64,000 nt of DNA from Croceicoccus sp. GTDB lineage: Bacteria > Pseudomonadota > Alphaproteobacteria > Sphingomonadales > Sphingomonadaceae. Below the pieces are notes generated by a model. That model ran no database searches, was not told the origin of the DNA, and saw only the letters and a list, made by a program, of their open reading frames with translations. Below, one piece after another: positions 1 to 64,000 of this stretch. The position numbers and the translations under genes are program-made. Location of the stretch: NCBI GenBank assembly GCA_002694745.1, contig NZMY01000013.1, positions 124,001 through 188,000 on the forward strand, in the 5' to 3' direction. Position 1 is the stretch's first letter, and every line of letters starts with the position of its first letter.

Positions 1-13
1 TGAAAGGCCCGAC

Positions 14-418
14 ATGCCCCTTTGCAAGCTGCTCTACACCAGCCAGAGCGCCGCCACCGCGCCCAGCCGGCCGCAGGACATCCGCCGCATCGTCGAGGAA
101 TCGGCCCGCCGAAACGAGGCGCTGGAGATTACCGGCAGCCTTGCTTATGTGGACGGCAGTTTCATCCAGGTGCTCGAAGGTCCGCACGCCGCGGTCGAGG
201 ACGTGTTCGAGCGGATCTGCTGCGATTTTCGCCATAAGGACATCAAGCTGATCGACCTTGTCACCACGCAGACGCGGCAGTTCGAAGGCTGGCACATGGG
301 CCTGCTCGCCTCGTCGCAGGACGATCCGCTGCATAAGGAACTGGAGCAGGTCAAATATCTGGTCACCGTCAACGCCCGCACCGCGGCCGAGCATATTCGC
401 AGCCTGATGAACCACTAA
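14..418 (+). CDS. BLUF-domain blue-light sensor protein
   Basis: A 134-residue protein that is essentially one BLUF (FAD-binding blue-light photoreceptor) domain. The residues that carry the photochemistry in known BLUF proteins are visible: Tyr8 in LLYTSQ, Asn34 in ARRNEALEITG, Gln52 in FIQVLEGP, and Trp93 and Met95 in EGWHMG. No output domain is attached, so it is a short BLUF protein expected to act through a partner. The GAAAGG just upstream (positions 2-7) fits as ribosome binding site for the ATG at 14. Upstream context is cut off by the window edge. The next gene is an osmolyte transporter 121 bp away; a functional link is not shown. Confidence 0.9.
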   Translation: MPLCKLLYTSQSAATAPSRPQDIRRIVEESARRNEALEITGSLAYVDGSFIQVLEGPHAAVEDVFERICCDFRHKDIKLIDLVTTQTRQFEGWHMGLLASSQDDPLHKELEQVKYLVTVNARTAAEHIRSLMNH

Positions 419-435
419 CAGCGTAGGCCGGGATT

Positions 436-467
436 GCCGGATCGGGGTTGGGCCGGATCGGGGTTGG
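436..467. repeat. 16-bp tandem duplication upstream of BCCT gene
   Basis: Two head-to-tail copies of GCCGGATCGGGGTTGG (436-451 and 452-467) in the gap between the BLUF gene and the transporter gene. A shorter GGATTGCCGG also recurs at 431 and 467. The complementary C-rich tract near 505-527 could pair with it. It may be a slippage product; no function is evident. Confidence 0.6.
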
Positions 468-539
468 GATTGCCGGCCGATCGCGTTAGGGGATCGGCCC
501 TGTCCAGCCCCGAACCCCAGCCCGAACCAAGGCCGATCG

Positions 540-2528
540 ATGTCCGACCCCATCCTGGAAGAAGCCGCGCCCGCCGCGAAGAGCGCCCGGATCGCCGTCA
601 ATCCGCCCGTGTTCTTCATCTCGGCGGCGCTGATCCTGGCGTTTGCCCTGTTCGGCGCGCTGGCACCGCGCTTCGCCGAAAGCGTGTTCTCGCAGGTACA
701 GGATTTCGTCGTCCGCGATTTCGGCTGGCTCTACATCACCGCCGTCGCGGGATTTCTGGTCTTCGTCATCTATCTGATGCTCAGCCGCCACGGCGACATA
801 AAGCTGGGCCCTTACGAGAGCGAGCCCGACTACAGCTATATCAGCTGGTTCGCGATGCTGTTCAGTGCAGGCATGGGCATCGGCCTCGTCTTCTTCGGCG
901 TGGCCGAACCGATCCAGCATTACGCCTCGCCCCCGATCGGCGAAGGGCAGACGGTGGACGCGGCGCGGCAGGCAATGACGCTGACCTTCTTTCACTGGGG
1001 CCTGCATGCGTGGGCGATCTATATCGTGGTCGGCCTGTCGCTAGCCTATTTCTCGTTCCGGCGCGGCCTGCCGCTGACCATCCGCTCGGCGCTGTTCCCC
1101 CTGATCGGACGGCGGATCAACGGGCCGATCGGCCATGCGGTCGACATATTCGCGGTGCTGGGCACCATGTTCGGCGTGGCGACCTCGCTTGGCTTTGGCG
1201 TGCTGCAGGTGAATGCCGGCTTTGCCTATCTGTTCGGCGTACCCGTCGGCACGGGCACCCAGCTGATCCTGATCGCCGTCGTCACCGCGCTGGCGACGCT
1301 GTCGGTGTTCCTCGGCCTCGACAAGGGGGTGAAGCGCCTTTCCGAACTCAACATTGTCCTGGCCATCGCGCTGCTGGGCTTCGTGCTGTTTTCCGGCTCC
1401 ACAATCTTCCTGCTTCAGGCCTTCGTGCAGAACGTGGGCACCTATCTGGGCGCGGTCGTGCCCCGTACCTTCCGCATGTATGCCTATGAACCCAATCCGT
1501 GGCTGGCGAACTGGACCCTGTTCTACTGGGGCTGGTGGATCGCGTGGTCGCCCTTCGTCGGCATGTTCATCGCGCGGATCTCGCGCGGGCGCACGATCCG
1601 CGAATTCGTCGGCGGCGTGCTGTTGGTACCGGTGCTGTTCACCTTCCTCTGGATGACGGTGTTCGGCAACACGGCCATCTCGCTCGACCTGAACGGGGTG
1701 GAGCCGATTGCCGAGACCGTGGCGAACAATCTGCCCGTCGCGCTGTTCGAAACGCTGAACGCCCTGCCGCTGGGCGCGGTGACATCGCTGATCGCGACTT
1801 TCCTCGTCATCACCTTCTTCATCACCTCGGCCGATTCCGGCGCGCTGGTGATCGACATGATCACCTCGGGCGCGGCAGAGAACCCGCCGGTATGGCAGCG
1901 CATCTTCTGGGCGATCTGCGCCGGGACCATCGCGGCGGTGCTGCTGGTGGCAGGCGGGCTAGAGGCGTTGCAGACAGCCGCCATCGCCAGCGCCCTGCCC
2001 TTTGCGGTGATCATGGTCTTCATCTGCTACGGCCTTTACCGCGCGCTGCGGCTGGAAAGCCTCGGCACCTCGACCGACCTGATGCTGATCGACAGCGCGC
2101 CCGCCACGCCCGAGCTGAGCTGGCAGCAGCGGCTGACCTCGATCATGGGGCATTTCCGCAAGCAGGACATCACCGCCTTCATGGCCGACACGGCCCGCCC
2201 CGCGCTCGACATGGTGGCGAGCGAGATGCGCGAGGGCGGTTTCGAGCCGGAGATCGCGGAGGAAGAGGACTGCCTCTCGCTCACCGTCCCGCATGGCGAG
2301 CGCGGCGCCTTTACCTATACGATCCGCAACCGGCCTTTCCTGATGCCCAGCTTCGTCTGGGCCGAAACGTCGAAGTCGAAAAACGCCGAGCAGCGCCACT
2401 TCCGCGCCATGGCGCATACTTCGCAGGGCGACACGCCGCATGACGTGACCGGCTTCAGCCGCGATCAGATCATCACCGACCTGCTCAACCGCTATGCCCG
2501 CTTTCGCCATTCGCGGCGGATGGCCTGA
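540..2528 (+). CDS. BCCT family osmolyte (betaine/choline/carnitine) transporter
   Basis: A 662-residue inner-membrane secondary transporter of the BCCT family, with about twelve membrane segments in residues 20-500. The family hallmark is clear around residues 320-355 (WTLFYWGWWIAWSPF, then GMFIARISRGRTIREF), and the glycine motif GMGIGLVFFGVAEP lies near residue 110. BetT of E. coli has Asp in the corresponding motif, whereas betaine carriers such as BetP have Gly as here. The cytoplasmic C-terminal tail of about 150 residues ends with a BetT-like segment (DVTGFSRDQIITDLLNRY), which in BetT-like members senses osmotic state. The substrate is therefore probably a quaternary amine such as glycine betaine or choline, but cannot be fixed. 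The 3' end overlaps the convergent PAP2 gene by 44 bp. Confidence 0.9.
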   Translation: MSDPILEEAAPAAKSARIAVNPPVFFISAALILAFALFGALAPRFAESVFSQVQDFVVRDFGWLYITAVAGFLVFVIYLMLSRHGDIKLGPYESEPDYSYISWFAMLFSAGMGIGLVFFGVAEPIQHYASPPIGEGQTVDAARQAMTLTFFHWGLHAWAIYIVVGLSLAYFSFRRGLPLTIRSALFPLIGRRINGPIGHAVDIFAVLGTMFGVATSLGFGVLQVNAGFAYLFGVPVGTGTQLILIAVVTALATLSVFLGLDKGVKRLSELNIVLAIALLGFVLFSGSTIFLLQAFVQNVGTYLGAVVPRTFRMYAYEPNPWLANWTLFYWGWWIAWSPFVGMFIARISRGRTIREFVGGVLLVPVLFTFLWMTVFGNTAISLDLNGVEPIAETVANNLPVALFETLNALPLGAVTSLIATFLVITFFITSADSGALVIDMITSGAAENPPVWQRIFWAICAGTIAAVLLVAGGLEALQTAAIASALPFAVIMVFICYGLYRALRLESLGTSTDLMLIDSAPATPELSWQQRLTSIMGHFRKQDITAFMADTARPALDMVASEMREGGFEPEIAEEEDCLSLTVPHGERGAFTYTIRNRPFLMPSFVWAETSKSKNAEQRHFRAMAHTSQGDTPHDVTGFSRDQIITDLLNRYARFRHSRRMA

Positions 2529-3108
2529 CGCGGCCCTGCGCCTGCGCCGCAAGCAGGGCCGCGAAACTGCCAAAGGCCCAACCGCCGATCACGTCGCTGG
2601 GCCAGTGCACGCCCAGCGCCACGCGGCTGAGGCCCACCGCCAGTACGAGCAGCACGGCGAGCGCGCGGGCGACGCGCGATCGCGTCAGGAACAGCGCCAG
2701 CGCGAGATAGGTCGCCGCCGCATTGGCGGAATGCCCGCTGGGAAAGCTGAAGCTGGTCTCGGTCATATAATGGGTGACGTCGGGCCGCACGCGCCCGATC
2801 AAATGCTTCTGCACCCCCACAAGCACCCTGACCGCGGCAAGGGCCAGCACCAGTACCGCCGCATCGCGCCGCCGGCCCTGCCAGACCAGCCAGCCCACTC
2901 CGCCAAGGCCCAGCGGCACCAGCACCGCCCAGTCGCCAAGCCATGTGAGAACCCACGCCGCCGTCACCCAGCCATCCGGGCGGCCGGGATGAAGCCGCGC
3001 GATCAGCCATGGATCGAACCCCGCCCCGCCCAGCGACAGGGCCGCCAGCCAGATCAGCGCCAGCATCGCCGTGAACACCGGTATGGCAGGCGCGTCCGAC
3101 CGATGCAT
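2485..3108 (-). CDS. PAP2 superfamily membrane phosphatase
   Basis: A 207-residue membrane protein with the three PAP2 signature motifs: K101-x6-R108-P109 (KHLIGRVRP), PSGH at 123-126 and SRVALGVHWPSD at 161-172 with the nucleophile-type His168. Five or six hydrophobic segments surround them. Members dephosphorylate lipid phosphates such as phosphatidic acid or undecaprenyl pyrophosphate; the substrate here is unknown. It starts 2 bp after the stop of the MarR gene, so the two are probably one transcript, and its end runs into the 3' end of the BCCT gene on the other strand. Confidence 0.88.
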   Translation of the reverse strand: MHRSDAPAIPVFTAMLALIWLAALSLGGAGFDPWLIARLHPGRPDGWVTAAWVLTWLGDWAVLVPLGLGGVGWLVWQGRRRDAAVLVLALAAVRVLVGVQKHLIGRVRPDVTHYMTETSFSFPSGHSANAAATYLALALFLTRSRVARALAVLLVLAVGLSRVALGVHWPSDVIGGWAFGSFAALLAAQAQGRVRPSAANGESGHSG

Positions 3109-3110
3109 CC

Positions 3111-3593
3111 TCAGCGTTTCAGCATGGCGGCAAGCCTGTTCACGATATCGCCGATCACATGGCGCAGCGAATCCAACTCATCGGGGTTCTGGCCGCCTCT
3201 CATGATTTCGGGCACCGCGCCGGCGCGCGACCGCAGATTGCGGCCCCGCGCGGTCAGCATCACGCGGACCCTGCGCTCGTCATCCGGGTCGCGCGCCCGT
3301 TCGATCAGGCCCTGCGATTCCATGCGCTTCAGCAGCGGGGTCATCGTCCCGCTGTCGAGATGGAGCCGCCCGCAGATCTCGCCCACCGTAATCCCGTCCT
3401 GCTCCCACAGCACCAGCATGACCAGATATTGCGGATAGGTCAGGCCCAGCTCGTTCAGGACCGGGCGATAGAGGCGCGTGATCAGATTGCTGGCGGCATA
3501 GAACTGAAAACACAGCTGCTGGTCGAGCGCGAGCGCGTCGGGTTTGTCTGCGGGCGAAGAGTCTGGGCCGGTCGGTTTCACGCACCCGTTCAT
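3111..3593 (-). CDS. MarR-family transcriptional regulator, OhrR-like
   Basis: A 160-residue winged-helix repressor. The N-terminal part DQQLCFQFYAASN followed by LYRPVLNELGLTYPQYLVML is the OhrR pattern: Cys28 corresponds to the peroxide-sensing cysteine of OhrR (Cys15 in Bacillus subtilis), and Tyr42 and Tyr53 correspond to the tyrosines that hold it. The recognition helix region is LHLDSGTMTPLLKRMESQGLIERARDPDDERR. OhrR proteins release DNA on oxidation by organic hydroperoxides. No ohr gene is in the window; the divergent genes are an unknown protein, an aldehyde dehydrogenase, a flavin disulfide reductase and an Old Yellow Enzyme. A palindrome upstream of both transcription units is the likely operator. 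Confidence 0.88.
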   Translation of the reverse strand: MNGCVKPTGPDSSPADKPDALALDQQLCFQFYAASNLITRLYRPVLNELGLTYPQYLVMLVLWEQDGITVGEICGRLHLDSGTMTPLLKRMESQGLIERARDPDDERRVRVMLTARGRNLRSRAGAVPEIMRGGQNPDELDSLRHVIGDIVNRLAAMLKR

Positions 3594-3622
3594 AGCGCAT
3601 TCGGGACCTCACGCCAGCGATC

Positions 3623-3643
3623 CAGTTGTACACAATACAATTG
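3623..3643. promoter_or_regulatory. Candidate OhrR/MarR operator palindrome
   Basis: CAGTTGTA-CACAA-TACAATTG: 8-bp arms at 3623-3630 and 3636-3643, with 7 of 8 pairs matching and a perfect TTGTA-N5-TACAA core. It sits between the regulator start (3593) and the divergent gene at 3725, and it resembles the TACAATT-type sites bound by OhrR proteins. Binding is inferred from position and symmetry only. Confidence 0.7.
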
Positions 3644-3724
3644 CGCAAAAGGAACGAACACCCCTGTGAAGCTTTTTAAGGAGGAAGGTCCCCACACCAA
3701 CGCCAGACAGGAGCCACCCGCGCG

Positions 3725-4486
3725 ATGGAACAGCTTGCAGAGGATTTCTGGAATTTTCGCGGCAGCTTCAAGATCGCGAAGATCATCGACGCCGGCACGC
3801 AAATGTCGCTGGTGCGGCGCGCCAATGGCCGGTTCCTGCTGCTCGACAGCTATGAGGTAACGGACGACGACCGCCGCGACCTGCTGCGCCTGACCGATGG
3901 CGGCAAGGCGATCGCGGCGATCCTCAACGTCCATCCGTTCCACACCTTGCATTGCCGCGCCATGCACGAGATCGCACCGGGCGCCCGGCTCATCGGCACG
4001 CGCCGCCACCGCGAACACACGCCCGGCCTGCCGTGGGAGGATGGCGCGATCGAGGATGCCGCGACGCAGGCGGAATTCGCCGACGATCTCGACTTCTCGG
4101 TCCCTGCGGGCGTCGACCTCGTGACGGCGGACGACAGCGTGCATGCAGGGTCCGTGCTGGTGCGCCACCGCAAAAGCGGGATCGTGCATGTCGACGATAC
4201 GCTCAACGTGCTCTCCGCGCCGGGTCCGCTGGGCAAGGTGCTGCCGCAATCCTCGCTCAAGTTCCATCCGATGCTGTCCAAGGCGCTGCAGAAACGCGCG
4301 GGCGCGGCGGACGATTTCGCACGCTGGGCGCGCGGCATTGCCGACGACTGGGCGGGCACGCCTGTCGTCTGCGCCGCCCATTCGGCGATCCGGCACCTTC
4401 CCGAAACGTCATGGAACGAAGAGGTTCTCGATGCGCTTTCAGATGTAGACGACATGCTCGGGAAGCACCGCGCCGAATACGGCTGA
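3725..4486 (+). CDS. Conserved hypothetical protein, possible metallo-beta-lactamase-fold relative
   Basis: A 253-residue soluble protein without a signal peptide. I do not recognise it with certainty. The order of elements (an N-terminal strand pair with GTQMSLVRRANGRFLLLDSYEV, then ILNVHPFHTLHCRAMHE, then RLIGTRRHREHTPGLPW, later SGIVHVDDTLNVL) recalls the metallo-beta-lactamase fold and the DUF4336-type proteins, with HPFHTLH in the place of the usual HxHxDH metal motif and VHVDDT in the place of the later Asp ligand. If so, the metal site is degenerate or unusual. It is the first gene divergent from the OhrR-like repressor and is followed 43 bp later by an aldehyde dehydrogenase, so a role in handling a reactive carbonyl or thioester is plausible but unproven. 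Confidence 0.6.
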   Translation: MEQLAEDFWNFRGSFKIAKIIDAGTQMSLVRRANGRFLLLDSYEVTDDDRRDLLRLTDGGKAIAAILNVHPFHTLHCRAMHEIAPGARLIGTRRHREHTPGLPWEDGAIEDAATQAEFADDLDFSVPAGVDLVTADDSVHAGSVLVRHRKSGIVHVDDTLNVLSAPGPLGKVLPQSSLKFHPMLSKALQKRAGAADDFARWARGIADDWAGTPVVCAAHSAIRHLPETSWNEEVLDALSDVDDMLGKHRAEYG

Positions 4487-4529
4487 GGACCCCCCGCAGC
4501 ATCCCCCCGATTTGCAGAGGAATTTCCCA

Positions 4530-5921
4530 ATGGCAGACAATCATATCACCACGATCAATCCGCTTACCGAGGAAGTGATCGAAACCTATCCGTTCATGTC
4601 CGACAAGGAAGCCGAGGACGTCGTGAAGGCCAGCCACGAGGCGTTCCTCGACTGGCGGCTGAAGAGCCTTGACGAGCGTGCGAAGGTCATCGCCGCCATC
4701 GGCAAGAAATTGCGCGAAAAGAAAGAGGAATTCGCCCAGCTGATGACCCGCGAAGTCGGCAAGCTGATCGGCGACAGCCGCGACGAGGTCGATCTGTGCG
4801 CCGCGATCTGCGACTACACTGCCAAGGAAGGCCCGGTCGCCCTTGCGGACGAAGAGCGCGAGGTCGACGGCGCGACCGCCTTCGTCAGCCATGCGCCCGT
4901 GGGCGTTGTCTATGGCATCCAGCCGTGGAATTTCCCCGCCTATCAGGCGGTGCGCTATTCGATCGCCAGCCTGATGGCGGGCAATGGCGTATTGCTCAAG
5001 CATGCCGAGAATTGCACCGGCAGCGGCGAATTCCTGCGCGATCTGTACGAGGAAGCAGGCCTGCCCAAGGGCTTGTTCGGCGTGCTGCGCATCACCCACG
5101 ACCAGTCCGACGCGATCATCGCGCATGATCTTGTCCGCGGCGTCACCATGACGGGCAGCGACAAGGCGGGACGCCACATCGCCGCCAAGGCAGGCGAGGT
5201 GGTCAAGAAGACCGTTCTCGAACTCGGCTCCAACGACGCCTATCTGGTGCTGGACGACGCCGACCTCGACCTCGCGGTCAAGACCTGCGTCGCGGGCCGC
5301 CTCTACAACAACGGCCAGACCTGCGTGAACGCCAAGCGCTTCATCGTGACCGAAAAGAACTATGACGCCTTTGTCGAGGCCTATGCCAAGCAGTTCGACG
5401 CCATCGCCATGGGCGACCCGACGGACGATAATACCAAACTCGGCCCCATGGTCTCGCGAGAACAGCGCGACAAGCTGCACGAACAGGTCGAGGAAAGCGT
5501 GTCCAAGGGCGCGCGGCTGGTAGTCGGCGGCGAAGTGCCCGACCGCAAGGGCTGGTTCTACCCCGCCACCGTGCTTGCCGATGTAAAGCCGGGTCAGCCT
5601 GCCTATGAGGATGAATTGTTCGGCCCCGCCGCCTCGATCATCAAGGCGAAGGACGATCACGACGCGCTCCGCATTGCCAACAGCAGCCGCTATGGCCTTG
5701 GCGGCGGCATCTTCAGCAAGGACGTCGAAAAGGCGAAGAAGCTGGCCGCCGACTATTTCGACACCGGCATGGTCTTCATCAACAGCTTCGACGTCGCCAG
5801 CCCCAGCCTGCCCTTCGGCGGGGTCAAGGATTCAGGCTATGGCCGCGAACATGGACCCGAAGGCCTGAAGGAGTTCGTCAACGCCAAGGCCATCAAGATC
5901 GCCAAGAAGGTCGCGGCCTGA
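4530..5921 (+). CDS. NAD(P)-dependent aldehyde dehydrogenase (succinate-semialdehyde dehydrogenase-like)
   Basis: A 463-residue cytosolic aldehyde dehydrogenase. Visible motifs are the cofactor loop MTGSDKAGRHIAAKAGE, the general base in VLELGSND, the nucleophile Cys in YNNGQTCVNAKRF, and the C-terminal FGGVKDSGYGREHG. The ATG at 4530 is preferred to the in-frame TTG at 4512 because AGAGGA ends 8 bp before it. Close relatives of this short class oxidise succinate semialdehyde or similar aldehydes; the true substrate is not deducible. It is followed 3 bp later by a flavoprotein reductase and then an Old Yellow Enzyme, which suggests co-transcription in a carbonyl-detoxification set under the OhrR-like regulator. 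Confidence 0.9.
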   Translation: MADNHITTINPLTEEVIETYPFMSDKEAEDVVKASHEAFLDWRLKSLDERAKVIAAIGKKLREKKEEFAQLMTREVGKLIGDSRDEVDLCAAICDYTAKEGPVALADEEREVDGATAFVSHAPVGVVYGIQPWNFPAYQAVRYSIASLMAGNGVLLKHAENCTGSGEFLRDLYEEAGLPKGLFGVLRITHDQSDAIIAHDLVRGVTMTGSDKAGRHIAAKAGEVVKKTVLELGSNDAYLVLDDADLDLAVKTCVAGRLYNNGQTCVNAKRFIVTEKNYDAFVEAYAKQFDAIAMGDPTDDNTKLGPMVSREQRDKLHEQVEESVSKGARLVVGGEVPDRKGWFYPATVLADVKPGQPAYEDELFGPAASIIKAKDDHDALRIANSSRYGLGGGIFSKDVEKAKKLAADYFDTGMVFINSFDVASPSLPFGGVKDSGYGREHGPEGLKEFVNAKAIKIAKKVAA

Positions 5922-5924
5922 TCC

Positions 5925-7337
5925 ATGGCAGAGGTGCTGCGCTGCGATGTTGCGGTGATCGGAGCCGGCACCGCCGGCCTCGCAGCGGAAAGGGCGGCGC
6001 GCAAGAACGGCGCGTCGACCCTGCTGATCGACCCCGACTATCGCGGCACGCTCTGCGCCAACACCGGTTGCATGCCGTCCAAGCTGCTGATCGCGGCGGC
6101 GCGCGAGGCCAGCCGGATCGGGCAGGCCGATCTGTTCGGAATCCATGTCGGCGACATGCGCATCGACGGCCCCGCCGTGATGCAAAGGGTGCGGTCCGAA
6201 CGCGACCGCTTTGCCCGCATGACGCGCGAATCCTTCGAAAGCCTGCCCGATGGCATCGCGCTGAAGGCCTGCGCCCGGTTCGACGGGCCGAACCGCCTCG
6301 CTCTGGACGATGGCCGGACGGTCGAGGCCAGGACCATCGTCATTGCCACCGGATCGAAGGCCGCCCTCCCCCCGCCTTTCGCGGCGCTGGGCGACCGGGT
6401 GCTGACCAATGAAACCGTGTTCGAACTGGACGATCTGCCGCGCAGCCTGGCGGTCGTCGGATCGGGCGCGATCGGCCTCGAACTCGCGCAGGCTTTCGCG
6501 CATTTGGGCGTATCGGTGAACCTGTTCGACCGCGAGGAGACGATGGGCCGGGTCCGCTGTCCCAAGGTGCATGACGCTTTGGCTGATATCGTGGGCAGCG
6601 ACATGACGGTCCACCTTGGCGTCGATGTAAAACCCGAGCGTACTGACAACGGAGTGCGCGTAAGCTGGAGCGGCAAGGACGAGGGCGAAGCGGAATTCGA
6701 CCTGCTGCTCGCTGCTATTGGACGACCGCCCAGCCTTGGCGCGCTCAACATCGAAAAGGCCGGGATCGAGCTGAACGACAGGGGCGTGCCGGTCCACGAC
6801 CGTTCGACCATGCGTTGCGGCGACAGCGCGATCTTCATTGCGGGCGATGCCGCATCCGACCTCCCCTTGCTGCACGAGGCATCGCACGACGGCGCCATCG
6901 CGGGGCGCAATGCCGCCGCCTTCCCCGCGCCGATCCCGACAGAACGCCATGTGCCCTTCAGCATAATCTTCACCGATCCGCCGCTTGCCAGCATCGGCGA
7001 AAGCGAAGCGGATGGCGCGGTCACCGGCACGGCGGATTATTCCGATCAGGGCCGCGCACGGGTCGACGGGCGCAACGAAGGGATCCTCACGCTCTATGCC
7101 AAGGCGCCCGACGGCACGCTGATCGGCGCGGACCTGATTGCACCGGGCGGCGAACATCTCGCCCATATGCTGGCCTGGGCGATCGAGCGCGGGACCACCG
7201 CGAGCGAATTGCTCAAGCTGCCCTTCTATCACCCGACCATCGAGGAAGGGCTGAGATCCGCGCTGCGCACAATCTGCGGCGCGACCCCCATTCCCCTACC
7301 GCAAGACCAGGACACCGGCACCCCTCCCGGTGCATGA
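5925..7337 (+). CDS. Dihydrolipoyl-dehydrogenase-like pyridine nucleotide-disulfide oxidoreductase
   Basis: A 470-residue class I flavoprotein disulfide reductase. The FAD-binding VIGAGTAGLA is at residues 11-20, the redox disulfide is Cys44/Cys49 in GTLCANTGCMPSK, the NAD-binding VVGSGAIGLELAQAF is near residue 183, IFIAGDA precedes the FAD ribityl site, and a C-terminal FYHPTIEEGL carries the catalytic His-Glu pair. It belongs to the paralogous lineage with CxxTGCMPSK rather than the classic CLNVGCIPSK of the 2-oxoacid dehydrogenase E3, and no E1/E2 genes adjoin it. The electron acceptor could be a low-molecular-weight disulfide or lipoamide. The stop lies inside the alternative upstream start of the next gene. 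Confidence 0.88.
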   Translation: MAEVLRCDVAVIGAGTAGLAAERAARKNGASTLLIDPDYRGTLCANTGCMPSKLLIAAAREASRIGQADLFGIHVGDMRIDGPAVMQRVRSERDRFARMTRESFESLPDGIALKACARFDGPNRLALDDGRTVEARTIVIATGSKAALPPPFAALGDRVLTNETVFELDDLPRSLAVVGSGAIGLELAQAFAHLGVSVNLFDREETMGRVRCPKVHDALADIVGSDMTVHLGVDVKPERTDNGVRVSWSGKDEGEAEFDLLLAAIGRPPSLGALNIEKAGIELNDRGVPVHDRSTMRCGDSAIFIAGDAASDLPLLHEASHDGAIAGRNAAAFPAPIPTERHVPFSIIFTDPPLASIGESEADGAVTGTADYSDQGRARVDGRNEGILTLYAKAPDGTLIGADLIAPGGEHLAHMLAWAIERGTTASELLKLPFYHPTIEEGLRSALRTICGATPIPLPQDQDTGTPPGA

Positions 7338-7356
7338 ACGACAGGACTCCCCCAAC

Positions 7357-8445
7357 ATGACCGACATTCTCTTCCAGCCACTGAAACTCGGCGAGATCGA
7401 ACTGCCCAATCGCGTGCTGATGGCCCCGCTTACGCGCAATCGCTCGCACGCGGACGGCACGCCGACGGACATGGCCGCGACCTATTACCGCCAGCGCGCC
7501 TCCGCCGGGCTGATCATCACCGAGGCGACGCAGATCTCCGCCATGGGCAAGGGCTACAAGGACACGCCCGGCATCTACACCAAGGACCATATCGAAGGGT
7601 GGAAACCCATCGTCGAGGCCGTCCACGCGGGCGGCGGGCGGATCTTCTGCCAGCTGTGGCACGTGGGCCGGATCAGCCATGTCTCGCTGCTGCCCGAAGG
7701 GGCGCAGCCCGTCTCGTCCAGCGCGGTTCGTGCCGAGACGCAGACCTTTACCGAGAACGGGTTCGAGGACACGTCAGAGCCGGTCGCGCTCGATGCCGAA
7801 GGGATCGCCCGCACGCTGGACGATTTCACCAATGCCGCTCGCTGCGCGAGGTATGCGGGATTCGACGGGGTGGAGGTGCATTCGGCGAATGGCTACCTCC
7901 TCGACCAGTTCCTGCAGAACGGCGTGAACCGGCGCGAGGACCAGTATGGCGGATCGATCGAAAACCGCCTGCGCCTGCTCGGCGAAGTGCTAGACCGGGT
8001 CTGCGGCATCTTTCCCGCAAACCGCGTCGGCGTGCGCTTCTCGCCGCTGGGACAGGCCAACGACATATCCGACAGCGATCCCGAAGCGATCTTCAGCGCC
8101 GCCTATCGCATGGCGAGCGAACGCAAGCTGGCCTATCTCCACGCGGTCGAGCAATTCTTCGGACAGGACAGCAGCGAGGAAGACACCGCAATGCTGAAAC
8201 GGCTGCGCGCCCTGTTCGACGGCGTCTATATCGGCAACGGCTCCTATGACGGAGAGCGTGCGCGCGAGGCGCTATCCGAAGGGCGCGCCGATGCCATCAC
8301 CTTTGGCCGCCCCTTCATCGCCAATCCCGACCTGCCCGAACGCATCCGCATCGGGGCCGACATGAACGAACCCGATCAGGATACCTTCTACGGCGGCGGG
8401 GCCGAGGGCTATATCGATTATCCCTTCCTGGACCCCAGGCACTGA
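7357..8445 (+). CDS. Old Yellow Enzyme family alkene reductase (NADH:flavin oxidoreductase)
   Basis: A 362-residue FMN-dependent ene-reductase of the OYE/NemA family. It reads LFQPLKLGEIELPNRVLMAPLTRNR at the start, ITEATQISAMGKGY, the substrate-binding CQLWHVGRISH, EVHSANGYLLDQFLQ followed by NRREDQYGGSIENR, and FGRPFIANPDLPERI near the end: the standard OYE barrel order. Such enzymes reduce activated C=C bonds and nitro compounds and are commonly induced by electrophiles. The ATG at 7357 is preferred over the upstream in-frame GTG at 7330, which lies inside the preceding gene. It is the last gene of the set divergent from the OhrR-like repressor. Confidence 0.93.
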   Translation: MTDILFQPLKLGEIELPNRVLMAPLTRNRSHADGTPTDMAATYYRQRASAGLIITEATQISAMGKGYKDTPGIYTKDHIEGWKPIVEAVHAGGGRIFCQLWHVGRISHVSLLPEGAQPVSSSAVRAETQTFTENGFEDTSEPVALDAEGIARTLDDFTNAARCARYAGFDGVEVHSANGYLLDQFLQNGVNRREDQYGGSIENRLRLLGEVLDRVCGIFPANRVGVRFSPLGQANDISDSDPEAIFSAAYRMASERKLAYLHAVEQFFGQDSSEEDTAMLKRLRALFDGVYIGNGSYDGERAREALSEGRADAITFGRPFIANPDLPERIRIGADMNEPDQDTFYGGGAEGYIDYPFLDPRH

Positions 8446-8461
8446 TCCACTGCGGCTTCCG

Positions 8462-9691
8462 TTACCGGACGATGGCGACGCCAACGCGCAGACGGGTCGT
8501 CTGGCGGTTATAGTCGAGCAGGTTTTCGCCATATCCGGCGAACGCCTGCCCGAAGACATAGAGATTGAGGTCGGTCTCCACGATCCGGTCCAGCGGATAG
8601 GACAGCTCGCCATCGATCGCGCCCTTCCCGCTTGAGAAATTGAACCGGCTGCTGGTCTTGAGGCGCAGGCCGTCGTCCTGTCCGACCTCTACCAGCAGGC
8701 CGGTCGATCCGCGATAGCGGCGGATATCCGGATTATCTTCCAGATCGCCGACATAGAAAAACAGGCGCGGCCCGATGGACACGGTATAGTCGCCGACGTC
8801 GAAGGTCCCGACCGGCTGCAGATAGACGGTATTGGCGCTGCGCGATTCCAGCCCGTCGCGCCCGTTGGATTCGTGACGAACGCCGACCTGCCCGCCCAGC
8901 GCAAGACTGCTACCGACCTCGACCGCAGGCTGCAGGTAGAACAGTTCGGGCATGAAATCGATGTTCCGGAACGGCGAGGAATCCGCGCCCAGATCCCAGA
9001 ACATGCGCTGGGTATAGCCGAAATGAACTCCATTCACGATCGGCGCGTCCCCGCCGACATCGCCCGCCTCACCGAACAGCTGGTATTTGAAACTCAGCTG
9101 GATGCGCGCATCGCTGTTGGTGCCGGGTCCATAGGCACCATAGATCGGCTCATAGACCGACAGATTGCCTAGATAGGCATTACCGCGATCCGGCTCTGCC
9201 GAAGGAACCGCGCTGTCGGCAAGCGGCAGGCCGAGCGCCAGTCTCGTATCATCGCTCTCGCTTGCGGGAACCGAAGGAGCGGGCATGGCGAATGCATAGG
9301 CCGATGGCGAGGATGCGAGCGACAATTGCATCTCTCGGTCCGCTTCAGCCGCAACCGGCAAGGCGAATCGGCAATCGGTCAGGGCGAAACGTCCGGGCGC
9401 TACCGCTTCCCCATCGGCGGCACAGGCCAGCGACATCGGATATCGCTCGCCATCAACCGTCAGTGTCGCCACAAGCCGGTCCGGCATCGCGGCGGCGGCC
9501 TCTTTACCGGAATTGATTGCGACCATCCTCACAAGAACGGTCCCGTCGGCACCCGGTTCGACCGCGTCGATCATCACGCGAAGGTTCCGCGCGGCATCTC
9601 CCTGCGCATGGGCCGCCGTTCCGAAAGACGCGGAAACAAGAGACAGGGCGCAGACCGCCGCTGTCCGACTCATACGAGCAAAGGGAGACAT
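8462..9691 (-). CDS. pldA: Outer membrane phospholipase A
   Basis: A 409-residue secreted protein with an N-terminal signal peptide ending near AAHAQ (residue 30). The C-terminal half is a beta-barrel of the OMPLA family; the catalytic set is visible as His273 and Ser275 in RHESNGRDG and Asn287 in ESRSANTVYL, with the spacing of E. coli PldA (His142, Ser144, Asn156). The barrel is preceded by a roughly 130-residue N-terminal domain that E. coli PldA lacks and which looks Ig-like. It hydrolyses acyl chains of phospholipids in the outer leaflet when lipid asymmetry is lost. It stands alone; the promoter should lie in 9692-9806. Confidence 0.88.
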   Translation of the reverse strand: MSPFARMSRTAAVCALSLVSASFGTAAHAQGDAARNLRVMIDAVEPGADGTVLVRMVAINSGKEAAAAMPDRLVATLTVDGERYPMSLACAADGEAVAPGRFALTDCRFALPVAAEADREMQLSLASSPSAYAFAMPAPSVPASESDDTRLALGLPLADSAVPSAEPDRGNAYLGNLSVYEPIYGAYGPGTNSDARIQLSFKYQLFGEAGDVGGDAPIVNGVHFGYTQRMFWDLGADSSPFRNIDFMPELFYLQPAVEVGSSLALGGQVGVRHESNGRDGLESRSANTVYLQPVGTFDVGDYTVSIGPRLFFYVGDLEDNPDIRRYRGSTGLLVEVGQDDGLRLKTSSRFNFSSGKGAIDGELSYPLDRIVETDLNLYVFGQAFAGYGENLLDYNRQTTRLRVGVAIVR

Positions 9692-9806
9692 AGCGGGCTT
9701 TCACCTCGTGTTGGCATTGCGGCAAGAAGAACGTGCCCCCCGTAGGCGGGCCAAGCCTTACGTCGCAAGGGCCGGGTGAAAGCCCCACTTATGTCACATC
9801 CGTCGA

Positions 9807-10211
9807 TCACATCGGCGGCATGTCCGGTTCGCCGTCGTAATCGTCATCCATGCTGTCGGGCATGCCGTCGGCATTCGTATCCCACGCATCCGGGCGGGAA
9901 TCCCCGTCGCGGTCCCATGCGTCCATGACGCCATTGGCATCGGTGTCCATCGTCGGCGCCGTCGTATCGGGAACCGCCGGATCGGGCATCGTCGTATCCG
10001 GCAGGGCACGATCCGCCGGTGTCGCGATGGGATCGGACGGCATCATGTCATCCGAAGGCATCGGCGATGTCGGCATGGTATCGCGCGGATCCGCCGTGTT
10101 CGGAAGCGAACCCGGCATCGGATCAGATTGCGGCACGGTCTGCGCAAGCGCAGGGGTGGCCAGCAAGGCGGCAGCGCCCATAAGGCTGTTGAATAGCATT
10201 TTCGTGTTCAT
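9807..10211 (-). CDS. Secreted acidic Asp-rich repeat protein
   Basis: A 134-residue protein starting MNTKMLFNSLMG, with a signal peptide ending near ALAQ. The ATG at 10211 has AGAGGAGAAA just upstream and is preferred to the longer frame that begins at 10247. The mature part is low complexity: a Pro/Asp/Met-rich stretch, then short units such as DTDANGVMDAWD, DGDSRPDAWD and TNADGMPDSMD that match the calcium-binding Asp pattern of thrombospondin type 3 repeats. I infer a periplasmic or surface Ca-binding protein of unknown role. Confidence 0.75.
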   Translation of the reverse strand: MNTKMLFNSLMGAAALLATPALAQTVPQSDPMPGSLPNTADPRDTMPTSPMPSDDMMPSDPIATPADRALPDTTMPDPAVPDTTAPTMDTDANGVMDAWDRDGDSRPDAWDTNADGMPDSMDDDYDGEPDMPPM

Positions 10212-10358
10212 GGCTTTCTCCTCTGTTGCAACGGGAACGAGAGCCATGCCCGCCTGTGCCCCCCAATGTCACAGGGCGCCCCCTTCCCGCGACAGGGCGA
10301 AAGCCGGCAAATCTTAATGCCGGTACAGCGCAATTTTCCGCAATGCCGCCTTTGCCCT

Positions 10359-12200
10359 TCAGCCAGCGGCCCTCCATGCGCCCAGCAGCAGGGCGCGATA
10401 GACCCGGTCCTTGATGCCCGTACCAATCTCCAACCGGTCGAGCGCCGCCTGCTGAGATGCATCTGGCCGCGCAAAGAGCCCTGAAGCGAAAGTCCGGGCC
10501 AGCGCGGTTTTCGAATGTCCGCACTGCTTCAGATGGGATAAAGCCTTCAATGCGGTGCGCTCCTCCGAAGTGAAATCGCTGCCGAAGGGGAAATCGGGAA
10601 AGAACCCGTCCCTGCGCGGCCCGGCCAGCAGATCGCGCAGCCGTTCGGGCCGGTTCGCCCCGGCGTGAACCTCGACCCCCTTCGCCAGCTTGCCCGCACT
10701 TCGGGCCTTGGCGATAAGATCCTTCGCAAAGCGATGATCGGCGATCGCGGCCATCCGCTCGATGCATTCGCCATCGCTCGCGCCCTTGAGCCAAGCGACG
10801 CCATATTCGGTGACCACCACGTCGCGCATGTGGCGCGGGATGGTCGTGCGGTCCAGCTGCCAGACGATATTGGGCTCTGCCTCGCCGTCGCTGATCCGGT
10901 GCGAATGGACCATGATCACCGAATTCGCCCCGCGCAGAGCCAGCGCCTGTTCGACGAAATCATGCTGCCCGCCGACCCCGCTGACCACGCGCCCGTCGCC
11001 CAGCGTATCCGATTGCGCCGCGCCCAGCACATCGACCTTCATCGCATTGTTGAGGAAGCGCGCATGCACCCGGTCGCGCCGCTTCTCCTCCTCGCCGCCG
11101 TATAGCGCATTGGTGAACGACACCGCCGTCATGTCGAAATCGCGGCGCCGCTCCTCGGGCATCGCCTTCAGCCGGTTCAGGAAATCGCGCGACCCGGCAA
11201 AGAACGCGCTGTGCAGCACGGGGCCGCTGGCCGAACGGCGCTTCAATATGCCTGCGTCATACAGGTCGAGGAAACCGTCGACGAACATCTCGCTCGATGC
11301 ATAGAGCCCTTCCTCGAACGGAGCCGTCTCGCGCTGCTCGTCGGTGATCCGCGCCAGCAATTCGCGGAACAGCGCATTGTGCCGGTGCCGCAGGATCAGC
11401 GCATAGGTCACCGCATCGCCTAGCGATCCTATGCCGATCTGCAAGGTGCCGCCGTCGCGGATCAGGCTGGCCGCATGAAGCCCCGCGACATAATCGGCGG
11501 TGCTGACCGGATTGCGCGGCACGGTGAACACCGGAAACTCGGCCGAAGGATCGTCTAGGATCGCATCGAATGCCTCGGCAGGCATTTCCGCGCTGCCCGG
11601 CATGAAGGGCAGGTCGCGGTTTACCTGCCCCACGAACAGGAATTTCGCCTTTGCCTCGCGCCGCGCCTTCAGCTCGGGCAGCACGTCCAGCGTGATGTCG
11701 GGGTTGGACGACAGGCTGTAGCGCGGCTGCGGCCCGCTTTCGTCCACCGCGATCAGCTGGGCGAGCAGGTTGATCGGTCGACGCAATATGATGTCGGGCG
11801 CGACCGACGTATAATTGACGCTGGTGTAATGCTGCTGGACGGCGGTGTTCGACAGCCACTTGCCCGAATTGACGAAGAATTCCGACACATGGACGTTGTC
11901 GGGCAGGCCGTCACAGCGCAGCGCTTCGGCATAATCCAGTTCGACATAGCCTTCGAACACGCGCTTCACGAACGGCTTCAGCATCCGCGCCTGCAGGTCG
12001 GACGAGGCGCGCGGGCGTTCCAACGTCAGCGCGGTCAGGATCTCCAGCCGCAGCGAAGGATCGGCCTTGGCCCGCGCGAACAATGCGTTTGCGACATGCG
12101 TCGCCTTGCCGATGCCCAGCGGCAGGCCGGTGACGATCTCGGGGCCGAGCCGTTCGGCGATCCATCCGGCCAGCACATCGGCATCGGCAAAGCGGCGCAT
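10359..12200 (-). CDS. Acetyl-CoA hydrolase/transferase family protein
   Basis: A 613-residue protein of the acetyl-CoA hydrolase/transferase superfamily. Recognisable parts are GLPLGIGKATHVANALF at the N-terminus, the central LQIGIGSLGDAVTYALILRHRHN, VSGVGGQHDFVEQALALRGANS and the C-terminal VVVTEYGVAWLKGASD. The ATG at 12200 overlaps the stop of fadJ (TGATG), so it is translationally coupled and preferred to a GTG 24 nt upstream. As the last gene of the beta-oxidation operon it probably moves CoA between acetate or short acyl groups, or hydrolyses surplus acetyl-CoA. The protein is longer than the roughly 500-residue succinate CoA-transferases and closer to the large subgroup. Confidence 0.82.
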   Translation of the reverse strand: MRRFADADVLAGWIAERLGPEIVTGLPLGIGKATHVANALFARAKADPSLRLEILTALTLERPRASSDLQARMLKPFVKRVFEGYVELDYAEALRCDGLPDNVHVSEFFVNSGKWLSNTAVQQHYTSVNYTSVAPDIILRRPINLLAQLIAVDESGPQPRYSLSSNPDITLDVLPELKARREAKAKFLFVGQVNRDLPFMPGSAEMPAEAFDAILDDPSAEFPVFTVPRNPVSTADYVAGLHAASLIRDGGTLQIGIGSLGDAVTYALILRHRHNALFRELLARITDEQRETAPFEEGLYASSEMFVDGFLDLYDAGILKRRSASGPVLHSAFFAGSRDFLNRLKAMPEERRRDFDMTAVSFTNALYGGEEEKRRDRVHARFLNNAMKVDVLGAAQSDTLGDGRVVSGVGGQHDFVEQALALRGANSVIMVHSHRISDGEAEPNIVWQLDRTTIPRHMRDVVVTEYGVAWLKGASDGECIERMAAIADHRFAKDLIAKARSAGKLAKGVEVHAGANRPERLRDLLAGPRRDGFFPDFPFGSDFTSEERTALKALSHLKQCGHSKTALARTFASGLFARPDASQQAALDRLEIGTGIKDRVYRALLLGAWRAAG

Positions 12201-14284
12201 CAGTCGCCGGCCAGGCGCCACCACGCGCTCGGCTGGAAGCGCGGCCCGTGCTCACGCTCCAGCCGTTCGAGCGTATTGGCGATATTCCCGAACCCGCGCG
12301 TCCGCGCGTAATGGATCGGCCCGCCGAGGAAGGGCGCGAAACCGGTGCCGAAGATCATCGCGGCATCGGCGCTGTCTTCATCCTCGACCACGCCTTCCCT
12401 GATCGCCGAAGCGACGGCATCCAGCATCGGCAGCACCAGCCGCTCGGCCAGGCGCGGCGTGACGGGGCCGTCCACCTTGTCCTTCTTCGGCTTGCCGTCG
12501 GAATCGTAGTCGTAGAGCCCCTTGCCCGACTTCTTGCCCAGCTCCCCCCGCTCCACCTTCTCGCGCAGCCAGCCGGGCACTTGGGGCATGCGCCGGTCAA
12601 GATCGCGCGCAAGCGAATCCGCGACGGCAAGGCAGATATCCAGCCCGACCTGATCGGCCAGTTCCACCGGCCCCATCGGCATGCCGAATTCCTCGGCGGT
12701 CCTGTCGATCCGCTCGCACTGGATGCCCTCGTCGATCATCAGCAGGGCCTCGCCAAGATAGGGCATCAGCGCGCGATTGACGAGGAAGCCCGGCGACGCG
12801 GTGACGGGCAGCGGCAGCTTGCCGATGTCGCCGACGAACTGCTGCGCCGTCTCGAAAGCTTGCGAAGAACTGCCCTCGTGGCGCACGACTTCGACCAGAT
12901 CCAGCTTCGACACCGGGTTGAAGAAATGGATGCCGACGAAGCGATCGGCCTTCTGCACATGCTTCGCCAGATCGTTGAGGTTCAGGCTCGAGGTATTGGT
13001 CGCGATCACCGCGTCGCCCCGCGCCTTCTCCTCGATCTCGGCATAGATTGTCTCTTTCAGTTCCGGCTTCTCAGGCGCAGCCTCTATGATGAGGTCGGCG
13101 TGCCGCACCCCTTCGCCGTGCAGGTCGGGCGTAAACCGATCCTTGGCGCGCAGCAATTCCGCGCCGTGCAGCTTGCGGTCGAACAGCTTGAACGCCTTCG
13201 CCACCGCCTTGCCGAGCGCCTCGCGGCTGGGGTCCTGGATCGTGACATCCATCCCCTTCAGCGCGCACCACGCCCCGATCTCCGCCCCCATCGTGCCCGC
13301 GCCGACGACATGGACGCGGGTAATGCCGGAACCGCCCTTGCCGTTCTGCTGCAAGCGCTGACGCAGAAAGAACACGCGGATCAGGTTCTGCGTCGTCTCG
13401 GTCGGCAGCAATTTCGCGAAGGAGGCATGCTCGGCCTCCAGCATGTCCTCCAGCGAACCGCCGTGCTTTTCCCATAATTCGATCAGCGCATAGGGCGCGT
13501 CGTAATGTTCGCTGGGGGCCTTTTCCTCGGTCTGCTTGCGCATTTGCACAGCCATGGCCTTGCGCGCGGGATAGAAGTTCATCGCCGCCGCTGCCGTACC
13601 GCCGCCGCGCCGCTCCATCTTGCCGGCCACGGCCTTGTCGACCGCATTGGCGACATTGCGTTCGGCCACCACCGCATCGACAAAGCCAAGGCTTTTCGCC
13701 TTGCGCGCATCGACCGACTTGCCGGTCAGCATCAGCTTCATCGCTTCCAGCGGACTGATCCGGTGGGTAAAGCGCGCCGTGCCGCCCAGCCCCGGATGCA
13801 GGCCGACCAGCACTTCCGGAAAACCCAGAGAGGCATCGTCACGCGCCACGATGAAATCGCAGGCCAGCGCCAGTTCCAGCCCGCCGCCGACGCAGGCGCC
13901 GTGCACCACTGCGATGGTGGTGGGCTTCAGCGCCGCGATGCGGTCGATCACCGCATTACCCTCGTCGATCCGGGCGCGGATCTCGCTTTCGGTTTCGATA
14001 CCCTGAAACTGCTTGAGATCGGCGCCCGCGGCAAAGCCCGAACGCTTTGCAGAGCGGAAGATCACCGCCTTCCAGTCGCCCTTCTCCACCTCGTCCAGCA
14101 GACCGTCGAGTTCGCGCAGCACCGGCTCGTCGAGCGTATTGGTCGACGTATCCTGCTTGTCGAGGGTCAGGCAGATGCGCTGGCCTTCCTCATGCGTCAG
14201 CCAATGCGTGCCGCGCTTGCCTTCGGTGCCGGTCAGCGGCTTGGGTGTCAGATATTCCTTGGCCGTTACCATCACATCGCTCAT
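12200..14284 (-). CDS. fadJ: Trifunctional-type fatty acid oxidation protein: enoyl-CoA hydratase/3-hydroxyacyl-CoA dehydrogenase
   Basis: A 694-residue fusion. The N-terminal crotonase domain (about residues 15-300) shows GACVGGGLELALACD and LGFPEVLVGLHPGLGGTARF with the two catalytic Glu residues. The 3-hydroxyacyl-CoA dehydrogenase domain begins at VVGAGTMGAEIGAWCALKG and has the catalytic His in VGIHFFNPVSKLDLVEV. It performs hydration and NAD-linked oxidation in beta-oxidation. The start is the ATG at 14284 inside the thiolase stop (TGATG); the open frame continues upstream to 14755 only because it lies antisense-free behind thiolase. It is the third gene of the operon fadE-thiolase-fadJ-hydrolase. 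Confidence 0.92.
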   Translation of the reverse strand: MSDVMVTAKEYLTPKPLTGTEGKRGTHWLTHEEGQRICLTLDKQDTSTNTLDEPVLRELDGLLDEVEKGDWKAVIFRSAKRSGFAAGADLKQFQGIETESEIRARIDEGNAVIDRIAALKPTTIAVVHGACVGGGLELALACDFIVARDDASLGFPEVLVGLHPGLGGTARFTHRISPLEAMKLMLTGKSVDARKAKSLGFVDAVVAERNVANAVDKAVAGKMERRGGGTAAAAMNFYPARKAMAVQMRKQTEEKAPSEHYDAPYALIELWEKHGGSLEDMLEAEHASFAKLLPTETTQNLIRVFFLRQRLQQNGKGGSGITRVHVVGAGTMGAEIGAWCALKGMDVTIQDPSREALGKAVAKAFKLFDRKLHGAELLRAKDRFTPDLHGEGVRHADLIIEAAPEKPELKETIYAEIEEKARGDAVIATNTSSLNLNDLAKHVQKADRFVGIHFFNPVSKLDLVEVVRHEGSSSQAFETAQQFVGDIGKLPLPVTASPGFLVNRALMPYLGEALLMIDEGIQCERIDRTAEEFGMPMGPVELADQVGLDICLAVADSLARDLDRRMPQVPGWLREKVERGELGKKSGKGLYDYDSDGKPKKDKVDGPVTPRLAERLVLPMLDAVASAIREGVVEDEDSADAAMIFGTGFAPFLGGPIHYARTRGFGNIANTLERLEREHGPRFQPSAWWRLAGD

Positions 14285-15546
14285 CACAGGGCCTCCACCA
14301 GCATCGCTCCGCCCTGCCCGCCGCCGATGCATTCGGTGGCGATGCCGCGCTTGCCGCCGGTGCGGCGCAAGGCATTGATCAGGTGCAGCACGATGCGCGT
14401 GCCGCTGGTGCCGACCGGATGGCCCAGGCTGACCGCCCCGCCATCGATATTGAGTCGGTCCCGCTCGATCCGCCCGAGCGCGCCTTCCATGCCCAAGACC
14501 TCGCGGCAGAAATCCCTGTCCTCCCAAGCGGCAAGGCAGGCAAGGACCTGCGCGGCAAATGCCTCGTTCAGTTCCCAAAGTTCGATTTCGCCAAGCGACA
14601 GCTCCGCGCGCTGCATCAGCGGGGTAGAGGACAGAACCGGCCCCAGACCCATGATATTGGGGGCCAAAGCGGCCCATTCGCTGTCCAGAATGCGCGCAAT
14701 CGGCGTCAGACCGTGTTCCTCCACCGCCTTTTCCGACGCCAGAATCATCCAGCATGCGCCATCGGTCACCTGGCTCGAATTGCCGGCGGTGACGTCGCCA
14801 TATTGCTCGAACACCGGCTTCAGCCCGCCAAGCTGCTCCATGTTGCTGTCGGGGCGCACGCCGTCGTCATGGTCATAGACGGTCCCGTCGGGCGCGAACA
14901 TCGGCTCGACCTCGTCATCCAGCCAGCCTTCCTCCTGCGCCTCCGCAAGGCGGCGGTGGCTTTCCATCGCATATTCGTCGGCCTGCCAGCGGCTGATTCC
15001 GAATCGGTGGGCCAGCACTTCAGCGGTCTGCCCCATGGCAAGGCCCGACACGGGATCGGTCAGCCCCTGCTTCAGCCCGATCTCGGGCGAGAGGAACGAC
15101 GGCTTGAAATCGGTCAACGCCTTGGCCCTGTCGCCCGCACTCTTCGCGCCCTGGAACACGGCAAGCCATTCGGTCGCCTCGTCCGACAGGATCAGCGGGG
15201 CGCGGCTCAGCGCCTCGGCCCCGCCGGCGAGCACGAGGTCCATGTCGCCATGCGCGATATTGCGAAACGCCTCGTCCAGCGACTGCATGCCCGACCCGCA
15301 ATTGCGGTGCACCGTATAGGCGGGCATCGCGTAGCCGCATCCCATCCGCAGCGCCGCGACGCGGGCCACGTTCATCTCGCCCGCGATCTGGTTCGCGCAA
15401 CCGAGTATGACCTCGTCGAACGCATCGCGTGCGAATGGCTGGCGCATCAAAAGCGGCCTGCCGCATTGCACGGCAAGATCGGCCGGGCTGAAAGGTCCGG
15501 GCTTGCCGCGCGCCTTGATGAAGGGCGTGCGCAGCCCGTCGATCAC
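14284..15546 (-). CDS. fadI: Acetyl-CoA C-acyltransferase (beta-ketothiolase)
   Basis: A thiolase of about 420 residues. The nucleophile is Cys83 in HRNCGSGMQS, the active-site His is in GGAVSLGHPVGTSG, and the second Cys is in ATECIGGGQGGAM; LWELNEAFAAQ is also present. It cleaves 3-ketoacyl-CoA to acetyl-CoA and the shortened acyl-CoA. The start is unusual: the only standard start codon is a GTG at 15546 that overlaps the fadE stop, yet the frame upstream still reads ARPVY before VIDGLRTPF, the usual thiolase N-terminus. Either the GTG start removes this strand or translation begins at a non-canonical codon inside fadE. Confidence 0.9.
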   Translation of the reverse strand: MIDGLRTPFIKARGKPGPFSPADLAVQCGRPLLMRQPFARDAFDEVILGCANQIAGEMNVARVAALRMGCGYAMPAYTVHRNCGSGMQSLDEAFRNIAHGDMDLVLAGGAEALSRAPLILSDEATEWLAVFQGAKSAGDRAKALTDFKPSFLSPEIGLKQGLTDPVSGLAMGQTAEVLAHRFGISRWQADEYAMESHRRLAEAQEEGWLDDEVEPMFAPDGTVYDHDDGVRPDSNMEQLGGLKPVFEQYGDVTAGNSSQVTDGACWMILASEKAVEEHGLTPIARILDSEWAALAPNIMGLGPVLSSTPLMQRAELSLGEIELWELNEAFAAQVLACLAAWEDRDFCREVLGMEGALGRIERDRLNIDGGAVSLGHPVGTSGTRIVLHLINALRRTGGKRGIATECIGGGQGGAMLVEAL

Positions 15547-17783
15547 ATAGACTGGACGAGCTTCAGATCGGGCTGTTGTGGGGATGGCTCCTGCTCCTCT
15601 TCCGGGACGACCAGACCGCGAAGGTCCTTGGGGTCGAAATCATCGGTGGCGACCACGATGGCGACGGCTTCTTCCGCTTCTGCCAATGCTTCGCGTTCGG
15701 CGTCGTTCAATGCGTCAGGCCCATGCTCCTTGCGCTTGTCGCGCAGCCTCTGCGTCCGCTCCACCAGGTCGAGCGCGCGTTCCAGATCGGCGACCGGTCC
15801 CGGCCCGACATGCACGCCGCAAGCGATGCGGTCGCGCTGCGCGCCGCTGGACAGGATCGTGTCGGCGCAGGCGAAGATCACCTCGTCGCTGGGGCCGCGC
15901 GGATGGCTGCGGAACGGCATCGAAACCGCGCGCATGACCTTGTCGAGCAGCGGCACCGGGAAATTGACGAAGATCGCGTCGAAGCGGTCCTCGATCCGCT
16001 GGAAGCCGGTTTCGCAGCACCATTCGACCAGCGGCAGATCCTCGTCGAGGCAGCCGTCGTCCTCCCAGCGCTTGAGCACTGCGCTCAGCAGATAGAGTTC
16101 GGATAAGATGTCGCCATAGCGGGCCGAGATCGCTTCCTTGCGCTTCAGCGTGCCGCCCAGCGAGATCAGCGCCACCTCGGCGCAGGTCGCCAGCGCCGCG
16201 GCATAGCGGGACAGCTGCTTGTAATAGCCCTTCCCCTTGCCCGCGCCGCCGCCATAGGCAAGCTTGCCTGCGGTCCAGCCGCTGCCGAAGCTGCTGGCAA
16301 GGTTCTTGATGATGTGCCCGGCATGCTTCCAGACAACCTCGTCAAAGGCTTCCAACCCGTCCTTGCCGCCCTGTTCCAGCGCGACGACTTCCCTCAGCAG
16401 ATAGGGATGGTCGCGCATCGCGCCCTGGCCGAATATGATCAGGCTGCGCGTCACGATATTCGCGCCCTCGACCGTGATGCCCACGGGGACCGAGCGATAG
16501 ACATTGCCGAAATAGTTCTTCGGCCCGTCGATGATCGTCTTGCCGCCATGGATGTCCATGGTGTCGTCCACCGCCTGCCGCATGCGATAGGTGGCATGCG
16601 CTTTCATGATGGCCGACACGATGGAGGGGTGATGCCCCTGGTCCAGCCCCGCGCAGGTAAAGCGGCGCGCGGCCTCAAGCTCATAGGCGATGCCCGCGAT
16701 GCGGCCAAGTCGCTCCTTGATCCCCTCGAACTTGCCGATGGGGATGCCGAACTGTTCGCGGATGCGCGAATATCCTCCCGCCGTGCGCGCGGCCAGACAC
16801 GCCGCCGCGGTTGCCAGAGAGGGCAGCGAGATGCCCCGCCCCGCCGCCAGCGCGGCCATCAGCATCTTCCAGCCCTGCCCGATCTGGTCGCGCCCGCCGA
16901 TGATCGCATCGATTGGCACGAACACGTCCTTGCCCGTCACCGGGCCGTTCTGAAATGCCTGCATGGACGGGATATGCCGCCGCCCGTGCTCGACGCCGGG
17001 CGTATCGGTCGGGACCAGCGCCACGGTAATGCCGCGGTCCTCGACATCGGACAGCAGATGATCCGGATCGAACAGTTTGAACGCCAGCCCCAGCACGGTC
17101 GCGACAGGTGCCAGCGTGATATAGCGCTTGGCAAAAGTGATCGAGATGCCGAGCACTTCCTTGCCGTCCACGGTTCGCTTGCACACCACGCCCCGATCGA
17201 TCATCGCCGAGGCATCCGATCCCGCCTCGTTGCTGGTCAGCGCGAAGCAGGGAATCTCCCGCCCGTCGGCAAGGCGCGGCAGATAATGGTCCTTCTGCTC
17301 GTCCAGTCCGAACTGCATCAGCAATTCACCGGGGCCGAGCGAGTTGGGCACCATCACCGTCACCGCGGCCGTGACCGACCGGCTGGAAATGCGCTTGTTC
17401 ACCTCGCTATGGGCAAAGGCGCTGAAGCCCAGCCCACCATATTCCTTGGGAATGATCATGCCGAAGAACTTGTTGGTCTTCAGGAAATCCCAGACCTCGG
17501 GCGACAGATCCATGTCCACGGACGAGATCTGCCAGTCATCCAGCATGTCGCAGAGTTCCGCCACCGGCCCGTCGATGAACGCCTGCTCCTCCTCGGTCAG
17601 CGACGCGGGGGCCATGTCGCGCATCTTTTCCCAGTCGGGCGATCCGCTGAACAGGTCGGCGTCCCACCAGGTATCGCCCGCTTCCATCGCTTCTCGTTCG
17701 GTGGCGGAAAGCGAAGGCAGGCTGCCCTTGGCCCATTGGTAGATGGGGTTGGAGAGGAGGTTGCGGCGGATTCTTTCGATCAT
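15543..17783 (-). CDS. fadE: Long-chain acyl-CoA dehydrogenase
   Basis: A 746-residue acyl-CoA dehydrogenase of the large bacterial FadE class, with the core ACAD domain at about 100-480 (GLGFSAFAHSEVNKRISSRS, FALTSNEAGSDASAM, MDIHGGKTIIDGPKNYFGNVYRSVPVGITVEGANIV) and a long C-terminal helical part (DUF1974-like). It catalyses the first, FAD-dependent step of beta-oxidation. The start MIERIRRNLLSNPIYQW at 17783 is chosen; an in-frame start at 17867 exists but adds non-conserved sequence. It is the first gene of the four-gene operon, and its 3' end overlaps the thiolase start. Confidence 0.9.
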   Translation of the reverse strand: MIERIRRNLLSNPIYQWAKGSLPSLSATEREAMEAGDTWWDADLFSGSPDWEKMRDMAPASLTEEEQAFIDGPVAELCDMLDDWQISSVDMDLSPEVWDFLKTNKFFGMIIPKEYGGLGFSAFAHSEVNKRISSRSVTAAVTVMVPNSLGPGELLMQFGLDEQKDHYLPRLADGREIPCFALTSNEAGSDASAMIDRGVVCKRTVDGKEVLGISITFAKRYITLAPVATVLGLAFKLFDPDHLLSDVEDRGITVALVPTDTPGVEHGRRHIPSMQAFQNGPVTGKDVFVPIDAIIGGRDQIGQGWKMLMAALAAGRGISLPSLATAAACLAARTAGGYSRIREQFGIPIGKFEGIKERLGRIAGIAYELEAARRFTCAGLDQGHHPSIVSAIMKAHATYRMRQAVDDTMDIHGGKTIIDGPKNYFGNVYRSVPVGITVEGANIVTRSLIIFGQGAMRDHPYLLREVVALEQGGKDGLEAFDEVVWKHAGHIIKNLASSFGSGWTAGKLAYGGGAGKGKGYYKQLSRYAAALATCAEVALISLGGTLKRKEAISARYGDILSELYLLSAVLKRWEDDGCLDEDLPLVEWCCETGFQRIEDRFDAIFVNFPVPLLDKVMRAVSMPFRSHPRGPSDEVIFACADTILSSGAQRDRIACGVHVGPGPVADLERALDLVERTQRLRDKRKEHGPDALNDAEREALAEAEEAVAIVVATDDFDPKDLRGLVVPEEEQEPSPQQPDLKLVQSM

Positions 17784-17914
17784 GACAGGCTCGTTTCGGC
17801 CAAGGGATGTAATGGTGGCTGTCCCTAGGTAATGGGCCAAAACAGCGAAGGTTCCGCCCGCGAACACGGCGGCCCGACCGCCTGAAAGCGCCCGCCCTCC
17901 TGAAAACGCCGGGG

Positions 17915-17939
17915 GGAACGGTTAACGGCGTGTGGGGTT
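17915..17939 (+). promoter_or_regulatory. Weak EcfG-type stress promoter candidate
   Basis: GGAAC (17915-17919), 16 nt, GGTT (17936-17939), compared with the alphaproteobacterial EcfG consensus GGAAC-N16/17-CGTT, so one mismatch. It lies 82 nt before the PQQ sugar dehydrogenase ATG in the divergent gap 17784-18021. No start-site data; the call rests on motif and position. Confidence 0.35.
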
Positions 17940-18021
17940 CAGATTAATGATGCGCGACCGGATCGCCGATCGCCGCCATGCTCCCGAACGTCCACGCTCC
18001 ACAACAGGGATACCGAACCTC

Positions 18022-19248
18022 ATGACCATAGCCCTGCTGCGTGAAATCCGCGCCCGCCATCTTGTCACCCTGCCCGCGATGCTGATCGCCGCCGCCGCCA
18101 TTCCGGCCAGCGCGCAATCGCCCGATCAGCCCAAGCAGGTCGAATCCATCGGGACCGAAGATACCTATATCTCGGTGGTCGAGATCGCGACGGGCCTCGA
18201 CACGCCTTGGGGCATGAGCTTCCTGCCCGACGGGCGTATGCTGGTGACCGAACTCCCCGGCGACCTGGTGATCGTCTCGCCCGATGGCACCGTTTCCGCG
18301 CCGCTGGCCGGCGTGCCGAGTGTCGACACCAAGGGCCAGGGCGGGCTGATGGATGTCGCGCTCCACCCCGATTTCGCGACCAATCGCATGGTCTATCTCT
18401 CTTTCGCCGAAGCCGGTCCGAACGGAACCGCGGGCACGGCGTTGGGACGCGGGACGCTGACCGGCGACAGGCTGGAGGGCTTCGAGGTCATCTGGCGGCA
18501 GGAACCCAAGGTCGAGGGGCCCAACCATTTCGGCAATCGCATCGCCTTCGGCCCCGGCGGCAAGCTGTTCCTGGCGCTGGGCGAACGGTTCAAGTTCGGC
18601 CCCGCGCAGGATTTGTCGAACACGCTGGGCGTGACCGTGCGGCTGGACGACGACGGCTCGATCCCCGCGGACAATCCCTTCGTGGACCGGCCCGAGGCGA
18701 ATGACGCGATCTGGTCCTATGGCCACCGCAATATCGAGGCTGCCGTCGTCCATCCCGAAACCGGCGCGCTGTGGGTGACCGAAATGGGCCCGCTGGGCGG
18801 CGACGAGCTGAACGAGATCAAGCCCGGCGCCAATTACGGCTGGCCGGTTGTCAGCTGGGGCATCAATTACGACGGGGTCGAGATTCCCGATCCGAGCGAA
18901 TATCCTGAATATGCGGACGCCGCCCATGTGTGGAGCCCCGTCCGCTCCCCATCGGGCATGATCGTCTATACCGGCGAGATGTTTCCCGAATGGCAGGGCG
19001 ACATATTGTTTGGTTCCCTGTCGGCAGGCGGCGTGGAGCGTGTCGACATGGAAGGCGGCGCGATCGCGGGCACCGAGTTCATCCCGCTCAACACCCGTAT
19101 CCGCGAAGTCGAACAGGGTCCGGACGGTGCGGTCTATTTGCTGACCAATGCCAGCGGGGAAAGCAAGGGCGCGGTCTGGCGCTTTGAGGCGATGGAACTG
19201 CGCCCGGCTTCCGCCGACGACGGTCGCAGCGGCCCCGGCGCGCGCTAA
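18022..19248 (+). CDS. PQQ-dependent sugar dehydrogenase (soluble GSDH family)
   Basis: A 408-residue periplasmic beta-propeller enzyme. A signal peptide (TLPAMLIAAAAIPASAQS) follows a short N-region; the ATG at 18022 is chosen because the upstream frame from 17932 is not signal-like. Family motifs are GLDTPWGMSFLPDGRMLVTE, GGLMDVALHPDFATN, ALGERFKFGPAQDLSNTLG and DELNEIKPGANYGWPVVSWG. Members oxidise aldoses to lactones with PQQ and pass electrons to the respiratory chain. It is divergent from the fad operon. A membrane-type PQQ dehydrogenase lies at the other end of the window; no PQQ synthesis genes are visible. Confidence 0.88.
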   Translation: MTIALLREIRARHLVTLPAMLIAAAAIPASAQSPDQPKQVESIGTEDTYISVVEIATGLDTPWGMSFLPDGRMLVTELPGDLVIVSPDGTVSAPLAGVPSVDTKGQGGLMDVALHPDFATNRMVYLSFAEAGPNGTAGTALGRGTLTGDRLEGFEVIWRQEPKVEGPNHFGNRIAFGPGGKLFLALGERFKFGPAQDLSNTLGVTVRLDDDGSIPADNPFVDRPEANDAIWSYGHRNIEAAVVHPETGALWVTEMGPLGGDELNEIKPGANYGWPVVSWGINYDGVEIPDPSEYPEYADAAHVWSPVRSPSGMIVYTGEMFPEWQGDILFGSLSAGGVERVDMEGGAIAGTEFIPLNTRIREVEQGPDGAVYLLTNASGESKGAVWRFEAMELRPASADDGRSGPGAR

Positions 19249-19397
19249 CCCCCTGGCTTCAGGATAGGCCAACCGGCGGAATGGGGAGCGTCAGCCGCCC
19301 CCCGGGGCACGGCGAAGGTTTCGGTCAGCCCTGCCCAACCGGCGATGACATGCCGTGCCGGACGCGGTAATCGGGGCGCGACCCTTCAGGAGAAGAC

Positions 19398-20144
19398 ATG
19401 CCTGCCGCTCCAAAGCTTTACCGCGCCATTATCGAGGCATTGCGGGCCGACATCGCCGCGGGCAGCTATCGCCCCGGCGACCGCCTGCCCCCCGAACGCG
19501 AACTGGTCGAGCGCTTCGACGTCAGCCGCCTGACCGTGCGCGAGGCGATCATCGGCATGGAAATTCTGGGACTGGTCGAGGCGCGGCGCGGATCGGGCGT
19601 CTATGTCAGCCACCCGTCGGGCGCGGCACTGTCATCCGCCGAACTCGACATAGGCGCCTTCGAGCTCACCGAAGCGCGATTGGTGATCGAAGGTGAGGCC
19701 GCCGCGCTCGCCGCCGTCCATGCGCAGGCGGGCGACATCGCGGATCTGCGCGCAATACTGGGCCGCATGATCGAGGAGAACCGCGGCGAATTGCATGACG
19801 AGATCGCCGACCGCGACTTTCACCTGCGGATCGCGCGCACGACCGGCAATGAGGCGGTGGTGCTGGTGGTCGAAACGCTGTGGGACGTGCGACGCCGCTC
19901 GCCGCTGTCGGGCGGGATGCTGGAAAGATCGCGCCGCTCGGGCGTGAAGCCGCGGATCGATGACCACCGCGCGATCATCGACGCCATCGAGAGCGGCGAC
20001 CCCGCCTCTGCCCGCCAGGCGATGCGCGATCATCTGGGCCGGGTGATCGAGAATTTGCTGAGCGCCACCGAGACCGAGGCGGACGATGCCGAGAGCGATG
20101 CCGCCGGACTGCGCGACCGGGCCAGACGTTTCGCCGCGCTCTAG
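19398..20144 (+). CDS. GntR-family (FadR/FCD subfamily) transcriptional regulator
   Basis: A 248-residue regulator. The N-terminal winged helix-turn-helix is [39 protein letters not shown] and [10 protein letters not shown]. The C-terminal FCD ligand domain has the metal-binding residues in [19 protein letters not shown] and [20 protein letters not shown] precedes the ATG. It lies 71 bp upstream of a mannonate dehydratase on the same strand, so it most likely controls hexuronate catabolism in response to a sugar acid, as UxuR/ExuR-like FCD proteins do. Gap 19249-19397 should hold its promoter. Confidence 0.9.
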
Positions 20145-20215
20145 AAATTCTTGCCCCGCGCGCGCCATCGTGCAATTTGTCTGATAACTTTGGACGACCG
20201 CGCAGCGCGGATCGA

Positions 20216-21466
20216 ATGGCGGAGATAAAGGTGGAACCGGGCAATGGCGGGAAGAAGGTGACGATCCGATCGGCACGGGGGATCGTCACCTGTCCGGGCC
20301 GCAATTTCGTGACGCTCAAGATCGAAACCGACGAGGGCGTGTACGGCATCGGCGATGCGACGCTGAACGGGCGGGAACTGTCGGTCGCGTCCTATCTGAG
20401 CGATCATGTCATCCCCAATCTGATCGGCCGCGACGCGCAGCGGATCGAGGATATCTGGCAGTTTCTCTACAAGGGCGGATACTGGTCGCGCGGTGTCGTG
20501 GCGATGACCGCGCTCGCGGCGGTCGATACCGCGCTGTGGGATATCAAGGCCAAGCTGGCCGGCATGCCGCTCTATCAATTGCTGGGCGGGCGTTCGCGCG
20601 ACGGCGTGCTGGTCTATGGCCATGCCAACGGTGCGGACATCGAACAGACGGTCGATCAGGTGGGGGCGTATTGCGACATGGGCTATCGCGCGATCCGTGC
20701 GCAAAGCGGCGTGCCGGGCGTGAAGGGTGCCTATGGCGTGGGACGCGGCGACATGTATTACGAACCCGCCGATGCCGCGCTGCCGACGGAAACTTTGTGG
20801 GACACCGCAGCCTATCTCAACCATGCACCGAAACTTTTCGAAAAGCTGCGCGACCAATACGGGCCGGACATCGAATTGCTGCATGACGTCCATCACCGGC
20901 TGACCCCGATGGAGGCCGCGCGGCTGGGCAAGTCGCTCGAGCCGTTTCGCCTGTTCTGGATGGAGGACGCGACCCCCGCCGATAACCAGGAGGCGTTCCG
21001 CCTGATCCGCCAGCACACCACCACGCCGCTCGCGGTGGGAGAGATCTTCGCGTCCATCCACGACTGCCGCACGCTGATACAGGAACAGCTGATCGACTAT
21101 ATCCGCAGCACCGTCGTGCATGCGGGCGGGATCACCCATCTGCGGCGGATCGCCGATCTCGCAGGTCTCTACCAGATCCGCACCGGCTGCCACGGCGCGA
21201 CCGACCTGTCGCCGGTGTGCATGGGCGCGGCGCTGCATTTCGACACTTGGGTGCCCAATTTCGGCATTCAGGAGTACATGCGCCACACCCCCGAAACGGA
21301 CGAGGTGTTTCCGCACGATTATCACTTCGCCGACGGCTATCTGCATGCGGGCGAGGCGCCGGGGCATGGCGTCGACATCGACGAAAAACTGGCCGCGAAA
21401 TACGAATACGAACCGCGCCAGCTTCCCGTGGCGAGGCTGCGCGACGGGACCCTGTGGAACTGGTGA
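20216..21466 (+). CDS. manD: D-mannonate dehydratase, enolase superfamily (ManD type)
   Basis: A 416-residue enolase-superfamily protein very like the characterised ManD of Novosphingobium aromaticivorans, from memory of that sequence: [51 protein letters not shown], the Asp/His pair in [11 protein letters not shown], metal ligands in FWMEDATP and [18 protein letters not shown], and a C-terminus ending DGTLWNW. It dehydrates D-mannonate to 2-keto-3-deoxy-D-gluconate. The start at ATG 20216 is chosen over a TTG at 20177; a GTG at 20231 behind GGAG is also possible. No other uronate genes are near, so the rest of the pathway must be elsewhere. Confidence 0.9.
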
Positions 21467-21523
21467 CGCGAAATTGCAGACCCGTCTTTGGCGGCAAATA
21501 TATCGCCGCGCCGATACCGCCGA

Positions 21524-23998
21524 TCAATCCAGCGCCAGCGTCTCCCCGTCCCGCGCAGCGAAAACCGGCAGATGTGCGAAACACTCGCGCGCGGCGATTG
21601 TCTTTCCAGCGAACATTATGCTGGTGTCGCCCCAGTAACCGGGGCCGGGAACGGGGCTGTCTCCGCCGATAAGCGCCCTTCCGCAGCGCAACGCCGCTGC
21701 AAAGGACAAACGCCGGCCGCCCGATGTCCGCTCGAACGCGATCACATCATCTGCGCGCGCACCTTCGACAGACACGGTGTCATAACCGGCCCCCGCAAAC
21801 AGCGCAGGATCCTCGCGCCTCGCCCGCAGCATGGCGGCGATCAGGCGCATCTTGGGATGCACTTCCCGCCCCTCCGGCATGCGGTCCAGCATGTCGCGGC
21901 GCAGGTCATAGTCGACCGGGCGGCGATTATCGGGATCGACCAGGCTGTAATCGGGAAGCTCGGTGCCCTGATAGCAATCGGGCACGCCCGGCACGGCCAT
22001 GCGCAGCGCCGCCTGTACCAGCATGTTCGAAAGGGTGGCAGGTGATGTCGAACGGACGAGACCGGCGATGCCGCGGGCCAGCTCTCCGGCAGGCATCAGT
22101 GCGTATTCGACCAGCGCCATGCAGCGCGCCTCGTAAGCGCTGTCGGGCGCGGTCCAGCTTGACCGCAGCTTGGCCTCTCGCAGCGCTTTTTCCTGCCAGC
22201 CCTTCATGCGTTCGGCAAAGCGATACACACCTTCCCGATCGTCCGGGTCCAGCCCGTCCGGCCATGCGCCGAACAGCGACTGATAGAGCGTATAGCGGTC
22301 GCCCGGATGCACATCCGCATGATCCGGCCCCGCCAGCGCATCCCATTCGCGCACATGCCGTTGCCACAGTTCGGGATCGGCGCTCAACACCGCAAGCCGC
22401 GCACGCGTATCCTCTCCCCGCTTGTGGTCGTGCGTTGCCGTGGTCAGCATGGCATGGGGGAACTGCGCCGCGCGGGCCATGCAGGCACGGTGGAAATCGG
22501 GCACGCTCATCGCGAAATGCGCCGGGTCAAAGCCAACATCGGTGCGCGAAAGCAGGCGCCCATAGCGGTAGAAGGCTGTATCCTCCACCGCCTTGGCCGC
22601 GATCGGCGAGGACAATTGCTGAAAGCGCGCGACAGCCTTCAGGGCCAGCGCCGGATCGCCTTCCCCCTCGCCCGCCAGCCACGCCAGCACCGCATCGGTC
22701 ACATGCGCCTCGCCGGGGGGCAGAAAGGGCTCCACACGTTCGCGCGCAAGACGCCGGATGCGCGCATCGCCGGGCGGGGCATCGCTGCCGGTCCCGTAGG
22801 TGCGATAGACAGGGAACACCCACAACAGCCGCTCCAGCGCGCGCCGCAGCATAGACCGGCTGAACGAGGCCGTCTGCGCAGAGGACGCCGCAAGCGCGGC
22901 AAACGCATCGATGCAGCGATCGAACTGTCCTGCGAAAGCCCACGACAGCATATCCTGCCGCGCACGCAGTTCCTCGGCGGCAAAGTCCGCCGTCCGCCCG
23001 GAGGAATCTGTCCAGAGTGCCGAAAGATCCGCCTCGCCCCGCGGATCGTGGAGCAAGGCGGCAACATCCTCCATGAAATCATAGCCGCTGGTGCCGTCGA
23101 TCCCCCAGTCGCCGGGCATGGTCTCGCCGGGGCCGAGAATCTTCTCGACTACGATATAGGCAGGGCCGGACGGCGCTTCGGGATCGCGCGCCTCTTCCTC
23201 GAACCGGCGGCGCAGCTTGCGGCAATAGGACGCCGGATCGACCAGCCCGTCGACATGGTCGATCCGCACTCCGTCGATCAGCCCCTCGCGCCACAGCCGG
23301 AAATAGAGCGCGTGCGTTTCCTCGAACACGTCCGGATCCTCCACGCGCAGGCCCGCAAGCTCGCTGATCGTGAAGAAGCGCCGCCAGTTCAGCTCGTCAT
23401 CGGCGAGCCGCCACCAGCCCAGCCGGTAATGCTGCCGTTCGAGCAGCGCGGCGAGACCTGCCTTGTCGCCCACCTTGGGAAGATCCCCGCGGCTTTCCGG
23501 CGAAAGCGGCACGCGATGCTCGCCATAGACGGTAAGCGTCGGCTGGAACCCGCTGCGATCGATCGCGATCTGCCCATCCGCCAGCACGTCTTCCAGCGGC
23601 GCACCCAGGATCGGCAGCAGCAGCGGCTCGCTCCAGTCAATGTCGAAGAAACGCGCGTATTCGCTGGCCTGACCATGCGCCAGCACATCGTTCCACCACG
23701 CATTCCCGCCGCCCGCCACGCCCATATGGTTGGGTACGATATCGATGATCAGGCCCATGTCCCGCGCCCTAAGGGCCGCGACCAGGCTGCGCAGCGCGTC
23801 CTCTCCGCCCAGTTCCGGATTGACGCGCGTGGGCTCGATCACGTCATAGCCATGGGAAGAACCCGCCCGCGCCGTGGTGATGGGCGAGGCATAGACATGG
23901 CTGATGCCTAGCCTGTCGAGATAGGGCACCAGTTCCTCGGCCCGCGCGAAGGGGAAGTCGCGGTTGAACTGGAACCGATAGGTGGCGCGCGGGATCAT
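21524..23998 (-). CDS. treY: Malto-oligosyltrehalose synthase
   Basis: An 824-residue GH13 enzyme. It begins MIPRATYRFQFNRDFPF, followed by LVPYLDRLGISHVYASPI, IIDIVPNHMGVAGGGNAWW, the nucleophile Asp in GVRIDHVDGLVDPASYCRKL and the acid Glu in YIVVEKILGPGE. TreY rearranges the reducing end of a maltodextrin to a trehalose unit. The ATG at 23998 overlaps the malQ stop (ATGA). It is the last gene of the glucan/trehalose operon and works with TreZ, encoded two genes upstream. Confidence 0.95.
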   Translation of the reverse strand: MIPRATYRFQFNRDFPFARAEELVPYLDRLGISHVYASPITTARAGSSHGYDVIEPTRVNPELGGEDALRSLVAALRARDMGLIIDIVPNHMGVAGGGNAWWNDVLAHGQASEYARFFDIDWSEPLLLPILGAPLEDVLADGQIAIDRSGFQPTLTVYGEHRVPLSPESRGDLPKVGDKAGLAALLERQHYRLGWWRLADDELNWRRFFTISELAGLRVEDPDVFEETHALYFRLWREGLIDGVRIDHVDGLVDPASYCRKLRRRFEEEARDPEAPSGPAYIVVEKILGPGETMPGDWGIDGTSGYDFMEDVAALLHDPRGEADLSALWTDSSGRTADFAAEELRARQDMLSWAFAGQFDRCIDAFAALAASSAQTASFSRSMLRRALERLLWVFPVYRTYGTGSDAPPGDARIRRLARERVEPFLPPGEAHVTDAVLAWLAGEGEGDPALALKAVARFQQLSSPIAAKAVEDTAFYRYGRLLSRTDVGFDPAHFAMSVPDFHRACMARAAQFPHAMLTTATHDHKRGEDTRARLAVLSADPELWQRHVREWDALAGPDHADVHPGDRYTLYQSLFGAWPDGLDPDDREGVYRFAERMKGWQEKALREAKLRSSWTAPDSAYEARCMALVEYALMPAGELARGIAGLVRSTSPATLSNMLVQAALRMAVPGVPDCYQGTELPDYSLVDPDNRRPVDYDLRRDMLDRMPEGREVHPKMRLIAAMLRARREDPALFAGAGYDTVSVEGARADDVIAFERTSGGRRLSFAAALRCGRALIGGDSPVPGPGYWGDTSIMFAGKTIAARECFAHLPVFAARDGETLALD

Positions 23999-25995
23999 TG
24001 GCGTATCCTGTCGATGGCGTGCAGGCGGGCGGCGATATCGGGCTGCCGCAGCAGCAGGCCGGTGTCGGCAGGCATGCGGCGCCGCCAGTTGGGATGTTCG
24101 TCGGTGGTGCCGGGAAGATTGGGCTGCTCGACCACCCCGGCGATATCTTCCAAGGGTACGATCGCCAGCTCGCAAGTGGCCTGCGCGACATGGCGCGCCG
24201 CGGCATCGACGACCTTCGCCTGCTCCAGCGGTTCCGGCTGCGGCCCTGTCGCCGCACCGGATGCCGATAGGGCCGACCACAGCTTCGCGCGATCCTCGCC
24301 GCGTGCCTCGCGTTCCTGCGCTTCGCTCTGGCCGGGATCGTGGCGACCCAGCTTGCGGTTCCAGTCGATGTCCCGGCCCCGCCACCATCCCGCGACGGTG
24401 ACCGTGTCATGCGTGCCGGTCATGGCTGCCGCCTTCACCGGCCATTGCCGGGGCGGAACGAAACCGCCGTCCTTGCCGCGTTCGAACCACAACACCCGCA
24501 TGCCCAGCACGTTGCGCCCGGTCAGCCGGGGGCGCAGGCCTTCGGGAACCGTGCCCAGATCCTCGCCGATCACGATGGCCCCGGCGCGATGGGATTCGAT
24601 GGCAAGGATGCGCAGCATGTCGTCCAACGGATAGCGCAGATAGGCGCCCTGCGCCGACGGCTCGCTATGCGGCACGACCCACAGGCGATTGAGGCCAAGC
24701 ACATGATCGATCCGAACGCCCCCCGCATGGTCCAGCGCGGCGCGCAGGGTGGCGATGAAACCGGCGAAACCGGTGCGCTTCAGCGCGCGCGGCGAAAAGC
24801 CGGTCAGCCCCCAGTCCTGCCCCTGCGGCCCCAGCGGATCGGGCGGTGCGCCGATCGAAAGTCCCTCCAGCAGGTCCTCGCGCCGGCTCCACGCATGGCT
24901 GCCGCCGCCGTCCATGCCGACCGCTAGATCGGCGATCAGCCCTATGGCCATACCGCCCGCCCGCGCCGCATCCTGCGCGGCATCGAGGCTGGCGGCGGCA
25001 AGCCATTGCGCGAAGATATAAAAATCGACCTCGCCCCGATGCTCGGCTGCAAAGCGCGCCACCTCGTCCGAGGCCGGATCGCGGTATTCGGCTGGCCAGG
25101 CCTGCCATCCGCTTGCGCCATCGGGAAAGAAGCGGGCAAACAGCGTATCGAAGATCGCGTGACGCTCCAGCTCCTCGCCCTGTTCGGCGCGCCATGCCGC
25201 GACCCTGGCCCGTACCGCGTCTCCGCAATTCTCATATGCGCGGCGCAGCTCGGTCATGCGTCGCGGGATCGCTGTTGCCCAGTCGATCAGCTCGCTCTGC
25301 TCTGCAGGCGCGACGGGTTCGCCCACCAGCGCGGGATCGCCGAACAGGATGTTGAGGAACAGCCTGCTGGACGGCGCATAGGGGCTGAAGCGCGAAGCAT
25401 CGGCTGGAAACAGCGCGTGAACGGGGCTGATCGCCAGCGCATCGGCGCCCGCCTGCGCCAAGCCCTGCGCTACGGGGACGAGACTGCCGAAATCGCCGAA
25501 TGCCCCCTGCCGCTCGTCACGCAGCGAAGGGACTTGCACCGAAGTCCCCCAAGGTCTTGCCCGCGGCGCAAGTTCGGCGGGGCCAAGGCATTGCGGCGGC
25601 GCGACGGCCAGCGTCCATTCACGCCCGTCCGTCACCAGCCGGTGATAGCCGATCTGGCGCGGCGCGATCAGCCGCGAGCCGCTCGCCGTCCGTTCGATTT
25701 GCACCTCGAGCGTCTCCCCGCCTTCGAGGATGATTTCGGCCCGATCCGCATTCCAGTTATTCGGCAGCGCGACAGGCTGCCCCGCATCGCCCGAAACGAA
25801 ACGGCAATCGGCGGCATCGCTTTCGCATCGCGCAAGGCTTTCCGCTATCTCGCGCTCACCCTCGGCCGGATAACCCAGCGCGGCGAGCACTTGTCGCAGG
25901 CTGCCGTCCGACACGCACCGCTGCTGGCCGCCGGCATCTTCCCAATCGATCTGCAACCCGGCCTTTGCAGCCAGAAGGTGCAATGCCTCGCTCAT
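23995..25995 (-). CDS. malQ: 4-alpha-glucanotransferase (amylomaltase)
   Basis: A 666-residue GH77 enzyme, MSEALHLLAAKAGLQIDW at the N-terminus. The N-terminal 130 residues form the small accessory domain seen in proteobacterial MalQ; the barrel carries GAFGDFGSL, the nucleophile Asp in GGVRIDHVLGLNRLWVVP, the acid Glu in AIVIGEDLGTVPEGLR and the third acid in MTGTHDTVTVAGWW. It disproportionates malto-oligosaccharides, which would supply longer chains for TreY. The ATG at 25995 sits in an ATGA overlap with treZ. Confidence 0.93.
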   Translation of the reverse strand: MSEALHLLAAKAGLQIDWEDAGGQQRCVSDGSLRQVLAALGYPAEGEREIAESLARCESDAADCRFVSGDAGQPVALPNNWNADRAEIILEGGETLEVQIERTASGSRLIAPRQIGYHRLVTDGREWTLAVAPPQCLGPAELAPRARPWGTSVQVPSLRDERQGAFGDFGSLVPVAQGLAQAGADALAISPVHALFPADASRFSPYAPSSRLFLNILFGDPALVGEPVAPAEQSELIDWATAIPRRMTELRRAYENCGDAVRARVAAWRAEQGEELERHAIFDTLFARFFPDGASGWQAWPAEYRDPASDEVARFAAEHRGEVDFYIFAQWLAAASLDAAQDAARAGGMAIGLIADLAVGMDGGGSHAWSRREDLLEGLSIGAPPDPLGPQGQDWGLTGFSPRALKRTGFAGFIATLRAALDHAGGVRIDHVLGLNRLWVVPHSEPSAQGAYLRYPLDDMLRILAIESHRAGAIVIGEDLGTVPEGLRPRLTGRNVLGMRVLWFERGKDGGFVPPRQWPVKAAAMTGTHDTVTVAGWWRGRDIDWNRKLGRHDPGQSEAQEREARGEDRAKLWSALSASGAATGPQPEPLEQAKVVDAAARHVAQATCELAIVPLEDIAGVVEQPNLPGTTDEHPNWRRRMPADTGLLLRQPDIAARLHAIDRIRQ

Positions 25996-27701
25996 GCCAG
26001 AAACGCCGCGAAACTGGATGGATCGCCCGGCTGGCCCAGGGAAAAGAATGGTTCGCCATGATCGGGAAAGCGGACCGCCTCCTCGCCGATATTGATCGCA
26101 ATGGTCAGCTCGGTACCGTCGCCCATGCGCCATTCAGCACACACCGCGCCCTCGCCCAGCACCTCGGCCCCCTTGCCCGTCGTGCCGACAAGCCGCGGGA
26201 CGATCCTCTCGTGCCGCAACGCCAGCAGCGAACCGTACAGCGAACGCCATTCCTCCGCGTCCTCGCCCGGCACGGGGCGCGAAGCCTCGAATGTCTCTAA
26301 TGCATTGGGATCGGGTATGCGCCGACGCGCCTCCTCATCGGCAAAGGCGGAAAAGCGGGCGAATTCGCGGCGCCGCCCCTCGCGCACGGCATCGGCCAGA
26401 TCGTCGTGAAAATCGGTGAAGAACAGGAACGGCGAACGGCTCCCCTCCTCCTCGCCCATGAACAGCAGCGGGATCTGCGGGCAGAGCAGCAGCAGCGCGG
26501 TGGCAGCGCGCAGCTTCGCCGTGCCGGTCAGATGGATCAGCCGCTCTCCCATCGCGCGATTGCCGGTCTGGTCATGGTTCTGCAGAAAGGACACGAAGCG
26601 CGTCGCGGGCAGATGCGCGCTGGGCGTTCCGCGTGGATGGGCGTTCTCGCCCGGCGGTGTTTCGCCCTGATAGACGAAGCCTTCGGCAAGGCAGCGGGCC
26701 AGCCTTTGCGTCGGATCGTCGGCAAAGCCCGCGTAATAACCCTCTGTCTCGCCGGTCAGCAGCACATGCAGCGTGTTGTGAAAATCGTCGTTCCACTGGG
26801 CATCGTAAAGCCCGGTCATCAGCCGCGCGGCATCGTTGCTCTCGTTCTCCAGCACCAGATGGATGTGCCGATCCGGCTGGCTGGAGCGGATCTCGCGCGC
26901 CATGGCGTCGAGGAAATTGCTGTCGCGAATGGCATGGACCGCATCGAAGCGCAGCCCGTCGAACCCGTAATCGCGCAGCCACATCAGCGCATTGTCGATG
27001 AAGAACCGCCGCACCGGCTCGCGCGAAACGGCGACCGCGCCGCCCCACGGCGTATCGGCCTGCCGGTCGAAGAAATCCGAGGCATAGGCGCCCAGATAAT
27101 TCCCGTCGGGCCCGAAGTGGTTGTAAACCACGTCGAGCAACACCATCAGCCCCAGCTCGTGCGCCCGGTCGATCAGCGCGGTCAGTTCCTCGGGCGTGCC
27201 ATAGCTTTCCGCCACCGCATAGGGCAGCACGCCGTCATAGCCCCAGTTGCGCGTGCCTCCGAACGCCGCGACGGGCATCAGTTCGATCGCGGTTATGCCC
27301 ATATCGGCCCAATCGCGCAGGCGTTCGGCTACACCGGCAAAACCGCCCAGCACGCCCGCGTGGACTTCCATCACCACCGCCTCCGCCCATGCGCGGCCCT
27401 TCCAGGCGGCATCGCGCGCGTCCGGCGGTGCGACTTCGGTCAGCACGCTCCACCCATGCACGCCGCCGTCCTGCGCCCGCGAAGCGGGATCGGCGACCAC
27501 CATTTCGTCATCGAGCCAGAAACGATAGCGCGCGCCGGGCGCAGCCTCGGCTTCGCATGCGAACCAGCCGTCGACGTCGCGCACAAGCGAGTGGGCCGGT
27601 CCGCCGCGCAGCTCCAGCTTCACCTCCTGTCGGTCGGGCGCCCAGAGGCGAAAGCGGAACCGGCCATCCGCAAGAGGTTCGGGTCCCCATGCCGCGTTCA
27701 A
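25992..27701 (-). CDS. treZ: Malto-oligosyltrehalose trehalohydrolase
   Basis: A 569-residue GH13 enzyme with an N-terminal CBM48-like domain (FRFRLWAPDRQEVKLEL). Catalytic regions are LLDVVYNHFGPDGNYLGAY, the nucleophile Asp in YGFDGLRFDAVHAIRD, the Glu in HLVLENESNDAARL and the Asp in FLQNHDQTGNRAMGERL. It cuts the maltooligosyl-trehalose made by TreY to release trehalose. It starts with TTG at 27701 in a TTGA overlap with glgX; GGGAG 8 nt before the TTG supports this. Confidence 0.95.
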   Translation of the reverse strand: MNAAWGPEPLADGRFRFRLWAPDRQEVKLELRGGPAHSLVRDVDGWFACEAEAAPGARYRFWLDDEMVVADPASRAQDGGVHGWSVLTEVAPPDARDAAWKGRAWAEAVVMEVHAGVLGGFAGVAERLRDWADMGITAIELMPVAAFGGTRNWGYDGVLPYAVAESYGTPEELTALIDRAHELGLMVLLDVVYNHFGPDGNYLGAYASDFFDRQADTPWGGAVAVSREPVRRFFIDNALMWLRDYGFDGLRFDAVHAIRDSNFLDAMAREIRSSQPDRHIHLVLENESNDAARLMTGLYDAQWNDDFHNTLHVLLTGETEGYYAGFADDPTQRLARCLAEGFVYQGETPPGENAHPRGTPSAHLPATRFVSFLQNHDQTGNRAMGERLIHLTGTAKLRAATALLLLCPQIPLLFMGEEEGSRSPFLFFTDFHDDLADAVREGRRREFARFSAFADEEARRRIPDPNALETFEASRPVPGEDAEEWRSLYGSLLALRHERIVPRLVGTTGKGAEVLGEGAVCAEWRMGDGTELTIAINIGEEAVRFPDHGEPFFSLGQPGDPSSFAAFLA

Positions 27702-29806
27702 TCGACATCTCCCGTGCCGACGATCAGCATGACCGCCCGGTCCTGCACGACGACCTCGTTCTCCACTTCGTATTCGGTCGCATGCGGGTCGGCGCTGTCG
27801 ATGATGACCCGCCGCTCCAGCCCCGGCGGCGGGGGCAGCTTGAAGGTCAGCGGGACATCGGCGGCGTTCGTCAGCATGGTCACGACTTCCAGCGCGCCAT
27901 CCTTGCGCCTGCGCGCACGCCGCATCACCAGCGCGCGCCCGTCGGCGTTGTTCCAGTCCTCTTCGCTGAGGTGCACGCCGCGCTCGTCGAACCAGTCGAT
28001 GTCGGGGATGCCTTCGGCCACCTCCACCTCGCCATGCAGGAATCGGCGGGCGCGCAGCAGCGGGTAGTGGCGCCGCGCCGCGGTCAGCCGCCGGACGAAA
28101 TCGCTCAGCAAATGTCCCTCCGCCGTGCCCAGCGGCGACCAGTCGATCCAGCTCAGCTCGTTATCCTGGCAATAGGCATTGTTGTTGCCGTTCTGCGTTC
28201 GCCCTATCTCGTCACCCGCCAGCAGCATCGGCGTGCCCGAAGAGAAGAACAAGGTCGCCAGCATCGACCGCTTGAGCTTCTCGCGCAGGCTGCGGATGCC
28301 GGGATCGTCGGTTGGCCCCTCGACGCCCCAGTTGTTCGAATTATTGTCCGAATGGCCGTCGCGATTGTCCTCGCCGTTCGCCTCGTTATGGCGCTGCTCG
28401 TAGCTGACCGTGTCGTTCAGCGTGAAGCCGTCATGCGCGGTGACGAAATTGACGCTGGCCCACGGACGCCGCGCGCGTAGGTCGAACAGATCGGCAGAGC
28501 CGGAGATGCGGCGCGCGAATTCCGGGCGCATTCCCTGATCGCCGCGCCAGAAGCTGCGGGTCGCGTCGCGGAACTTGTCGTTCCACTCGGCGAAACCGGG
28601 CGGGTGGTTGCCCAGCTGGTATCCGCCCGGCCCGATGTCCCACGGCTCGGAAATCAGCTTGAGCTGGTTCAGCACCGGGTCCTGCCGCAGCACGTCGAAA
28701 AAGCCGCTGCGCGGATCGAACCCGTTGTTGCCGTCGCGTCCCAGCGTCACGCCCAGGTCGAAGCGGAATCCGTCGACATGGAAGCTTTCGGCCCAGTACC
28801 GCAGCGAATCCGCCACCATCTGCAACACGCGCGGATGGCTGAGATCCAGCGTGTTGCCGGTGCCGGTATCGTTCACGCAATAGCGGGCGTTATCCTCGAC
28901 CAGCCGGTAATAGGTCGCATTGTCCAGCCCGCGGAAATTGAGGGTGGGGCCAAGTTCGCTGCCCTCGGCGGTATGGTTATAGACGACGTCGAGGATCACC
29001 TCGATCCCCGCGGCGTGCAGGCGGCGGATGGCAAAGCGCAACTCGTCCCCGCCCTGCTCGCCGCTCATATAACGGCGCTCGGGCGCAAAAAAGGTCAGCG
29101 TATTATAGCCCCAGTAGTTGACCAGCCCCATTTCCTGCAGCCGCCGGTCCTGCACGAAGGAATGGATCGGCAGCAGTTCCAGCGTGGTCACGCCGATGCG
29201 CTGCAGATGTTCGATCAGGCGCGGATGGCCCAGCGCGGCATAGGTGCCGCGCTCCTCGTGCGGGACCGCCTCCATCAGGCGGGTCAGGCCCTTCACATGC
29301 GCTTCGTAAATGACCGTATCGTGCCATGGCACGCGCGGGCGCACGTCGCCGGTCCAGTTGAAGGCGCTTTCCCCCACCACCGATTTCGGCATGGCCGAAG
29401 CGCTATCGCGCCGGTCGAAGCTGAGGTCCTTGCGCTTCGACCGCACATTGTAGCCATGCAGCGCATCGGTCCAGCGCAGCTGCCCGGTCATGCGCCTTGC
29501 ATAGGGGTCGAGCAGCAGCTTGTTCGGATTGAAGCGGTGGCCGTTCTCCGGCTCATACCGCCCATGCGCGCGAAAGCCATAGACCAGCCCCGGCTTGGCC
29601 TCGGGCAGATAGCCGTGCCAGACCTCATCGGTCCATTCGGGCAGTTCCAGGCAGCCCACCTGCTTGCGGCCCGTGGGATCGAAGATGCACAGCTCGATCT
29701 TGTCGGCATTGGCCGAGAACACGGCGAAATTAACGCCAAGGCCATCGAACGTGGCGCCCAGCGGGTAAGGCGATCCGGCTTCGAGCCGGTCGGGCAACTG
29801 AATCAA
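27698..29806 (-). CDS. glgX: Glycogen debranching enzyme (isoamylase type)
   Basis: A 702-residue GH13 protein with an N-terminal CBM48 ([23 protein letters not shown]). Motifs are [20 protein letters not shown], the nucleophile Asp in [17 protein letters not shown], the Glu in [19 protein letters not shown], and [16 protein letters not shown] followed by the GlgX-typical [12 protein letters not shown]. It removes alpha-1,6 branches, freeing linear maltodextrins for MalQ and TreY. It starts with TTG at 29806 inside a TTGA overlap with glgB. Confidence 0.95.
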
Positions 29807-31995
29807 GCGTGGCCCCCTTCATGTCGGAGGATCAGCGCGCCAAGCGGCGGCAAGGTGACGGATGCGGAATGCTGCTGCCCGTGGCAGGGTTCCCCATCGG
29901 CTTGAACCGCGCCGCCATTGCCGGCATTGCTGCCGCCAAACTGCTCGGCATCGGAATTGAGCGCCTCGTGCCATTGACCGCCCAGCGGCAGGCCGAGGCG
30001 ATAGTCGCCGATGGCCTGCGGCGTCAGATTGAAGATCGCCACGATCGGCGATCCGTCCGCGCCGCGCCGCATGAAGGCAAAGACGCTGTTTTCGGCATCG
30101 TCACCCACCAGCCACTGAAAGCCTGCCGGATCGGTATCGCGCTGGTGCAGCGCACCCTCGGTCAGATAGAGCGCGTTGAGGTCGCGCAGCAGCATCTGCA
30201 CCGCGGCATGCTCGTGCTGTTCCAGCAAGTCCCAGGGGATCGACTGGTCATGGTTCCACTCGGTCTCCATCCCCAGTTCGCAGCCCATGAACAGCAGCTT
30301 CTTGCCCGGATGCGTCCACATGAACGCCAGATAGGCGCGCAGATTGGCGAATTTGCGCCAGCGGTCGCCCGGCATCTTGTCCAGCAGGCTGCCCTTGCCG
30401 TGCACCACCTCGTCATGGCTGATCGGCAGAACGTATTTTTCCGAATAGGCATAGACCATCGGAAAGGTCAGCTCGCCGTGGTGCCATTTGCGGTACATCG
30501 GATCACGCTCGAAATATTGCAGCGTGTCGTGCATCCAGCCCATGTTCCACTTGTAGTCGAAGCCCAGCCCGCCCTGCGACACCGGCGCGGAGACGCCCGG
30601 CCACGCGGTCGATTCCTCGGCAATGGTGATCGCGCCGGGGCAACGTTCGCCGACAATGGAATTGAGGTGCTTGAGGAAGCCCACGCTCTCAAGATTCTCG
30701 CGCCCGCCATGGACGTTGGGCACCCATTCGCCCGCGTTGCGGCTGTAATCGCGGTAGAGCATCGAGGCGACCGCATCGACGCGGAGGCCATCGACATGGA
30801 ACGTCTCCAACCACCACATGGCCGAGGCGAGCAGGAAGCCCGACACCTCGTTTCGGCCAAGGTTGTAGATCAGCGTGTTCCAGTCCTGGTGGAACCCCTC
30901 GCGCGGGTCCGCATGTTCGTACAGATGCGTGCCGTCGAAATGGGCCAGCCCATGCGCGTCGGTCGGGAAATGCGCGGGCACCCAGTCGAGGATGACGCCG
31001 ATTCCGGCGCGGTGGCACTTGTCGACGAAGATCGCGAAACCCTCGGGCGTGCCGAAGCGGGCCGAGGGGGCGAATTGCGACAGCGGCTGATAGCCCCACG
31101 ATCCGCCGAACGGATGCTCCATGATCGGCAGCAGTTCGACATGGGTAAAGCCCATTTCCGCGACATAGGGGATCAGCTTATCGGCCAGAGCGCGCCAGCC
31201 CAGTGCCACATCGCCGGCGCCTTCCGGCTTCATCCACGATCCGGCATGCACCTCGTACACGCTGATCGGGGCGTCGGGGGCGTGGCGCTTGCCGCGCTCC
31301 TCCATCCATTCGGAGTCGTTCCAAGCGAAATCGGGCCGGGGCGCGACGATGGAGGCGGTGCCCGGCGGACGTTCGGTCTGGCGGGCCAGCGGGTCGGCCT
31401 TTTGCACGATCGCGCCATCCGCGCCCGCGACCTCGAATTTGTAATGCGTGCCCGGACCGATGCGCGGCACGAACAATTCCCACATTCCGGCAGAATGGCG
31501 CAGCCGCATCGGGTGCCGCCTGCCGTCCCAGCCGTTGAATTCACCCACCACCGACACGCGCCGCGCATTGGGCGCCCAGACCGAAAAGATCGTGCCCGAC
31601 ACCCCGTCGATCTCCGACGGCTGCGCGCCGAACACGCTGGCCAGTTCGAAATGGTGGCCTTCGGAAAACAGATGCAGGTCGAAATCGGACAGCAGCACCC
31701 CATAGGCATAGGGATCCTCGGTCTCCTGCACCGCGCCGCCGGGCCATTCGACCCGCAGCACATAGGGTTCGTCCGAATTGATCTCGCCCGAGAACAGCCC
31801 GTGTGCGACCTCCTCCATCTGCGCGAGTTCCTTGCCCGCGCGCGACAGCAGGGTGACCCGCTCCGCCCCCGGCTGGAAGCTGCGGATCAGGGTTCCGCCC
31901 TCGCCCTTGTGCGGGCCGAGCAGCGCGAAGGGATCGTCGAGCCGCCCTTCCAGCATGGCGGCGGCTGCGCCGAACAGATGGTCGTGAGCACTCAT
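29803..31995 (-). CDS. glgB: 1,4-alpha-glucan branching enzyme
   Basis: A 730-residue GH13 enzyme with the two N-terminal CBM48-type domains usual for GlgB ([15 protein letters not shown] and [20 protein letters not shown]). Catalytic regions: [18 protein letters not shown], the nucleophile Asp in [19 protein letters not shown], the Glu in [14 protein letters not shown] and the Asp in [14 protein letters not shown]. It introduces alpha-1,6 branches into the glucan made by GlgE. The start ATG at 31995 overlaps the treS stop (ATGA). Confidence 0.96.
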
Positions 31996-34900
31996 GTGTC
32001 GTCTCCGGAAAGCAGGCCGCGCATCACATGCGTCAGCCCTGCGAGGGGGACATCCAGCCAGTCGGGCCGGTTCGCCGCCTCATAGGATATTTCGTAGGCC
32101 GCCTTCTCGATCAGGAAGATCGGCAGCAACGGATCGGGTTCGCCTTCGCCGGCATAGCCGCGCAAGAAGGCCTCGCTGGCCGCGATGCGGAATCTGGCCG
32201 TGCCCTCCTCCGCCCGCGCTTCCCACGTATCCGCGGCTGCCGGCCGGTTACGCTCGGCCACGGCAGCGGCATAATCGAAGCTGCGCAATATGCCTGCCAC
32301 ATCCCGCGCGGGCAGGTCTTTGGCACGGCGCTCTTCCAACGGGCGGGCCGGTTCGCCTTCGAAATCGATGATCCTTACGTCGTCGCCCGTGACCAGCACC
32401 TGCCCCAGATGCAAATCGCCGTGAATGCGGGTGCGATTGCGTCCCTGCGCCTTGCCCGCCAGCGACGCGATCCTGTCCGCAAGGGCGGGGCGCTGTTCGC
32501 GCAGGAATGCGGCATCGCGCGCCGTTTCATCCGACAATGGGGCATTGTCCAGCCGCTCGACCGCCTTGTCGAACTCGCCCATGACCCGTTCCGCAAGCTG
32601 CCCGGCGGCAGCGTCGTCCATCGGCTCGGGCGAAAATGCGGGGTCGTCGCTTGGCAGGTCGAGAATATCGTGCATCTGCCGCAAGCGGCGCCCAAGGTTC
32701 TCGGCAAAATTCTCGTAGTTCGTAAAGCTCCAGTCGGTTTCGGTGGCAAGCCGTTCCAGCGCGTGCAGCGTCCATTGCCAGCCGTCGCCCTGATTATAGA
32801 CGAAGCGCTGCGCGATCATCAGCAGCGTCTCGCCATCCTCGTCCACCCGCTTCACCGTGCCCAGGATCGGGGGCACGGCCTCATATCCGCGATCCGCCAG
32901 ATAACGCACCATTTCGGCGTCAGGATGCACACCGGGGGCCAGCTTGCGCAGCAGTTTCAAAACCACCTGCCGACCCAGGATCAGGGTGCTGTTGGACTGT
33001 TCCGCCGCGATCCATTCGGGTTCGGCATCCGGGACCAGCAGCTCGGGCTCGAACGCTTCGAACACAAGTTCGCCGCCGTCGGCCGGCATCTCATGCTCGG
33101 TCGTCTCCTCGCCCTCGGTCGGAACATGGGCATTGTCCAGCATGGCGCGCGTCACCGAAACGGCGAATTCGCGCAGCGCAAAGCCGTCGGTCAACAGCCC
33201 GACATAGCGTTCGCGCCGCACCCGCGCGATGGCGAGGTTCGATGCGAACGGCCCGTGCTGTTCGCCTTCCCACGCAATGCCGAACGGCAGCGTGTCGAGC
33301 GCCTCGCCGCCGGTCGTCTTGACGCGAATCTCGGCGAGTAGCAGGTCATTCGTGTTCGGCATCGGGGTCAGACGGACGATCTCGATATCCTCGATCCTTT
33401 CGTCCTTCGCACCGAACCAGCGGCGCTGGCGCACATAGTCGGGCAATACGTCCTGTTCCAGCACCGGCCGATTGCCGTCATTGGCGATGTCGGCGAGCTC
33501 TGGGCGCAGAACGAACGTATGACGCTCTACCTCGACCCCCGGTGCACTTGACGACCATTCGGGTGCCTCGACATCGCCGCGCAGGTCGAACCACAGGAAC
33601 CCATAGGGCGGCAGCGTCAGCAGATAGGGCAGGTGCCCGATCTTGGGGAACGCGGCACCGCCCGACAGCTCGACCGGTGTTTCGCCTTCGAATTCATGCA
33701 TATCCAGTTCCACGGCCTGTGCCGTGCGGCTCAGATTGGCGACGCAAAGGATCGTTTCCGCCCCGCCGTCGTCCGAATGCTGGCGCACATAGGCCAATAT
33801 GCTGCGATTGGCAGGCCGCAGGAAGGTCTGCGTGCCGCGTCCAAACGCGCGATGCTCGCCGCGCACGGCCAGCATGCGCTTGATCCAGTTCAGCAGCGAA
33901 TGGCGGTCGCGTTCCTGCGCCTCGACATTGATCGCCTCGTACCCGTAGAGCGGATCCTGGATCGGCGGCAGTGCCAGCTGCGGCGGATCGGCGCGGCTGA
34001 AACCGCCGTTGCGGTCGGGCGACCATTGCATCGGCGTGCGCACCCCGTCGCGGTCGCCCAGATGGATGTTGTCGCCCATCCCGATCTCGTCCCCGTAATA
34101 GAGGACCGGCGTGCCCGGCATGGTCAGCAGCAGCGCGTTCATCAGCTCGATCCGCCTGCGGTCGCGCTCCATCAGCGGGGCGAGGCGGCGGCGGATGCCC
34201 AGATTGATGCGCGCGCGCCGATCGGCGGCATAGGTGTTCCACAGATAGTCACGCTCGGAATCGGTGACCATTTCCAGCGTCAGCTCGTCATGGTTGCGCA
34301 GGAAGATCGCCCATTGCGCATCGGGCGGAATCTGGGGGGTCTGGCGCATGATGTCGGTGATCGGAAAGCGGTCTTCCTGCGCCACCGCCATGTACATGCG
34401 CGGCATCAGCGGGAAGTGGAACGCCATGTGGCATTCCTCGGTCCGCTCCTCGTTCTGGCCGAAATATTGCTGCGTATCCTCGGGCCACATGTTCGCTTCG
34501 GCCAGCAGCATCTTGCCTTCGTAGTGCTGGTCCAGATCCTCGCGGATCTTCTTCAGGATCTCGTGTGTCTCGGGCAGGTTTTCGTTCGAGGTCCCGTCGC
34601 GCTCGATCAGATAGGGAATGGCGTCCAGCCGCAGTCCGTCGATCCCGGCATCGAGCCAGAAATGCATGATCGAGAGCACTTCCTTGAGCACTTCGGGATT
34701 GTCGAAGTTCAGGTCGGGCTGATGCGAATAGAACCGATGCCAGAAATAGGCGCCCGCTTCCTCGTCCCAGGTCCAGTTCGATTTTTCGGTGTCTAGGAAG
34801 ATGATGCGGGTGCCCGAATACAGCTTGTCGTCGTCCGACCAGACATAGAAATTCCGCTCCGGGCTGCCCGGCGGCGCCAGCCTCGCAGCCTGAAACCAGG

Positions 34901-35282
34901 GGTGCTGGTCGCTGGTATGGTTGATGATAAGCTCGGTAATCACGCGCAACCCGCGTTCGTGGGCCGCGTCGATGAAGGCGCGCACTTCTTCCATCGTGCC
35001 GTAATCCGCGCTGACGTCGCGATATTCGGCGATGTCATAACCGTCGTCGCGCCGCGGCGAGGGGTAGAAGGGCAGCAGCCAGATCGCGGTGACGCCTAGG
35101 TCGGCGATATAGTCGAGCTTGGCTATCAATCCTGCGAAATCGCCGATCCCGTCATTGTTGGAATCGAAGAACGATTTCACATGCAGCTGATAGATGACCG
35201 CGTCCTTGTACCACAGCGGGTCGTCGGCGGCGGTGATCACGGCTTCGGTCATGTCCTGTTCGGTTCTGGCCTGATCGTTCAT
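31992..35282 (-). CDS. treS: Trehalose synthase fused to maltokinase
   Basis: A 1096-residue two-enzyme fusion. Residues about 20-560 are TreS, a GH13 isomerase of trehalose and maltose: [19 protein letters not shown], nucleophile Asp in [18 protein letters not shown], Glu in [16 protein letters not shown], and [13 protein letters not shown]. Residues about 620-1090 are a maltokinase (Pep2/Mak): [20 protein letters not shown], and the kinase active site [12 protein letters not shown] with the metal Asp in [17 protein letters not shown]. Together they turn trehalose into maltose-1-phosphate, the donor of GlgE. The ATG at 35282 overlaps the glgE stop (ATGA). The fusion is a known arrangement and ensures channeling of maltose. 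Confidence 0.95.
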
Positions 35283-38200
35283 GCGCCCTCTCCTCCGTGG
35301 GTCAGTCGCCAGATCCGGTACGGTTCATCGGGCGCAAGGTGGATATGCTGGATCTTGCCGTGCCATTGGAACCGGTGCCCGTGGACCAGGTCCTCGACAT
35401 CGATGGCGGCCTGGTCGTGCAGGCCGAATTCCCACAGCGGAACCTCATAGTCGCAGGCGTGGGCGCCGTGCGGGTCCATGTTGACCATCACCATGATCAT
35501 TTCGCGCAGCGACCCGTCCGCCGAGGGCGCGGGCTTGCCGTACCAGATCACGTTCTCGTCATGCGCGACGTAGAAGCGGGTATTGAGATGCGTCTGCAGC
35601 GCCGGATTGGCGCGGCGCAGGCGGTTGAGCCGGGTCACATCCTCGATGATATTGCCCGGCGCGTTCCAGTCGCGCACGCGGATCTCGTATTTCTCGCTGT
35701 CGAGATATTCCTCCTTGCCCGCGCCCAGCGGGGTCGCATCGCACAATTCGAACCCGGAGTAGACGCCCCACAGGCCCGACAGGGTCGCCGCCAACACCGC
35801 GCGAATACGGTGCGCAGGGCGGCCGCCGGTCTGCAGGAAAAACGGGTTAATGTCGGGCGTGTTGACGAAGAAGTGCGGGCGGTAAAAATCCTTGGGCGCT
35901 TCGCTCGTCAGTTCGGTGATATAGTCGGTCAGCTCCTGCTTGCGGTCGCGCCAGGTGAAATAGGTATAGCTCTGGCTGAAGCCGACCTTGGCCAGCTGGT
36001 ACATCATCGTCGGGCGGGTGAAGGCCTCCGACAGGAAGATCACCTCCGGGTGCCGAGCGCGCACATCGCCAATCATCCATTCCCAGAACGGCAGCGGCTT
36101 GGTGTGCGGATTGTCGACGCGGAAGGTCTTCACGCCGTGATCGACCCACAACAGGATCACGTCGCGCAATGCTTCCCACAGGCCGGGCACGGCGTCGCGG
36201 CCATAGAAATCGACATTGACGATATCCTGGTATTTTTTGGGCGGATTCTCGGCATATTTCATGCTGCCGTCGGGCAGCCATGCGAACCAACCGGGATGCT
36301 CTTTCAGCCAAGGGTGATCGGGCGATGCCTGGATCGCGAAGTCCAGCGCGATCTCCAGCCCGTGATCGGCCGCGGCCTTCACCAGCCGGTCGAAATCCTC
36401 GAAGCTGCCCAGTTCGGGATGGATCGCATCGTGCCCGCCATCGGGGCTGCCGATGGCATAGGGGCTGCCGGGATCGCCCTCTTCGGGGGTCAGCGTGTTG
36501 TTCGGACCCTTGCGGTTGGCAGTGCCGATGGGATGGATCGGCGGGAAATACAGCGTGTCGAAACCCATCGCACGGATGCGCGGCAGATGGTTGACCACAT
36601 CGGCAAAGGTGCCGTGGCGCTCCGGATCGGGGGTCATTGAGCGGGGAAAGATCTCGTACCAGCTGGAAAATTGCGCCTCGATCCGTTCCGCATCGACCTG
36701 CTGCGGCGCAGAGACAAGGCGGTGCGGCCTGTCGTCGGCCTCGTCCATCAGGCGGCGCAGATCCTTCGACAAAAGCCCTTCGGTTGCAGCATCGGCATCG
36801 GCGGATTCCATCGCGCCAAGCTGCTGCTTGAGCTGGCTGGCAAGCTTGCCCTTGCTGCGCTCTGCCGCCTTGCGCACCAGCGCCATGCCTTCCGCCCGGT
36901 CCACCGGCTGATCCACCCCTGCATCGACCTTTTTCGCAAAGTCGCGCTGGAACCCGCCGAAACGGTCCAGCCAGCCCTCGACCACAAATTCGTGCCGCCC
37001 CATGCGGGCCAGCGTGAATTCCGCGTCCCACCGGTCATTGTCGCCCTGCGTCATGCGGGCAGACGACCAAGTCTCTTGGTCGATCGCGCGCCAGCGCAAT
37101 TCGGCCGCCAGTTGCTCGTGCCCGTCGGCAAAGATGACCGCCGATACGGCAATACGATCTCTGACGACCCTTTTCACCGGAAACGCACCGCCATCCACCG
37201 AAGGCTCGACATGCTCCACGACCAGCCTTGCCGAATCCCGCGACGGCTGTGCGGCAGGCGCGCCGCTGGCAGATACGACTGCGGGTGCGCGGCGCACCTC
37301 CATCAGCCGTACCTCGCCCGGTTGCAATTCGCCGTCAGAGTCCCAAGGGCCGAAATCCGCGGCGGCGGCGGATAATGCGTCGCCCGTTGGCAGCGCTGTC
37401 TCGTCATCGCCGCGATTAGCAAGGATCAGCAGCGCCTTGTCCGAAAAGCGCAAATCGGGGCCCGAAGCACGAGCGATGACTGCAATCGGGTCAAGCGCGT
37501 TGGATAGGCTGCGCACCTCGCCGTCATAGCCGGATGCCGCCTGCGCGTTCCTCACCGCATCGCCGAAGGCCTGCGCGCCGCGCTGCGTATCCAGCCATTC
37601 CAGCGGCGCCACGACACCGGCGCCCAGCGCCGCCATCAGTGGCAGGCTTGCGACCAACCGCGGATCGTTGCGACCCGCTCCGCTTGCATCGCACAGGACC
37701 GGTGCGTCCTGCCGCAGCTTATCGACCTTGGCAGACAGCGCAGCCGGATCGCCGGCAAACCGACCGGCATCGCAGATCAGATATCGGGACTCGGCGAAGG
37801 ATCCTGTGCCGACCGATCCTGCAAGAACGAGAAAATCGCTCTTCCCCCGCGCCGCCGCGATTAGGCCGTCGTAAAGATCGGGCGCGATCCGCTCGGCCTC
37901 GTCGATCCAGATGCCGGCTATTCCATCCGTCCTCAGCGAAGCCAGCCGCTCGCACAGCGCCTTCACCACATCCTCGCTCGCATCGGGGCCGAGACGCGCC
38001 AGCGCCTCTCCACTGGGGGTCATCGGCTGCCGCGGATCGACGATGCCGCGCTCGTGCACCGAGCGGCGAACATGGAATTTTTCGGGGTGGGCGCTGACTA
38101 GGGGATGTTCGACAGGCAGGCGTCGCAGATCGGTCCTGACGATCAAACGAAGCGAATTTTCCCGGCACAGGTCTCGAAGGTCGCCCGGTACCTGCGAACC

Positions 38201-38386
38201 ATCGGCGAGCATTCCGCCCTGCGAGCGCCAGACGACGCCGGAAGCGCCGCTGCTTCCTATCCTTGCCAGACAATCCTTCGAACTATCCAGATACTGCCGG
38301 GGTTCGATGGAAATCAGGCAAAGAGGTTGGGACAAGGGCTTGCTCCGGCGAGAGAGTTGAACACATGTTCTCAATCCCTCCACCAC
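35279..38386 (-). CDS. glgE: Alpha-1,4-glucan:maltose-1-phosphate maltosyltransferase with N-terminal extension
   Basis: Up to 1035 residues. The canonical GlgE occupies residues about 390-1035: the DUF3416 beta domain (VEPSVDGGAFPVKRVVRD), YEIFPRSMTPDPERHGTF, IHPIGTANRKGPNN, the nucleophile Asp in GVKTFRVDNPHTKPLPFWEW, the Glu in IFLSEAFTRPTMMYQLAK and the Asp in NTPDINPFFLQTGGRP. It extends alpha-glucan from maltose-1-phosphate. The first roughly 380 residues are an extra domain not found in actinobacterial GlgE, with faint GH13-barrel features (VEHPLVSAHPEKFHV, GIAGIWIDEAERIAPDLYDGL) but without a clear catalytic set. The start is uncertain: GTG at 38386, GTG at 38383 and TTG at 38374 are all possible. 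It lies 26 bp after the DUF2934 gene. Confidence 0.93.
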   Translation of the reverse strand: MVEGLRTCVQLSRRSKPLSQPLCLISIEPRQYLDSSKDCLARIGSSGASGVVWRSQGGMLADGSQVPGDLRDLCRENSLRLIVRTDLRRLPVEHPLVSAHPEKFHVRRSVHERGIVDPRQPMTPSGEALARLGPDASEDVVKALCERLASLRTDGIAGIWIDEAERIAPDLYDGLIAAARGKSDFLVLAGSVGTGSFAESRYLICDAGRFAGDPAALSAKVDKLRQDAPVLCDASGAGRNDPRLVASLPLMAALGAGVVAPLEWLDTQRGAQAFGDAVRNAQAASGYDGEVRSLSNALDPIAVIARASGPDLRFSDKALLILANRGDDETALPTGDALSAAAADFGPWDSDGELQPGEVRLMEVRRAPAVVSASGAPAAQPSRDSARLVVEHVEPSVDGGAFPVKRVVRDRIAVSAVIFADGHEQLAAELRWRAIDQETWSSARMTQGDNDRWDAEFTLARMGRHEFVVEGWLDRFGGFQRDFAKKVDAGVDQPVDRAEGMALVRKAAERSKGKLASQLKQQLGAMESADADAATEGLLSKDLRRLMDEADDRPHRLVSAPQQVDAERIEAQFSSWYEIFPRSMTPDPERHGTFADVVNHLPRIRAMGFDTLYFPPIHPIGTANRKGPNNTLTPEEGDPGSPYAIGSPDGGHDAIHPELGSFEDFDRLVKAAADHGLEIALDFAIQASPDHPWLKEHPGWFAWLPDGSMKYAENPPKKYQDIVNVDFYGRDAVPGLWEALRDVILLWVDHGVKTFRVDNPHTKPLPFWEWMIGDVRARHPEVIFLSEAFTRPTMMYQLAKVGFSQSYTYFTWRDRKQELTDYITELTSEAPKDFYRPHFFVNTPDINPFFLQTGGRPAHRIRAVLAATLSGLWGVYSGFELCDATPLGAGKEEYLDSEKYEIRVRDWNAPGNIIEDVTRLNRLRRANPALQTHLNTRFYVAHDENVIWYGKPAPSADGSLREMIMVMVNMDPHGAHACDYEVPLWEFGLHDQAAIDVEDLVHGHRFQWHGKIQHIHLAPDEPYRIWRLTHGGEGA

Positions 38387-38412
38387 CGCATCGTTCCGAA
38401 TTGTCCGAGTGT

Positions 38413-38751
38413 TCAGGACGAGGACGTCTTGCCGGTTCGCGGCTTGCGAATTCCTGTTCTTGTCTGGCCCGCGCCTTTTTCGGGGCTGGCTTTAGCGGGC
38501 TTCTTTCCAGCCCGATCGCCGCTGGCCGATTTGTTCGACGCGGTTTTTCCCTCCGCGCTTTTCGTGCGGCTGGCATTTTGCGTCGTCGTCTTGCGAGCAG
38601 GCTTGCCGGTCTCGCGGCTTTCGCGCTGCGCATCGGCCATCTCGCTGGCCGCTTGCTGCCAGTGCTGCGCTTCACGTCCGTGCGGCCGGCCTTCCTCTTC
38701 CCAGATTTCATAGGCGCGTTCGCGAATGCGGCATTCGATTTCTTGATCCAT
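38413..38751 (-). CDS. DUF2934 domain-containing small protein
   Basis: A 112-residue hydrophilic protein. Residues 2-35 (EIECRIRERAYEIWEEEGRP, then REAQHWQQAASEM) match the DUF2934 pattern of an RAYELWE-type helix followed by HW. The rest is a Lys/Ala/Ser/Thr-rich tail likely to be disordered and basic. GGAGGAAA lies upstream of the ATG. Function is unknown. It is the first gene of the apparent glycogen/trehalose transcript, 26 bp before glgE, and DUF2934 genes are often found beside glycogen genes, from memory. It is divergent from the 56-residue protein gene at 38958. Confidence 0.85.
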   Translation of the reverse strand: MDQEIECRIRERAYEIWEEEGRPHGREAQHWQQAASEMADAQRESRETGKPARKTTTQNASRTKSAEGKTASNKSASGDRAGKKPAKASPEKGAGQTRTGIRKPRTGKTSSS

Positions 38752-38898
38752 GGGTGTTTCCTCCTGCTGTGCCAGAGTTCACCCAAACCAATGCGCCAAT
38801 TGTGGCAAAGCTCCCCGAAATCCGGGTTCGGCGCAGGATCAGGCAGCTTACGGCATTCCCATTGCCCCCGAGCCGCTTTCGGGGCGCGCGCCTTTCGG

Positions 38899-38923
38899 GG
38901 AACGCATCGCCGCTCGGCGCGTC
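38899..38923 (+). promoter_or_regulatory. EcfG-type general stress promoter candidate
   Basis: GGAAC (38899-38903), 16 nt, CGTC (38920-38923), one mismatch to the alphaproteobacterial general stress sigma factor consensus GGAAC-N16/17-CGTT. It ends 34 nt before the ATG of the 56-residue protein, a normal distance for a -10 element. It lies in the 206-bp divergent gap upstream of the DUF2934/glg operon, on the other strand. Confidence 0.55.
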
Positions 38924-38957
38924 GGTCAATTACACCCCTTCATGAAAGGAACTCACC

Positions 38958-39128
38958 ATGGGCGAATATGAACCCGAAGACTCGCGCGACGTCACGCTGA
39001 CGAAATCGAACACCCCGATCGAACCCGAACGCACCGGGCCAAAGGAAAGCCGGTCGCGCGAAAAGACCGACAATAAGGACGGCAAGGTCGTCGGGCGCGC
39101 CGTGGAAGACAAGCCGGCCAAGCGATAA
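38958..39128 (+). CDS. Small hydrophilic protein, 56 residues
   Basis: ATG at 38958 preceded by AAAGGA with 7 nt spacing, ending TAA at 39126-39128. The product begins MGEYEPEDSRDVTLTKSN and ends KVVGRAVEDKPAKR: very polar, rich in Glu, Asp, Lys and Arg, with no Cys or Trp and no membrane segment, so probably disordered. The good ribosome binding site and the EcfG-like promoter support a real gene for a stress-related small protein. Its 3' end is 15 bp from the convergent VOC gene. I do not recognise a named family. Confidence 0.7.
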   Translation: MGEYEPEDSRDVTLTKSNTPIEPERTGPKESRSREKTDNKDGKVVGRAVEDKPAKR

Positions 39129-39143
39129 GCGCGGCGGACCGGG

Positions 39144-39563
39144 CTAGCGCGCGAACAGGCTGTCCAGGCTTTCGAACGCCTTCATCTCGATCGCATTGCC
39201 GCTGGGATCGCGAAAGAACATCGTGGCCTGTTCGCCGGGCTGGCCCTTGAAGCGGACATGCGGTTCGATGTCGAATGTCATGCCTCGGGCGGTCAGCCGA
39301 TCCGCCAGCTCCTGCCAGTCCTCCATCGTCAGGATCACCCCGAAATGGGGCACCGGCACGTCATGACCATCCACCGGATTGCCGCCTGCATCGCCCCTCG
39401 CCGCATCCACCTTGTGGGCGACGATCTGGTGACCAAAGAAGTCGAAATCGATCCATTCGTCCGAGCTGCGCCCCTCAGGGCAGCCCATCATTTCTCCCCA
39501 AAAGGCCCGCGCGGTGTCGAGGTCGTGAACGGGAAAGGCAAGGTGAAAAGGCCGGATGGTCAT
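39144..39563 (-). CDS. VOC-family (glyoxalase/bleomycin resistance fold) protein
   Basis: A 139-residue protein of the vicinal oxygen chelate fold. It reads MTIRPFHLAFPVHDLDTARAF at the start, HFGVILTMEDWQELADRL in the middle and MFFRDPSGNAIEMKAFE near the end, giving the metal-ligand pattern His (start of beta1), His in the second module and Glu in NAIEMK. Enzymatic partner unknown; such proteins include glyoxalases, dioxygenases and drug-binding proteins. The start ATG at 39563 is chosen, since the longer open frame to 39866 is antisense-like sequence over the toxin gene. It stands 43 bp after the toxin gene. Confidence 0.88.
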   Translation of the reverse strand: MTIRPFHLAFPVHDLDTARAFWGEMMGCPEGRSSDEWIDFDFFGHQIVAHKVDAARGDAGGNPVDGHDVPVPHFGVILTMEDWQELADRLTARGMTFDIEPHVRFKGQPGEQATMFFRDPSGNAIEMKAFESLDSLFAR

Positions 39564-39606
39564 GTCGCTACTTTCTTGAAATCTGTTCGGAACGAGCGGC
39601 TCAGAG

Positions 39607-39942
39607 CTAGCTGCCCAACAGGCGCTCGCCCAGCAATGTGCGGAAGTCGCGGCGACTGTCGGCGACGACCAGCACGGTAACGCGCATCTTCTCCGCCAGA
39701 TAGATGATGCGGAAGGGCGCACGCGACAATTGGCGAAACTCGTGAATGCCCAGCGCGTCCAGCTCGGGCACGACCGGCCCCTTGGCGGGATGGCTGGCAA
39801 GACTCTCGATCGCCGCGACCAGATCGTCCAGCAATGCGTCCGCCCCGTCCCCGCCGCGCTGCGCAAGGCGGCGGCGATAGATGCCGGACAGGTCGCGCTC
39901 TGCCCCGATCGACAGGCGCACGTCGATTGTCTGGTTCACCAT
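39607..39942 (-). CDS. RelE/ParE-family toxin
   Basis: A 111-residue toxin of the RelE/ParE superfamily: VNQTIDVRLSIGAERDLSGI, then a helical middle, IHEFRQLSRAPFRIIYLAE and VTVLVVADSRRDFRTLLGERL. The C-terminal beta hairpin with conserved Arg residues is typical. Whether it cuts mRNA (RelE) or poisons gyrase (ParE) cannot be told. The ATG at 39942 is preferred to a TTG at 39960 that would abut the antitoxin stop. It is co-transcribed with the Phd-like antitoxin 18 bp upstream. Confidence 0.85.
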   Translation of the reverse strand: MVNQTIDVRLSIGAERDLSGIYRRRLAQRGGDGADALLDDLVAAIESLASHPAKGPVVPELDALGIHEFRQLSRAPFRIIYLAEKMRVTVLVVADSRRDFRTLLGERLLGS

Positions 39943-39960
39943 GGACGGCCCGCCCGGCAA

Positions 39961-40227
39961 TCAGCCGCGCGCGCGGATCCTGTCCGCCAGCCCCGCCACC
40001 GGCGCGGTCCGGCCCGCCGCCATGTCGTCGCGGCCAAGCGCGATCAGCTTGAGCAGCGCCAGCGCTTCCTGCGTCTGTTCATAGCTGCCGATATCCTGCA
40101 GCACCGCCTTTGCCTCGCCGTTCTGGGTGACGATCAGCGGCGACGCCCCCTCCCCCAGTTCGCGGATGACATCGGCGCTATGCGCTTTCAGAAAGCTGAT
40201 GGGTTTGACGCGGTCTTGAATATTCAT
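39961..40227 (-). CDS. Phd/YefM-family antitoxin
   Basis: An 88-residue antitoxin starting MNIQDRVKPISFLKAHSADV, with the family's N-terminal DNA-binding part and IVTQNGEAKAVLQDIGSYEQ as the conserved core; the C-terminal tail would bind the toxin. AAGGA lies 9 nt before the ATG at 40227 (a second ATG at 40233 is too close). It should neutralise the downstream RelE/ParE toxin and repress the pair through the palindrome at 40240-40254. Confidence 0.88.
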   Translation of the reverse strand: MNIQDRVKPISFLKAHSADVIRELGEGASPLIVTQNGEAKAVLQDIGSYEQTQEALALLKLIALGRDDMAAGRTAPVAGLADRIRARG

Positions 40228-40239
40228 ATACATGGTCCT

Positions 40240-40254
40240 TATTCGGTTCGAATA
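40240..40254. promoter_or_regulatory. Operator palindrome of the toxin-antitoxin pair
   Basis: TATTCG-GTT-CGAATA, a perfect 6-bp inverted repeat 12 nt upstream of the antitoxin start, where Phd-type antitoxins commonly bind their own promoter. Inference from symmetry and position. Confidence 0.6.
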
Positions 40255-40380
40255 TAGACCATGAAGCCCGTGCATTCAAGCCGGGCTTCCCGGTCTCCTG
40301 CCTGCTTGCTCCAACCCGAATTCTGCCGCAGTCTTAGCGGGCCGCGGCGCGACGGAACCCGATGGATCGGAGGCAGCAGC

Positions 40381-40971
40381 ATGAATGCAGTTCACGGACG
40401 TCCGCAAGGTGCGGCGATCGGTACGGAATTTCCCCGAATGCGGCGGGCGTGGGGATGGATACTGGCCTATGGCATCCTGCTGATCATCATCGGCGCCATT
40501 GCCATGTTCAACCCGGTCGGCACCAATATGGCGATTGGCGTGCTGTTTGGGCTGATGCTCGGCATTGCGGGCATCGTTTCCATCGTGGCCGGCTTTCGCG
40601 ATTTCGGCTGGCAGTCGAAACTGGTCGATTTCCTGTTCGGCGCGCTCGCGCTGGTCGGCGCGTTCATCTTCCTTGCCATGCCGGTGCTCAGTGCGGCCAG
40701 CCTGATCTGGGCGGCGGGGATTTTCTTCATCGTGAACGGCGTGGTCGAACTCTATCACGGGTTCAAGGCGGACGAGGATCGCGCATTGCTGTTTATCATG
40801 GGCGCGATCGACCTTTTGCTGGGCCTTTACATCGCCTTCCTGATGCCGGTCGGAGCGCAGATCCTTGCGCTGGCATGGCTTGTCGGCCTGGGCCTGATCT
40901 TCCGCGGGCTGCTGCTCGCCTTCGTGGCGTTCCGCGTTCGCGCCATGACCAAGAGGCTGTCGGGCGGATGA
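40381..40971 (+). CDS. HdeD-like DUF308 membrane protein
   Basis: A 196-residue membrane protein with about six hydrophobic segments (ILAYGILLIIIGAIAMF, LFGLMLGIAGIVSIVAGF, FLFGALALVGAFIFLAM, LIWAAGIFFIVNGVVEL, FIMGAIDLLLGLYIAFLM, ILALAWLVGLGLIFRGLLL), the HdeD/DUF308 pattern of paired segments. E. coli HdeD is an acid-resistance membrane protein; the role here is unknown. GGAGG precedes the ATG at 40381; the frame is open from 40261 but that part is not conserved-looking. Confidence 0.88.
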   Translation: MNAVHGRPQGAAIGTEFPRMRRAWGWILAYGILLIIIGAIAMFNPVGTNMAIGVLFGLMLGIAGIVSIVAGFRDFGWQSKLVDFLFGALALVGAFIFLAMPVLSAASLIWAAGIFFIVNGVVELYHGFKADEDRALLFIMGAIDLLLGLYIAFLMPVGAQILALAWLVGLGLIFRGLLLAFVAFRVRAMTKRLSGG

Positions 40972-40978
40972 TGCCGCG

Positions 40979-42421
40979 TCACACGCCGAGGCACATATAT
41001 TTGATCTCGAGATAATCAGCGAGGCCGTAGTGCGAACCCTCGCGGCCAAGGCCTGATTGCTTGATGCCGCCAAACGGCGCGACCTCGGTTGAGATCAGGC
41101 CGGTGTTGATCCCGACCATGCCCGCTTCCAACGCTTCGGCCACGCGCCAGATGCGGGACATGTCGCGCGCATAGAAATAGCTGGCGAGCCCGAACTCGGT
41201 ATCGTTCGCCATGCGTAGCGCTTTGTCCTCGTCCTCAAAGCGGATGAGGCCTGCGACCGGCCCGAAAGTCTCTTCGCGGGCAAGCAGCATGTCGTGTTTC
41301 ACGTCGCCCAGCACGGTTGGCTTGAAGAACGTGCCGCTCAGATCGCTGCGCCCGCCGCCGGTCAGGACTTTCGCGCCGCCGTCCTTCGCGTCCTTCAGAT
41401 GTTCCTCGACCTTCTCAACCGCCGCCTCGTCGATCAGCGGGCCGATGTCAGTACCGTCGTCGAGGCCATAGCCCACCTTCATGGCCGAGACCCGCTTCGC
41501 CAGCTTTTCGGCGAACTCGTCATATATACCCGCCTGAACATAGAACCGGTTCGTGCAAACGCATGTCTGCCCACCATTGCGGAATTTCGAGATCAGCGCT
41601 CCCTCGACCGCGGCATCGATATCGGCGTCGTCGAATACCAGGAAGGGCGCATTGCCGCCCAGTTCCATGCTGACCTTCTTCACTGTGTCGGCGGACGCGG
41701 CCAGCAATTGCCGTCCGATCTCGGTCGAACCGGTGAAGGTAATCTTGCGGACCTTGGGGTTCGCGGTCAGCTCGCCGCCGATGGCGCCCGCACTGCCCGT
41801 CACGACATTGACGACGCCCGCCGGAATGGCCGCCTCTTCACACAGCGCGGCGATCGCCAGCGCCGAAAACGGCGTGGCCGACGCAGGCTTGATCACGATG
41901 GTGCAGCCCGCCGCCAGCGCGGGGCCAAGCTTGCGCGTGATCATGGCATTGGGAAAGTTCCAGGGCGTGATCGCACCGACCACGCCTACCGGCTGCTTCA
42001 CCACCACGATGCGGCGGTCGGCGGCATGCGGCGGGATGACATCGCCATAGGCGCGCTTCGCTTCCTCGGCAAACCATTCAATAAAGCCCGCGCCATAGGC
42101 GATCTCTCCGCGCCCCTCAGCGAGCGGCTTGCCCTGTTCGCGCGACAGCAGCTCGCCCAGATCGTCCTTGTGCTGCATCATCAGGTCGAACAGGCGCCGC
42201 AGCAGCTTCGAGCGCTCGCCCGCCGTCTTCGCGCGCCAGCCGGGTAGCGCCTTGTGCGCAGCCTCGATCGCGCGGCGCGTCTCGTCCGCACCCATCTTCG
42301 GCACGGTGCCCATGACCTTGCCGGTGCCCGGATCGGTTACATCAATGGCCGCGCCGCCATCGGCATCACACCACTGGCCGTCGATGTAGCACTGCTGCCT
42401 GAGGAAAGCCTGATAGGTCAT
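40979..42421 (-). CDS. gabD: NAD(P)-dependent succinate-semialdehyde dehydrogenase
   Basis: A 480-residue aldehyde dehydrogenase of the GabD class. Seen are ITPWNFPNAMITRKLGPALA, the cofactor loop ITFTGSTEIGRQLLA, the base Glu in VSMELGGNAPFLVFDDADID, the nucleophile Cys in FRNGGQTCVCTNRF, and the C-terminal FGGIKQSGLGREGSHYG with EIKYMCLGV. It oxidises succinate semialdehyde to succinate in GABA or 4-hydroxybutyrate use. GGAG 6 nt upstream of the ATG at 42421 fixes the start. It is convergent with the HdeD-like gene (7-bp gap). It differs in class from the aldehyde dehydrogenase at 4530. Confidence 0.92.
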   Translation of the reverse strand: MTYQAFLRQQCYIDGQWCDADGGAAIDVTDPGTGKVMGTVPKMGADETRRAIEAAHKALPGWRAKTAGERSKLLRRLFDLMMQHKDDLGELLSREQGKPLAEGRGEIAYGAGFIEWFAEEAKRAYGDVIPPHAADRRIVVVKQPVGVVGAITPWNFPNAMITRKLGPALAAGCTIVIKPASATPFSALAIAALCEEAAIPAGVVNVVTGSAGAIGGELTANPKVRKITFTGSTEIGRQLLAASADTVKKVSMELGGNAPFLVFDDADIDAAVEGALISKFRNGGQTCVCTNRFYVQAGIYDEFAEKLAKRVSAMKVGYGLDDGTDIGPLIDEAAVEKVEEHLKDAKDGGAKVLTGGGRSDLSGTFFKPTVLGDVKHDMLLAREETFGPVAGLIRFEDEDKALRMANDTEFGLASYFYARDMSRIWRVAEALEAGMVGINTGLISTEVAPFGGIKQSGLGREGSHYGLADYLEIKYMCLGV

Positions 42422-42502
42422 GTCTGCTCCGGGAAAATGTCGGCTTGCCTTCCCTACCGCCGAATGCCGCCTGCGTTCCCGCATCAGCCCTTATGGAACG
42501 GG

Positions 42503-43009
42503 TCAGACCAGAGTGGGCCGTGACCGGATCGCGTTCAAGACCTGAGGCGCGACGATATAGACCGCATGCCGCCCGCCACCGCGATTGCAGTGGTCCTTCA
42601 CCCGCCCCGCGTAATGGCGGCGCACGAAGCCTGCCTTTACCAGGTCCGAAACGGCCCGGCTGACATTGGCCTTGCCGACGGTCAGCGCCTCCTCCTCCAG
42701 CGCGGCATCGACCAGCGCCGTGTCGCAGGCCCTGGGGCCGAGGCGCTGTTCCACCTTGCGGCGCATCGCGGCGCGGCGATGATCGCGCGCGGCCAGCGGG
42801 ACGAGCTGGCCCGCCACCCATTCGCGCAAGGGCTGGCGGACGCCATCGGGTCCGGCAACCCACGGCCCCGCCCGCCCGTCGGATCGCGCCGCCTCTGCAA
42901 TCAGCCCCAGCACCATGAACGCATAGCGCGGGCGCCGCGAGTTCTGCGCAAGCGCGTTCAGGATCGAACCCAGATCGGCGGGCCGGGCGGTGTGTTCGGG
43001 CGTGTACAT
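42503..43009 (-). CDS. Hypothetical protein with C-terminal winged-helix-like region
   Basis: A 168-residue soluble protein of no family I can name. Residues about 110-155 (KANVSRAVSDLVKAGFVRRH followed by HCNRGGGRHAVYIV) look like the recognition helix and wing of a winged-helix DNA-binding domain, and the N-terminal 100 residues are helical. It may therefore be a regulator. It lies 81 bp from gabD on the same strand, and its upstream region holds several inverted repeats. Confidence 0.6.
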   Translation of the reverse strand: MYTPEHTARPADLGSILNALAQNSRRPRYAFMVLGLIAEAARSDGRAGPWVAGPDGVRQPLREWVAGQLVPLAARDHRRAAMRRKVEQRLGPRACDTALVDAALEEEALTVGKANVSRAVSDLVKAGFVRRHYAGRVKDHCNRGGGRHAVYIVAPQVLNAIRSRPTLV

Positions 43010-43338
43010 AAGGTGAATCTGCCACGACGCGAATCGCTTGTGAATCCCCCTCGTCGCCGGAGATTCGCCGGGAAGACCCTTTTGTCATGCGTGACACTTT
43101 GCCCGGAGCGGCGAGCTCCAATTTGGCCGTTCGAGACAAGAGTCTCGGCATGTAAGGCGCTGAATGGCTGTTTACCGGGCTTTTCTGCCCGTTATCGCAG
43201 GCTACGGCTCTCTGTTGGCCGTGGCGCTGCCCTCGGCAAAGTGTCACCAGTGGACATCAGATATATGGCCGGCGGGACCGTCAAGCCTCCATGGCCGAAA
43301 CCACCCCGCTTGGACGGAAACTCGAGAGAGGGACGCGC
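43010..43338. other. Gene-free structured intergenic stretch
   Basis: No supported coding frame in 329 bp. It contains a perfect 13-bp inverted repeat pair (43091-43103 and 43235-43247), the palindrome CGAGAC-AAGA-GTCTCG (43132-43147) and CGGGC-N6-GCCCG (43176-43191). The right end is just past the 3' end of the PepSY gene and the left end is the 5' region of the winged-helix gene, so at least a promoter for the latter should be here. Confidence 0.6.
43091..43247. repeat. Perfect 13-bp inverted repeat pair, 131 bp apart
   Basis: GTGACACTTTGCC at 43091-43103 and its exact complement GGCAAAGTGTCAC at 43235-43247. The flanks do not extend the match and no target-site duplication was found. It could be two sites for one regulator or the ends of a small non-autonomous element. 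Confidence 0.65.
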
Positions 43339-44394
43339 CTACCGGCCTCGTTCGGCTTGCACTCTGAACGTCGCGGCCTGTGTCCCCGTCCTAGCCTGCG
43401 CCCTCCAGAAGCTCCACACGGTCAGCGCGCCCAGCATGGCGAGCGACAATCCACCGAAGGTCAGCACCAGCCTCCAAAGCAGTCCGCCAACTTTGCCGGA
43501 ATGCAGCGGATAGAACTTTTCCGACACCGTCTGCTTGTCCAGCGTGCCATTGGGCGCGTCGACGGTGACCGCCCCGCCCTCCTCGCGCAGATAGCTGCGG
43601 CCGTTGGGCGTCCATTCGAAATCCTGCCGCATGCGCAGTGTCAGACTGTCGTCCGAAAACTGCAGGCGGCGAAACTCGGCATCGGGAAAGATCCGCCGAC
43701 CTTGGCGCAGCAGCGCGGCGGGGTTGCGCGGATTGATGTGAGCGGACGGCGTATCGGAAGCAGCGGGCTTTTCAGGAAAGGGCGCGGTGATCGCATTGCG
43801 CACAGGCTCGAACACCATGGCCGCACCGGTCAGGAACAGCAGGGCCAGCACCGGCGCGACCATGATGCCAAGATCGCGGTGCTGCCGCACGATCGCGCTG
43901 CGCGTCAGGCGGCGCGGCCACAGCCGAAAGGCGAAGGTTCGGCGCGTTCGCCACCAGATGATCGCGCCCGATATCACGAAGAAAAGGCCCGCCAGTCCTG
44001 CGGCGCCCACGATCACTTCGCCCGTATCGCCTGCCAGCAGATAATGGTGCAGGTCGAACAGCCACAATTCGGGCCTCTCCCAGATCGTCTGCCACTGTTC
44101 GGCGATGATGCCGGACCCGTCGATATAGGCCCCGCCGCCGCCCTCATAGGCCGCGTGGTGCAGCCCCATCCCCTCGCCCGCGAAAGTGACGCGCGACAGG
44201 CCGGGTGCATGGGCTTGCGCAGCATCGACGACGCGCGCCAGCGCGGCGACATCGCTGGCGGGCGCGTCATCCGCTCCTGGTACGCCGATCCACGCATCTT
44301 CCCACAACAGCGCCGTGCCCGACAGCGCCAGCACGACAAGGACGATGCCCAGCACCGCCCCCACCCACCGGTGCAGCCAGATCAGCGCGTTCAT
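43339..44394 (-). CDS. PepSY-associated transmembrane protein
   Basis: A 351-residue inner-membrane protein with four hydrophobic segments: near residue 15 (VGAVLGIVLVVLALSGTALL), 130, 175 and 330. The first loop holds LFDLHHYLLAGDTGEV, whose His pair is conserved in PepSY-TM proteins, and RQHRDLGI follows. This family is often paired with siderophore receptors and some members are ferric-siderophore reductases. It starts 14 bp after the TonB receptor stop, so the two are one operon, consistent with iron uptake. Confidence 0.85.
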   Translation of the reverse strand: MNALIWLHRWVGAVLGIVLVVLALSGTALLWEDAWIGVPGADDAPASDVAALARVVDAAQAHAPGLSRVTFAGEGMGLHHAAYEGGGGAYIDGSGIIAEQWQTIWERPELWLFDLHHYLLAGDTGEVIVGAAGLAGLFFVISGAIIWWRTRRTFAFRLWPRRLTRSAIVRQHRDLGIMVAPVLALLFLTGAAMVFEPVRNAITAPFPEKPAASDTPSAHINPRNPAALLRQGRRIFPDAEFRRLQFSDDSLTLRMRQDFEWTPNGRSYLREEGGAVTVDAPNGTLDKQTVSEKFYPLHSGKVGGLLWRLVLTFGGLSLAMLGALTVWSFWRAQARTGTQAATFRVQAERGR

Positions 44395-44408
44395 CGCCCC
44401 CGCGCTCC

Positions 44409-46550
44409 TCAGAACTCGCTCTGCAGCGATAGGGTCATGGTACGGCCCCTGCCCGCGAAATAGCGGCTGTCGTCGGTCACGCGCACCGTGTCGCTGTCGT
44501 AAGTCAGGTAATATTCGTCGAGCGCATTCTGCATTCCCAGCGAAACCACACCGAAGTCGGTGCGATAGCCGACATAGGCGTCCAGCAGCGTGTATCCTTC
44601 GAACGCGGCCTCGTAAGGCTGCCCCTCAAAGCTGCGCGACAGGTAAAAGCGTGCCTGTGCGCGTGCGCTGAACCGTCCGCTGGCGTAATCGGCAGCAAGG
44701 TTCAGCCTGTCGGGCGAGATATTGCCGCCGTCGAGGTCGATATCCACCTCCCCGTCGCCATCGCTGTCGGTCTGGCCCATCAGATGGCTGTAACCGGCGG
44801 AAAGAGACAGGCCTGGCACGGGTGTTTCCATGCCGATCGACAATTCCAGCCCCTCGATCGAGATCGGCGCGCGCACGACCTCGAAAATGCCGTCGGGATT
44901 GAGCACCAGCAGCGAGCCGAGATCGCTCGACGACCAGAAATAGCTGGCGCTGGCGGTCATCGGCCCCCTCTCGACCTCGACACCCAGTTCGCGATTGTTC
45001 GAGATCACGGGTTCGAGCGAGAGGTAATTGTCGATGTCGACGCCCTCCTCGCTGATGCCGCGCAGGATGCGGCCGACATCGGCGATGGTATAGCCCTCGG
45101 CATAGCTGCCATAGGCGCGCACGCCCTTGACCGGCTCGACAATGACGCCGCCGTTCAGCAGCGTGTCGCTGAACGACGGGCTGCCCCCGCGCACCAGATT
45201 GCCGCCATAGGACGCCAGCGTCGTGTAATCGTCGACAGTCAGCTTGACGTCCTCGTGCCGCAGCCCGCCCGCAAGGCGAAGAACGCCATCGAAAAGCGCC
45301 CAGTTCGCCTGCGCAAAGGGCGCAAGGCTGCGGAATTCGGTTTCCGGCACCCAGGCGCGTCCGGTCTGCTTCAGGATCTGCTCGGTCGTGTCGAACAGCG
45401 CGTCGAAGCCGACGGTCAAAACAAGGTCCTCATAGCCCGGAATGGCGCGCTCATAGCTGACCTTGCCGCCCAGCTTGCGCGACTTGTTGGCGGACTGGTC
45501 GAACAGCTGGCCGGTCGGGTCGATGGAAGGGTCCTGAAACGTGCCGAATACACCTCCGCCGAACACATCGCGGGTACGGTTGTAGAAGCCCTGCAGCGTC
45601 AGCGCCCCGCCTGCCAGATCGTCATGGGTGAAGGAAGCCGACAGCGTGTCCGCCCGGTTGGAAGGCTGATCGCCGGGCGAAACGCCCTTCACGCTGGTGG
45701 CCGGGCTATCGGTATCGCGGTCGCCTGGGACGATGACATAATTGCCGTTGCCTTCCAGCTCGAAATGGTTGGCGACCAGTTCGAACCGCGCATCGGGCGT
45801 GAACTGATAGCCGAAGCGGCCGAACACCGACCAGCTGTCGCTGTCCTGTATCTCGCCCTGCGTGCCATCGACGCCGATCCGATTGCCGCGCCCGTCGATG
45901 AACGCGCCCCGCCTTTCGAACGCGCCGCCGACCGAAGCATCGAAGGCCCCCGCCCGCCATCCCGCCAGCGCTGCGGCCTTGCCGCCCAGCGCCTCGCCGT
46001 CGAAACCATCGGCGGCGGTGCCCTGCAGCAAGGTGCGGACGGTCACCCCATCGGATGTTGGAGCGGAGGCGGTGACCTGGTTCACCACGCCCCCCGTCGC
46101 GCCAATGCCCTGCAGCGCGTTGGAGCCATAAATGACCTCCACCCGGTCGATGAAGAACGGGTCTATCGTATAACCGTCGCGTGAACCGTCGCGTACGGGC
46201 GTCGACTGCGGAATTCCGTTGATCGCATATAGCGGTGAACGGCCCCGCAGGCTCTCCCCCGCCCCGCTAAGCTTTTGCCGGGTCGGCGAAAACGACGGGA
46301 GCAGCGCCGACACGGCCTCGACGGTCGAACCCGAAATGACGATCTGCCGGTCGAGCGCGGCCGTGTCGATGACATCGATGGTCAGCGGGAGAGCACTGAC
46401 GGGCAGCTGCGTGCGGGCGGCCGACACGACGATATCGCCCTCGCTTTCGGGCTCACTCCCCTGCCCTTCCGCAGTCTGTGCATGGGCGAGGTTCGACGCG
46501 GCGATGGCAGCAGCCGCGACATTGAGGGCGAAAAACGTCGAAATGCGCAT
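44409..46550 (-). CDS. TonB-dependent siderophore-type receptor
   Basis: A 713-residue outer-membrane receptor. The signal peptide ends near NLAHAQ; the plug has LRGRSPLYAINGIPQSTPVRD and FIDRVEVIYGSNALQGIGATGGVVN; the barrel ends in the aromatic residue of LSLQSEF. A short TonB box-like EGDIVVSAAR follows the signal peptide. GGGAGGA precedes the ATG at 46550. The plug resembles the ferric-siderophore class (FecA/FhuA-like) and the adjacent PepSY gene agrees. The gap upstream (46551-46612) contains AATGCGAATGCATTGCAAT at 46587-46605, an imperfect palindrome of uncertain meaning. Confidence 0.9.
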   Translation of the reverse strand: MRISTFFALNVAAAAIAASNLAHAQTAEGQGSEPESEGDIVVSAARTQLPVSALPLTIDVIDTAALDRQIVISGSTVEAVSALLPSFSPTRQKLSGAGESLRGRSPLYAINGIPQSTPVRDGSRDGYTIDPFFIDRVEVIYGSNALQGIGATGGVVNQVTASAPTSDGVTVRTLLQGTAADGFDGEALGGKAAALAGWRAGAFDASVGGAFERRGAFIDGRGNRIGVDGTQGEIQDSDSWSVFGRFGYQFTPDARFELVANHFELEGNGNYVIVPGDRDTDSPATSVKGVSPGDQPSNRADTLSASFTHDDLAGGALTLQGFYNRTRDVFGGGVFGTFQDPSIDPTGQLFDQSANKSRKLGGKVSYERAIPGYEDLVLTVGFDALFDTTEQILKQTGRAWVPETEFRSLAPFAQANWALFDGVLRLAGGLRHEDVKLTVDDYTTLASYGGNLVRGGSPSFSDTLLNGGVIVEPVKGVRAYGSYAEGYTIADVGRILRGISEEGVDIDNYLSLEPVISNNRELGVEVERGPMTASASYFWSSSDLGSLLVLNPDGIFEVVRAPISIEGLELSIGMETPVPGLSLSAGYSHLMGQTDSDGDGEVDIDLDGGNISPDRLNLAADYASGRFSARAQARFYLSRSFEGQPYEAAFEGYTLLDAYVGYRTDFGVVSLGMQNALDEYYLTYDSDTVRVTDDSRYFAGRGRTMTLSLQSEF

Positions 46551-46665
46551 GGGTCCTCCCGTGGAATTGCGGTGGCGGCTAGCGCTAATGCGAATGCATT
46601 GCAATACCTGCTATGAGGAATGAAGTGCGGGACGAAGCCATGGGCGCGCAACTAAGGCCTCCGCA

Positions 46666-46674
46666 TGTGGATAA
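46666..46674 (-). promoter_or_regulatory. DnaA box upstream of parA
   Basis: TGTGGATAA on the given strand, the complement of the exact E. coli consensus TTATCCACA. It lies 80 bp before the preferred parA start. A single box may occur by chance, but the position next to a partition/replication module makes it notable. Confidence 0.5.
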
Positions 46675-46753
46675 ACCCAATCCCGGTTTGCGCATTGAAT
46701 TAGTTTCCCGCACGATCCCGCTGAAAAGCTTCAATCGCAAGGCGAGGCGCGAA

Positions 46754-47950
46754 ATGCATTCAGAGGTCGACCGAATTTCCGAACTGGCCCAGGCCGGCGA
46801 ACGCATGATCGAGCGCCTGCGCAAGAAAGCCTTCTTGCCCGAAGCGCGCAAGGGGCTTTCGGTGCGATACGGCATTGCCGAGGCGGCTGCCCTGCTGGGA
46901 TGCAGCACCAATCGCATTCGCATGGCCGAGGATGACGGGCGACTACCGCCCCCTCCCCCGACCGAGAACGGGCGGCGTCCCGGCTATACGATCGAGGAAT
47001 TGCTGAAGATGCGCGACGTTCTCGACGCATCGCCGCGGCGTGCGCCGCTGGATGTGCCGGCCATGATCGCGGTGCAGAACTTCAAGGGCGGCGTCGGCAA
47101 GTCGACGGTCACGACCCATCTGGCGCACTATTTCGCGGTTCAGGGCTACCGCGTGCTGGTTGTCGATTGCGACAGCCAGGCGACGACGACCACCCTGTTC
47201 GGCTTCAATCCCCATTTCAACGTAACGCGCGAACAGACGCTCTATCCCTATCTCTCGATCGAGCCGACCCAGTCGAGCCTGCATTACGCGGTACAGGAAA
47301 CGCCTTGGCCCAATGTCGATCTCATTCCGTCCAACCTCGAACTGTTCGACGTGGAATACGAACTGGCGGCAGGCGGTGCGGACGGGGGATCGGTTCTGGC
47401 AAGCCGTTTTCGCAAGCTGAAACAAGGACTTATGGATATTGCGCAGGGGTATGATATCGTCCTGCTCGATCCTCCCCCGGCACTTGGCACGATCAGCCTT
47501 GCGGTGATGCAGGCAGCGAATGCGCTGCTTGTGCCGCTGGCCGCGACGACTCCCGATTTCTGCTCCACCGTGCAGTTCCTGTCGATGATGGAGCAGGTGA
47601 CGGGTCAGCTTCAGGACGCCGGAATCCATGTCGAATATGATTTCGTCCGGCTGATTTGTTCGAAGTTCGACTCAAACGATCCCAGCCATGCGATGGTGCG
47701 GCAGATCATGGAGCAGAGCTTTGGCCCGGCGCTTCTGCCCGTGCCAATCCTGGAAAGCGCGGAAATCAGCCACGCGGCCCTTCGCATGATGACGGTGTAC
47801 GAGCTGGAAAAGCCCATCGGCACGCCGCGCACGCACAAGCGCTGCCGCGCCAATCTCGACGAGGCGATGGGTCAGGTCGAGGCGCTGGTACGCCGCGGTT
47901 GGGGCGTTGCCGAGCCCGCAAGCGAGGAGGCCATCGTCAATGCTGCCTGA
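46754..47950 (+). CDS. parA: Plasmid partition ATPase (ParA/RepA type)
   Basis: A 398-residue Walker-type ATPase. The N-terminal region (about 1-90) holds a helix-turn-helix/MerR-like part, YGIAEAAALLGCSTNRIRMA, then RRPGYTIEELLKMRDVL, as in RepA/ParA proteins of large alphaproteobacterial plasmids. The ATPase has FKGGVGKST (deviant Walker A, Lys around 111), VVDCDSQATTTTLFG and IVLLDPPPALGTISL. It moves plasmid copies with ParB and represses its own operon. The ATG at 46754, with GAGG 6 nt before it, is preferred; the frame is open back to 46613 but that part is not ParA-like and covers a DnaA box. parB follows 120 bp later. Confidence 0.93.
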   Translation: MHSEVDRISELAQAGERMIERLRKKAFLPEARKGLSVRYGIAEAAALLGCSTNRIRMAEDDGRLPPPPPTENGRRPGYTIEELLKMRDVLDASPRRAPLDVPAMIAVQNFKGGVGKSTVTTHLAHYFAVQGYRVLVVDCDSQATTTTLFGFNPHFNVTREQTLYPYLSIEPTQSSLHYAVQETPWPNVDLIPSNLELFDVEYELAAGGADGGSVLASRFRKLKQGLMDIAQGYDIVLLDPPPALGTISLAVMQAANALLVPLAATTPDFCSTVQFLSMMEQVTGQLQDAGIHVEYDFVRLICSKFDSNDPSHAMVRQIMEQSFGPALLPVPILESAEISHAALRMMTVYELEKPIGTPRTHKRCRANLDEAMGQVEALVRRGWGVAEPASEEAIVNAA

Positions 47951-48070
47951 TGCACCCGCCTCGCCCAAGATTGCAGCGGCCTGCCCTTTCCCGGCTCAAG
48001 GTCATGATTTTATTTTCCTACCGCCCCGCACCGGCCGTAGCGCGCCGCGTCGACCGCGAAAGGACGCATG

Positions 48071-49171
48071 ATGGCACGCAAGCAAAGCGAATATCTGGCC
48101 GATCTGCTGGGGGATGACGAAGAAGACGGCGCCGCATCTGCCGCGCCGAACGTCGACACTTCGGGAACGCGGGACAAAGCGCCCTCCCCTGTCCCGCCTT
48201 CAGGTGACGCGCCGGACGCGCCGCGATCTTCGCGCCGCGGTTCGATGACCTTGCTTGGCCGCGAGAGCGCTCTGGCTCGCGTCGCGAGCGGCGACGTGAA
48301 GCAGGTCACGCAGATGCAGCTCGACCCGGCACGCGTACGGCCATGGGCCGGGAATGCGCGCTCCTATGAACACCTGACCGAAGAAAACTGCCGCGAGCTG
48401 ATCGATTCGCTGATTTCCGAGGGTGGACAAAAGGTTCCTGCCGTCGTCCGCCGGATTCAGGACGATCCCGACCATGACTACGAGGTCATCGCCGGCACCC
48501 GACGTCACTGGTCGATCAGCTGGCTGCGTGCGCATTCCTATCCGGACATGCGCTTTCTGGCGCAGGTCGTGGATCTCGACGACGAAGCGGCCTTTCGCCT
48601 TGCGGATATCGAAAACCGGGCGCGCAAGGACGTGTCCGACCTCGAACGCGCGCGCAATTATGCCGCGGCGCTCAAGACCCATTACGGCAACCACATGACT
48701 CGGATGGCCGAGCGGCTGAAGCTGTCGAAGGGCTGGCTTTCCAAGATGCTGAAGGTCGCCTCCTTGCCCGATGACATCATCGAGGCATTCGCCTCCCCCG
48801 CCGATGTTCAGCTCAAGCCCGCCTACCCGCTGGCGCAGGCCATGGACGATGCCGGACGCTCGAAGGCGATCCGTAACGAGGCACGAGCGCTGGCCCGCGA
48901 ACAATCGTCGCGGCGGGACCGGGGGCGCGAGCCCCTTCCCGCACAGGACGTCCTTCGGCGCCTCATGGAGGCGGGAAGCGAACGGACAAAGACCGCTCCC
49001 ATGGTGATACGCTGCGGCGGGCGTCCTCTTGTTACCGTAAAGTCGTCGACCCGCCAGGGCGTGACGATCCAGTTGCATTCGGGCACCGGCGCCAGCGACG
49101 AAGACATCATGGATGCCGTGCGCAGCGCGCTGGACAGGCTTGAGGACGAAGGTCGGGGGCTGCAGCCGTGA
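48071..49171 (+). CDS. parB: ParB-family partition protein
   Basis: A 366-residue ParB/RepB protein. The ParB N-terminal CTPase region has VRPWAGNARSYEHLTEENCR, VIAGTRRHWSISWLRAHSY (GxRRxx motif) and LADIENRARKDVSDLERARNY. A helix-turn-helix follows, MAERLKLSKGWLSKMLKVA. It should bind the parS-like palindromes at 49229, 49266 and 50175. The ATG at 48071 is chosen over an ATG 3 nt earlier because AAAGGA is better spaced. The stop lies 57 bp before the first parS-like site. Confidence 0.93.
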   Translation: MARKQSEYLADLLGDDEEDGAASAAPNVDTSGTRDKAPSPVPPSGDAPDAPRSSRRGSMTLLGRESALARVASGDVKQVTQMQLDPARVRPWAGNARSYEHLTEENCRELIDSLISEGGQKVPAVVRRIQDDPDHDYEVIAGTRRHWSISWLRAHSYPDMRFLAQVVDLDDEAAFRLADIENRARKDVSDLERARNYAAALKTHYGNHMTRMAERLKLSKGWLSKMLKVASLPDDIIEAFASPADVQLKPAYPLAQAMDDAGRSKAIRNEARALAREQSSRRDRGREPLPAQDVLRRLMEAGSERTKTAPMVIRCGGRPLVTVKSSTRQGVTIQLHSGTGASDEDIMDAVRSALDRLEDEGRGLQP

Positions 49172-49228
49172 TCGCACCGGCCAGCAAGGCCTCCCCTGCC
49201 CTAACCCGAATGCGCAGCGTGATTTCCG

Positions 49229-49250
49229 GATGTTTCCCTAGGGAAACATC
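49229..49250. promoter_or_regulatory. parS-like palindrome 1
   Basis: A perfect 22-bp palindrome centred on CCCTAGGG, core TGTTTCCCTAGGGAAACA. It lies between parB and rep. It shares GTTTCC-N4-GGAAAC with two more sites in this module and resembles the TGTTTCACGTGAAACA type of parS. Confidence 0.8.
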
Positions 49251-49265
49251 AGACCCTGCCCGACG

Positions 49266-49283
49266 CGTTTCCTCGGGGAAACG
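49266..49283. promoter_or_regulatory. parS-like palindrome 2, next to the rep start
   Basis: CGTTTCCTCGGGGAAACG, an 18-bp palindrome with one central mismatch, ending 12 nt before the rep ATG. ParB bound here would cover the rep ribosome binding region or promoter. Confidence 0.75.
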
Positions 49284-49295
49284 AAAGGCAGCGGG

Positions 49296-50543
49296 ATGAC
49301 CCGGGCCAAGCGCAAGACCGCACCCGATCAATTCGATCTCTTCCTGCCCTACCTCAGCGACCTGCCGCTGCGCGATCAGCGCGAGATGATGGAGCGCCCC
49401 TTCTTCTCGCTGTCGAAGACCAAGCGCATCAAGCCGATCGATTATACCAGCCCCGACGGCAAGCTGTGGGTCAATGTCAGCCCCAATGCCAAATACGGCA
49501 TGGCGACGATCTGGGATGCGGACATACTGATCTATTGCGCCAGCCAGATGGCCGACATGAAGCGCCGGGGCGTCAACGACATACCGCGGACTTTGCATGT
49601 CATGCCCTATGACATCCTGCGCTCGATCGGCCGGCCCACCACCGGGCGCGCCTATGAATTGCTCGCGCAGGCGCTGGACCGGCTCGTCGCCACGACGATC
49701 AAAACGAATATCCGTGCCGAAAGCAGGCGCGAGGCGACGTTCACATGGCTCGACGGCTGGACCCAGATCGTCGACGAAAAGACTGAACGCTCCATGGGCA
49801 TGACACTGGAACTGTCGAACTGGTTCTACGAAGGCGTTATGATGGAAGGCGGCGTGCTGTCCATCGATCCGGCCTATTTCGACATCACCGGCGGGCGAGA
49901 GCGGTGGCTTTACCGCGTAGCGCGCAAGCACGCCGGCGGGGCAGGGGAGGGGGGTTTCGCCATCGCCATGCCCACGCTGTTCGAGAAATCCGGCGCCGAG
50001 GGGCAGTATCGGCGTTTCAAGTTCGAAATGCTCAAGCTGGTGGAGAAGAACGCCCTGCCCGGGTACGGCTTGTCTCTGGAGCAGGGCAGGGGAGGGGACC
50101 CCCTTGTCCGCATGCGCAGGATCGACGGGAAGGATGGCGCCAAGACATCACGCCTCCCCGACGCCCCAGAAGGCGTTTCCCCGGGGAAACAATCGCCTGC
50201 GGCAGAAAAGCCCGTGTCACAGCCAGCCGATCCGCGTGAGCCAACCGCTACCTCGATTGTACCCAAAAAAGATTCCGCCACCGACGACACCGTCGATGTC
50301 GCCTCGCTCGTCCGCTCGACGCTGGCAGGCATGACCGATGCCGCCACACGGGGCTTCATGACCTCGGAGACAATTGAGCATTTGCGTGAGACCTGCCCGG
50401 GGTGGGACCTCTATGCGCTTCATGCCGAATTCGAAAATTGGGTCGGCAGCAAGCCGGAACGCCTGCCTGCCAATTGGCAGAAGGCCTTTATCGGCTGGGT
50501 AAAGCGGCACCACGCAAAGAACCGTCACCAGCTTCGCGCCTGA
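49296..50543 (+). CDS. Plasmid replication initiator protein (RPA family)
   Basis: A 415-residue initiator of the replication initiator protein A family found on alphaproteobacterial plasmids: QFDLFLPYLSDLPLRDQREM, MERPFFSLSKTKRIKPIDY, KYGMATIWDADILIYCASQM, HVMPYDILRSIGRPTTGRAY, TTIKTNIRAESRRE and LYRVARKHAGG. The two winged-helix halves typical of such initiators would lie in residues 10-260; the C-terminal 150 residues are variable, with a parS-like palindrome encoded in the linker (50175-50190). It should bind the iterons that start 226 bp after its stop. Confidence 0.9.
   Translation: MTRAKRKTAPDQFDLFLPYLSDLPLRDQREMMERPFFSLSKTKRIKPIDYTSPDGKLWVNVSPNAKYGMATIWDADILIYCASQMADMKRRGVNDIPRTLHVMPYDILRSIGRPTTGRAYELLAQALDRLVATTIKTNIRAESRREATFTWLDGWTQIVDEKTERSMGMTLELSNWFYEGVMMEGGVLSIDPAYFDITGGRERWLYRVARKHAGGAGEGGFAIAMPTLFEKSGAEGQYRRFKFEMLKLVEKNALPGYGLSLEQGRGGDPLVRMRRIDGKDGAKTSRLPDAPEGVSPGKQSPAAEKPVSQPADPREPTATSIVPKKDSATDDTVDVASLVRSTLAGMTDAATRGFMTSETIEHLRETCPGWDLYALHAEFENWVGSKPERLPANWQKAFIGWVKRHHAKNRHQLRA
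50175..50190. promoter_or_regulatory. parS-like palindrome 3, inside rep
   Basis: GTTTCCCCGGGGAAAC, a perfect 16-bp palindrome within the coding region of the initiator gene, in the part that encodes its flexible linker. Same core as sites 1 and 2. Confidence 0.7.
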
Positions 50544-50699
50544 ACGGTCTGGACCCGGCCTCGTGCCCTCCAGCGCGCCACTTCCACCCCGTTGCGATGA
50601 AATGCCCAGCCTCATCCGCGCCAGCCTCGCCTGTTCCCGAAGTGTCGTGTCTCTCCGTATCGCCCCCGCGATTGCGTAGTGGCTACGAAATAATTGAAC

Positions 50700-51040
50700 G
50701 ACTTCAGCCGCTGCTCCCCATAGTTTGATTCAAACGATCGACCCAAAATGTTCGAATGGCCAGATCTTCGACACATTGGGAACACACCTCGACCTTTCGG
50801 GAACACTTAACCGACCTTTCAGGAACAGCGCGTCGACCTATCAGGAACGCATCAACGAACTTATGGGAACGCGCGCCCGCAGCGACTCGCGTAGAATCCA
50901 CGAGTCGCAGCGAGAGGGGACCCACTTAACCTTTCAAACTAGACCTAAACCCATCTAACAAAGTGAATTTACAAATATCTTTTGGAATTAGGAAACTAGC
51001 CGTAGGCCCCAGAATTCCAAATAGGCGAGAGTTGATACAA
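50700..51040. other. Probable origin of replication (oriV)
   Basis: No gene is supported between the rep stop (50543) and 51141. From 50723 there are, in order, the palindrome GTTTGA-T-TCAAAC (50723-50735), five iterons (50769-50872), an 8-bp hairpin GCGACTCG-N11-CGAGTCGC (50882-50908), and an AT-rich stretch (by count 19 G/C of 60 bases at 50941-51000). Initiator gene plus iterons plus AT-rich DNA is the usual layout of an iteron plasmid origin. 50544-50699 shows nothing further. Confidence 0.8.
50769..50872 (+). repeat. Five iterons, 17-bp core, 21-22 bp period
   Basis: Direct repeats at 50769 (CGACACATTGGGAACAC), 50790 (CGACCTTTCGGGAACAC), 50812 (CGACCTTTCAGGAACAG), 50834 (CGACCTATCAGGAACGC) and 50856 (CGAACTTATGGGAACGC). 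The spacing is 21, 22, 22, 22 bp, which puts all sites on one face of the helix. The invariant parts are CGA and GGAAC. They are probable binding sites of the initiator encoded just upstream. Confidence 0.85.
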
Positions 51041-51141
51041 TCGCTCGAACCCGCTTCAAGACGCTCACTTGTCATGAGCACCCTAGCCAGTATCGAGGGG
51101 TGCTGATGCATGTGTGACGACACCCCCACCGGGAGCTAATG

Positions 51142-51753
51142 ATGGATCTGGAACGCAAGCCGATGAATATGGGGCAAACTCCCGCCTTACTGATTGTTGA
51201 TATGATCAACGCCTTCACGGATCCAGCGTGCCCGCTCGGCACAGACGCCGCTAGCGTCGTCGAGGCCAACCGGATGTTGCTGACAGCTTTCAGGGCCCGC
51301 TCGCTGCCCATAGTATATACAACCGTGATCTTCCGCTGCGAAAGTGAGGGCAGGGCGTTTCGCAACAGAGTTCCTGCGCTTGAGGTTTTGCAGCCAGACA
51401 GCGAATGGGTGAAAGTCGATCGCGCACTCGAACCTTTGGCCGGCGAGTACATAACTGAGAAAAAAGGTGCATCGGCGTTTTTCGGGACCGACTTGGCGAC
51501 ATGGCTAGATCGACGCGGCGCCGATTCCGTGGTCGTGACGGGGTTGACGACCTCAGGCTGCGTCAGGGCTAGCGTCGTCGATGGATTGCAGCACGATTAT
51601 CCCGTCTTCGTACCTCGGCAGGCAGTGGGCGATCGCAATCCTAATGCACATGAAGCCAATCTGTTCGATATGCATGCCAAATACGCTGACGTTTTGGATC
51701 TCGCCGAGCTGCTAGCGATGTTACCGGGAAATGATACGCAAAGCAGGGCTTAG
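51142..51753 (+). CDS. Isochorismatase-family cysteine hydrolase
   Basis: A 203-residue alpha/beta hydrolase of the isochorismatase-like family. The catalytic triad is visible as Asp20 in ALLIVDMINAF, Lys107/108 in ITEKKGASAFFGT and Cys140 in TTSGCVRASVVDGL. Relatives include N-carbamoylsarcosine amidase, nicotinamidase and biuret hydrolase; the length and the SGCVRA motif suggest an amidohydrolase for a small N-carbamoyl compound, but no partner gene supports this. GGGAG precedes the ATG at 51142. Its base composition is lower in GC than the rest of the window, hinting at transfer. A weak hairpin GAGGCC-N6-GGCCTC lies at its end (51753-51770). Confidence 0.88.
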   Translation: MDLERKPMNMGQTPALLIVDMINAFTDPACPLGTDAASVVEANRMLLTAFRARSLPIVYTTVIFRCESEGRAFRNRVPALEVLQPDSEWVKVDRALEPLAGEYITEKKGASAFFGTDLATWLDRRGADSVVVTGLTTSGCVRASVVDGLQHDYPVFVPRQAVGDRNPNAHEANLFDMHAKYADVLDLAELLAMLPGNDTQSRA

Positions 51754-52174
51754 AGGCCAGGTGAGGCCTCAAAAGCGCCACAGATGGCAAGAGAGTAGGG
51801 ATCTCACGCTTTTGGCCCGTGCAAGCGTCTAGGGAAGCTTAGGACGCACGACAGCTAAGCCCAAGGTAACAGGCCTAAAGTCAAATGATAGCTGATCAAA
51901 CCCGACGTTGCCGAGGCCACGATGGCTTTATAGTTCCGACCCGTAACACCACGCAGAATATTCTTACCAATAAAGGCAAGATTAATCCTACAATATCAAT
52001 AGGTTGCCGAATATAAAGGCTTTAGACAAATTCCGTTGCTGCCATCCCCGAACGCCCACTTGATGAACAGGCGACAGAGAAAACGTCTTGGGTAGCTGCA
52101 AGCCGATCGGACACAGGGTGACGGTGGCTCTCTACACCCGCCAACCCGCCTCCGATCTGACCTTGCTATACGCC
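51754..52174. other. Gene-free AT-richer stretch
   Basis: No supportable coding frame in 421 bp. It is unlike the window in composition (20 G/C of 60 bases at 51961-52020). It contains no recognisable transposase remnant, terminal repeats or tRNA. It separates the origin side from the operon that ends at 52175 and may be decayed DNA. Confidence 0.5.
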
Positions 52175-52414
52175 TTAAGCGCTGATGACCGCGATCTTCG
52201 CGCGCACTTCAACCGTGTCCTCCGGCTGAGCCAGGATCTCCTTTAGCGTGCCGCTTGCGGGGGAGGGGACCTCGACCGTCGTCTTTGCCGCCTCGATCTC
52301 CACGAGCGGTTCGCCCTCGGTGACGGTATCGCCGGGCTGCTTCAGCCAGCGCACGATCTCGGCGTCCTGCATGCCCATGCCGAACTGTGGCAGGATGACA
52401 TCGATATCTGCCAT
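52175..52414 (-). CDS. Free-standing lipoyl-domain protein
   Basis: A 79-residue single biotinyl/lipoyl domain: ADIDVILPQFGMGMQDAEI, WLKQPGDTVTEGEPLVEIE and AAKTTVEVPSPASGTL, with the modified lysine at Lys44 in EAAKTT. Lys at the hairpin turn preceded by EIEAA and GMGMQDAEI point to lipoylation rather than biotinylation. In 2-oxoacid or acetoin dehydrogenase systems this domain is normally the N-terminus of an E2 protein; here the frame stops directly after the domain, so no peripheral-subunit-binding or acyltransferase domain is present. It lies 12 bp after the E1-beta gene as last gene of an eight-gene operon. Confidence 0.9.
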   Translation of the reverse strand: MADIDVILPQFGMGMQDAEIVRWLKQPGDTVTEGEPLVEIEAAKTTVEVPSPASGTLKEILAQPEDTVEVRAKIAVISA

Positions 52415-52426
52415 GACATGTCTCCC

Positions 52427-53419
52427 TCAGGCCTCGACCGGCTGTTGCGCATTCATCAGACGGCGTGCAGCCCCGACGACGCGCTCCACGCTGGGATAGA
52501 GCGGCTTTTCGATCGGCGGGCTGAACGGCAGATGCGTATCTGGCGTGGTGACACGCAGCACGGGGCCTTTCAGCGCGTCGAACGCATTCTCGGCGATATG
52601 GGCGGAAATCTCGCTCGCCGCGCTGCACGTCATGTGTGCGGGATCGACGCAGATCGCTCGGCCCGTCTTGCGCACCGATTGCAGGATCAGCTCGCGGTCC
52701 AGCGGCACCAGCGTGCGCGGATCGACCACTTCCAGCGAAATGCCTTCCTTCTCCAGCTGAGCCGCCGCCTTCAGCGCGATCGGCACCGCGCCTGCAACCG
52801 CCACGACGGTTATGTCGCTGCCTTCGCGCTTGATGTCGCCCTTGCCCAGCGGGATGATGAAGTCCGGATCGTCGGGCAGTTCGGATTTCGACATCCAGCA
52901 GGTGCTGTCTTCGAAACACAGCACCGGATCGTCGCTGCGGATCGCGGCTTTCAGCAGACCTTTCATGTCATAGGCGGTGGCCGGCGCGATAATCTTGAGC
53001 CCCGGCATGTTCATGAACATTGCATAGGGCCGATCCGAATGCTGCGCAGCATTCGAGTTGCCGTAGAACATGCACGACCGGATCACGAGCGGCAGCCGGG
53101 CCTGACCGCCATAGATGTAACGCGACTTGGCGATGATCGAGCAGATCTGGTCCATCGCGGGATAGAGGAAGGACGAGATCGTCGCGTCGATGATCGGCCG
53201 CATGCCGACCATTGCCGCGCCCGCGCCCGCGCCGATAAAGCCGTTTTCGGATATCGGCGTGTCGAGAATGCGCTCCTTGCCGAATTGCTCGACGAAATCG
53301 GTGGTGGTGCCAAAGACATTGCAGCGAATGTCCTCGCCCATCATGAACACGCTTTCGTCGCGTTCCAGTTCTTCATGCTGCGCCTGTCTGATGGCTTCCA
53401 GGAATGTGGCTTTTGCCAT
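52427..53419 (-). CDS. Thiamine-diphosphate-dependent dehydrogenase E1 component, beta subunit
   Basis: A 330-residue transketolase-like beta subunit of the 2-oxoacid/acetoin dehydrogenase type: MAKATFLEAIRQAQHEELER, FMMGEDIRCNVFGTTTDFVE, DTPISENGFIGAGAGAAMVG, and SCMFYGNSNAAQHSDRPYAM followed by MNMPGLKIIAPATAYDMKGL, and the C-terminal VVDPRTLVPLD. Together with the alpha subunit it would decarboxylate or cleave a 2-keto or acyloin substrate and transfer the acyl unit to a lipoyl group. The ATG at 53419 is chosen because GGAG lies upstream; a GTG at 53434 is in frame. 30 bp from the alpha gene. Confidence 0.9.
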   Translation of the reverse strand: MAKATFLEAIRQAQHEELERDESVFMMGEDIRCNVFGTTTDFVEQFGKERILDTPISENGFIGAGAGAAMVGMRPIIDATISSFLYPAMDQICSIIAKSRYIYGGQARLPLVIRSCMFYGNSNAAQHSDRPYAMFMNMPGLKIIAPATAYDMKGLLKAAIRSDDPVLCFEDSTCWMSKSELPDDPDFIIPLGKGDIKREGSDITVVAVAGAVPIALKAAAQLEKEGISLEVVDPRTLVPLDRELILQSVRKTGRAICVDPAHMTCSAASEISAHIAENAFDALKGPVLRVTTPDTHLPFSPPIEKPLYPSVERVVGAARRLMNAQQPVEA

Positions 53420-53449
53420 GGGTTTTCGCTCCACTGATTAGGGGCCGCG

Positions 53450-54448
53450 TCAGGCGGTCAGATGGTCGGGGACGGGCAGGCGGTCGGTGAACACGTCATC
53501 GAACGCTTCCTCCGCCTGGGGATAGTCGGCATCGCGCGCATATTTGATCGCGTCGGCGACCTCGTCGGCGGTCTCGCTCTCGATTGTGTCTAGGACGGCG
53601 GGATCGACGCCTTCTTCCTCAAGCCTCTGGCGATAGATCACCAGCGGGTCGCGGGCCTTCCATTGTTCCTCCTCACCCTGCCGGGGCGTGAGGTTGCGGC
53701 CCATGTTCACCGCGTGATCGCCATAGCGATAGGTCTTGGTCTCGACGAACACCGGGCCCTTGCCCGATCGCGCATGGTCGACCGCCTCGGTCACGGCTTT
53801 CTCGACCGCGTCCACGTCCTGTCCGTCCACGATGATCGACTTCATCGCATACGCCTTGGCGCGGTCGGCCAGATCCTTGACCGGCACCGCGTCCGCGACC
53901 GGCGTGGACATGCCATAGAGGTTGTTTTCGCACACGAAGACGGCGGGAAGGCACCATGCGGCGGCCAGATTCATCCCTTCATGCGCGGCGCCCTCGCTGG
54001 TCGCGCCGTCGCCAAAGAAACACAGCGCCACCTGCCCGGTCTTCTTCAGCTTCGCGCCCAGCGCCGCGCCTGCCGCGACCGGCACGCCCGATCCGACGAT
54101 GCTCGTCTCGCCCAGACTGCCGATGGAGAAATCGGACAGGTGCATCGATCCGCCCTTGCCCTTGCAGACGCCCGATGCCTTGCCCAGCAGTTCGGCCATG
54201 AGCGGACGCAAGCTTGCGCCCTTGGCGATGGGATGGCCGTGGCTGCGATGGTTGCCGACCATATAGTCGTCATCGCGCAGCGCCATGCAGGAACCCACGC
54301 CCGAGGCCTCCATCCCCGCATAGGTGTGGAGCGCACCGGGAATCTCGCCCTGCGCATGAATTGACTCCGCCAGATCCTCGAATTGCCGGATGCGTTGCAT
54401 GCGCCGGTATTTTTCAAGCTTACGGCTGTTCGATTGCGTCTCGTCCAT
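53450..54448 (-). CDS. Thiamine-diphosphate-dependent dehydrogenase E1 component, alpha subunit
   Basis: A 332-residue alpha subunit. The diphosphate-binding motif is GDGATSEGAAHEGMNLAA ending in CENN, and the region YMVGNHRSHGHPIAKGA with GKGGSMHLSDFSIGSLG is typical of acetoin and pyruvate dehydrogenase E1-alpha proteins. The HRSHGHPIAKG segment is closer to acetoin:DCPIP oxidoreductase than to branched-chain E1. GAGAGG precedes the ATG. It lies 18 bp after the M24 gene and is followed by the beta subunit and the lipoyl protein, forming an E1-plus-carrier set without E2 core or E3. Confidence 0.9.
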   Translation of the reverse strand: MDETQSNSRKLEKYRRMQRIRQFEDLAESIHAQGEIPGALHTYAGMEASGVGSCMALRDDDYMVGNHRSHGHPIAKGASLRPLMAELLGKASGVCKGKGGSMHLSDFSIGSLGETSIVGSGVPVAAGAALGAKLKKTGQVALCFFGDGATSEGAAHEGMNLAAAWCLPAVFVCENNLYGMSTPVADAVPVKDLADRAKAYAMKSIIVDGQDVDAVEKAVTEAVDHARSGKGPVFVETKTYRYGDHAVNMGRNLTPRQGEEEQWKARDPLVIYRQRLEEEGVDPAVLDTIESETADEVADAIKYARDADYPQAEEAFDDVFTDRLPVPDHLTA

Positions 54449-54466
54449 GAATAATCCTCTCGTGGG

Positions 54467-55762
54467 TCAGCCGAGTGCCGCTTCGGGCTCTCTTGCAGTC
54501 TCGATCAATTGCAGGGGGGTGGCGTACATCGGCTCGGGCGCGCCGGCGGTGACCGCATAGACATTCTCCATGTGGCAGGGCCCCAGCTTCGCGCCGAAGA
54601 ACAGGCTGTCTAGGCTGACCAGCATGTCCTCCTCCATCACGAAGCCCTGCTTGACGCCCGACAGGCCCGCGGCAGGGAAGGGGAGGGGGATCTCCAGCGG
54701 CATCAACCCGATGCCATGCGCCACCACCAGCAGCTTTTCAGGCGCGGCGACGCCCTTGGACTTCAGATGTTCATAGCCGATCATCGACAGCGTGCTGGTC
54801 GATACGCCGGGGCGCAGCCGGTCGACCATCATCAGGAAGGCATCGCGCAATATGTCGTGCAGGCGGCGGTAATCCTCGCTCGCGCGGCCGACGACGGCGG
54901 TGCGGTTGATGTCGATCCAGAACCCGTCGAGCACGCCCTGCGTCTCGAGGATCACGATATCGCCATCGCGCAGCGCGCGATTGCCGGTGGTGCGAAACAG
55001 GTCGGGGATGAACTCGTCATCCTCGTAACTGCCGCCGAACAGCATCGCGCCTTCGTCCACCGGCACCACGCCACCCCGAACCATGAAGTCGCAGATGCCT
55101 GCCTGCACGTCGTTCCAGTCGACACCGGGGCCCAGCAGCGACCCGGCATGGGCGATCACCCGGTCGGCCATCACACCCACCTTGCGATAGGTTTCCAGCT
55201 CCTGCGCGGTCTTCACCACGCGCACCCGCATCATCAGGTCGAGGCAATCGGCGAATTCATGCGGCAGTTTCCCCGCGATCCCGGCCGAAATGCGGTGGCT
55301 GTCGAAACCGATGTGCGTGCCCGCCATGCCGTGATCGGCCAGCGCCGCGCCGATGGCGGCGACGATGTCGCTCTGGCACTCGCCGCGGATCGCGCCTGCC
55401 AGCGCCATCGCGTCCTCGGCCAGTTGCCCGCCCTTGCGGTCGGGATCGACATAGCGGCTGACCTCGCAGAAGTTCAGCATGTCGAAGGTGCGGATCTCGT
55501 CAAAGGTGCAGGCGGGAGTATCGCGGTTCAGCACCGCGACGATGCCCAGATTGGCCTCCGGAATCACCAATATCGCGGGCTTCGCCTCGTCGGCGAAGAC
55601 GATTGCCCCCGCAAACGGCTCCTGCTGGGTCCAGCGTTCGAGGATCGAGTGATAGCCCGTGGCATAGCGGACATCGTGCGGATGGGTCAGGACGACCGCG
55701 TCAAAGCCCTCCTCGGCCATCTTGGCGCGCAGTCGCGCCACGCGGGGGTTGGCATCGGTCAT
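54467..55762 (-). CDS. M24-fold (Xaa-Pro peptidase/creatinase-like) protein
   Basis: A 431-residue protein with the two-domain creatinase/aminopeptidase P layout: an N-terminal domain with MAEEGFDAVVLTHPHDVRYA and a pita-bread C-terminal domain from about 190. The expected metal ligands can be aligned as Glu273 (LETQG, usually Asp), Asp284 (IDINRT), His349 (AHGIGL), Asp385 (SLDSLFF, usually Glu) and Glu399 (CHMENVY), so two acidic ligands are exchanged in type, and the second His after GHGIG is missing (MPLEIP). It may be a lyase or hydrolase of a small molecule rather than a peptidase. It overlaps the cupin gene by ATGA. Confidence 0.85.
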   Translation of the reverse strand: MTDANPRVARLRAKMAEEGFDAVVLTHPHDVRYATGYHSILERWTQQEPFAGAIVFADEAKPAILVIPEANLGIVAVLNRDTPACTFDEIRTFDMLNFCEVSRYVDPDRKGGQLAEDAMALAGAIRGECQSDIVAAIGAALADHGMAGTHIGFDSHRISAGIAGKLPHEFADCLDLMMRVRVVKTAQELETYRKVGVMADRVIAHAGSLLGPGVDWNDVQAGICDFMVRGGVVPVDEGAMLFGGSYEDDEFIPDLFRTTGNRALRDGDIVILETQGVLDGFWIDINRTAVVGRASEDYRRLHDILRDAFLMMVDRLRPGVSTSTLSMIGYEHLKSKGVAAPEKLLVVAHGIGLMPLEIPLPFPAAGLSGVKQGFVMEEDMLVSLDSLFFGAKLGPCHMENVYAVTAGAPEPMYATPLQLIETAREPEAALG

Positions 55763-56256
55763 GCGGGCGCCCTTTCGCGGCCTGCTTCCCCTTGGGCCGC
55801 CTTCTCCTTGGCCGCCCCTTCGTTCGAAATGTCGTTGGTCATCTTTCCTTCGGACAGGTCGCGCAGGAATTCATGGTTGAAGACGAAGCGGATCTCGCCC
55901 TCCTCGCCGGTGAAGGCGACTGCGCCGTGCCCCATGAAGAGATATTCGGTGCGTTCCTTGCAATGCGCCTCGCTGTGACGCGAACCGATGGGTTCGTAGC
56001 CGTATGTGCCCTGCGGCGCGGAGCCGACGTCATAGATCAGCTCGCCCTTGGTGACGAAATATTCGCCCGGACCAAGGTGCCAGTGCGGGGCGAATGTCGC
56101 GCCCGGCTCCATTTCGACGAACAGCACCCAGTCGCCCGTTTCCGCGCTGTATCGCAGCAGGCGGATGCTGGTCCCGGTGCCCAGCATCAGCGGTTCGGTA
56201 TCGTTGATATTGACGATCAGGTCGCCGGGCTTACCGGCATCGTGCTTCTGGCTCAT
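55759..56256 (-). CDS. Cupin-domain protein
   Basis: A 165-residue cupin starting MSQKHDAGKPGDLIVNIND. The metal-binding first motif is FAPHWHLGPGEYFVTKGEL (His58, His60, Glu65), and the second motif has His94/His98 in GSRHSEAHCKERTEYLF. The layout resembles small cupin dioxygenases such as 2,4'-dihydroxyacetophenone dioxygenase or ChrR-like cupins. The last 25 residues are Ala/Lys/Glu-rich. GGAG precedes the ATG at 56256. The stop overlaps the M24 start (ATGA), so they are translationally coupled and presumably act on successive or the same substrate. Confidence 0.85.
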   Translation of the reverse strand: MSQKHDAGKPGDLIVNINDTEPLMLGTGTSIRLLRYSAETGDWVLFVEMEPGATFAPHWHLGPGEYFVTKGELIYDVGSAPQGTYGYEPIGSRHSEAHCKERTEYLFMGHGAVAFTGEEGEIRFVFNHEFLRDLSEGKMTNDISNEGAAKEKAAQGEAGRERAPA

Positions 56257-56302
56257 GGTCTTCGCTCCTGTTTCGAAAATGGCGGTCACATGGTGGCGGG
56301 CA

Positions 56303-57073
56303 TCACATTGTGGCGGTCAGGCCCTCATCGGCGGCGATCACCGCGCCGTGCAGCGCGCTGGAATGTGGGCCGAGGAGGAAGAGGATCAGGTCGGCGATCT
56401 GTTCGGGTTCCATGAAGAACTGGCGGCGCGGACTGGGGTGGCCGTCCATCAGCGCGGCGATCGCACTTTCGCCCTCGGGCGTGCGCAGGCCCGCCGTCAG
56501 CGGCGTGGCGACCGCACCCGGGCACACGCAATTGATGCGGATGCCCTTGGCGCCCAGTTCCGCGGCCAAAGTGCGCGCCAGCATGGCGACGCCCGCTTTC
56601 GACGCGCTATAGGCGCTGTCGCCCGCGCGCCCCGCGGTGCCGCTGACCGATCCGACGAAGACGATGGCACCTTCGCCCGCCTCAATCATCGCGGGCAGCA
56701 CCGCATTGGCGACATAGAAATTGCCTTTGAGGTTCACGTCGACATGCCGGTCGAACAGCGACACCGGGCTTTCGGGCACCGGATTGGGCTGCCACACCGC
56801 CGCATTGTTGACGAGCAGCGTGGCTGGGCCGAGTTCGCCCGCCAGCCTTTCCACCGCGCGTTCGACCGCCGCATTGTCCGCGATGTCGAGACAGGCGAAA
56901 CCGTCGATCTCGCCTGCCTCCTGCGCGCTTCGCAGGCTGTCCTCGCTCTCGTTGGACAGAACCGCCACCTTGGCGCCGCCTTCGCGCAGCATGCGTGTGA
57001 CGGCGCCGCCGATACCCGATGTGCCCCCGGTGACGATGGCGGTCCGGCCTGCAAAGGGCGCATCGCCGCTCAT
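56303..57073 (-). CDS. Short-chain dehydrogenase/reductase 1
   Basis: A 256-residue classical SDR: cofactor motif TGGTSGIGGAV, NNAAVWQPNP, catalytic Ser in VFVGSVSGTAG and Tyr-Lys in SAYSASKAGVAML, then CVCPGAVATPL. After the beta1 strand the region VAVLSNESED lacks the Asp typical of strict NAD enzymes, so cofactor preference is open. The ATG at 57073 overlaps the stop of SDR 2 (ATGA). Oxidises or reduces a hydroxyl/keto group in the unknown pathway of this operon. Confidence 0.9.
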   Translation of the reverse strand: MSGDAPFAGRTAIVTGGTSGIGGAVTRMLREGGAKVAVLSNESEDSLRSAQEAGEIDGFACLDIADNAAVERAVERLAGELGPATLLVNNAAVWQPNPVPESPVSLFDRHVDVNLKGNFYVANAVLPAMIEAGEGAIVFVGSVSGTAGRAGDSAYSASKAGVAMLARTLAAELGAKGIRINCVCPGAVATPLTAGLRTPEGESAIAALMDGHPSPRRQFFMEPEQIADLILFLLGPHSSALHGAVIAADEGLTATM

Positions 57074-57852
57074 TGCGCGGTGAACCCGCCGTCGACCACC
57101 ATCGCCGACCCGTGCATGTATCCCGCATCGTCGCTGGCGAGGAAACGCACCGCCTTGGCAATATCCTCCGGCTCGGCCAGGCGGCCGATGGGGTGGGCAG
57201 GTGCCAGCCCCTCGCGCGCGGCCTCGACGCTTTCGGCAAAGCCCTCGTCGACGAAGCGCTGCATGATGTGGTCGACCATGCCGGTGTTGACCCCGCTGGG
57301 ATGCACCGAATTGACGCGGATCTTGTAGCCGAGCGCCGAAAACTCCAGCGCCGCCGCCTTGGTCAGCATGGTCACCGCCGCCTTGGACGCGCAATAGCCG
57401 GTGTGCAGCGGCGACCCGATCAGCCCCGCGACCGAGGCGATGTTCACGATGGCAGCGCCGTGCGGCAGCTTCTCGCCGCTGCGCTTCATCAGCTGCGCGG
57501 CGATCTTGGTGCCAAGGAACGGCCCCTCGACATTGACCGCCATCTGCTTCTTCCAGTCGGCGAGCGAGGTATTCTCCAGCTTTTCGACCACCACGATGCC
57601 CGCGACGTGGACAAGGATGTCCAGCTGGCCGTGCTCCGCCTCGATCGCGCCGATCACGCGCGACCATGCGGCCTCGTCGGTAACGTCGAGCTGGTGGTAT
57701 TCGGCAACGCCGGTGCCGTCGCTGGTGCTTTCCGGAATATCCGCGCCGATCACATGCGCGCCCGCGCCTGCCAGCGTGCGGGCGATTTCCGATCCGATCC
57801 CGCCGGTCGATCCGGTGACAAGGGCGATCCGCCCGTCGAGCGCGCCGGTCAT
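57070..57852 (-). CDS. Short-chain dehydrogenase/reductase 2
   Basis: A 260-residue classical SDR: TGSTGGIGSEIAR, an Asp at the end of beta2 in VIGADIPES that favours NAD, HVAGIVVVEKLEN in place of the usual NNAG, catalytic Ser in IVNIASVAGLIGSP, Tyr-Lys in TGYCASKAAVTML, and SVHPSGVNTGM. The ATG at 57852 overlaps the stop of the ABM gene. Two adjacent SDRs suggest consecutive or stereospecific alcohol oxidations. Confidence 0.9.
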   Translation of the reverse strand: MTGALDGRIALVTGSTGGIGSEIARTLAGAGAHVIGADIPESTSDGTGVAEYHQLDVTDEAAWSRVIGAIEAEHGQLDILVHVAGIVVVEKLENTSLADWKKQMAVNVEGPFLGTKIAAQLMKRSGEKLPHGAAIVNIASVAGLIGSPLHTGYCASKAAVTMLTKAAALEFSALGYKIRVNSVHPSGVNTGMVDHIMQRFVDEGFAESVEAAREGLAPAHPIGRLAEPEDIAKAVRFLASDDAGYMHGSAMVVDGGFTAQ

Positions 57853-58166
57853 TGCATCTCTCCCATCCGGGCGAAGCTGCCGAGCGGTTCGCATTCGCGG
57901 ATCACCGGCTCACCGTCGAGGCAGGCCCAGCCTTCCTCCGACATGGCGAGGTGGTAGGGCATGTTGGCATGCCGTTCCTTCGCGGCTTCGTCGGCGAAGA
58001 CTTCCACGAAGTGAAAGCGGTTCGCATCGTCGCGGTCGCGCAGCACCTGGAACACCAGCGTATCGGGTTCGCCGGCGTGCACATCCTTGCGCAGCTGCGT
58101 TATCAGCTCGGCAAAGCGTTCGGCCTTGTCGGGCTTGACGCGGACGGTCATGAGTATGGCAATCAT
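57849..58166 (-). CDS. Antibiotic biosynthesis monooxygenase (ABM/YgiN-like) domain protein
   Basis: A 105-residue ferredoxin-like-fold protein: MIAILMTVRVKPDKAERFAE, TLVFQVLRDRDDANRFHFVE, and ADEAAKERHANMPYHLAMSE. The HFVEVF and Tyr-His pattern is typical of YgiN-like quinol monooxygenases and related small enzymes, though some members are non-enzymatic. It is the first gene of the eight-gene operon; its start is only 29 bp from the divergent TPR gene, so the promoter must be very compact or lie within that gene. The start is the ATG at 58166. Confidence 0.85.
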   Translation of the reverse strand: MIAILMTVRVKPDKAERFAELITQLRKDVHAGEPDTLVFQVLRDRDDANRFHFVEVFADEAAKERHANMPYHLAMSEEGWACLDGEPVIRECEPLGSFARMGEMQ

Positions 58167-58195
58167 GAAAAGCAGATCCCTTCGATGGTGAAAAC

Positions 58196-59725
58196 ATGCC
58201 GGTGAGAGGCGAAATACTGGCCGATGCCGTGGCGGCGCTGCGCGGCGGCGATACCGCAAGGGCGCTGGCGCTGGCCGACGGCCTGCTGGCGAGAGATGGC
58301 AGCGATCCCGACGCGCTGACGGTGCGCGGCATGGCGCTGCAGGCCCGAGGCGCGGTGCAGGACGCGATCGCCGCGATGCGCGCCGCCCATGCCGCCGATC
58401 CGGCCAATCCGGCGCGCGCGGTCAATCTGGGGCTGGCCTTGAAGGCGGGCGGTCTGCACGACGAAGCCGTTGTCATGCTGCAGCAGGCGGTCGCAGCACG
58501 GCCGCAGCATGCGCCCGGCCTTGCCAATCTCGGCTCCTGCCTGATTGCGGCGGATCAGGCCGAGGAAGCGGTGGGCGTTCTCGAACGCGCGGTGGCGCTG
58601 TCCGGGCAGGACGCCGGCGCACAAAACAATCTCGGCGTCGCGCTGGCGCGCTGCGGCCGCGATGGGGAAGCGCTGGGGCGCTATGATGCGGCGCTCGCTT
58701 TGAAGCCCGCTTTCCACGAGGCGCGGCTCAATCGCGCCGATGCGCTGCACCGGCTGGGAAGGGCGGGGGAGGCGCTGCGCGAGGCGCAGGCGGTGCTGGA
58801 TGCCGTTCCCGGCCATCCGCGCGCCGCCAATGTCGCGGGCATGGCCTGCGAGGCCTTGGGAGAGCACGAGGGGGCCATCGCGATCTGGCGCGATGCGCTG
58901 GACCGGCAGCCCAGCCATCCGGTTGGCGTCAATCTGATGCGCCTGCTGCTGAAACTGGGGCGCGAGGACGAGGTGCCGCCCATCGCGGACCGCTTGCTCT
59001 CCGCCGCGCCGGGCAGCACCACGCCGCTCGCCTATCTCGCCGCCGCGCTCGACCGCGCGGGGGAGGGGGCTGCGCTGGACGCATTGTGCGAAATCGAGCG
59101 TTTCGTGCGCATCATCGACATCACGCCGCCTGCCGGTTTCGCGACGGTGGACGCGTTCGGCGCCGCGCTCGAGGGTGAGTTGCGAGCGCATCCCTCGCTG
59201 ACCTTCGAACCCGAAGGCCTCGTCACGCGCAAGGGGCGGCAGAGCGGCGAACTGGCCGATGCGGACACCCCGGCCATTGCGGCTCTGGCTGACATCGCCC
59301 GCACCGCGCTGGCGGAACACGCAGAGGCGATCGGAGAGGGTCCGGCGCATCCCTTTGCCGATGCACGGCCCGAAGGCTGGAGCCTGACCCTGTGGGGCAC
59401 GCTGCTGACCCCCGGCGGCGCGGTGGAGCCGCATATCCACGCCCCCAACTGGCTGTCGGGCGTCTATTACCCCGCCGCCATCACGGCGGACGACAGCGAC
59501 GAAGGCGCCTTCGCCATCGGTCCGCTGCCCGAAGAGCTGGGCGGTGGCGGCACCGCGCGCGTGATCCGGCCAAGGGCCGGGCGCATGATCCTGTTTCCCT
59601 CGTTCCTGTGGCACGGCACGCTGCCATTCAGCGGGGGGGGCGAACGCATCAGCCTTGCGTTCGACATGGTGCCCGATGGGGTGGGCCGCCCGCACCGCCT
59701 GCCGCCCAGGGCGACAAGGCCCTGA
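58196..59725 (+). CDS. TPR-repeat protein with C-terminal 2OG-Fe(II) oxygenase-like domain
   Basis: A 509-residue protein. Residues 1-300 are tetratricopeptide-like helical repeats (for example NPARAVNLGLALKAGGLHDE and AGAQNNLGVALARCGRDGEA). Residues about 370-500 match the putative 2OG-Fe(II) oxygenase family seen in such TPR proteins: His near 410 in EPHIHAPNWLSGVYYP, His near 471 in FPSFLWHGTLPF and Arg in GERISLAFDM for 2-oxoglutarate. It may hydroxylate a protein or peptide partner. It is divergent from the eight-gene operon and convergent with the TonB receptor (48-bp gap). Confidence 0.85.
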   Translation: MPVRGEILADAVAALRGGDTARALALADGLLARDGSDPDALTVRGMALQARGAVQDAIAAMRAAHAADPANPARAVNLGLALKAGGLHDEAVVMLQQAVAARPQHAPGLANLGSCLIAADQAEEAVGVLERAVALSGQDAGAQNNLGVALARCGRDGEALGRYDAALALKPAFHEARLNRADALHRLGRAGEALREAQAVLDAVPGHPRAANVAGMACEALGEHEGAIAIWRDALDRQPSHPVGVNLMRLLLKLGREDEVPPIADRLLSAAPGSTTPLAYLAAALDRAGEGAALDALCEIERFVRIIDITPPAGFATVDAFGAALEGELRAHPSLTFEPEGLVTRKGRQSGELADADTPAIAALADIARTALAEHAEAIGEGPAHPFADARPEGWSLTLWGTLLTPGGAVEPHIHAPNWLSGVYYPAAITADDSDEGAFAIGPLPEELGGGGTARVIRPRAGRMILFPSFLWHGTLPFSGGGERISLAFDMVPDGVGRPHRLPPRATRP

Positions 59726-59773
59726 ACGAGCAGGAAGAGCGGACAGCCCGGGGGAGAGACGCAAGGCCATCGG

Positions 59774-62158
59774 TCAGTAGTTGATCCAAAGCTCCACGCC
59801 GTAAGAGCGGGGCGGGGCGTAATTGGTGAAGTTGAACAGGCCCGCGACCGAATTGGCGGAGACGCGATAGGTCTCGTCCAGCAGGTTGCGGCCATAGAGC
59901 GACACGCGCAGTCCGGACGGATCGGTCCAGTTGATTGACGCCCCGACCAGCGTGCGGGCCTGGCCCTGCGTGAAGGGGGCGTTCAGCGTGACCGATTCAA
60001 ATTCCGACTGGTAGTTGATGTCGGCGCCGATATCGATCTCGCCGAAATCGAACGGCGGGAACTGATATCTCGCGGTGCCGCCCACGGTCCATTCGGGCAC
60101 ATTGCGCAGGCCAAGCCCCGATGCATCGTCATTGGTCCCGTCGCCGTCGATATCGGTCAGGAATTCGAGATATTTGGCCTTTTGCCAGCCCAGCGAGGCA
60201 CCGAGCGTCAGCCCCTCGACCGGCACGGCGCTGCCTTCGACCTCAAGGCCGTAAACCTCGGCCTTGCCCGCGTTGGTGGTGCGGGTTTCCTGCCCCGGCA
60301 GGCCGGTGATCGGATCGGTGAAGGGCACCACCGCGTCGCGCTGAAGGTCGTTGTACTTCACATAGAAGCCCGCGACGTTCAGCCGCGCGCGCCGGTCTGC
60401 CGTCTCGGTCTTGAAGCCCAGTTCGAAGCTGTCGGCGGTCTCTTCCTCGAACGGCAGGGCGGAGGTCGCCGACATCGCCTGTTCGTTGTATCCGCCCGAC
60501 TTGTAGCCCTGGCTATAGGTGAAGTAGTTGTTGATATTGGGCGATATTTCCCAGCGATAGCCGGCGCGGATGGTCGGCTTTTCAAACTTGTCCGAATCCG
60601 AATATTCGGGCCAGAACCCCGTCTCGATGATCGAACGGCGCACCTGCGGGCGGACGGAAAAGCTCTTTTCCTCGACCGTGTAGCGTGCCCCGAAGAACAC
60701 GGCGAAGGGATCGCTGATGTTGTATTCCGCTTCGCCGAACGCGGCATAGCTGTCGACCTTGTAGTCGGCGGTGGACTGGTTGGGATCGCTCAGCGCGGTC
60801 GGATCGCCCAGGAAACGCAGGAAGCCGAGGAAGCTGGTCGCCCGCGCATCGAGCGTCTGGCCCCAGTACATGCCGCCGACGGTGAACTTGAACCGGTCCG
60901 AGAAGTCCGAGCTGAAGCGCGTTTCAAAGCTGTATTGCTCGCGCACGTCGTTGCGGGTGGACACGAACAGATAGGCGTTTTCGCCCGTGTAGTCCGACGG
61001 CAGGATCGACTTCACCCGGCGGTAACCGCCCACCGCGGTGATCGAACCCAGCCCCGGCATGTTATGCTCGCCGCGCAGATAGGCGCCGTCGACGTCGATG
61101 CGGTGGCCCAGCAGCGTGCCGGGGCAGGTCGCGGCGTCGATGTCGCCTTCGCACAGCGTGGTGCCGGTGTCGAACGGGTCGGTCCCGTCGGTCTGGATCC
61201 CTTCGAAGCCCACGACGTCGAACAGGAAACCCGGCGGCGTTTCATTGACCGACGGCGGCGAATCCCCGCGGTCGCGCAGAAATTCATAGGTCAGCATGAA
61301 TTCGGTATCGGGCGTCGCTTCCCAGAGCAGCTTTGCCCGCGCGTTGAAATAGCGGGTGCCGCCGAAATTTTCGCCCGTCGCACGCCGGCCCTGCGGCTCG
61401 TCGACATCGTTGTTCTTGGTGAGCTTGTAATAGCCGTCGCTTTCCTGGAACGAACCGGCGAAGCGGAAATACAGCCCGTCGGTGATCGGCAGGTTGAGCG
61501 AGGCCTTCACGTCCTTGGTGTCGAAGCTGGAATAGCCCAGCCGGATCTGCCCGCCGAGCGTGGTCTCAGGCCGCTTGGTGATGACATTGACCACGCCGCC
61601 CACGGTGTTCTTGCCGAACAATGTGCCTTGCGGTCCGCGCAGCACCTCGATCCGTTCGACGTCGAACAGGTCAAACAGCTGGGTCTGGACGTGGGCCAGC
61701 ACGAAATCGTCGACCACCACGCCCACGGCGGGTTCGAAGGTCAGGATGATGTCGCCAGTCGACTGGCCTCGAATGCCGATGGAGGCCGCGTTGAAGCCGG
61801 GCACATTGGTGATGACCACGTTGGGCACATCGCCCGCCAGTGCGCGGATGTCGGCGGCGAACTTGTTGTCGATCGCCTGCGAGGTGAAAGCTGTGACCGC
61901 GACGGGCGTTTCCTGCAGCGATTCCGACACGCGCCTTGCGGTGACGACGATTTCCTCCAGCCCCGTGGCCTGTCCCTGTTGTGCGGTCGGGGAAGGGGTG
62001 GGGGCAGCGGGGTCGAGCGCGCCGGGATCCGCAGGCATGTCCTGCGATGGCGGGGGCGCATCGTCCGTCTGGGCCAGCGCGGTCGTGCTGGCTGAACAAA
62101 ACAGGCCTGCAATGGCCAAGCGCAAGGCGCAACTCGTCTGTTGGCGGAATCCACCCAT
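59774..62158 (-). CDS. TonB-dependent receptor
   Basis: A 794-residue outer-membrane receptor. Signal peptide ALRLAIAGLFCSASTTALAQ, then a Pro/Asp-rich linker, the TonB-box-like EEIVVTARRVSESLQETPVA, plug motifs VVITNVPGFNAASIGIRGQS and VERIEVLRGPQGTLFGKNTV, and a barrel ending VELWINY. This is the large iron-complex-outer-membrane class that in sphingomonads imports many substrates besides iron, e.g. aromatic or carbohydrate molecules. GGAGAGG precedes the ATG at 62158. It is divergent from a TetR regulator and beside the uncharacterised operon, so it is the likely importer for that operon's substrate. Confidence 0.92.
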   Translation of the reverse strand: MGGFRQQTSCALRLAIAGLFCSASTTALAQTDDAPPPSQDMPADPGALDPAAPTPSPTAQQGQATGLEEIVVTARRVSESLQETPVAVTAFTSQAIDNKFAADIRALAGDVPNVVITNVPGFNAASIGIRGQSTGDIILTFEPAVGVVVDDFVLAHVQTQLFDLFDVERIEVLRGPQGTLFGKNTVGGVVNVITKRPETTLGGQIRLGYSSFDTKDVKASLNLPITDGLYFRFAGSFQESDGYYKLTKNNDVDEPQGRRATGENFGGTRYFNARAKLLWEATPDTEFMLTYEFLRDRGDSPPSVNETPPGFLFDVVGFEGIQTDGTDPFDTGTTLCEGDIDAATCPGTLLGHRIDVDGAYLRGEHNMPGLGSITAVGGYRRVKSILPSDYTGENAYLFVSTRNDVREQYSFETRFSSDFSDRFKFTVGGMYWGQTLDARATSFLGFLRFLGDPTALSDPNQSTADYKVDSYAAFGEAEYNISDPFAVFFGARYTVEEKSFSVRPQVRRSIIETGFWPEYSDSDKFEKPTIRAGYRWEISPNINNYFTYSQGYKSGGYNEQAMSATSALPFEEETADSFELGFKTETADRRARLNVAGFYVKYNDLQRDAVVPFTDPITGLPGQETRTTNAGKAEVYGLEVEGSAVPVEGLTLGASLGWQKAKYLEFLTDIDGDGTNDDASGLGLRNVPEWTVGGTARYQFPPFDFGEIDIGADINYQSEFESVTLNAPFTQGQARTLVGASINWTDPSGLRVSLYGRNLLDETYRVSANSVAGLFNFTNYAPPRSYGVELWINY

Positions 62159-62263
62159 CGGCTTTCCCTCTCCATGTTTCCGTTCGCTGTTTTGACTGCG
62201 AATCGGTTTCGTGATCGCCATCGTTGGGCGATGAGGACAAAAGAACATGGATAATCATTTTTA

Positions 62264-62299
62264 CCAAGCGAAAAACAAACATTTATGTTTTTTTCTTGG
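62264..62299. promoter_or_regulatory. Inverted repeat between TonB receptor and TetR genes
   Basis: CCAAG (62264-62268) and CTTGG (62295-62299) flank A-rich and T-rich tracts around the perfect palindrome AAACAT-TT-ATGTTT (62277-62290). It lies in the 183-bp divergent gap, 43 nt before the TetR start. It is a candidate operator for the TetR protein. Confidence 0.5.
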
Positions 62300-62341
62300 G
62301 CGGCTTCCTTCGAAAACCGCAGAACGCTAAGGTTTTCGCTT

Positions 62342-63145
62342 ATGGCCAAAATCACGCCTGAACCGGTCGAGACTGCCGAGACACAGCTTCACGTGACGCG
62401 AAGCGGTGCATCGCGCCGCGTGCCGCGCCGCTACACCAGCCCCGCGATGGCCGAACGGCGGCAACGCATCATCGATTGCGCGCACCGCCTGCTGGGCGAG
62501 GCGGGGGCCGAGGGCATGACCATCGCCCGCCTGTGCCGCGAGGCGGAGGTGGCGCCGCGCACGATCTATCGCCTGTTCACCGACAAGGACGGGGTGATCT
62601 TCGCCACCGTCGCCGACCGCATGCGCGAGGTGCGTAGCGTGATCGCGCGCAAGAACCGCACCTATACGCTGGACGTGGTGTTCGACGAGCTGGACTGGAT
62701 GGTCAGCGAGATGGAGCGCGACACCGAATATGCGCGGGTCGCGATCGGCTTCAACTTCGCGCTGAACCCCCGGACGGCCGAGGTTCGCGAATTGCGTTCG
62801 GTCGCCTATAACCGGTTCCGCAACTGGCTGGATCTGCAGATAGAGGCTGGGCATACGCGCGCCGATCTCGACCTGGAAAGGCTGGCGCAGCGGCACGTGG
62901 TCAGCGAGTTCCTCGTCTATCGCCGCTGGGCGATCGAGATCACCGACAGCGCCGCCTGCCGCATCGAATTGCGCTGCGCCTTCCTGCAAAGCGCCGCCGT
63001 GGTGCTGACGGGCGAGGCGCAGGAGATGGCGCTGCGCCAGCTGGCCGAATATCACGCCAAGCTGGGCATGTCCGAGATCGGCGCCGCCGCCTCCACCAAC
63101 CGCGCCGAGCGCGACGCGGGCGAGGACTTCGTCGGCCGCGCCTGA
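62342..63145 (+). CDS. TetR-family transcriptional regulator
   Basis: A 267-residue regulator, MAKITPEPVETAETQLHVTR at the start, with an N-terminal extension of about 35 residues before the TetR helix-turn-helix (AERRQRIIDCAHRLLGEAGA, MTIARLCREAEVAPRTIYRL, FTDKDGVIFATVADRM). The ligand domain (about 90-267) has no recognised signature. The start ATG at 62342 is chosen over 62285. It is divergent from the TonB receptor and convergent with the PQQ dehydrogenase; it most likely controls the receptor and perhaps the eight-gene operon. Confidence 0.9.
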   Translation: MAKITPEPVETAETQLHVTRSGASRRVPRRYTSPAMAERRQRIIDCAHRLLGEAGAEGMTIARLCREAEVAPRTIYRLFTDKDGVIFATVADRMREVRSVIARKNRTYTLDVVFDELDWMVSEMERDTEYARVAIGFNFALNPRTAEVRELRSVAYNRFRNWLDLQIEAGHTRADLDLERLAQRHVVSEFLVYRRWAIEITDSAACRIELRCAFLQSAAVVLTGEAQEMALRQLAEYHAKLGMSEIGAAASTNRAERDAGEDFVGRA

Positions 63146-63147
63146 TC

Positions 63148-64000
63148 CTATCGCGAGGTTGGCGCGTCCTGCGCTGCTCCATCGGGCAGGGCAAAGGCCA
63201 TCAGGTAATCTCCCGGCGTCGAGCCGAGGAATCCGTGCCCTCCCGCCGCGATCACGACGAATTGCCGCCCGCTGCGCGGTGACACGAAGGTCATCGGCGT
63301 CGCCTGTCCCCCTGCGGGCAGGCGTCCGCGCCACAGCTCTTGCCCCGTTCTGGTGTCGAACGCGCGCAGATAATCGTCCAGCGTCGCCGCGATCAGCGTG
63401 ACGCCGCCGCCGGTCGTGACCGGCCCACCCAGGTTGAAGATACCGGGCACCGCGATGCCCATGGGCGCGATATCCTCCGATGTGCCAAGCGGCCTCTGCC
63501 ACGCGACCGTGCGGTCGGCCAGGTCGATGGCCGTCAGCTGTCCCCATGGCGGCGTAGTGCAGGGGATGCCCAGCGGCGAAACCATCGGCTCCATCGTCAG
63601 CGCATAGGGCGTACCCTCCTGCGGCAGCATGCCGGCGGTATGGGCATTACCCGCCTCTTGCCCCGCCATCGCGGCGCGGTCATGCAGCGTCACGACCTGC
63701 GGAATGGCCGATGAGTTCACCACCATCAGCCCGCGCGCCGCATCCACGCTGACGCTGCCCCAGTTCAGCATGCCGAAGATGCCCGGATATTGCAGCGCCC
63801 CGCGCGTCGAGGGCGGCGTGAAATCGCCCCGATAATCCAGCGAGCGATAACGGATCCGGCACCACAGCTGGTCGATCGGCGTCGCGCCCCACATGTCGGC
63901 CTCGCGCAGGGCGGCGGGGATCAGCGAGGGAAAGCCGGTCTGATAGGGCTGCGTCGCCGCATATCGTTCGCCCGGAACATTGCCTTGCGGCGCGGGCCGT
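63148..64000 (-). CDS. Membrane-bound PQQ-dependent dehydrogenase, glucose/quinate type (3' part)
   Basis: The C-terminal 284 residues of a PQQ dehydrogenase; the 5' end lies outside the window. Frame continuity past the ATG at 63894 is shown by upstream TQPYQTGFPSLIP and ADMWGATPIDQLWCRIRY. Matching family features are YRGDFTPPSTRGALQYPG, LNWGSVSVDAARGLMVVN, LGTSEDIAPMGIAVPGIFN and LWRGRLPAGGQATPMTF. The GCD/quinate dehydrogenase family oxidises sugars or cyclic polyols at the periplasmic face and reduces ubiquinone. It is convergent with tetR (2-bp gap). Confidence 0.9.
   Translation of the reverse strand, partial: RPAPQGNVPGERYAATQPYQTGFPSLIPAALREADMWGATPIDQLWCRIRYRSLDYRGDFTPPSTRGALQYPGIFGMLNWGSVSVDAARGLMVVNSSAIPQVVTLHDRAAMAGQEAGNAHTAGMLPQEGTPYALTMEPMVSPLGIPCTTPPWGQLTAIDLADRTVAWQRPLGTSEDIAPMGIAVPGIFNLGGPVTTGGGVTLIAATLDDYLRAFDTRTGQELWRGRLPAGGQATPMTFVSPRSGRQFVVIAAGGHGFLGSTPGDYLMAFALPDGAAQDAPTSR

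Follow-up and report, generated by a model that had tools for sequence, protein, structure and literature searches.

A conserved sphingomonad operon encoding a ThDP-type E1 and a putative free-standing lipoyl carrier with no adjoining E2 core

Introduction

In textbook 2-oxo acid dehydrogenases, the lipoyl domains are tethered to the E2 core. In the actinobacterial PDH/ODH system, E1 activity uses lipoyl or E2 parts of another polypeptide (PMC10415282; PMC7568260). OdhA draws on the lipoyl groups of AceF and thus provides a precedent for a lipoyl group used in trans (PMC10415282). Proteins with a single lipoyl domain are known, such as GcvH and LbpA, and a shared E3 has been proposed for LbpA (PMC6067878).

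The operon described here lies in a window of 64,000 nucleotides of Croceicoccus sp. DNA. The operon shares a ThDP E1 (α and β subunits) and a lipoyl domain with the acetoin and 2-oxo acid dehydrogenase complexes, but its lipoyl domain is a separate protein, and neither type of E2 core nor an E3 accompanies it. The PDH/ODH E1 has an E2 domain and borrows its lipoyl group, whereas the operon supplies E1 with a lipoyl protein and no E2. The 79-aa lipoyl protein is free-standing like GcvH and LbpA (PMC6067878) but has a ThDP E1 as its partner gene rather than glycine decarboxylase or sHdr. The earlier note on this DNA knew of no described pathway with this gene set, and a literature search likewise found no description of it. 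A functional assignment would extend to small proteins named only as lipoyl domain-containing and to an apparently uncharacterized, plasmid-carried sphingomonad catabolic island, whose products include an enzyme with the M24 fold and a Dke1-like cupin.

Results and discussion

Organization and conservation of the operon

The operon consists of eight genes on the reverse strand (58166–52175) in the order ABM-SDR-SDR-cupin-M24-E1α-E1β-lipoyl, as read from the ORFs and Pfam matches of the window (Table 1). The Pfam scores of the products are well above cut-off. ATGA overlaps join ABM to SDR1 (57849–57852), SDR1 to SDR2 (57070–57073) and cupin to M24 (55759–55762). The largest gap, 46 bp, separates SDR2 from the cupin ATG at 56256; the remaining gaps measure 18 bp (M24 to E1α), 30 bp (E1α to the E1β ATG at 53419) and 12 bp (E1β to lipoyl). 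The layout proposed in the earlier note, with eight one-strand genes, three ATGA overlaps and gaps of at most 46 bp, was thus reproduced in full. No E3 was found within the operon (ORFs, Pfam), and no E2 core or E3 gene adjoins it (window ORFs, Pfam, E2-core HMM), which upholds the absence of both noticed before.

Table 1. Positions of the operon genes and frequent neighbours in the window, with the matches and locus counts that support them
Feature	Position	Strand	Support
Free-standing lipoyl carrier, 79 aa	52175..52414	-	PF00364 (Biotin_lipoyl) 68.3 bits; 27/28 loci
E1-beta, 330 aa	52427..53419	-	PF02779/PF02780 (Transket_pyr/C) 111/122 bits; trees; 27/28 loci
E1-alpha, ThDP-binding (GDG...NN), 332 aa	53450..54448	-	PF00676 (E1_dh) 256 bits; trees; 27/28 loci
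M24 protein of 431 aa with pita-bread fold and altered metal ligands	54467..55762	-	PF00557 72.6 bits
Cupin, ChrR/Dke1-type, 165 aa, H58/H60/H94	55759..56256	-	Cupin_7 113 bits; 27/28 loci
SDR2, short-chain dehydrogenase, 256 aa	56303..57073	-	adh_short 172 bits; 17/28 loci
SDR1, short-chain dehydrogenase, 260 aa from ATG	57070..57852	-	adh_short_C2 179 bits; 20/28 loci
Protein with the antibiotic biosynthesis monooxygenase (ABM) fold, 105 aa	57849..58166	-	PF03992 61.4 bits; 23/28 sphingomonad loci
TPR + 2OG-Fe(II) oxygenase-like protein, frequent neighbour	58196..59725	+	Pfam; 25/28 loci
TonB-dependent receptor, frequent neighbour	59774..62248	-	Pfam; 25/28 loci
TetR-type regulator, frequent neighbour	62285..63145	+	Pfam; 25/28 loci
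PQQ-type quinoprotein dehydrogenase, C-terminal part, runs past window end	63148..64000	-	Cluster c4; 22/28 loci

A search for the same gene order in other genomes covered 28 sphingomonad loci; 13 of these have all eight genes in this order, and 25 have the cupin-M24-E1α-E1β-lipoyl segment. These loci include repeats of close species; genes in unannotated loci were called with a custom codon score, and locus L020, which ends inside E1α, was scored as a miss. The dN/dS ratio relative to Croceicoccus marinus ranges from 0.06 to 0.20 across the eight genes. The conserved order and the low dN/dS indicate that the operon is more than a chance arrangement. No conserved gene order was seen with any known and complete cluster for acetoin or branched-chain degradation.

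E1 subunits and the free lipoyl protein

The operon E1 contains the ThDP motif and the conserved E1β Glu and His residues, as in the E1 of 2-oxo acid and acetoin dehydrogenases; E1β E58 and H127 are invariant in a 19-row alignment. The predicted modifiable lysine of the lipoyl protein is K44, within EAAKTTVE, and its 79 residues contain neither an E2 core nor a subunit-binding domain. The lipoyl gene directly follows E1β in 27 of 28 loci and starts 9–26 bp behind it in 26 of these 27, the exception (L028) being an overlapping start call. Its frame spans 79–80 aa in 24 of 27 loci and 69, 75 and 100 aa in L021, L035 and L028, respectively. The gene is under purifying selection (dN/dS 0.089).

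This conservation contradicts the view that the gene is the remnant of a decayed E2, a reading that is barely credible even though full or split E2s occur in relatives. Moreover, the sister and actinomycete clusters described below already have a lone lipoyl protein.

In NCBIfam, the lipoyl protein scores best against the lipoyl part of the acetoin-dehydrogenase E2 model (79 bits, below cut-off); none of the E1, lipoyl and SDR models among the NCBIfam matches listed reaches its cut-off. A role as a GcvH/LbpA-like redox or methylene carrier, or as a biotin carrier, instead of an acyl carrier is highly improbable. The Pfam GCV_H score (22.8 bits) just exceeds its cut-off of 22.2, as such a role would allow, but Biotin_lipoyl and the acetoin-dehydrogenase E2 model score far higher, and the gcvH model NF002270 yields 20.4 bits against a cut-off of 117. 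K44 lies in A-K-T, whereas biotin carriers have M-K-M around the modified lysine. The close coupling of the gene to E1β also argues against a carrier of either kind.

Search for an E2 in trans

The DNA of the 28 sphingomonad loci contains no PF00198-type E2 core by HMM search. The PF00198-type HMM is blind to the acetoin-type α/β-hydrolase E2 cores that are common in alphaproteobacterial loci, and an HMM built from three of these cores gave no match in the window or in L016–L060. The latter HMM missed an annotated α/β hydrolase in L017, ∼10 kb from the operon, and therefore detects close kin only. E-values in the searches for E2 cores, companion E1α and E2, Y57 and other alphaproteobacterial loci come from small custom HMMs.

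A complete E1α-E1β-E2 set, here called the companion, is located outside the window on the operon's own contig, 72 kb away (G000:C35:100324-103790). Of the 24 operon genomes, 21 were tested (all but those of L020, L023 and L036); every one of the 21 carries the companion E1β, and E1α and an E2 core adjoin it in every one (30/30 loci, L100–L129). In a family sample of 199 genomes, which overlaps with the 21, the companion occurs in 26, comprising 7 of 7 operon-positive and 19 of 192 operon-negative genomes. The co-occurrence has a p value of 3e-7 by genome and 1.4e-4 by genus, with kinship handled by the genus count alone. The companion is found on five of five operon plasmids, at 13–39 kb from the operon in the four mapped; the fifth (H1) lies outside the set of 28 loci. 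The two are on separate contigs in 13 of 21 genomes, including G608, where the operon occupies a 1.7 Mb contig, so the two are not always closely linked. The companion is also found without the operon on sphingomonad plasmids, among them those of N. aromaticivorans and N. sp. ES2-1.

The closest E1 relatives found come from two clusters of Sphingomonas sp. Y57 (L169 and L170; E1β identity 54–55%). Like the operon, they encode a lone lipoyl protein (81 aa, 49–50% identical), but a free PF00198 core gene (233 and 237 aa, DHRAIDG intact) is next in line after E1α-E1β-lipoyl, and no operon-type cupin was matched. Their neighbours include an M24-like protein of 608 aa with a weak PepQ match (L169) and an SDR1-like protein (L170, 42%). 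In the actinomycete locus L057, a lone lipoyl protein likewise accompanies a free E2 core (261 aa). On C32, the E2 core next to a lone lipoyl gene reads DPRAIDG rather than DHRxxDG. A stable lineage with an untethered lipoyl arm, and sisters with a free E2 core, would offer a natural test of the need for tethering or channelling.

The presence of the companion in 21 of 21 genomes and the free E2 core beside the lone lipoyl gene of relatives favour an E2 in trans over a new route of release. Of the two options that the earlier note had left for the acyl group, transfer to an E2 elsewhere is favoured; release by a new route is less probable and is not needed. The case is circumstantial. We give about an even chance to the reading in which a diffusible lipoyl carrier, once charged by E1, is unloaded in trans by an E2, most likely that of the companion. 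Co-occurrence alone does not separate a companion that supplies the E2 from one that acts at another step, and the companion, which has both an E1 and a lipoyl domain of its own, may simply serve another step of the same catabolism.

The E2 in trans could instead be a resident one (PDH, branched-chain or other), with the companion merely sharing the catabolic island. PF00198 matches were detected in all 20 genomes or records searched, with eight in the own genome (seven with E < 1e-55). The 4–10 matches in each of 16 genomes suggest that resident E2s could serve, and the frequent location of the companion on another contig is in line with this. Resident E2s would leave the companion unneeded, yet it is found in all operon genomes tested and in only 26 of the 199 family genomes; we consider this alternative unlikely, if credible. 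Lone E2 cores were also considered as the missing partner, namely the C27 match in the own genome (228-aa frame) and a 232-aa core in C. marinus. They were dropped as the C27 copy yields only a 185-aa ORF and core-sized frames (<270 aa, non-edge, non-fragment) occur in 3 of 20 genomes or records.

In another alternative, two independent complexes operate in one pathway: the companion acts at a different step, and the lone-lipoyl E1 frees its acyl group without an E2, for example by hydrolysis or by passing it directly to a small acceptor. The lack of an E2 core in the 28 sphingomonad loci, whereas relatives retain one, fits this arrangement. So does the presence of a lone lipoyl frame after E1β in other alphaproteobacterial loci, at least 4 of 29 (L140, L148, L154 and L159), in which neither tested E2-core type was found in the stretch read; the count is a lower one because L149 (412-aa frame, lipoyl domain at 337–408) may be lone lipoyl too. 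However, Pfam and NCBIfam reveal no thioesterase or acyltransferase family match among the operon genes, and the sister systems have kept both an E2 core and the active-site motif in it, which makes two independent complexes rather improbable. It is also rather doubtful that the free lipoyl protein passes the acyl group of E1 to another pathway enzyme or to water, without E2 or CoA and with a companion unrelated to its turnover, which would make the system an E2-free offshoot of 2-oxo acid dehydrogenase chemistry.

Distant M24 clusters were rejected as direct orthologs with a full E2. In the trees, the sister of their E1s is the companion and not the lone-lipoyl E1, and those clusters thus do not show the role of the lone-lipoyl E1. 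An E2 is present in 4 of 12 of these loci (L044, L046, L047 and L049); several contigs in this set are short. The trees contain long branches (C32 E1, L045 E1α), and the actinomycete sequence is placed less clearly in the E1α trees than in the E1β trees.

Cupin, M24 and SDR proteins

The cupin matches the PDB sequences 2O1Q (1.9e-12) and 3BAL (1.6e-10), and a fold search placed 3bal at rank 1 and also matched 5bpx and 4p9g. H58, H60 and H94 are invariant across a 12-row alignment that leaves out L022 and L035, indicating that the Dke1-type three-His metal triad and fold are present. Dke1 and 2,4'-dihydroxyacetophenone dioxygenase have this fold and three-His pattern in common with the operon cupin, but identity is 24–28% to 3bal/2o1q and 16% to 5bpx/4p9g; β-diketone cleavage is a candidate activity. 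By these comparisons, the cupin resembles the C–C-cleaving acetylacetone dioxygenase.

The M24 protein is predicted to adopt the pita-bread fold (AlphaFold2 model, pLDDT 82), as backed by Foldseek (E 1e-21 to 2e-16, identity 14–21% among the 50 matches listed). Prolidase, creatinase, ectoine hydrolase and the DMSP lyase DddP adopt the same fold, but their identity to the operon protein is low (14–21%, matches listed) and its ligands are changed. A 24-row alignment and an alignment to solved prolidases place the ligand positions at E273, D284, H349, D385 and E399, giving E-D-H-D-E in place of the D-D-H-E-E of prolidase. The protein reaches no NCBIfam cut-off. SDR1 matches acetoin reductase and butanediol dehydrogenase models weakly, and all 25 of its NCBIfam matches listed fall under their cut-offs. 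The SDR2 counterpart in the distant locus L047 is 63% identical.

Catabolic island and proposed mechanism

The PQQ dehydrogenase ortholog in C. marinus is annotated as a PQQ-binding-like beta-propeller, and two other members of its cluster match the glucose/quinate/shikimate dehydrogenase model under its cut-off. The islands also carry Rieske oxygenases, thiolases, a MaoC protein, an acyl-CoA ligase, a P450 and a KstD-like flavoprotein (below cut-off). This gene content suggests an alicyclic or aromatic substrate, and no compound is claimed.

Sphingobium phenoxybenzoativorans (L042) has E1α-E1β-lipoyl-PQQ dehydrogenase together with the TonB receptor, TPR/2OG and M24 genes, and no ABM, cupin or operon-type SDR within the 21 kb read. 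Gene order had been taken earlier as reaction order; the persistence of E1α-E1β-lipoyl and M24 in this locus without the ABM, cupin and SDR genes does not support that idea.

In the favoured reading, with unloading in trans by an E2, the operon would be one of the modules that make up a plasmid-borne catabolic island, whose substrate enters through the outer membrane. The PQQ dehydrogenase and the SDRs would convert hydroxyls to ketones. Cleavage of a C–C or neighbouring bond in a keto intermediate may fall to the Dke1/DAD-like cupin and to the altered M24 protein, where branches need them. Based on family chemistry, the E1α2β2 (ThDP) would cleave an acyloin, an α-diketone or a 2-oxo acid and then reductively acylate the lipoate attached to K44 of the free carrier (79 aa). 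The untethered carrier would diffuse to an E2 in trans, most likely that of the companion, to give acyl-CoA, and would probably be reoxidized by a shared E3.

Elsewhere in the window, a disulphide-oxidoreductase gene is located at 5925–7337. Judged by eye from the sequence start, E3-like genes are present on contigs C11 and C52 of the own genome.

Gene organization of the operon

The eight genes ABM, SDR1, SDR2, cupin, M24, E1-alpha (E1a), E1-beta (E1b) and lipoyl protein were all found on the minus strand of the window, as first described. Neighbouring genes overlap by ATGA at three junctions and are separated at the others by 46, 18, 30 and 12 bp. The earlier note had also reported that no E2 or E3 stands beside them, and indeed neither gene adjoins the operon. 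The window belongs to contig C35 (270,818 bases) of a 4.02-Mb genome. ParA-, ParB- and RepA-like genes, which likely form a plasmid replication and partition region, and a plasmid-borne operon copy in C. marinus (M24 94% identical) suggest that the window region is a plasmid.

Several other genes of the window were also recorded. An isochorismatase-family hydrolase lies just past the lipoyl gene, outside the scored neighbour set. A pyridine nucleotide-disulphide oxidoreductase with a CANTGC motif, adjoined by a gene resembling an aldehyde dehydrogenase (by eye), lies 45 kb away from the operon and could be of E3 type. The trehalose/glycogen-type block contains a GlgE-like, a GlgB-like and an alpha-amylase/maltogenic-amylase protein by Pfam, alongside four more ORFs.

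Coordinates of the operon genes and other features (C, contigs of the Croceicoccus genome; L, loci)
Feature	Location	Strand	Remark
ABM	window 58166-57849	-	
SDR1	window 57852-57070	-	
SDR2	window 57073-56303	-	
Cupin	window 56256-55759	-	
M24	window 55762-54467	-	
E1-alpha	window 54448-53450	-	
E1-beta	window 53419-52427	-	
Lipoyl protein	window 52414-52175	-	contains K44
Isochorismatase-family hydrolase	window 51139-51753	+	
ParA-like, ParB-like, RepA-type genes	window 46613-50543	+	
Trehalose/glycogen-type block	window 21524-38386	-	
Disulphide oxidoreductase	window 5925-7337	+	
Companion E2	C35:100324-101757		
Companion E1a-E1b pair	C35:101772-103790		
Companion surroundings	C35:94001-112000		L069
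Second E1a-E1b-lone lipoyl set	C32:4632-7640		L072
E2-core match	C27:893-1558		L076
608-aa protein	L169:4420-6246		Sphingomonas sp. Y57
Frame after E1b	L143:162-1496		

Conservation and spread of the operon

The M24 protein, which served as a tracer, was detected in 7 genomes of a family sample of 199, in five plasmid records and at 41 loci in the genome collection. Gene content was compared, with identity floors, across 28 sphingomonad loci (the window, four of the five plasmids and 23 genome loci, L020-L042). M24 is present in all 28 loci, and the cupin, E1a, E1b and free lipoyl genes are each present in 27; the sole lipoyl miss, L020, is a short contig ending within E1a. The TonB receptor, TPR/2OG protein and TetR regulator were each found in 25 loci; ABM (23), PQQ dehydrogenase (22), SDR1 (20) and SDR2 (17) are less frequent. 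The full eight-gene order occurs in 13 of the 28 loci, and the cupin-M24-E1a-E1b-lipoyl order in 25. In Sphingobium phenoxybenzoativorans (L042), the TonB, E1a, E1b, lipoyl, PQQ dehydrogenase, TPR/2OG, TetR and M24 genes are present, and the stretch read contains no ABM, cupin or operon-type SDR.

The lipoyl protein was called at 79-80 residues in 24 of 27 loci (exceptions: L021, 69; L035, 75; L028, 100). The dN/dS values relative to C. marinus range from 0.06 to 0.20 across the eight operon genes, with 0.089 for the lipoyl gene. At E 1e-24, the lipoyl-protein profile matched our genome alone among 398 genomes of the phylum, and operon-type E1b scored 642 bits in this genome versus at most 394 bits elsewhere (289 genomes of the class). 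The operon set is thus rare.

Ancestry of the E1 and lone lipoyl proteins

Trees of 47 E1a and 47 E1b sequences place the operon E1s in a single clade with 27 members. Two clusters of Sphingomonas sp. Y57 are nearer to the operon than actinomycete sequences and encode E1a and E1b (54-55% identity) and a lone 81-residue lipoyl protein (49-50%); the operon and Y57 clade is supported at 100/99 (E1b) and 90/97 (E1a). In the E1b tree, two actinomycete E1s join the operon sequences (99/93), and both are likewise accompanied by a lone lipoyl protein (75-79 residues). The E1a tree contains one actinomycete sequence on a long branch, whose grouping with operon E1a is weakly placed. Because the Y57 and actinomycete relatives also carry lone lipoyl proteins, it appears to be a long-standing feature of the operon E1 lineage. 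These relatives differ from the operon branch in their free E2 core, which follows the lone lipoyl gene in the Y57 clusters (233 and 237 residues, DHRAIDG) and has 261 residues in the actinomycete L057, whereas the operon branch lacks an adjoining core.

The E1s of distant M24-linked loci (10 in the E1a tree and 9 in the E1b tree), metagenome bins under various proteobacterial names and one actinobacterial name, do not group with operon E1 and are sister (100/99 for E1a; 96/89 for E1b) to the companion, a second, complete E1a-E1b-E2 set on contig C35.

Among the 29 further best loci of the class, at least four (L140, L148, L154 and L159) have a lone lipoyl frame behind E1b, and the short stretches read there contain no E2 core of the PF00198 or alpha/beta-hydrolase type. 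The frames after E1b in L143 and its kin L141 and L144 are possibly divergent E2s; that of L143 has two lipoyl domains (Pfam) and ∼200 further residues without a Pfam family at E 1e-5. In Y57, a 608-residue protein with a weak C-terminal PepQ (M24) match overlaps the free E2 core gene of one cluster. Contig C32 of our genome contains another E1a-E1b-lone lipoyl (77 residues) set, followed by a small E2 core with DPRAIDG instead of DHRxxDG and a 235-residue protein.

Catalytic features and predicted chemistry

The cupin residues H58, H60 and H94 are invariant in 12 sequences. A fold search with the cupin model (pLDDT 79) returned acetylacetone dioxygenase (3bal) first, followed by 2o1q, with 2,4'-dihydroxyacetophenone dioxygenase further down (5bpx, rank 6; 4p9g, rank 8). 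Both dioxygenases cleave C-C bonds beside carbonyls, and the operon cupin would be expected to use up O2. The M24 protein retains the pita-bread fold, and the prolidase ligand positions D-D-H-E-E correspond to E273-D284-H349-D385-E399, of which E273, D284, H349 and E399 are invariant in 24 sequences. Given these altered ligand positions, ordinary peptidase activity is unlikely. E1 contains the ThDP motif, and E58 and H127 of its beta subunit are invariant. Two members of the PQQ dehydrogenase cluster scored 646-692 bits against a glucose/quinate/shikimate model with a cut-off of 833.

We rate the operon as putative acetoin/2-oxo acid-type E1 chemistry with a split, untethered carrier. In the best reading of the whole, the PQQ dehydrogenase and SDRs would oxidise alcohols, and the cupin and M24 proteins would carry out cleavage steps. 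E1 would then cleave an acyloin, alpha-diketone or 2-oxo acid and reductively acylate the free lipoyl carrier, which would be unloaded by an E2 in trans, most likely that of the companion, and reoxidised by a shared E3. Full-text searches of open-access literature yielded no paper on this gene set, in agreement with the earlier note. Published work offers precedents for a lipoyl group in trans (the OdhA of actinobacteria relies on AceF; PMC10415282, PMC7568260) and for single-lipoyl carriers (GcvH and LbpA; PMC6067878). The setting is a different one in PMC3543383, where an acetoin gene cluster (acoABCSL) and a further lipoyl carrier, LarG, are described.

Candidate E2 proteins and the companion set

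A PF00198-type E2-core HMM found no match in the DNA available for the 28 sphingomonad loci; this HMM is blind to acetoin-type E2s, whose core is an alpha/beta-hydrolase. A narrow HMM built from three such acetoin-type cores found no match in the window and L016-L060. Our genome has eight PF00198 matches, one being a fragment with a stop. The match on contig C27 yields a shortened ORF only and is adjoined by a P450-like gene; C. marinus (L099) encodes an intact, free E2 core of 232 residues in comparable surroundings.

The companion E2 gene, another of the eight matches, is located directly behind its E1a-E1b pair, 72 kb from the operon. Companion orthologs occur on four operon plasmids (E1a 72-95%, E1b 69-96% and E2 47-91% identity); their distance from the operon is roughly 13 kb in PP1Y, 20 kb in C. 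marinus, 25 kb in RAC03 and 39 kb in SA1. Companion E1b is also present on the fifth, NZ_CP060053.1. The companion E1b profile matched in all 21 operon genomes searched (24 minus L020, L023 and L036), with E1a and an E2 core adjoining in each (30/30 loci); an independent PF00198 search recovered an E2 core in all 18 genomes that had a placement in each search. In the family sample, the companion occurs in 26 of 199 genomes, including all seven operon-positive ones (p = 3.0e-7 by genome or, under a stricter score, 1.1e-7; 1.4e-4 by genus). The operon is on the companion's contig in only 8 of the 21 genomes, 13 to 115 kb apart, and on a different contig in 13, which counts against a link, as does the frequent presence of the companion without the operon (19 of 192 family genomes, and further Novosphingobium and Sphingobium plasmids).

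The companion lies ∼20 kb before the window start. Its surroundings include genes resembling acyl-CoA dehydrogenases, a thiolase-like protein, a Rieske oxygenase and a KstD-like flavoprotein (scores below model cut-offs).
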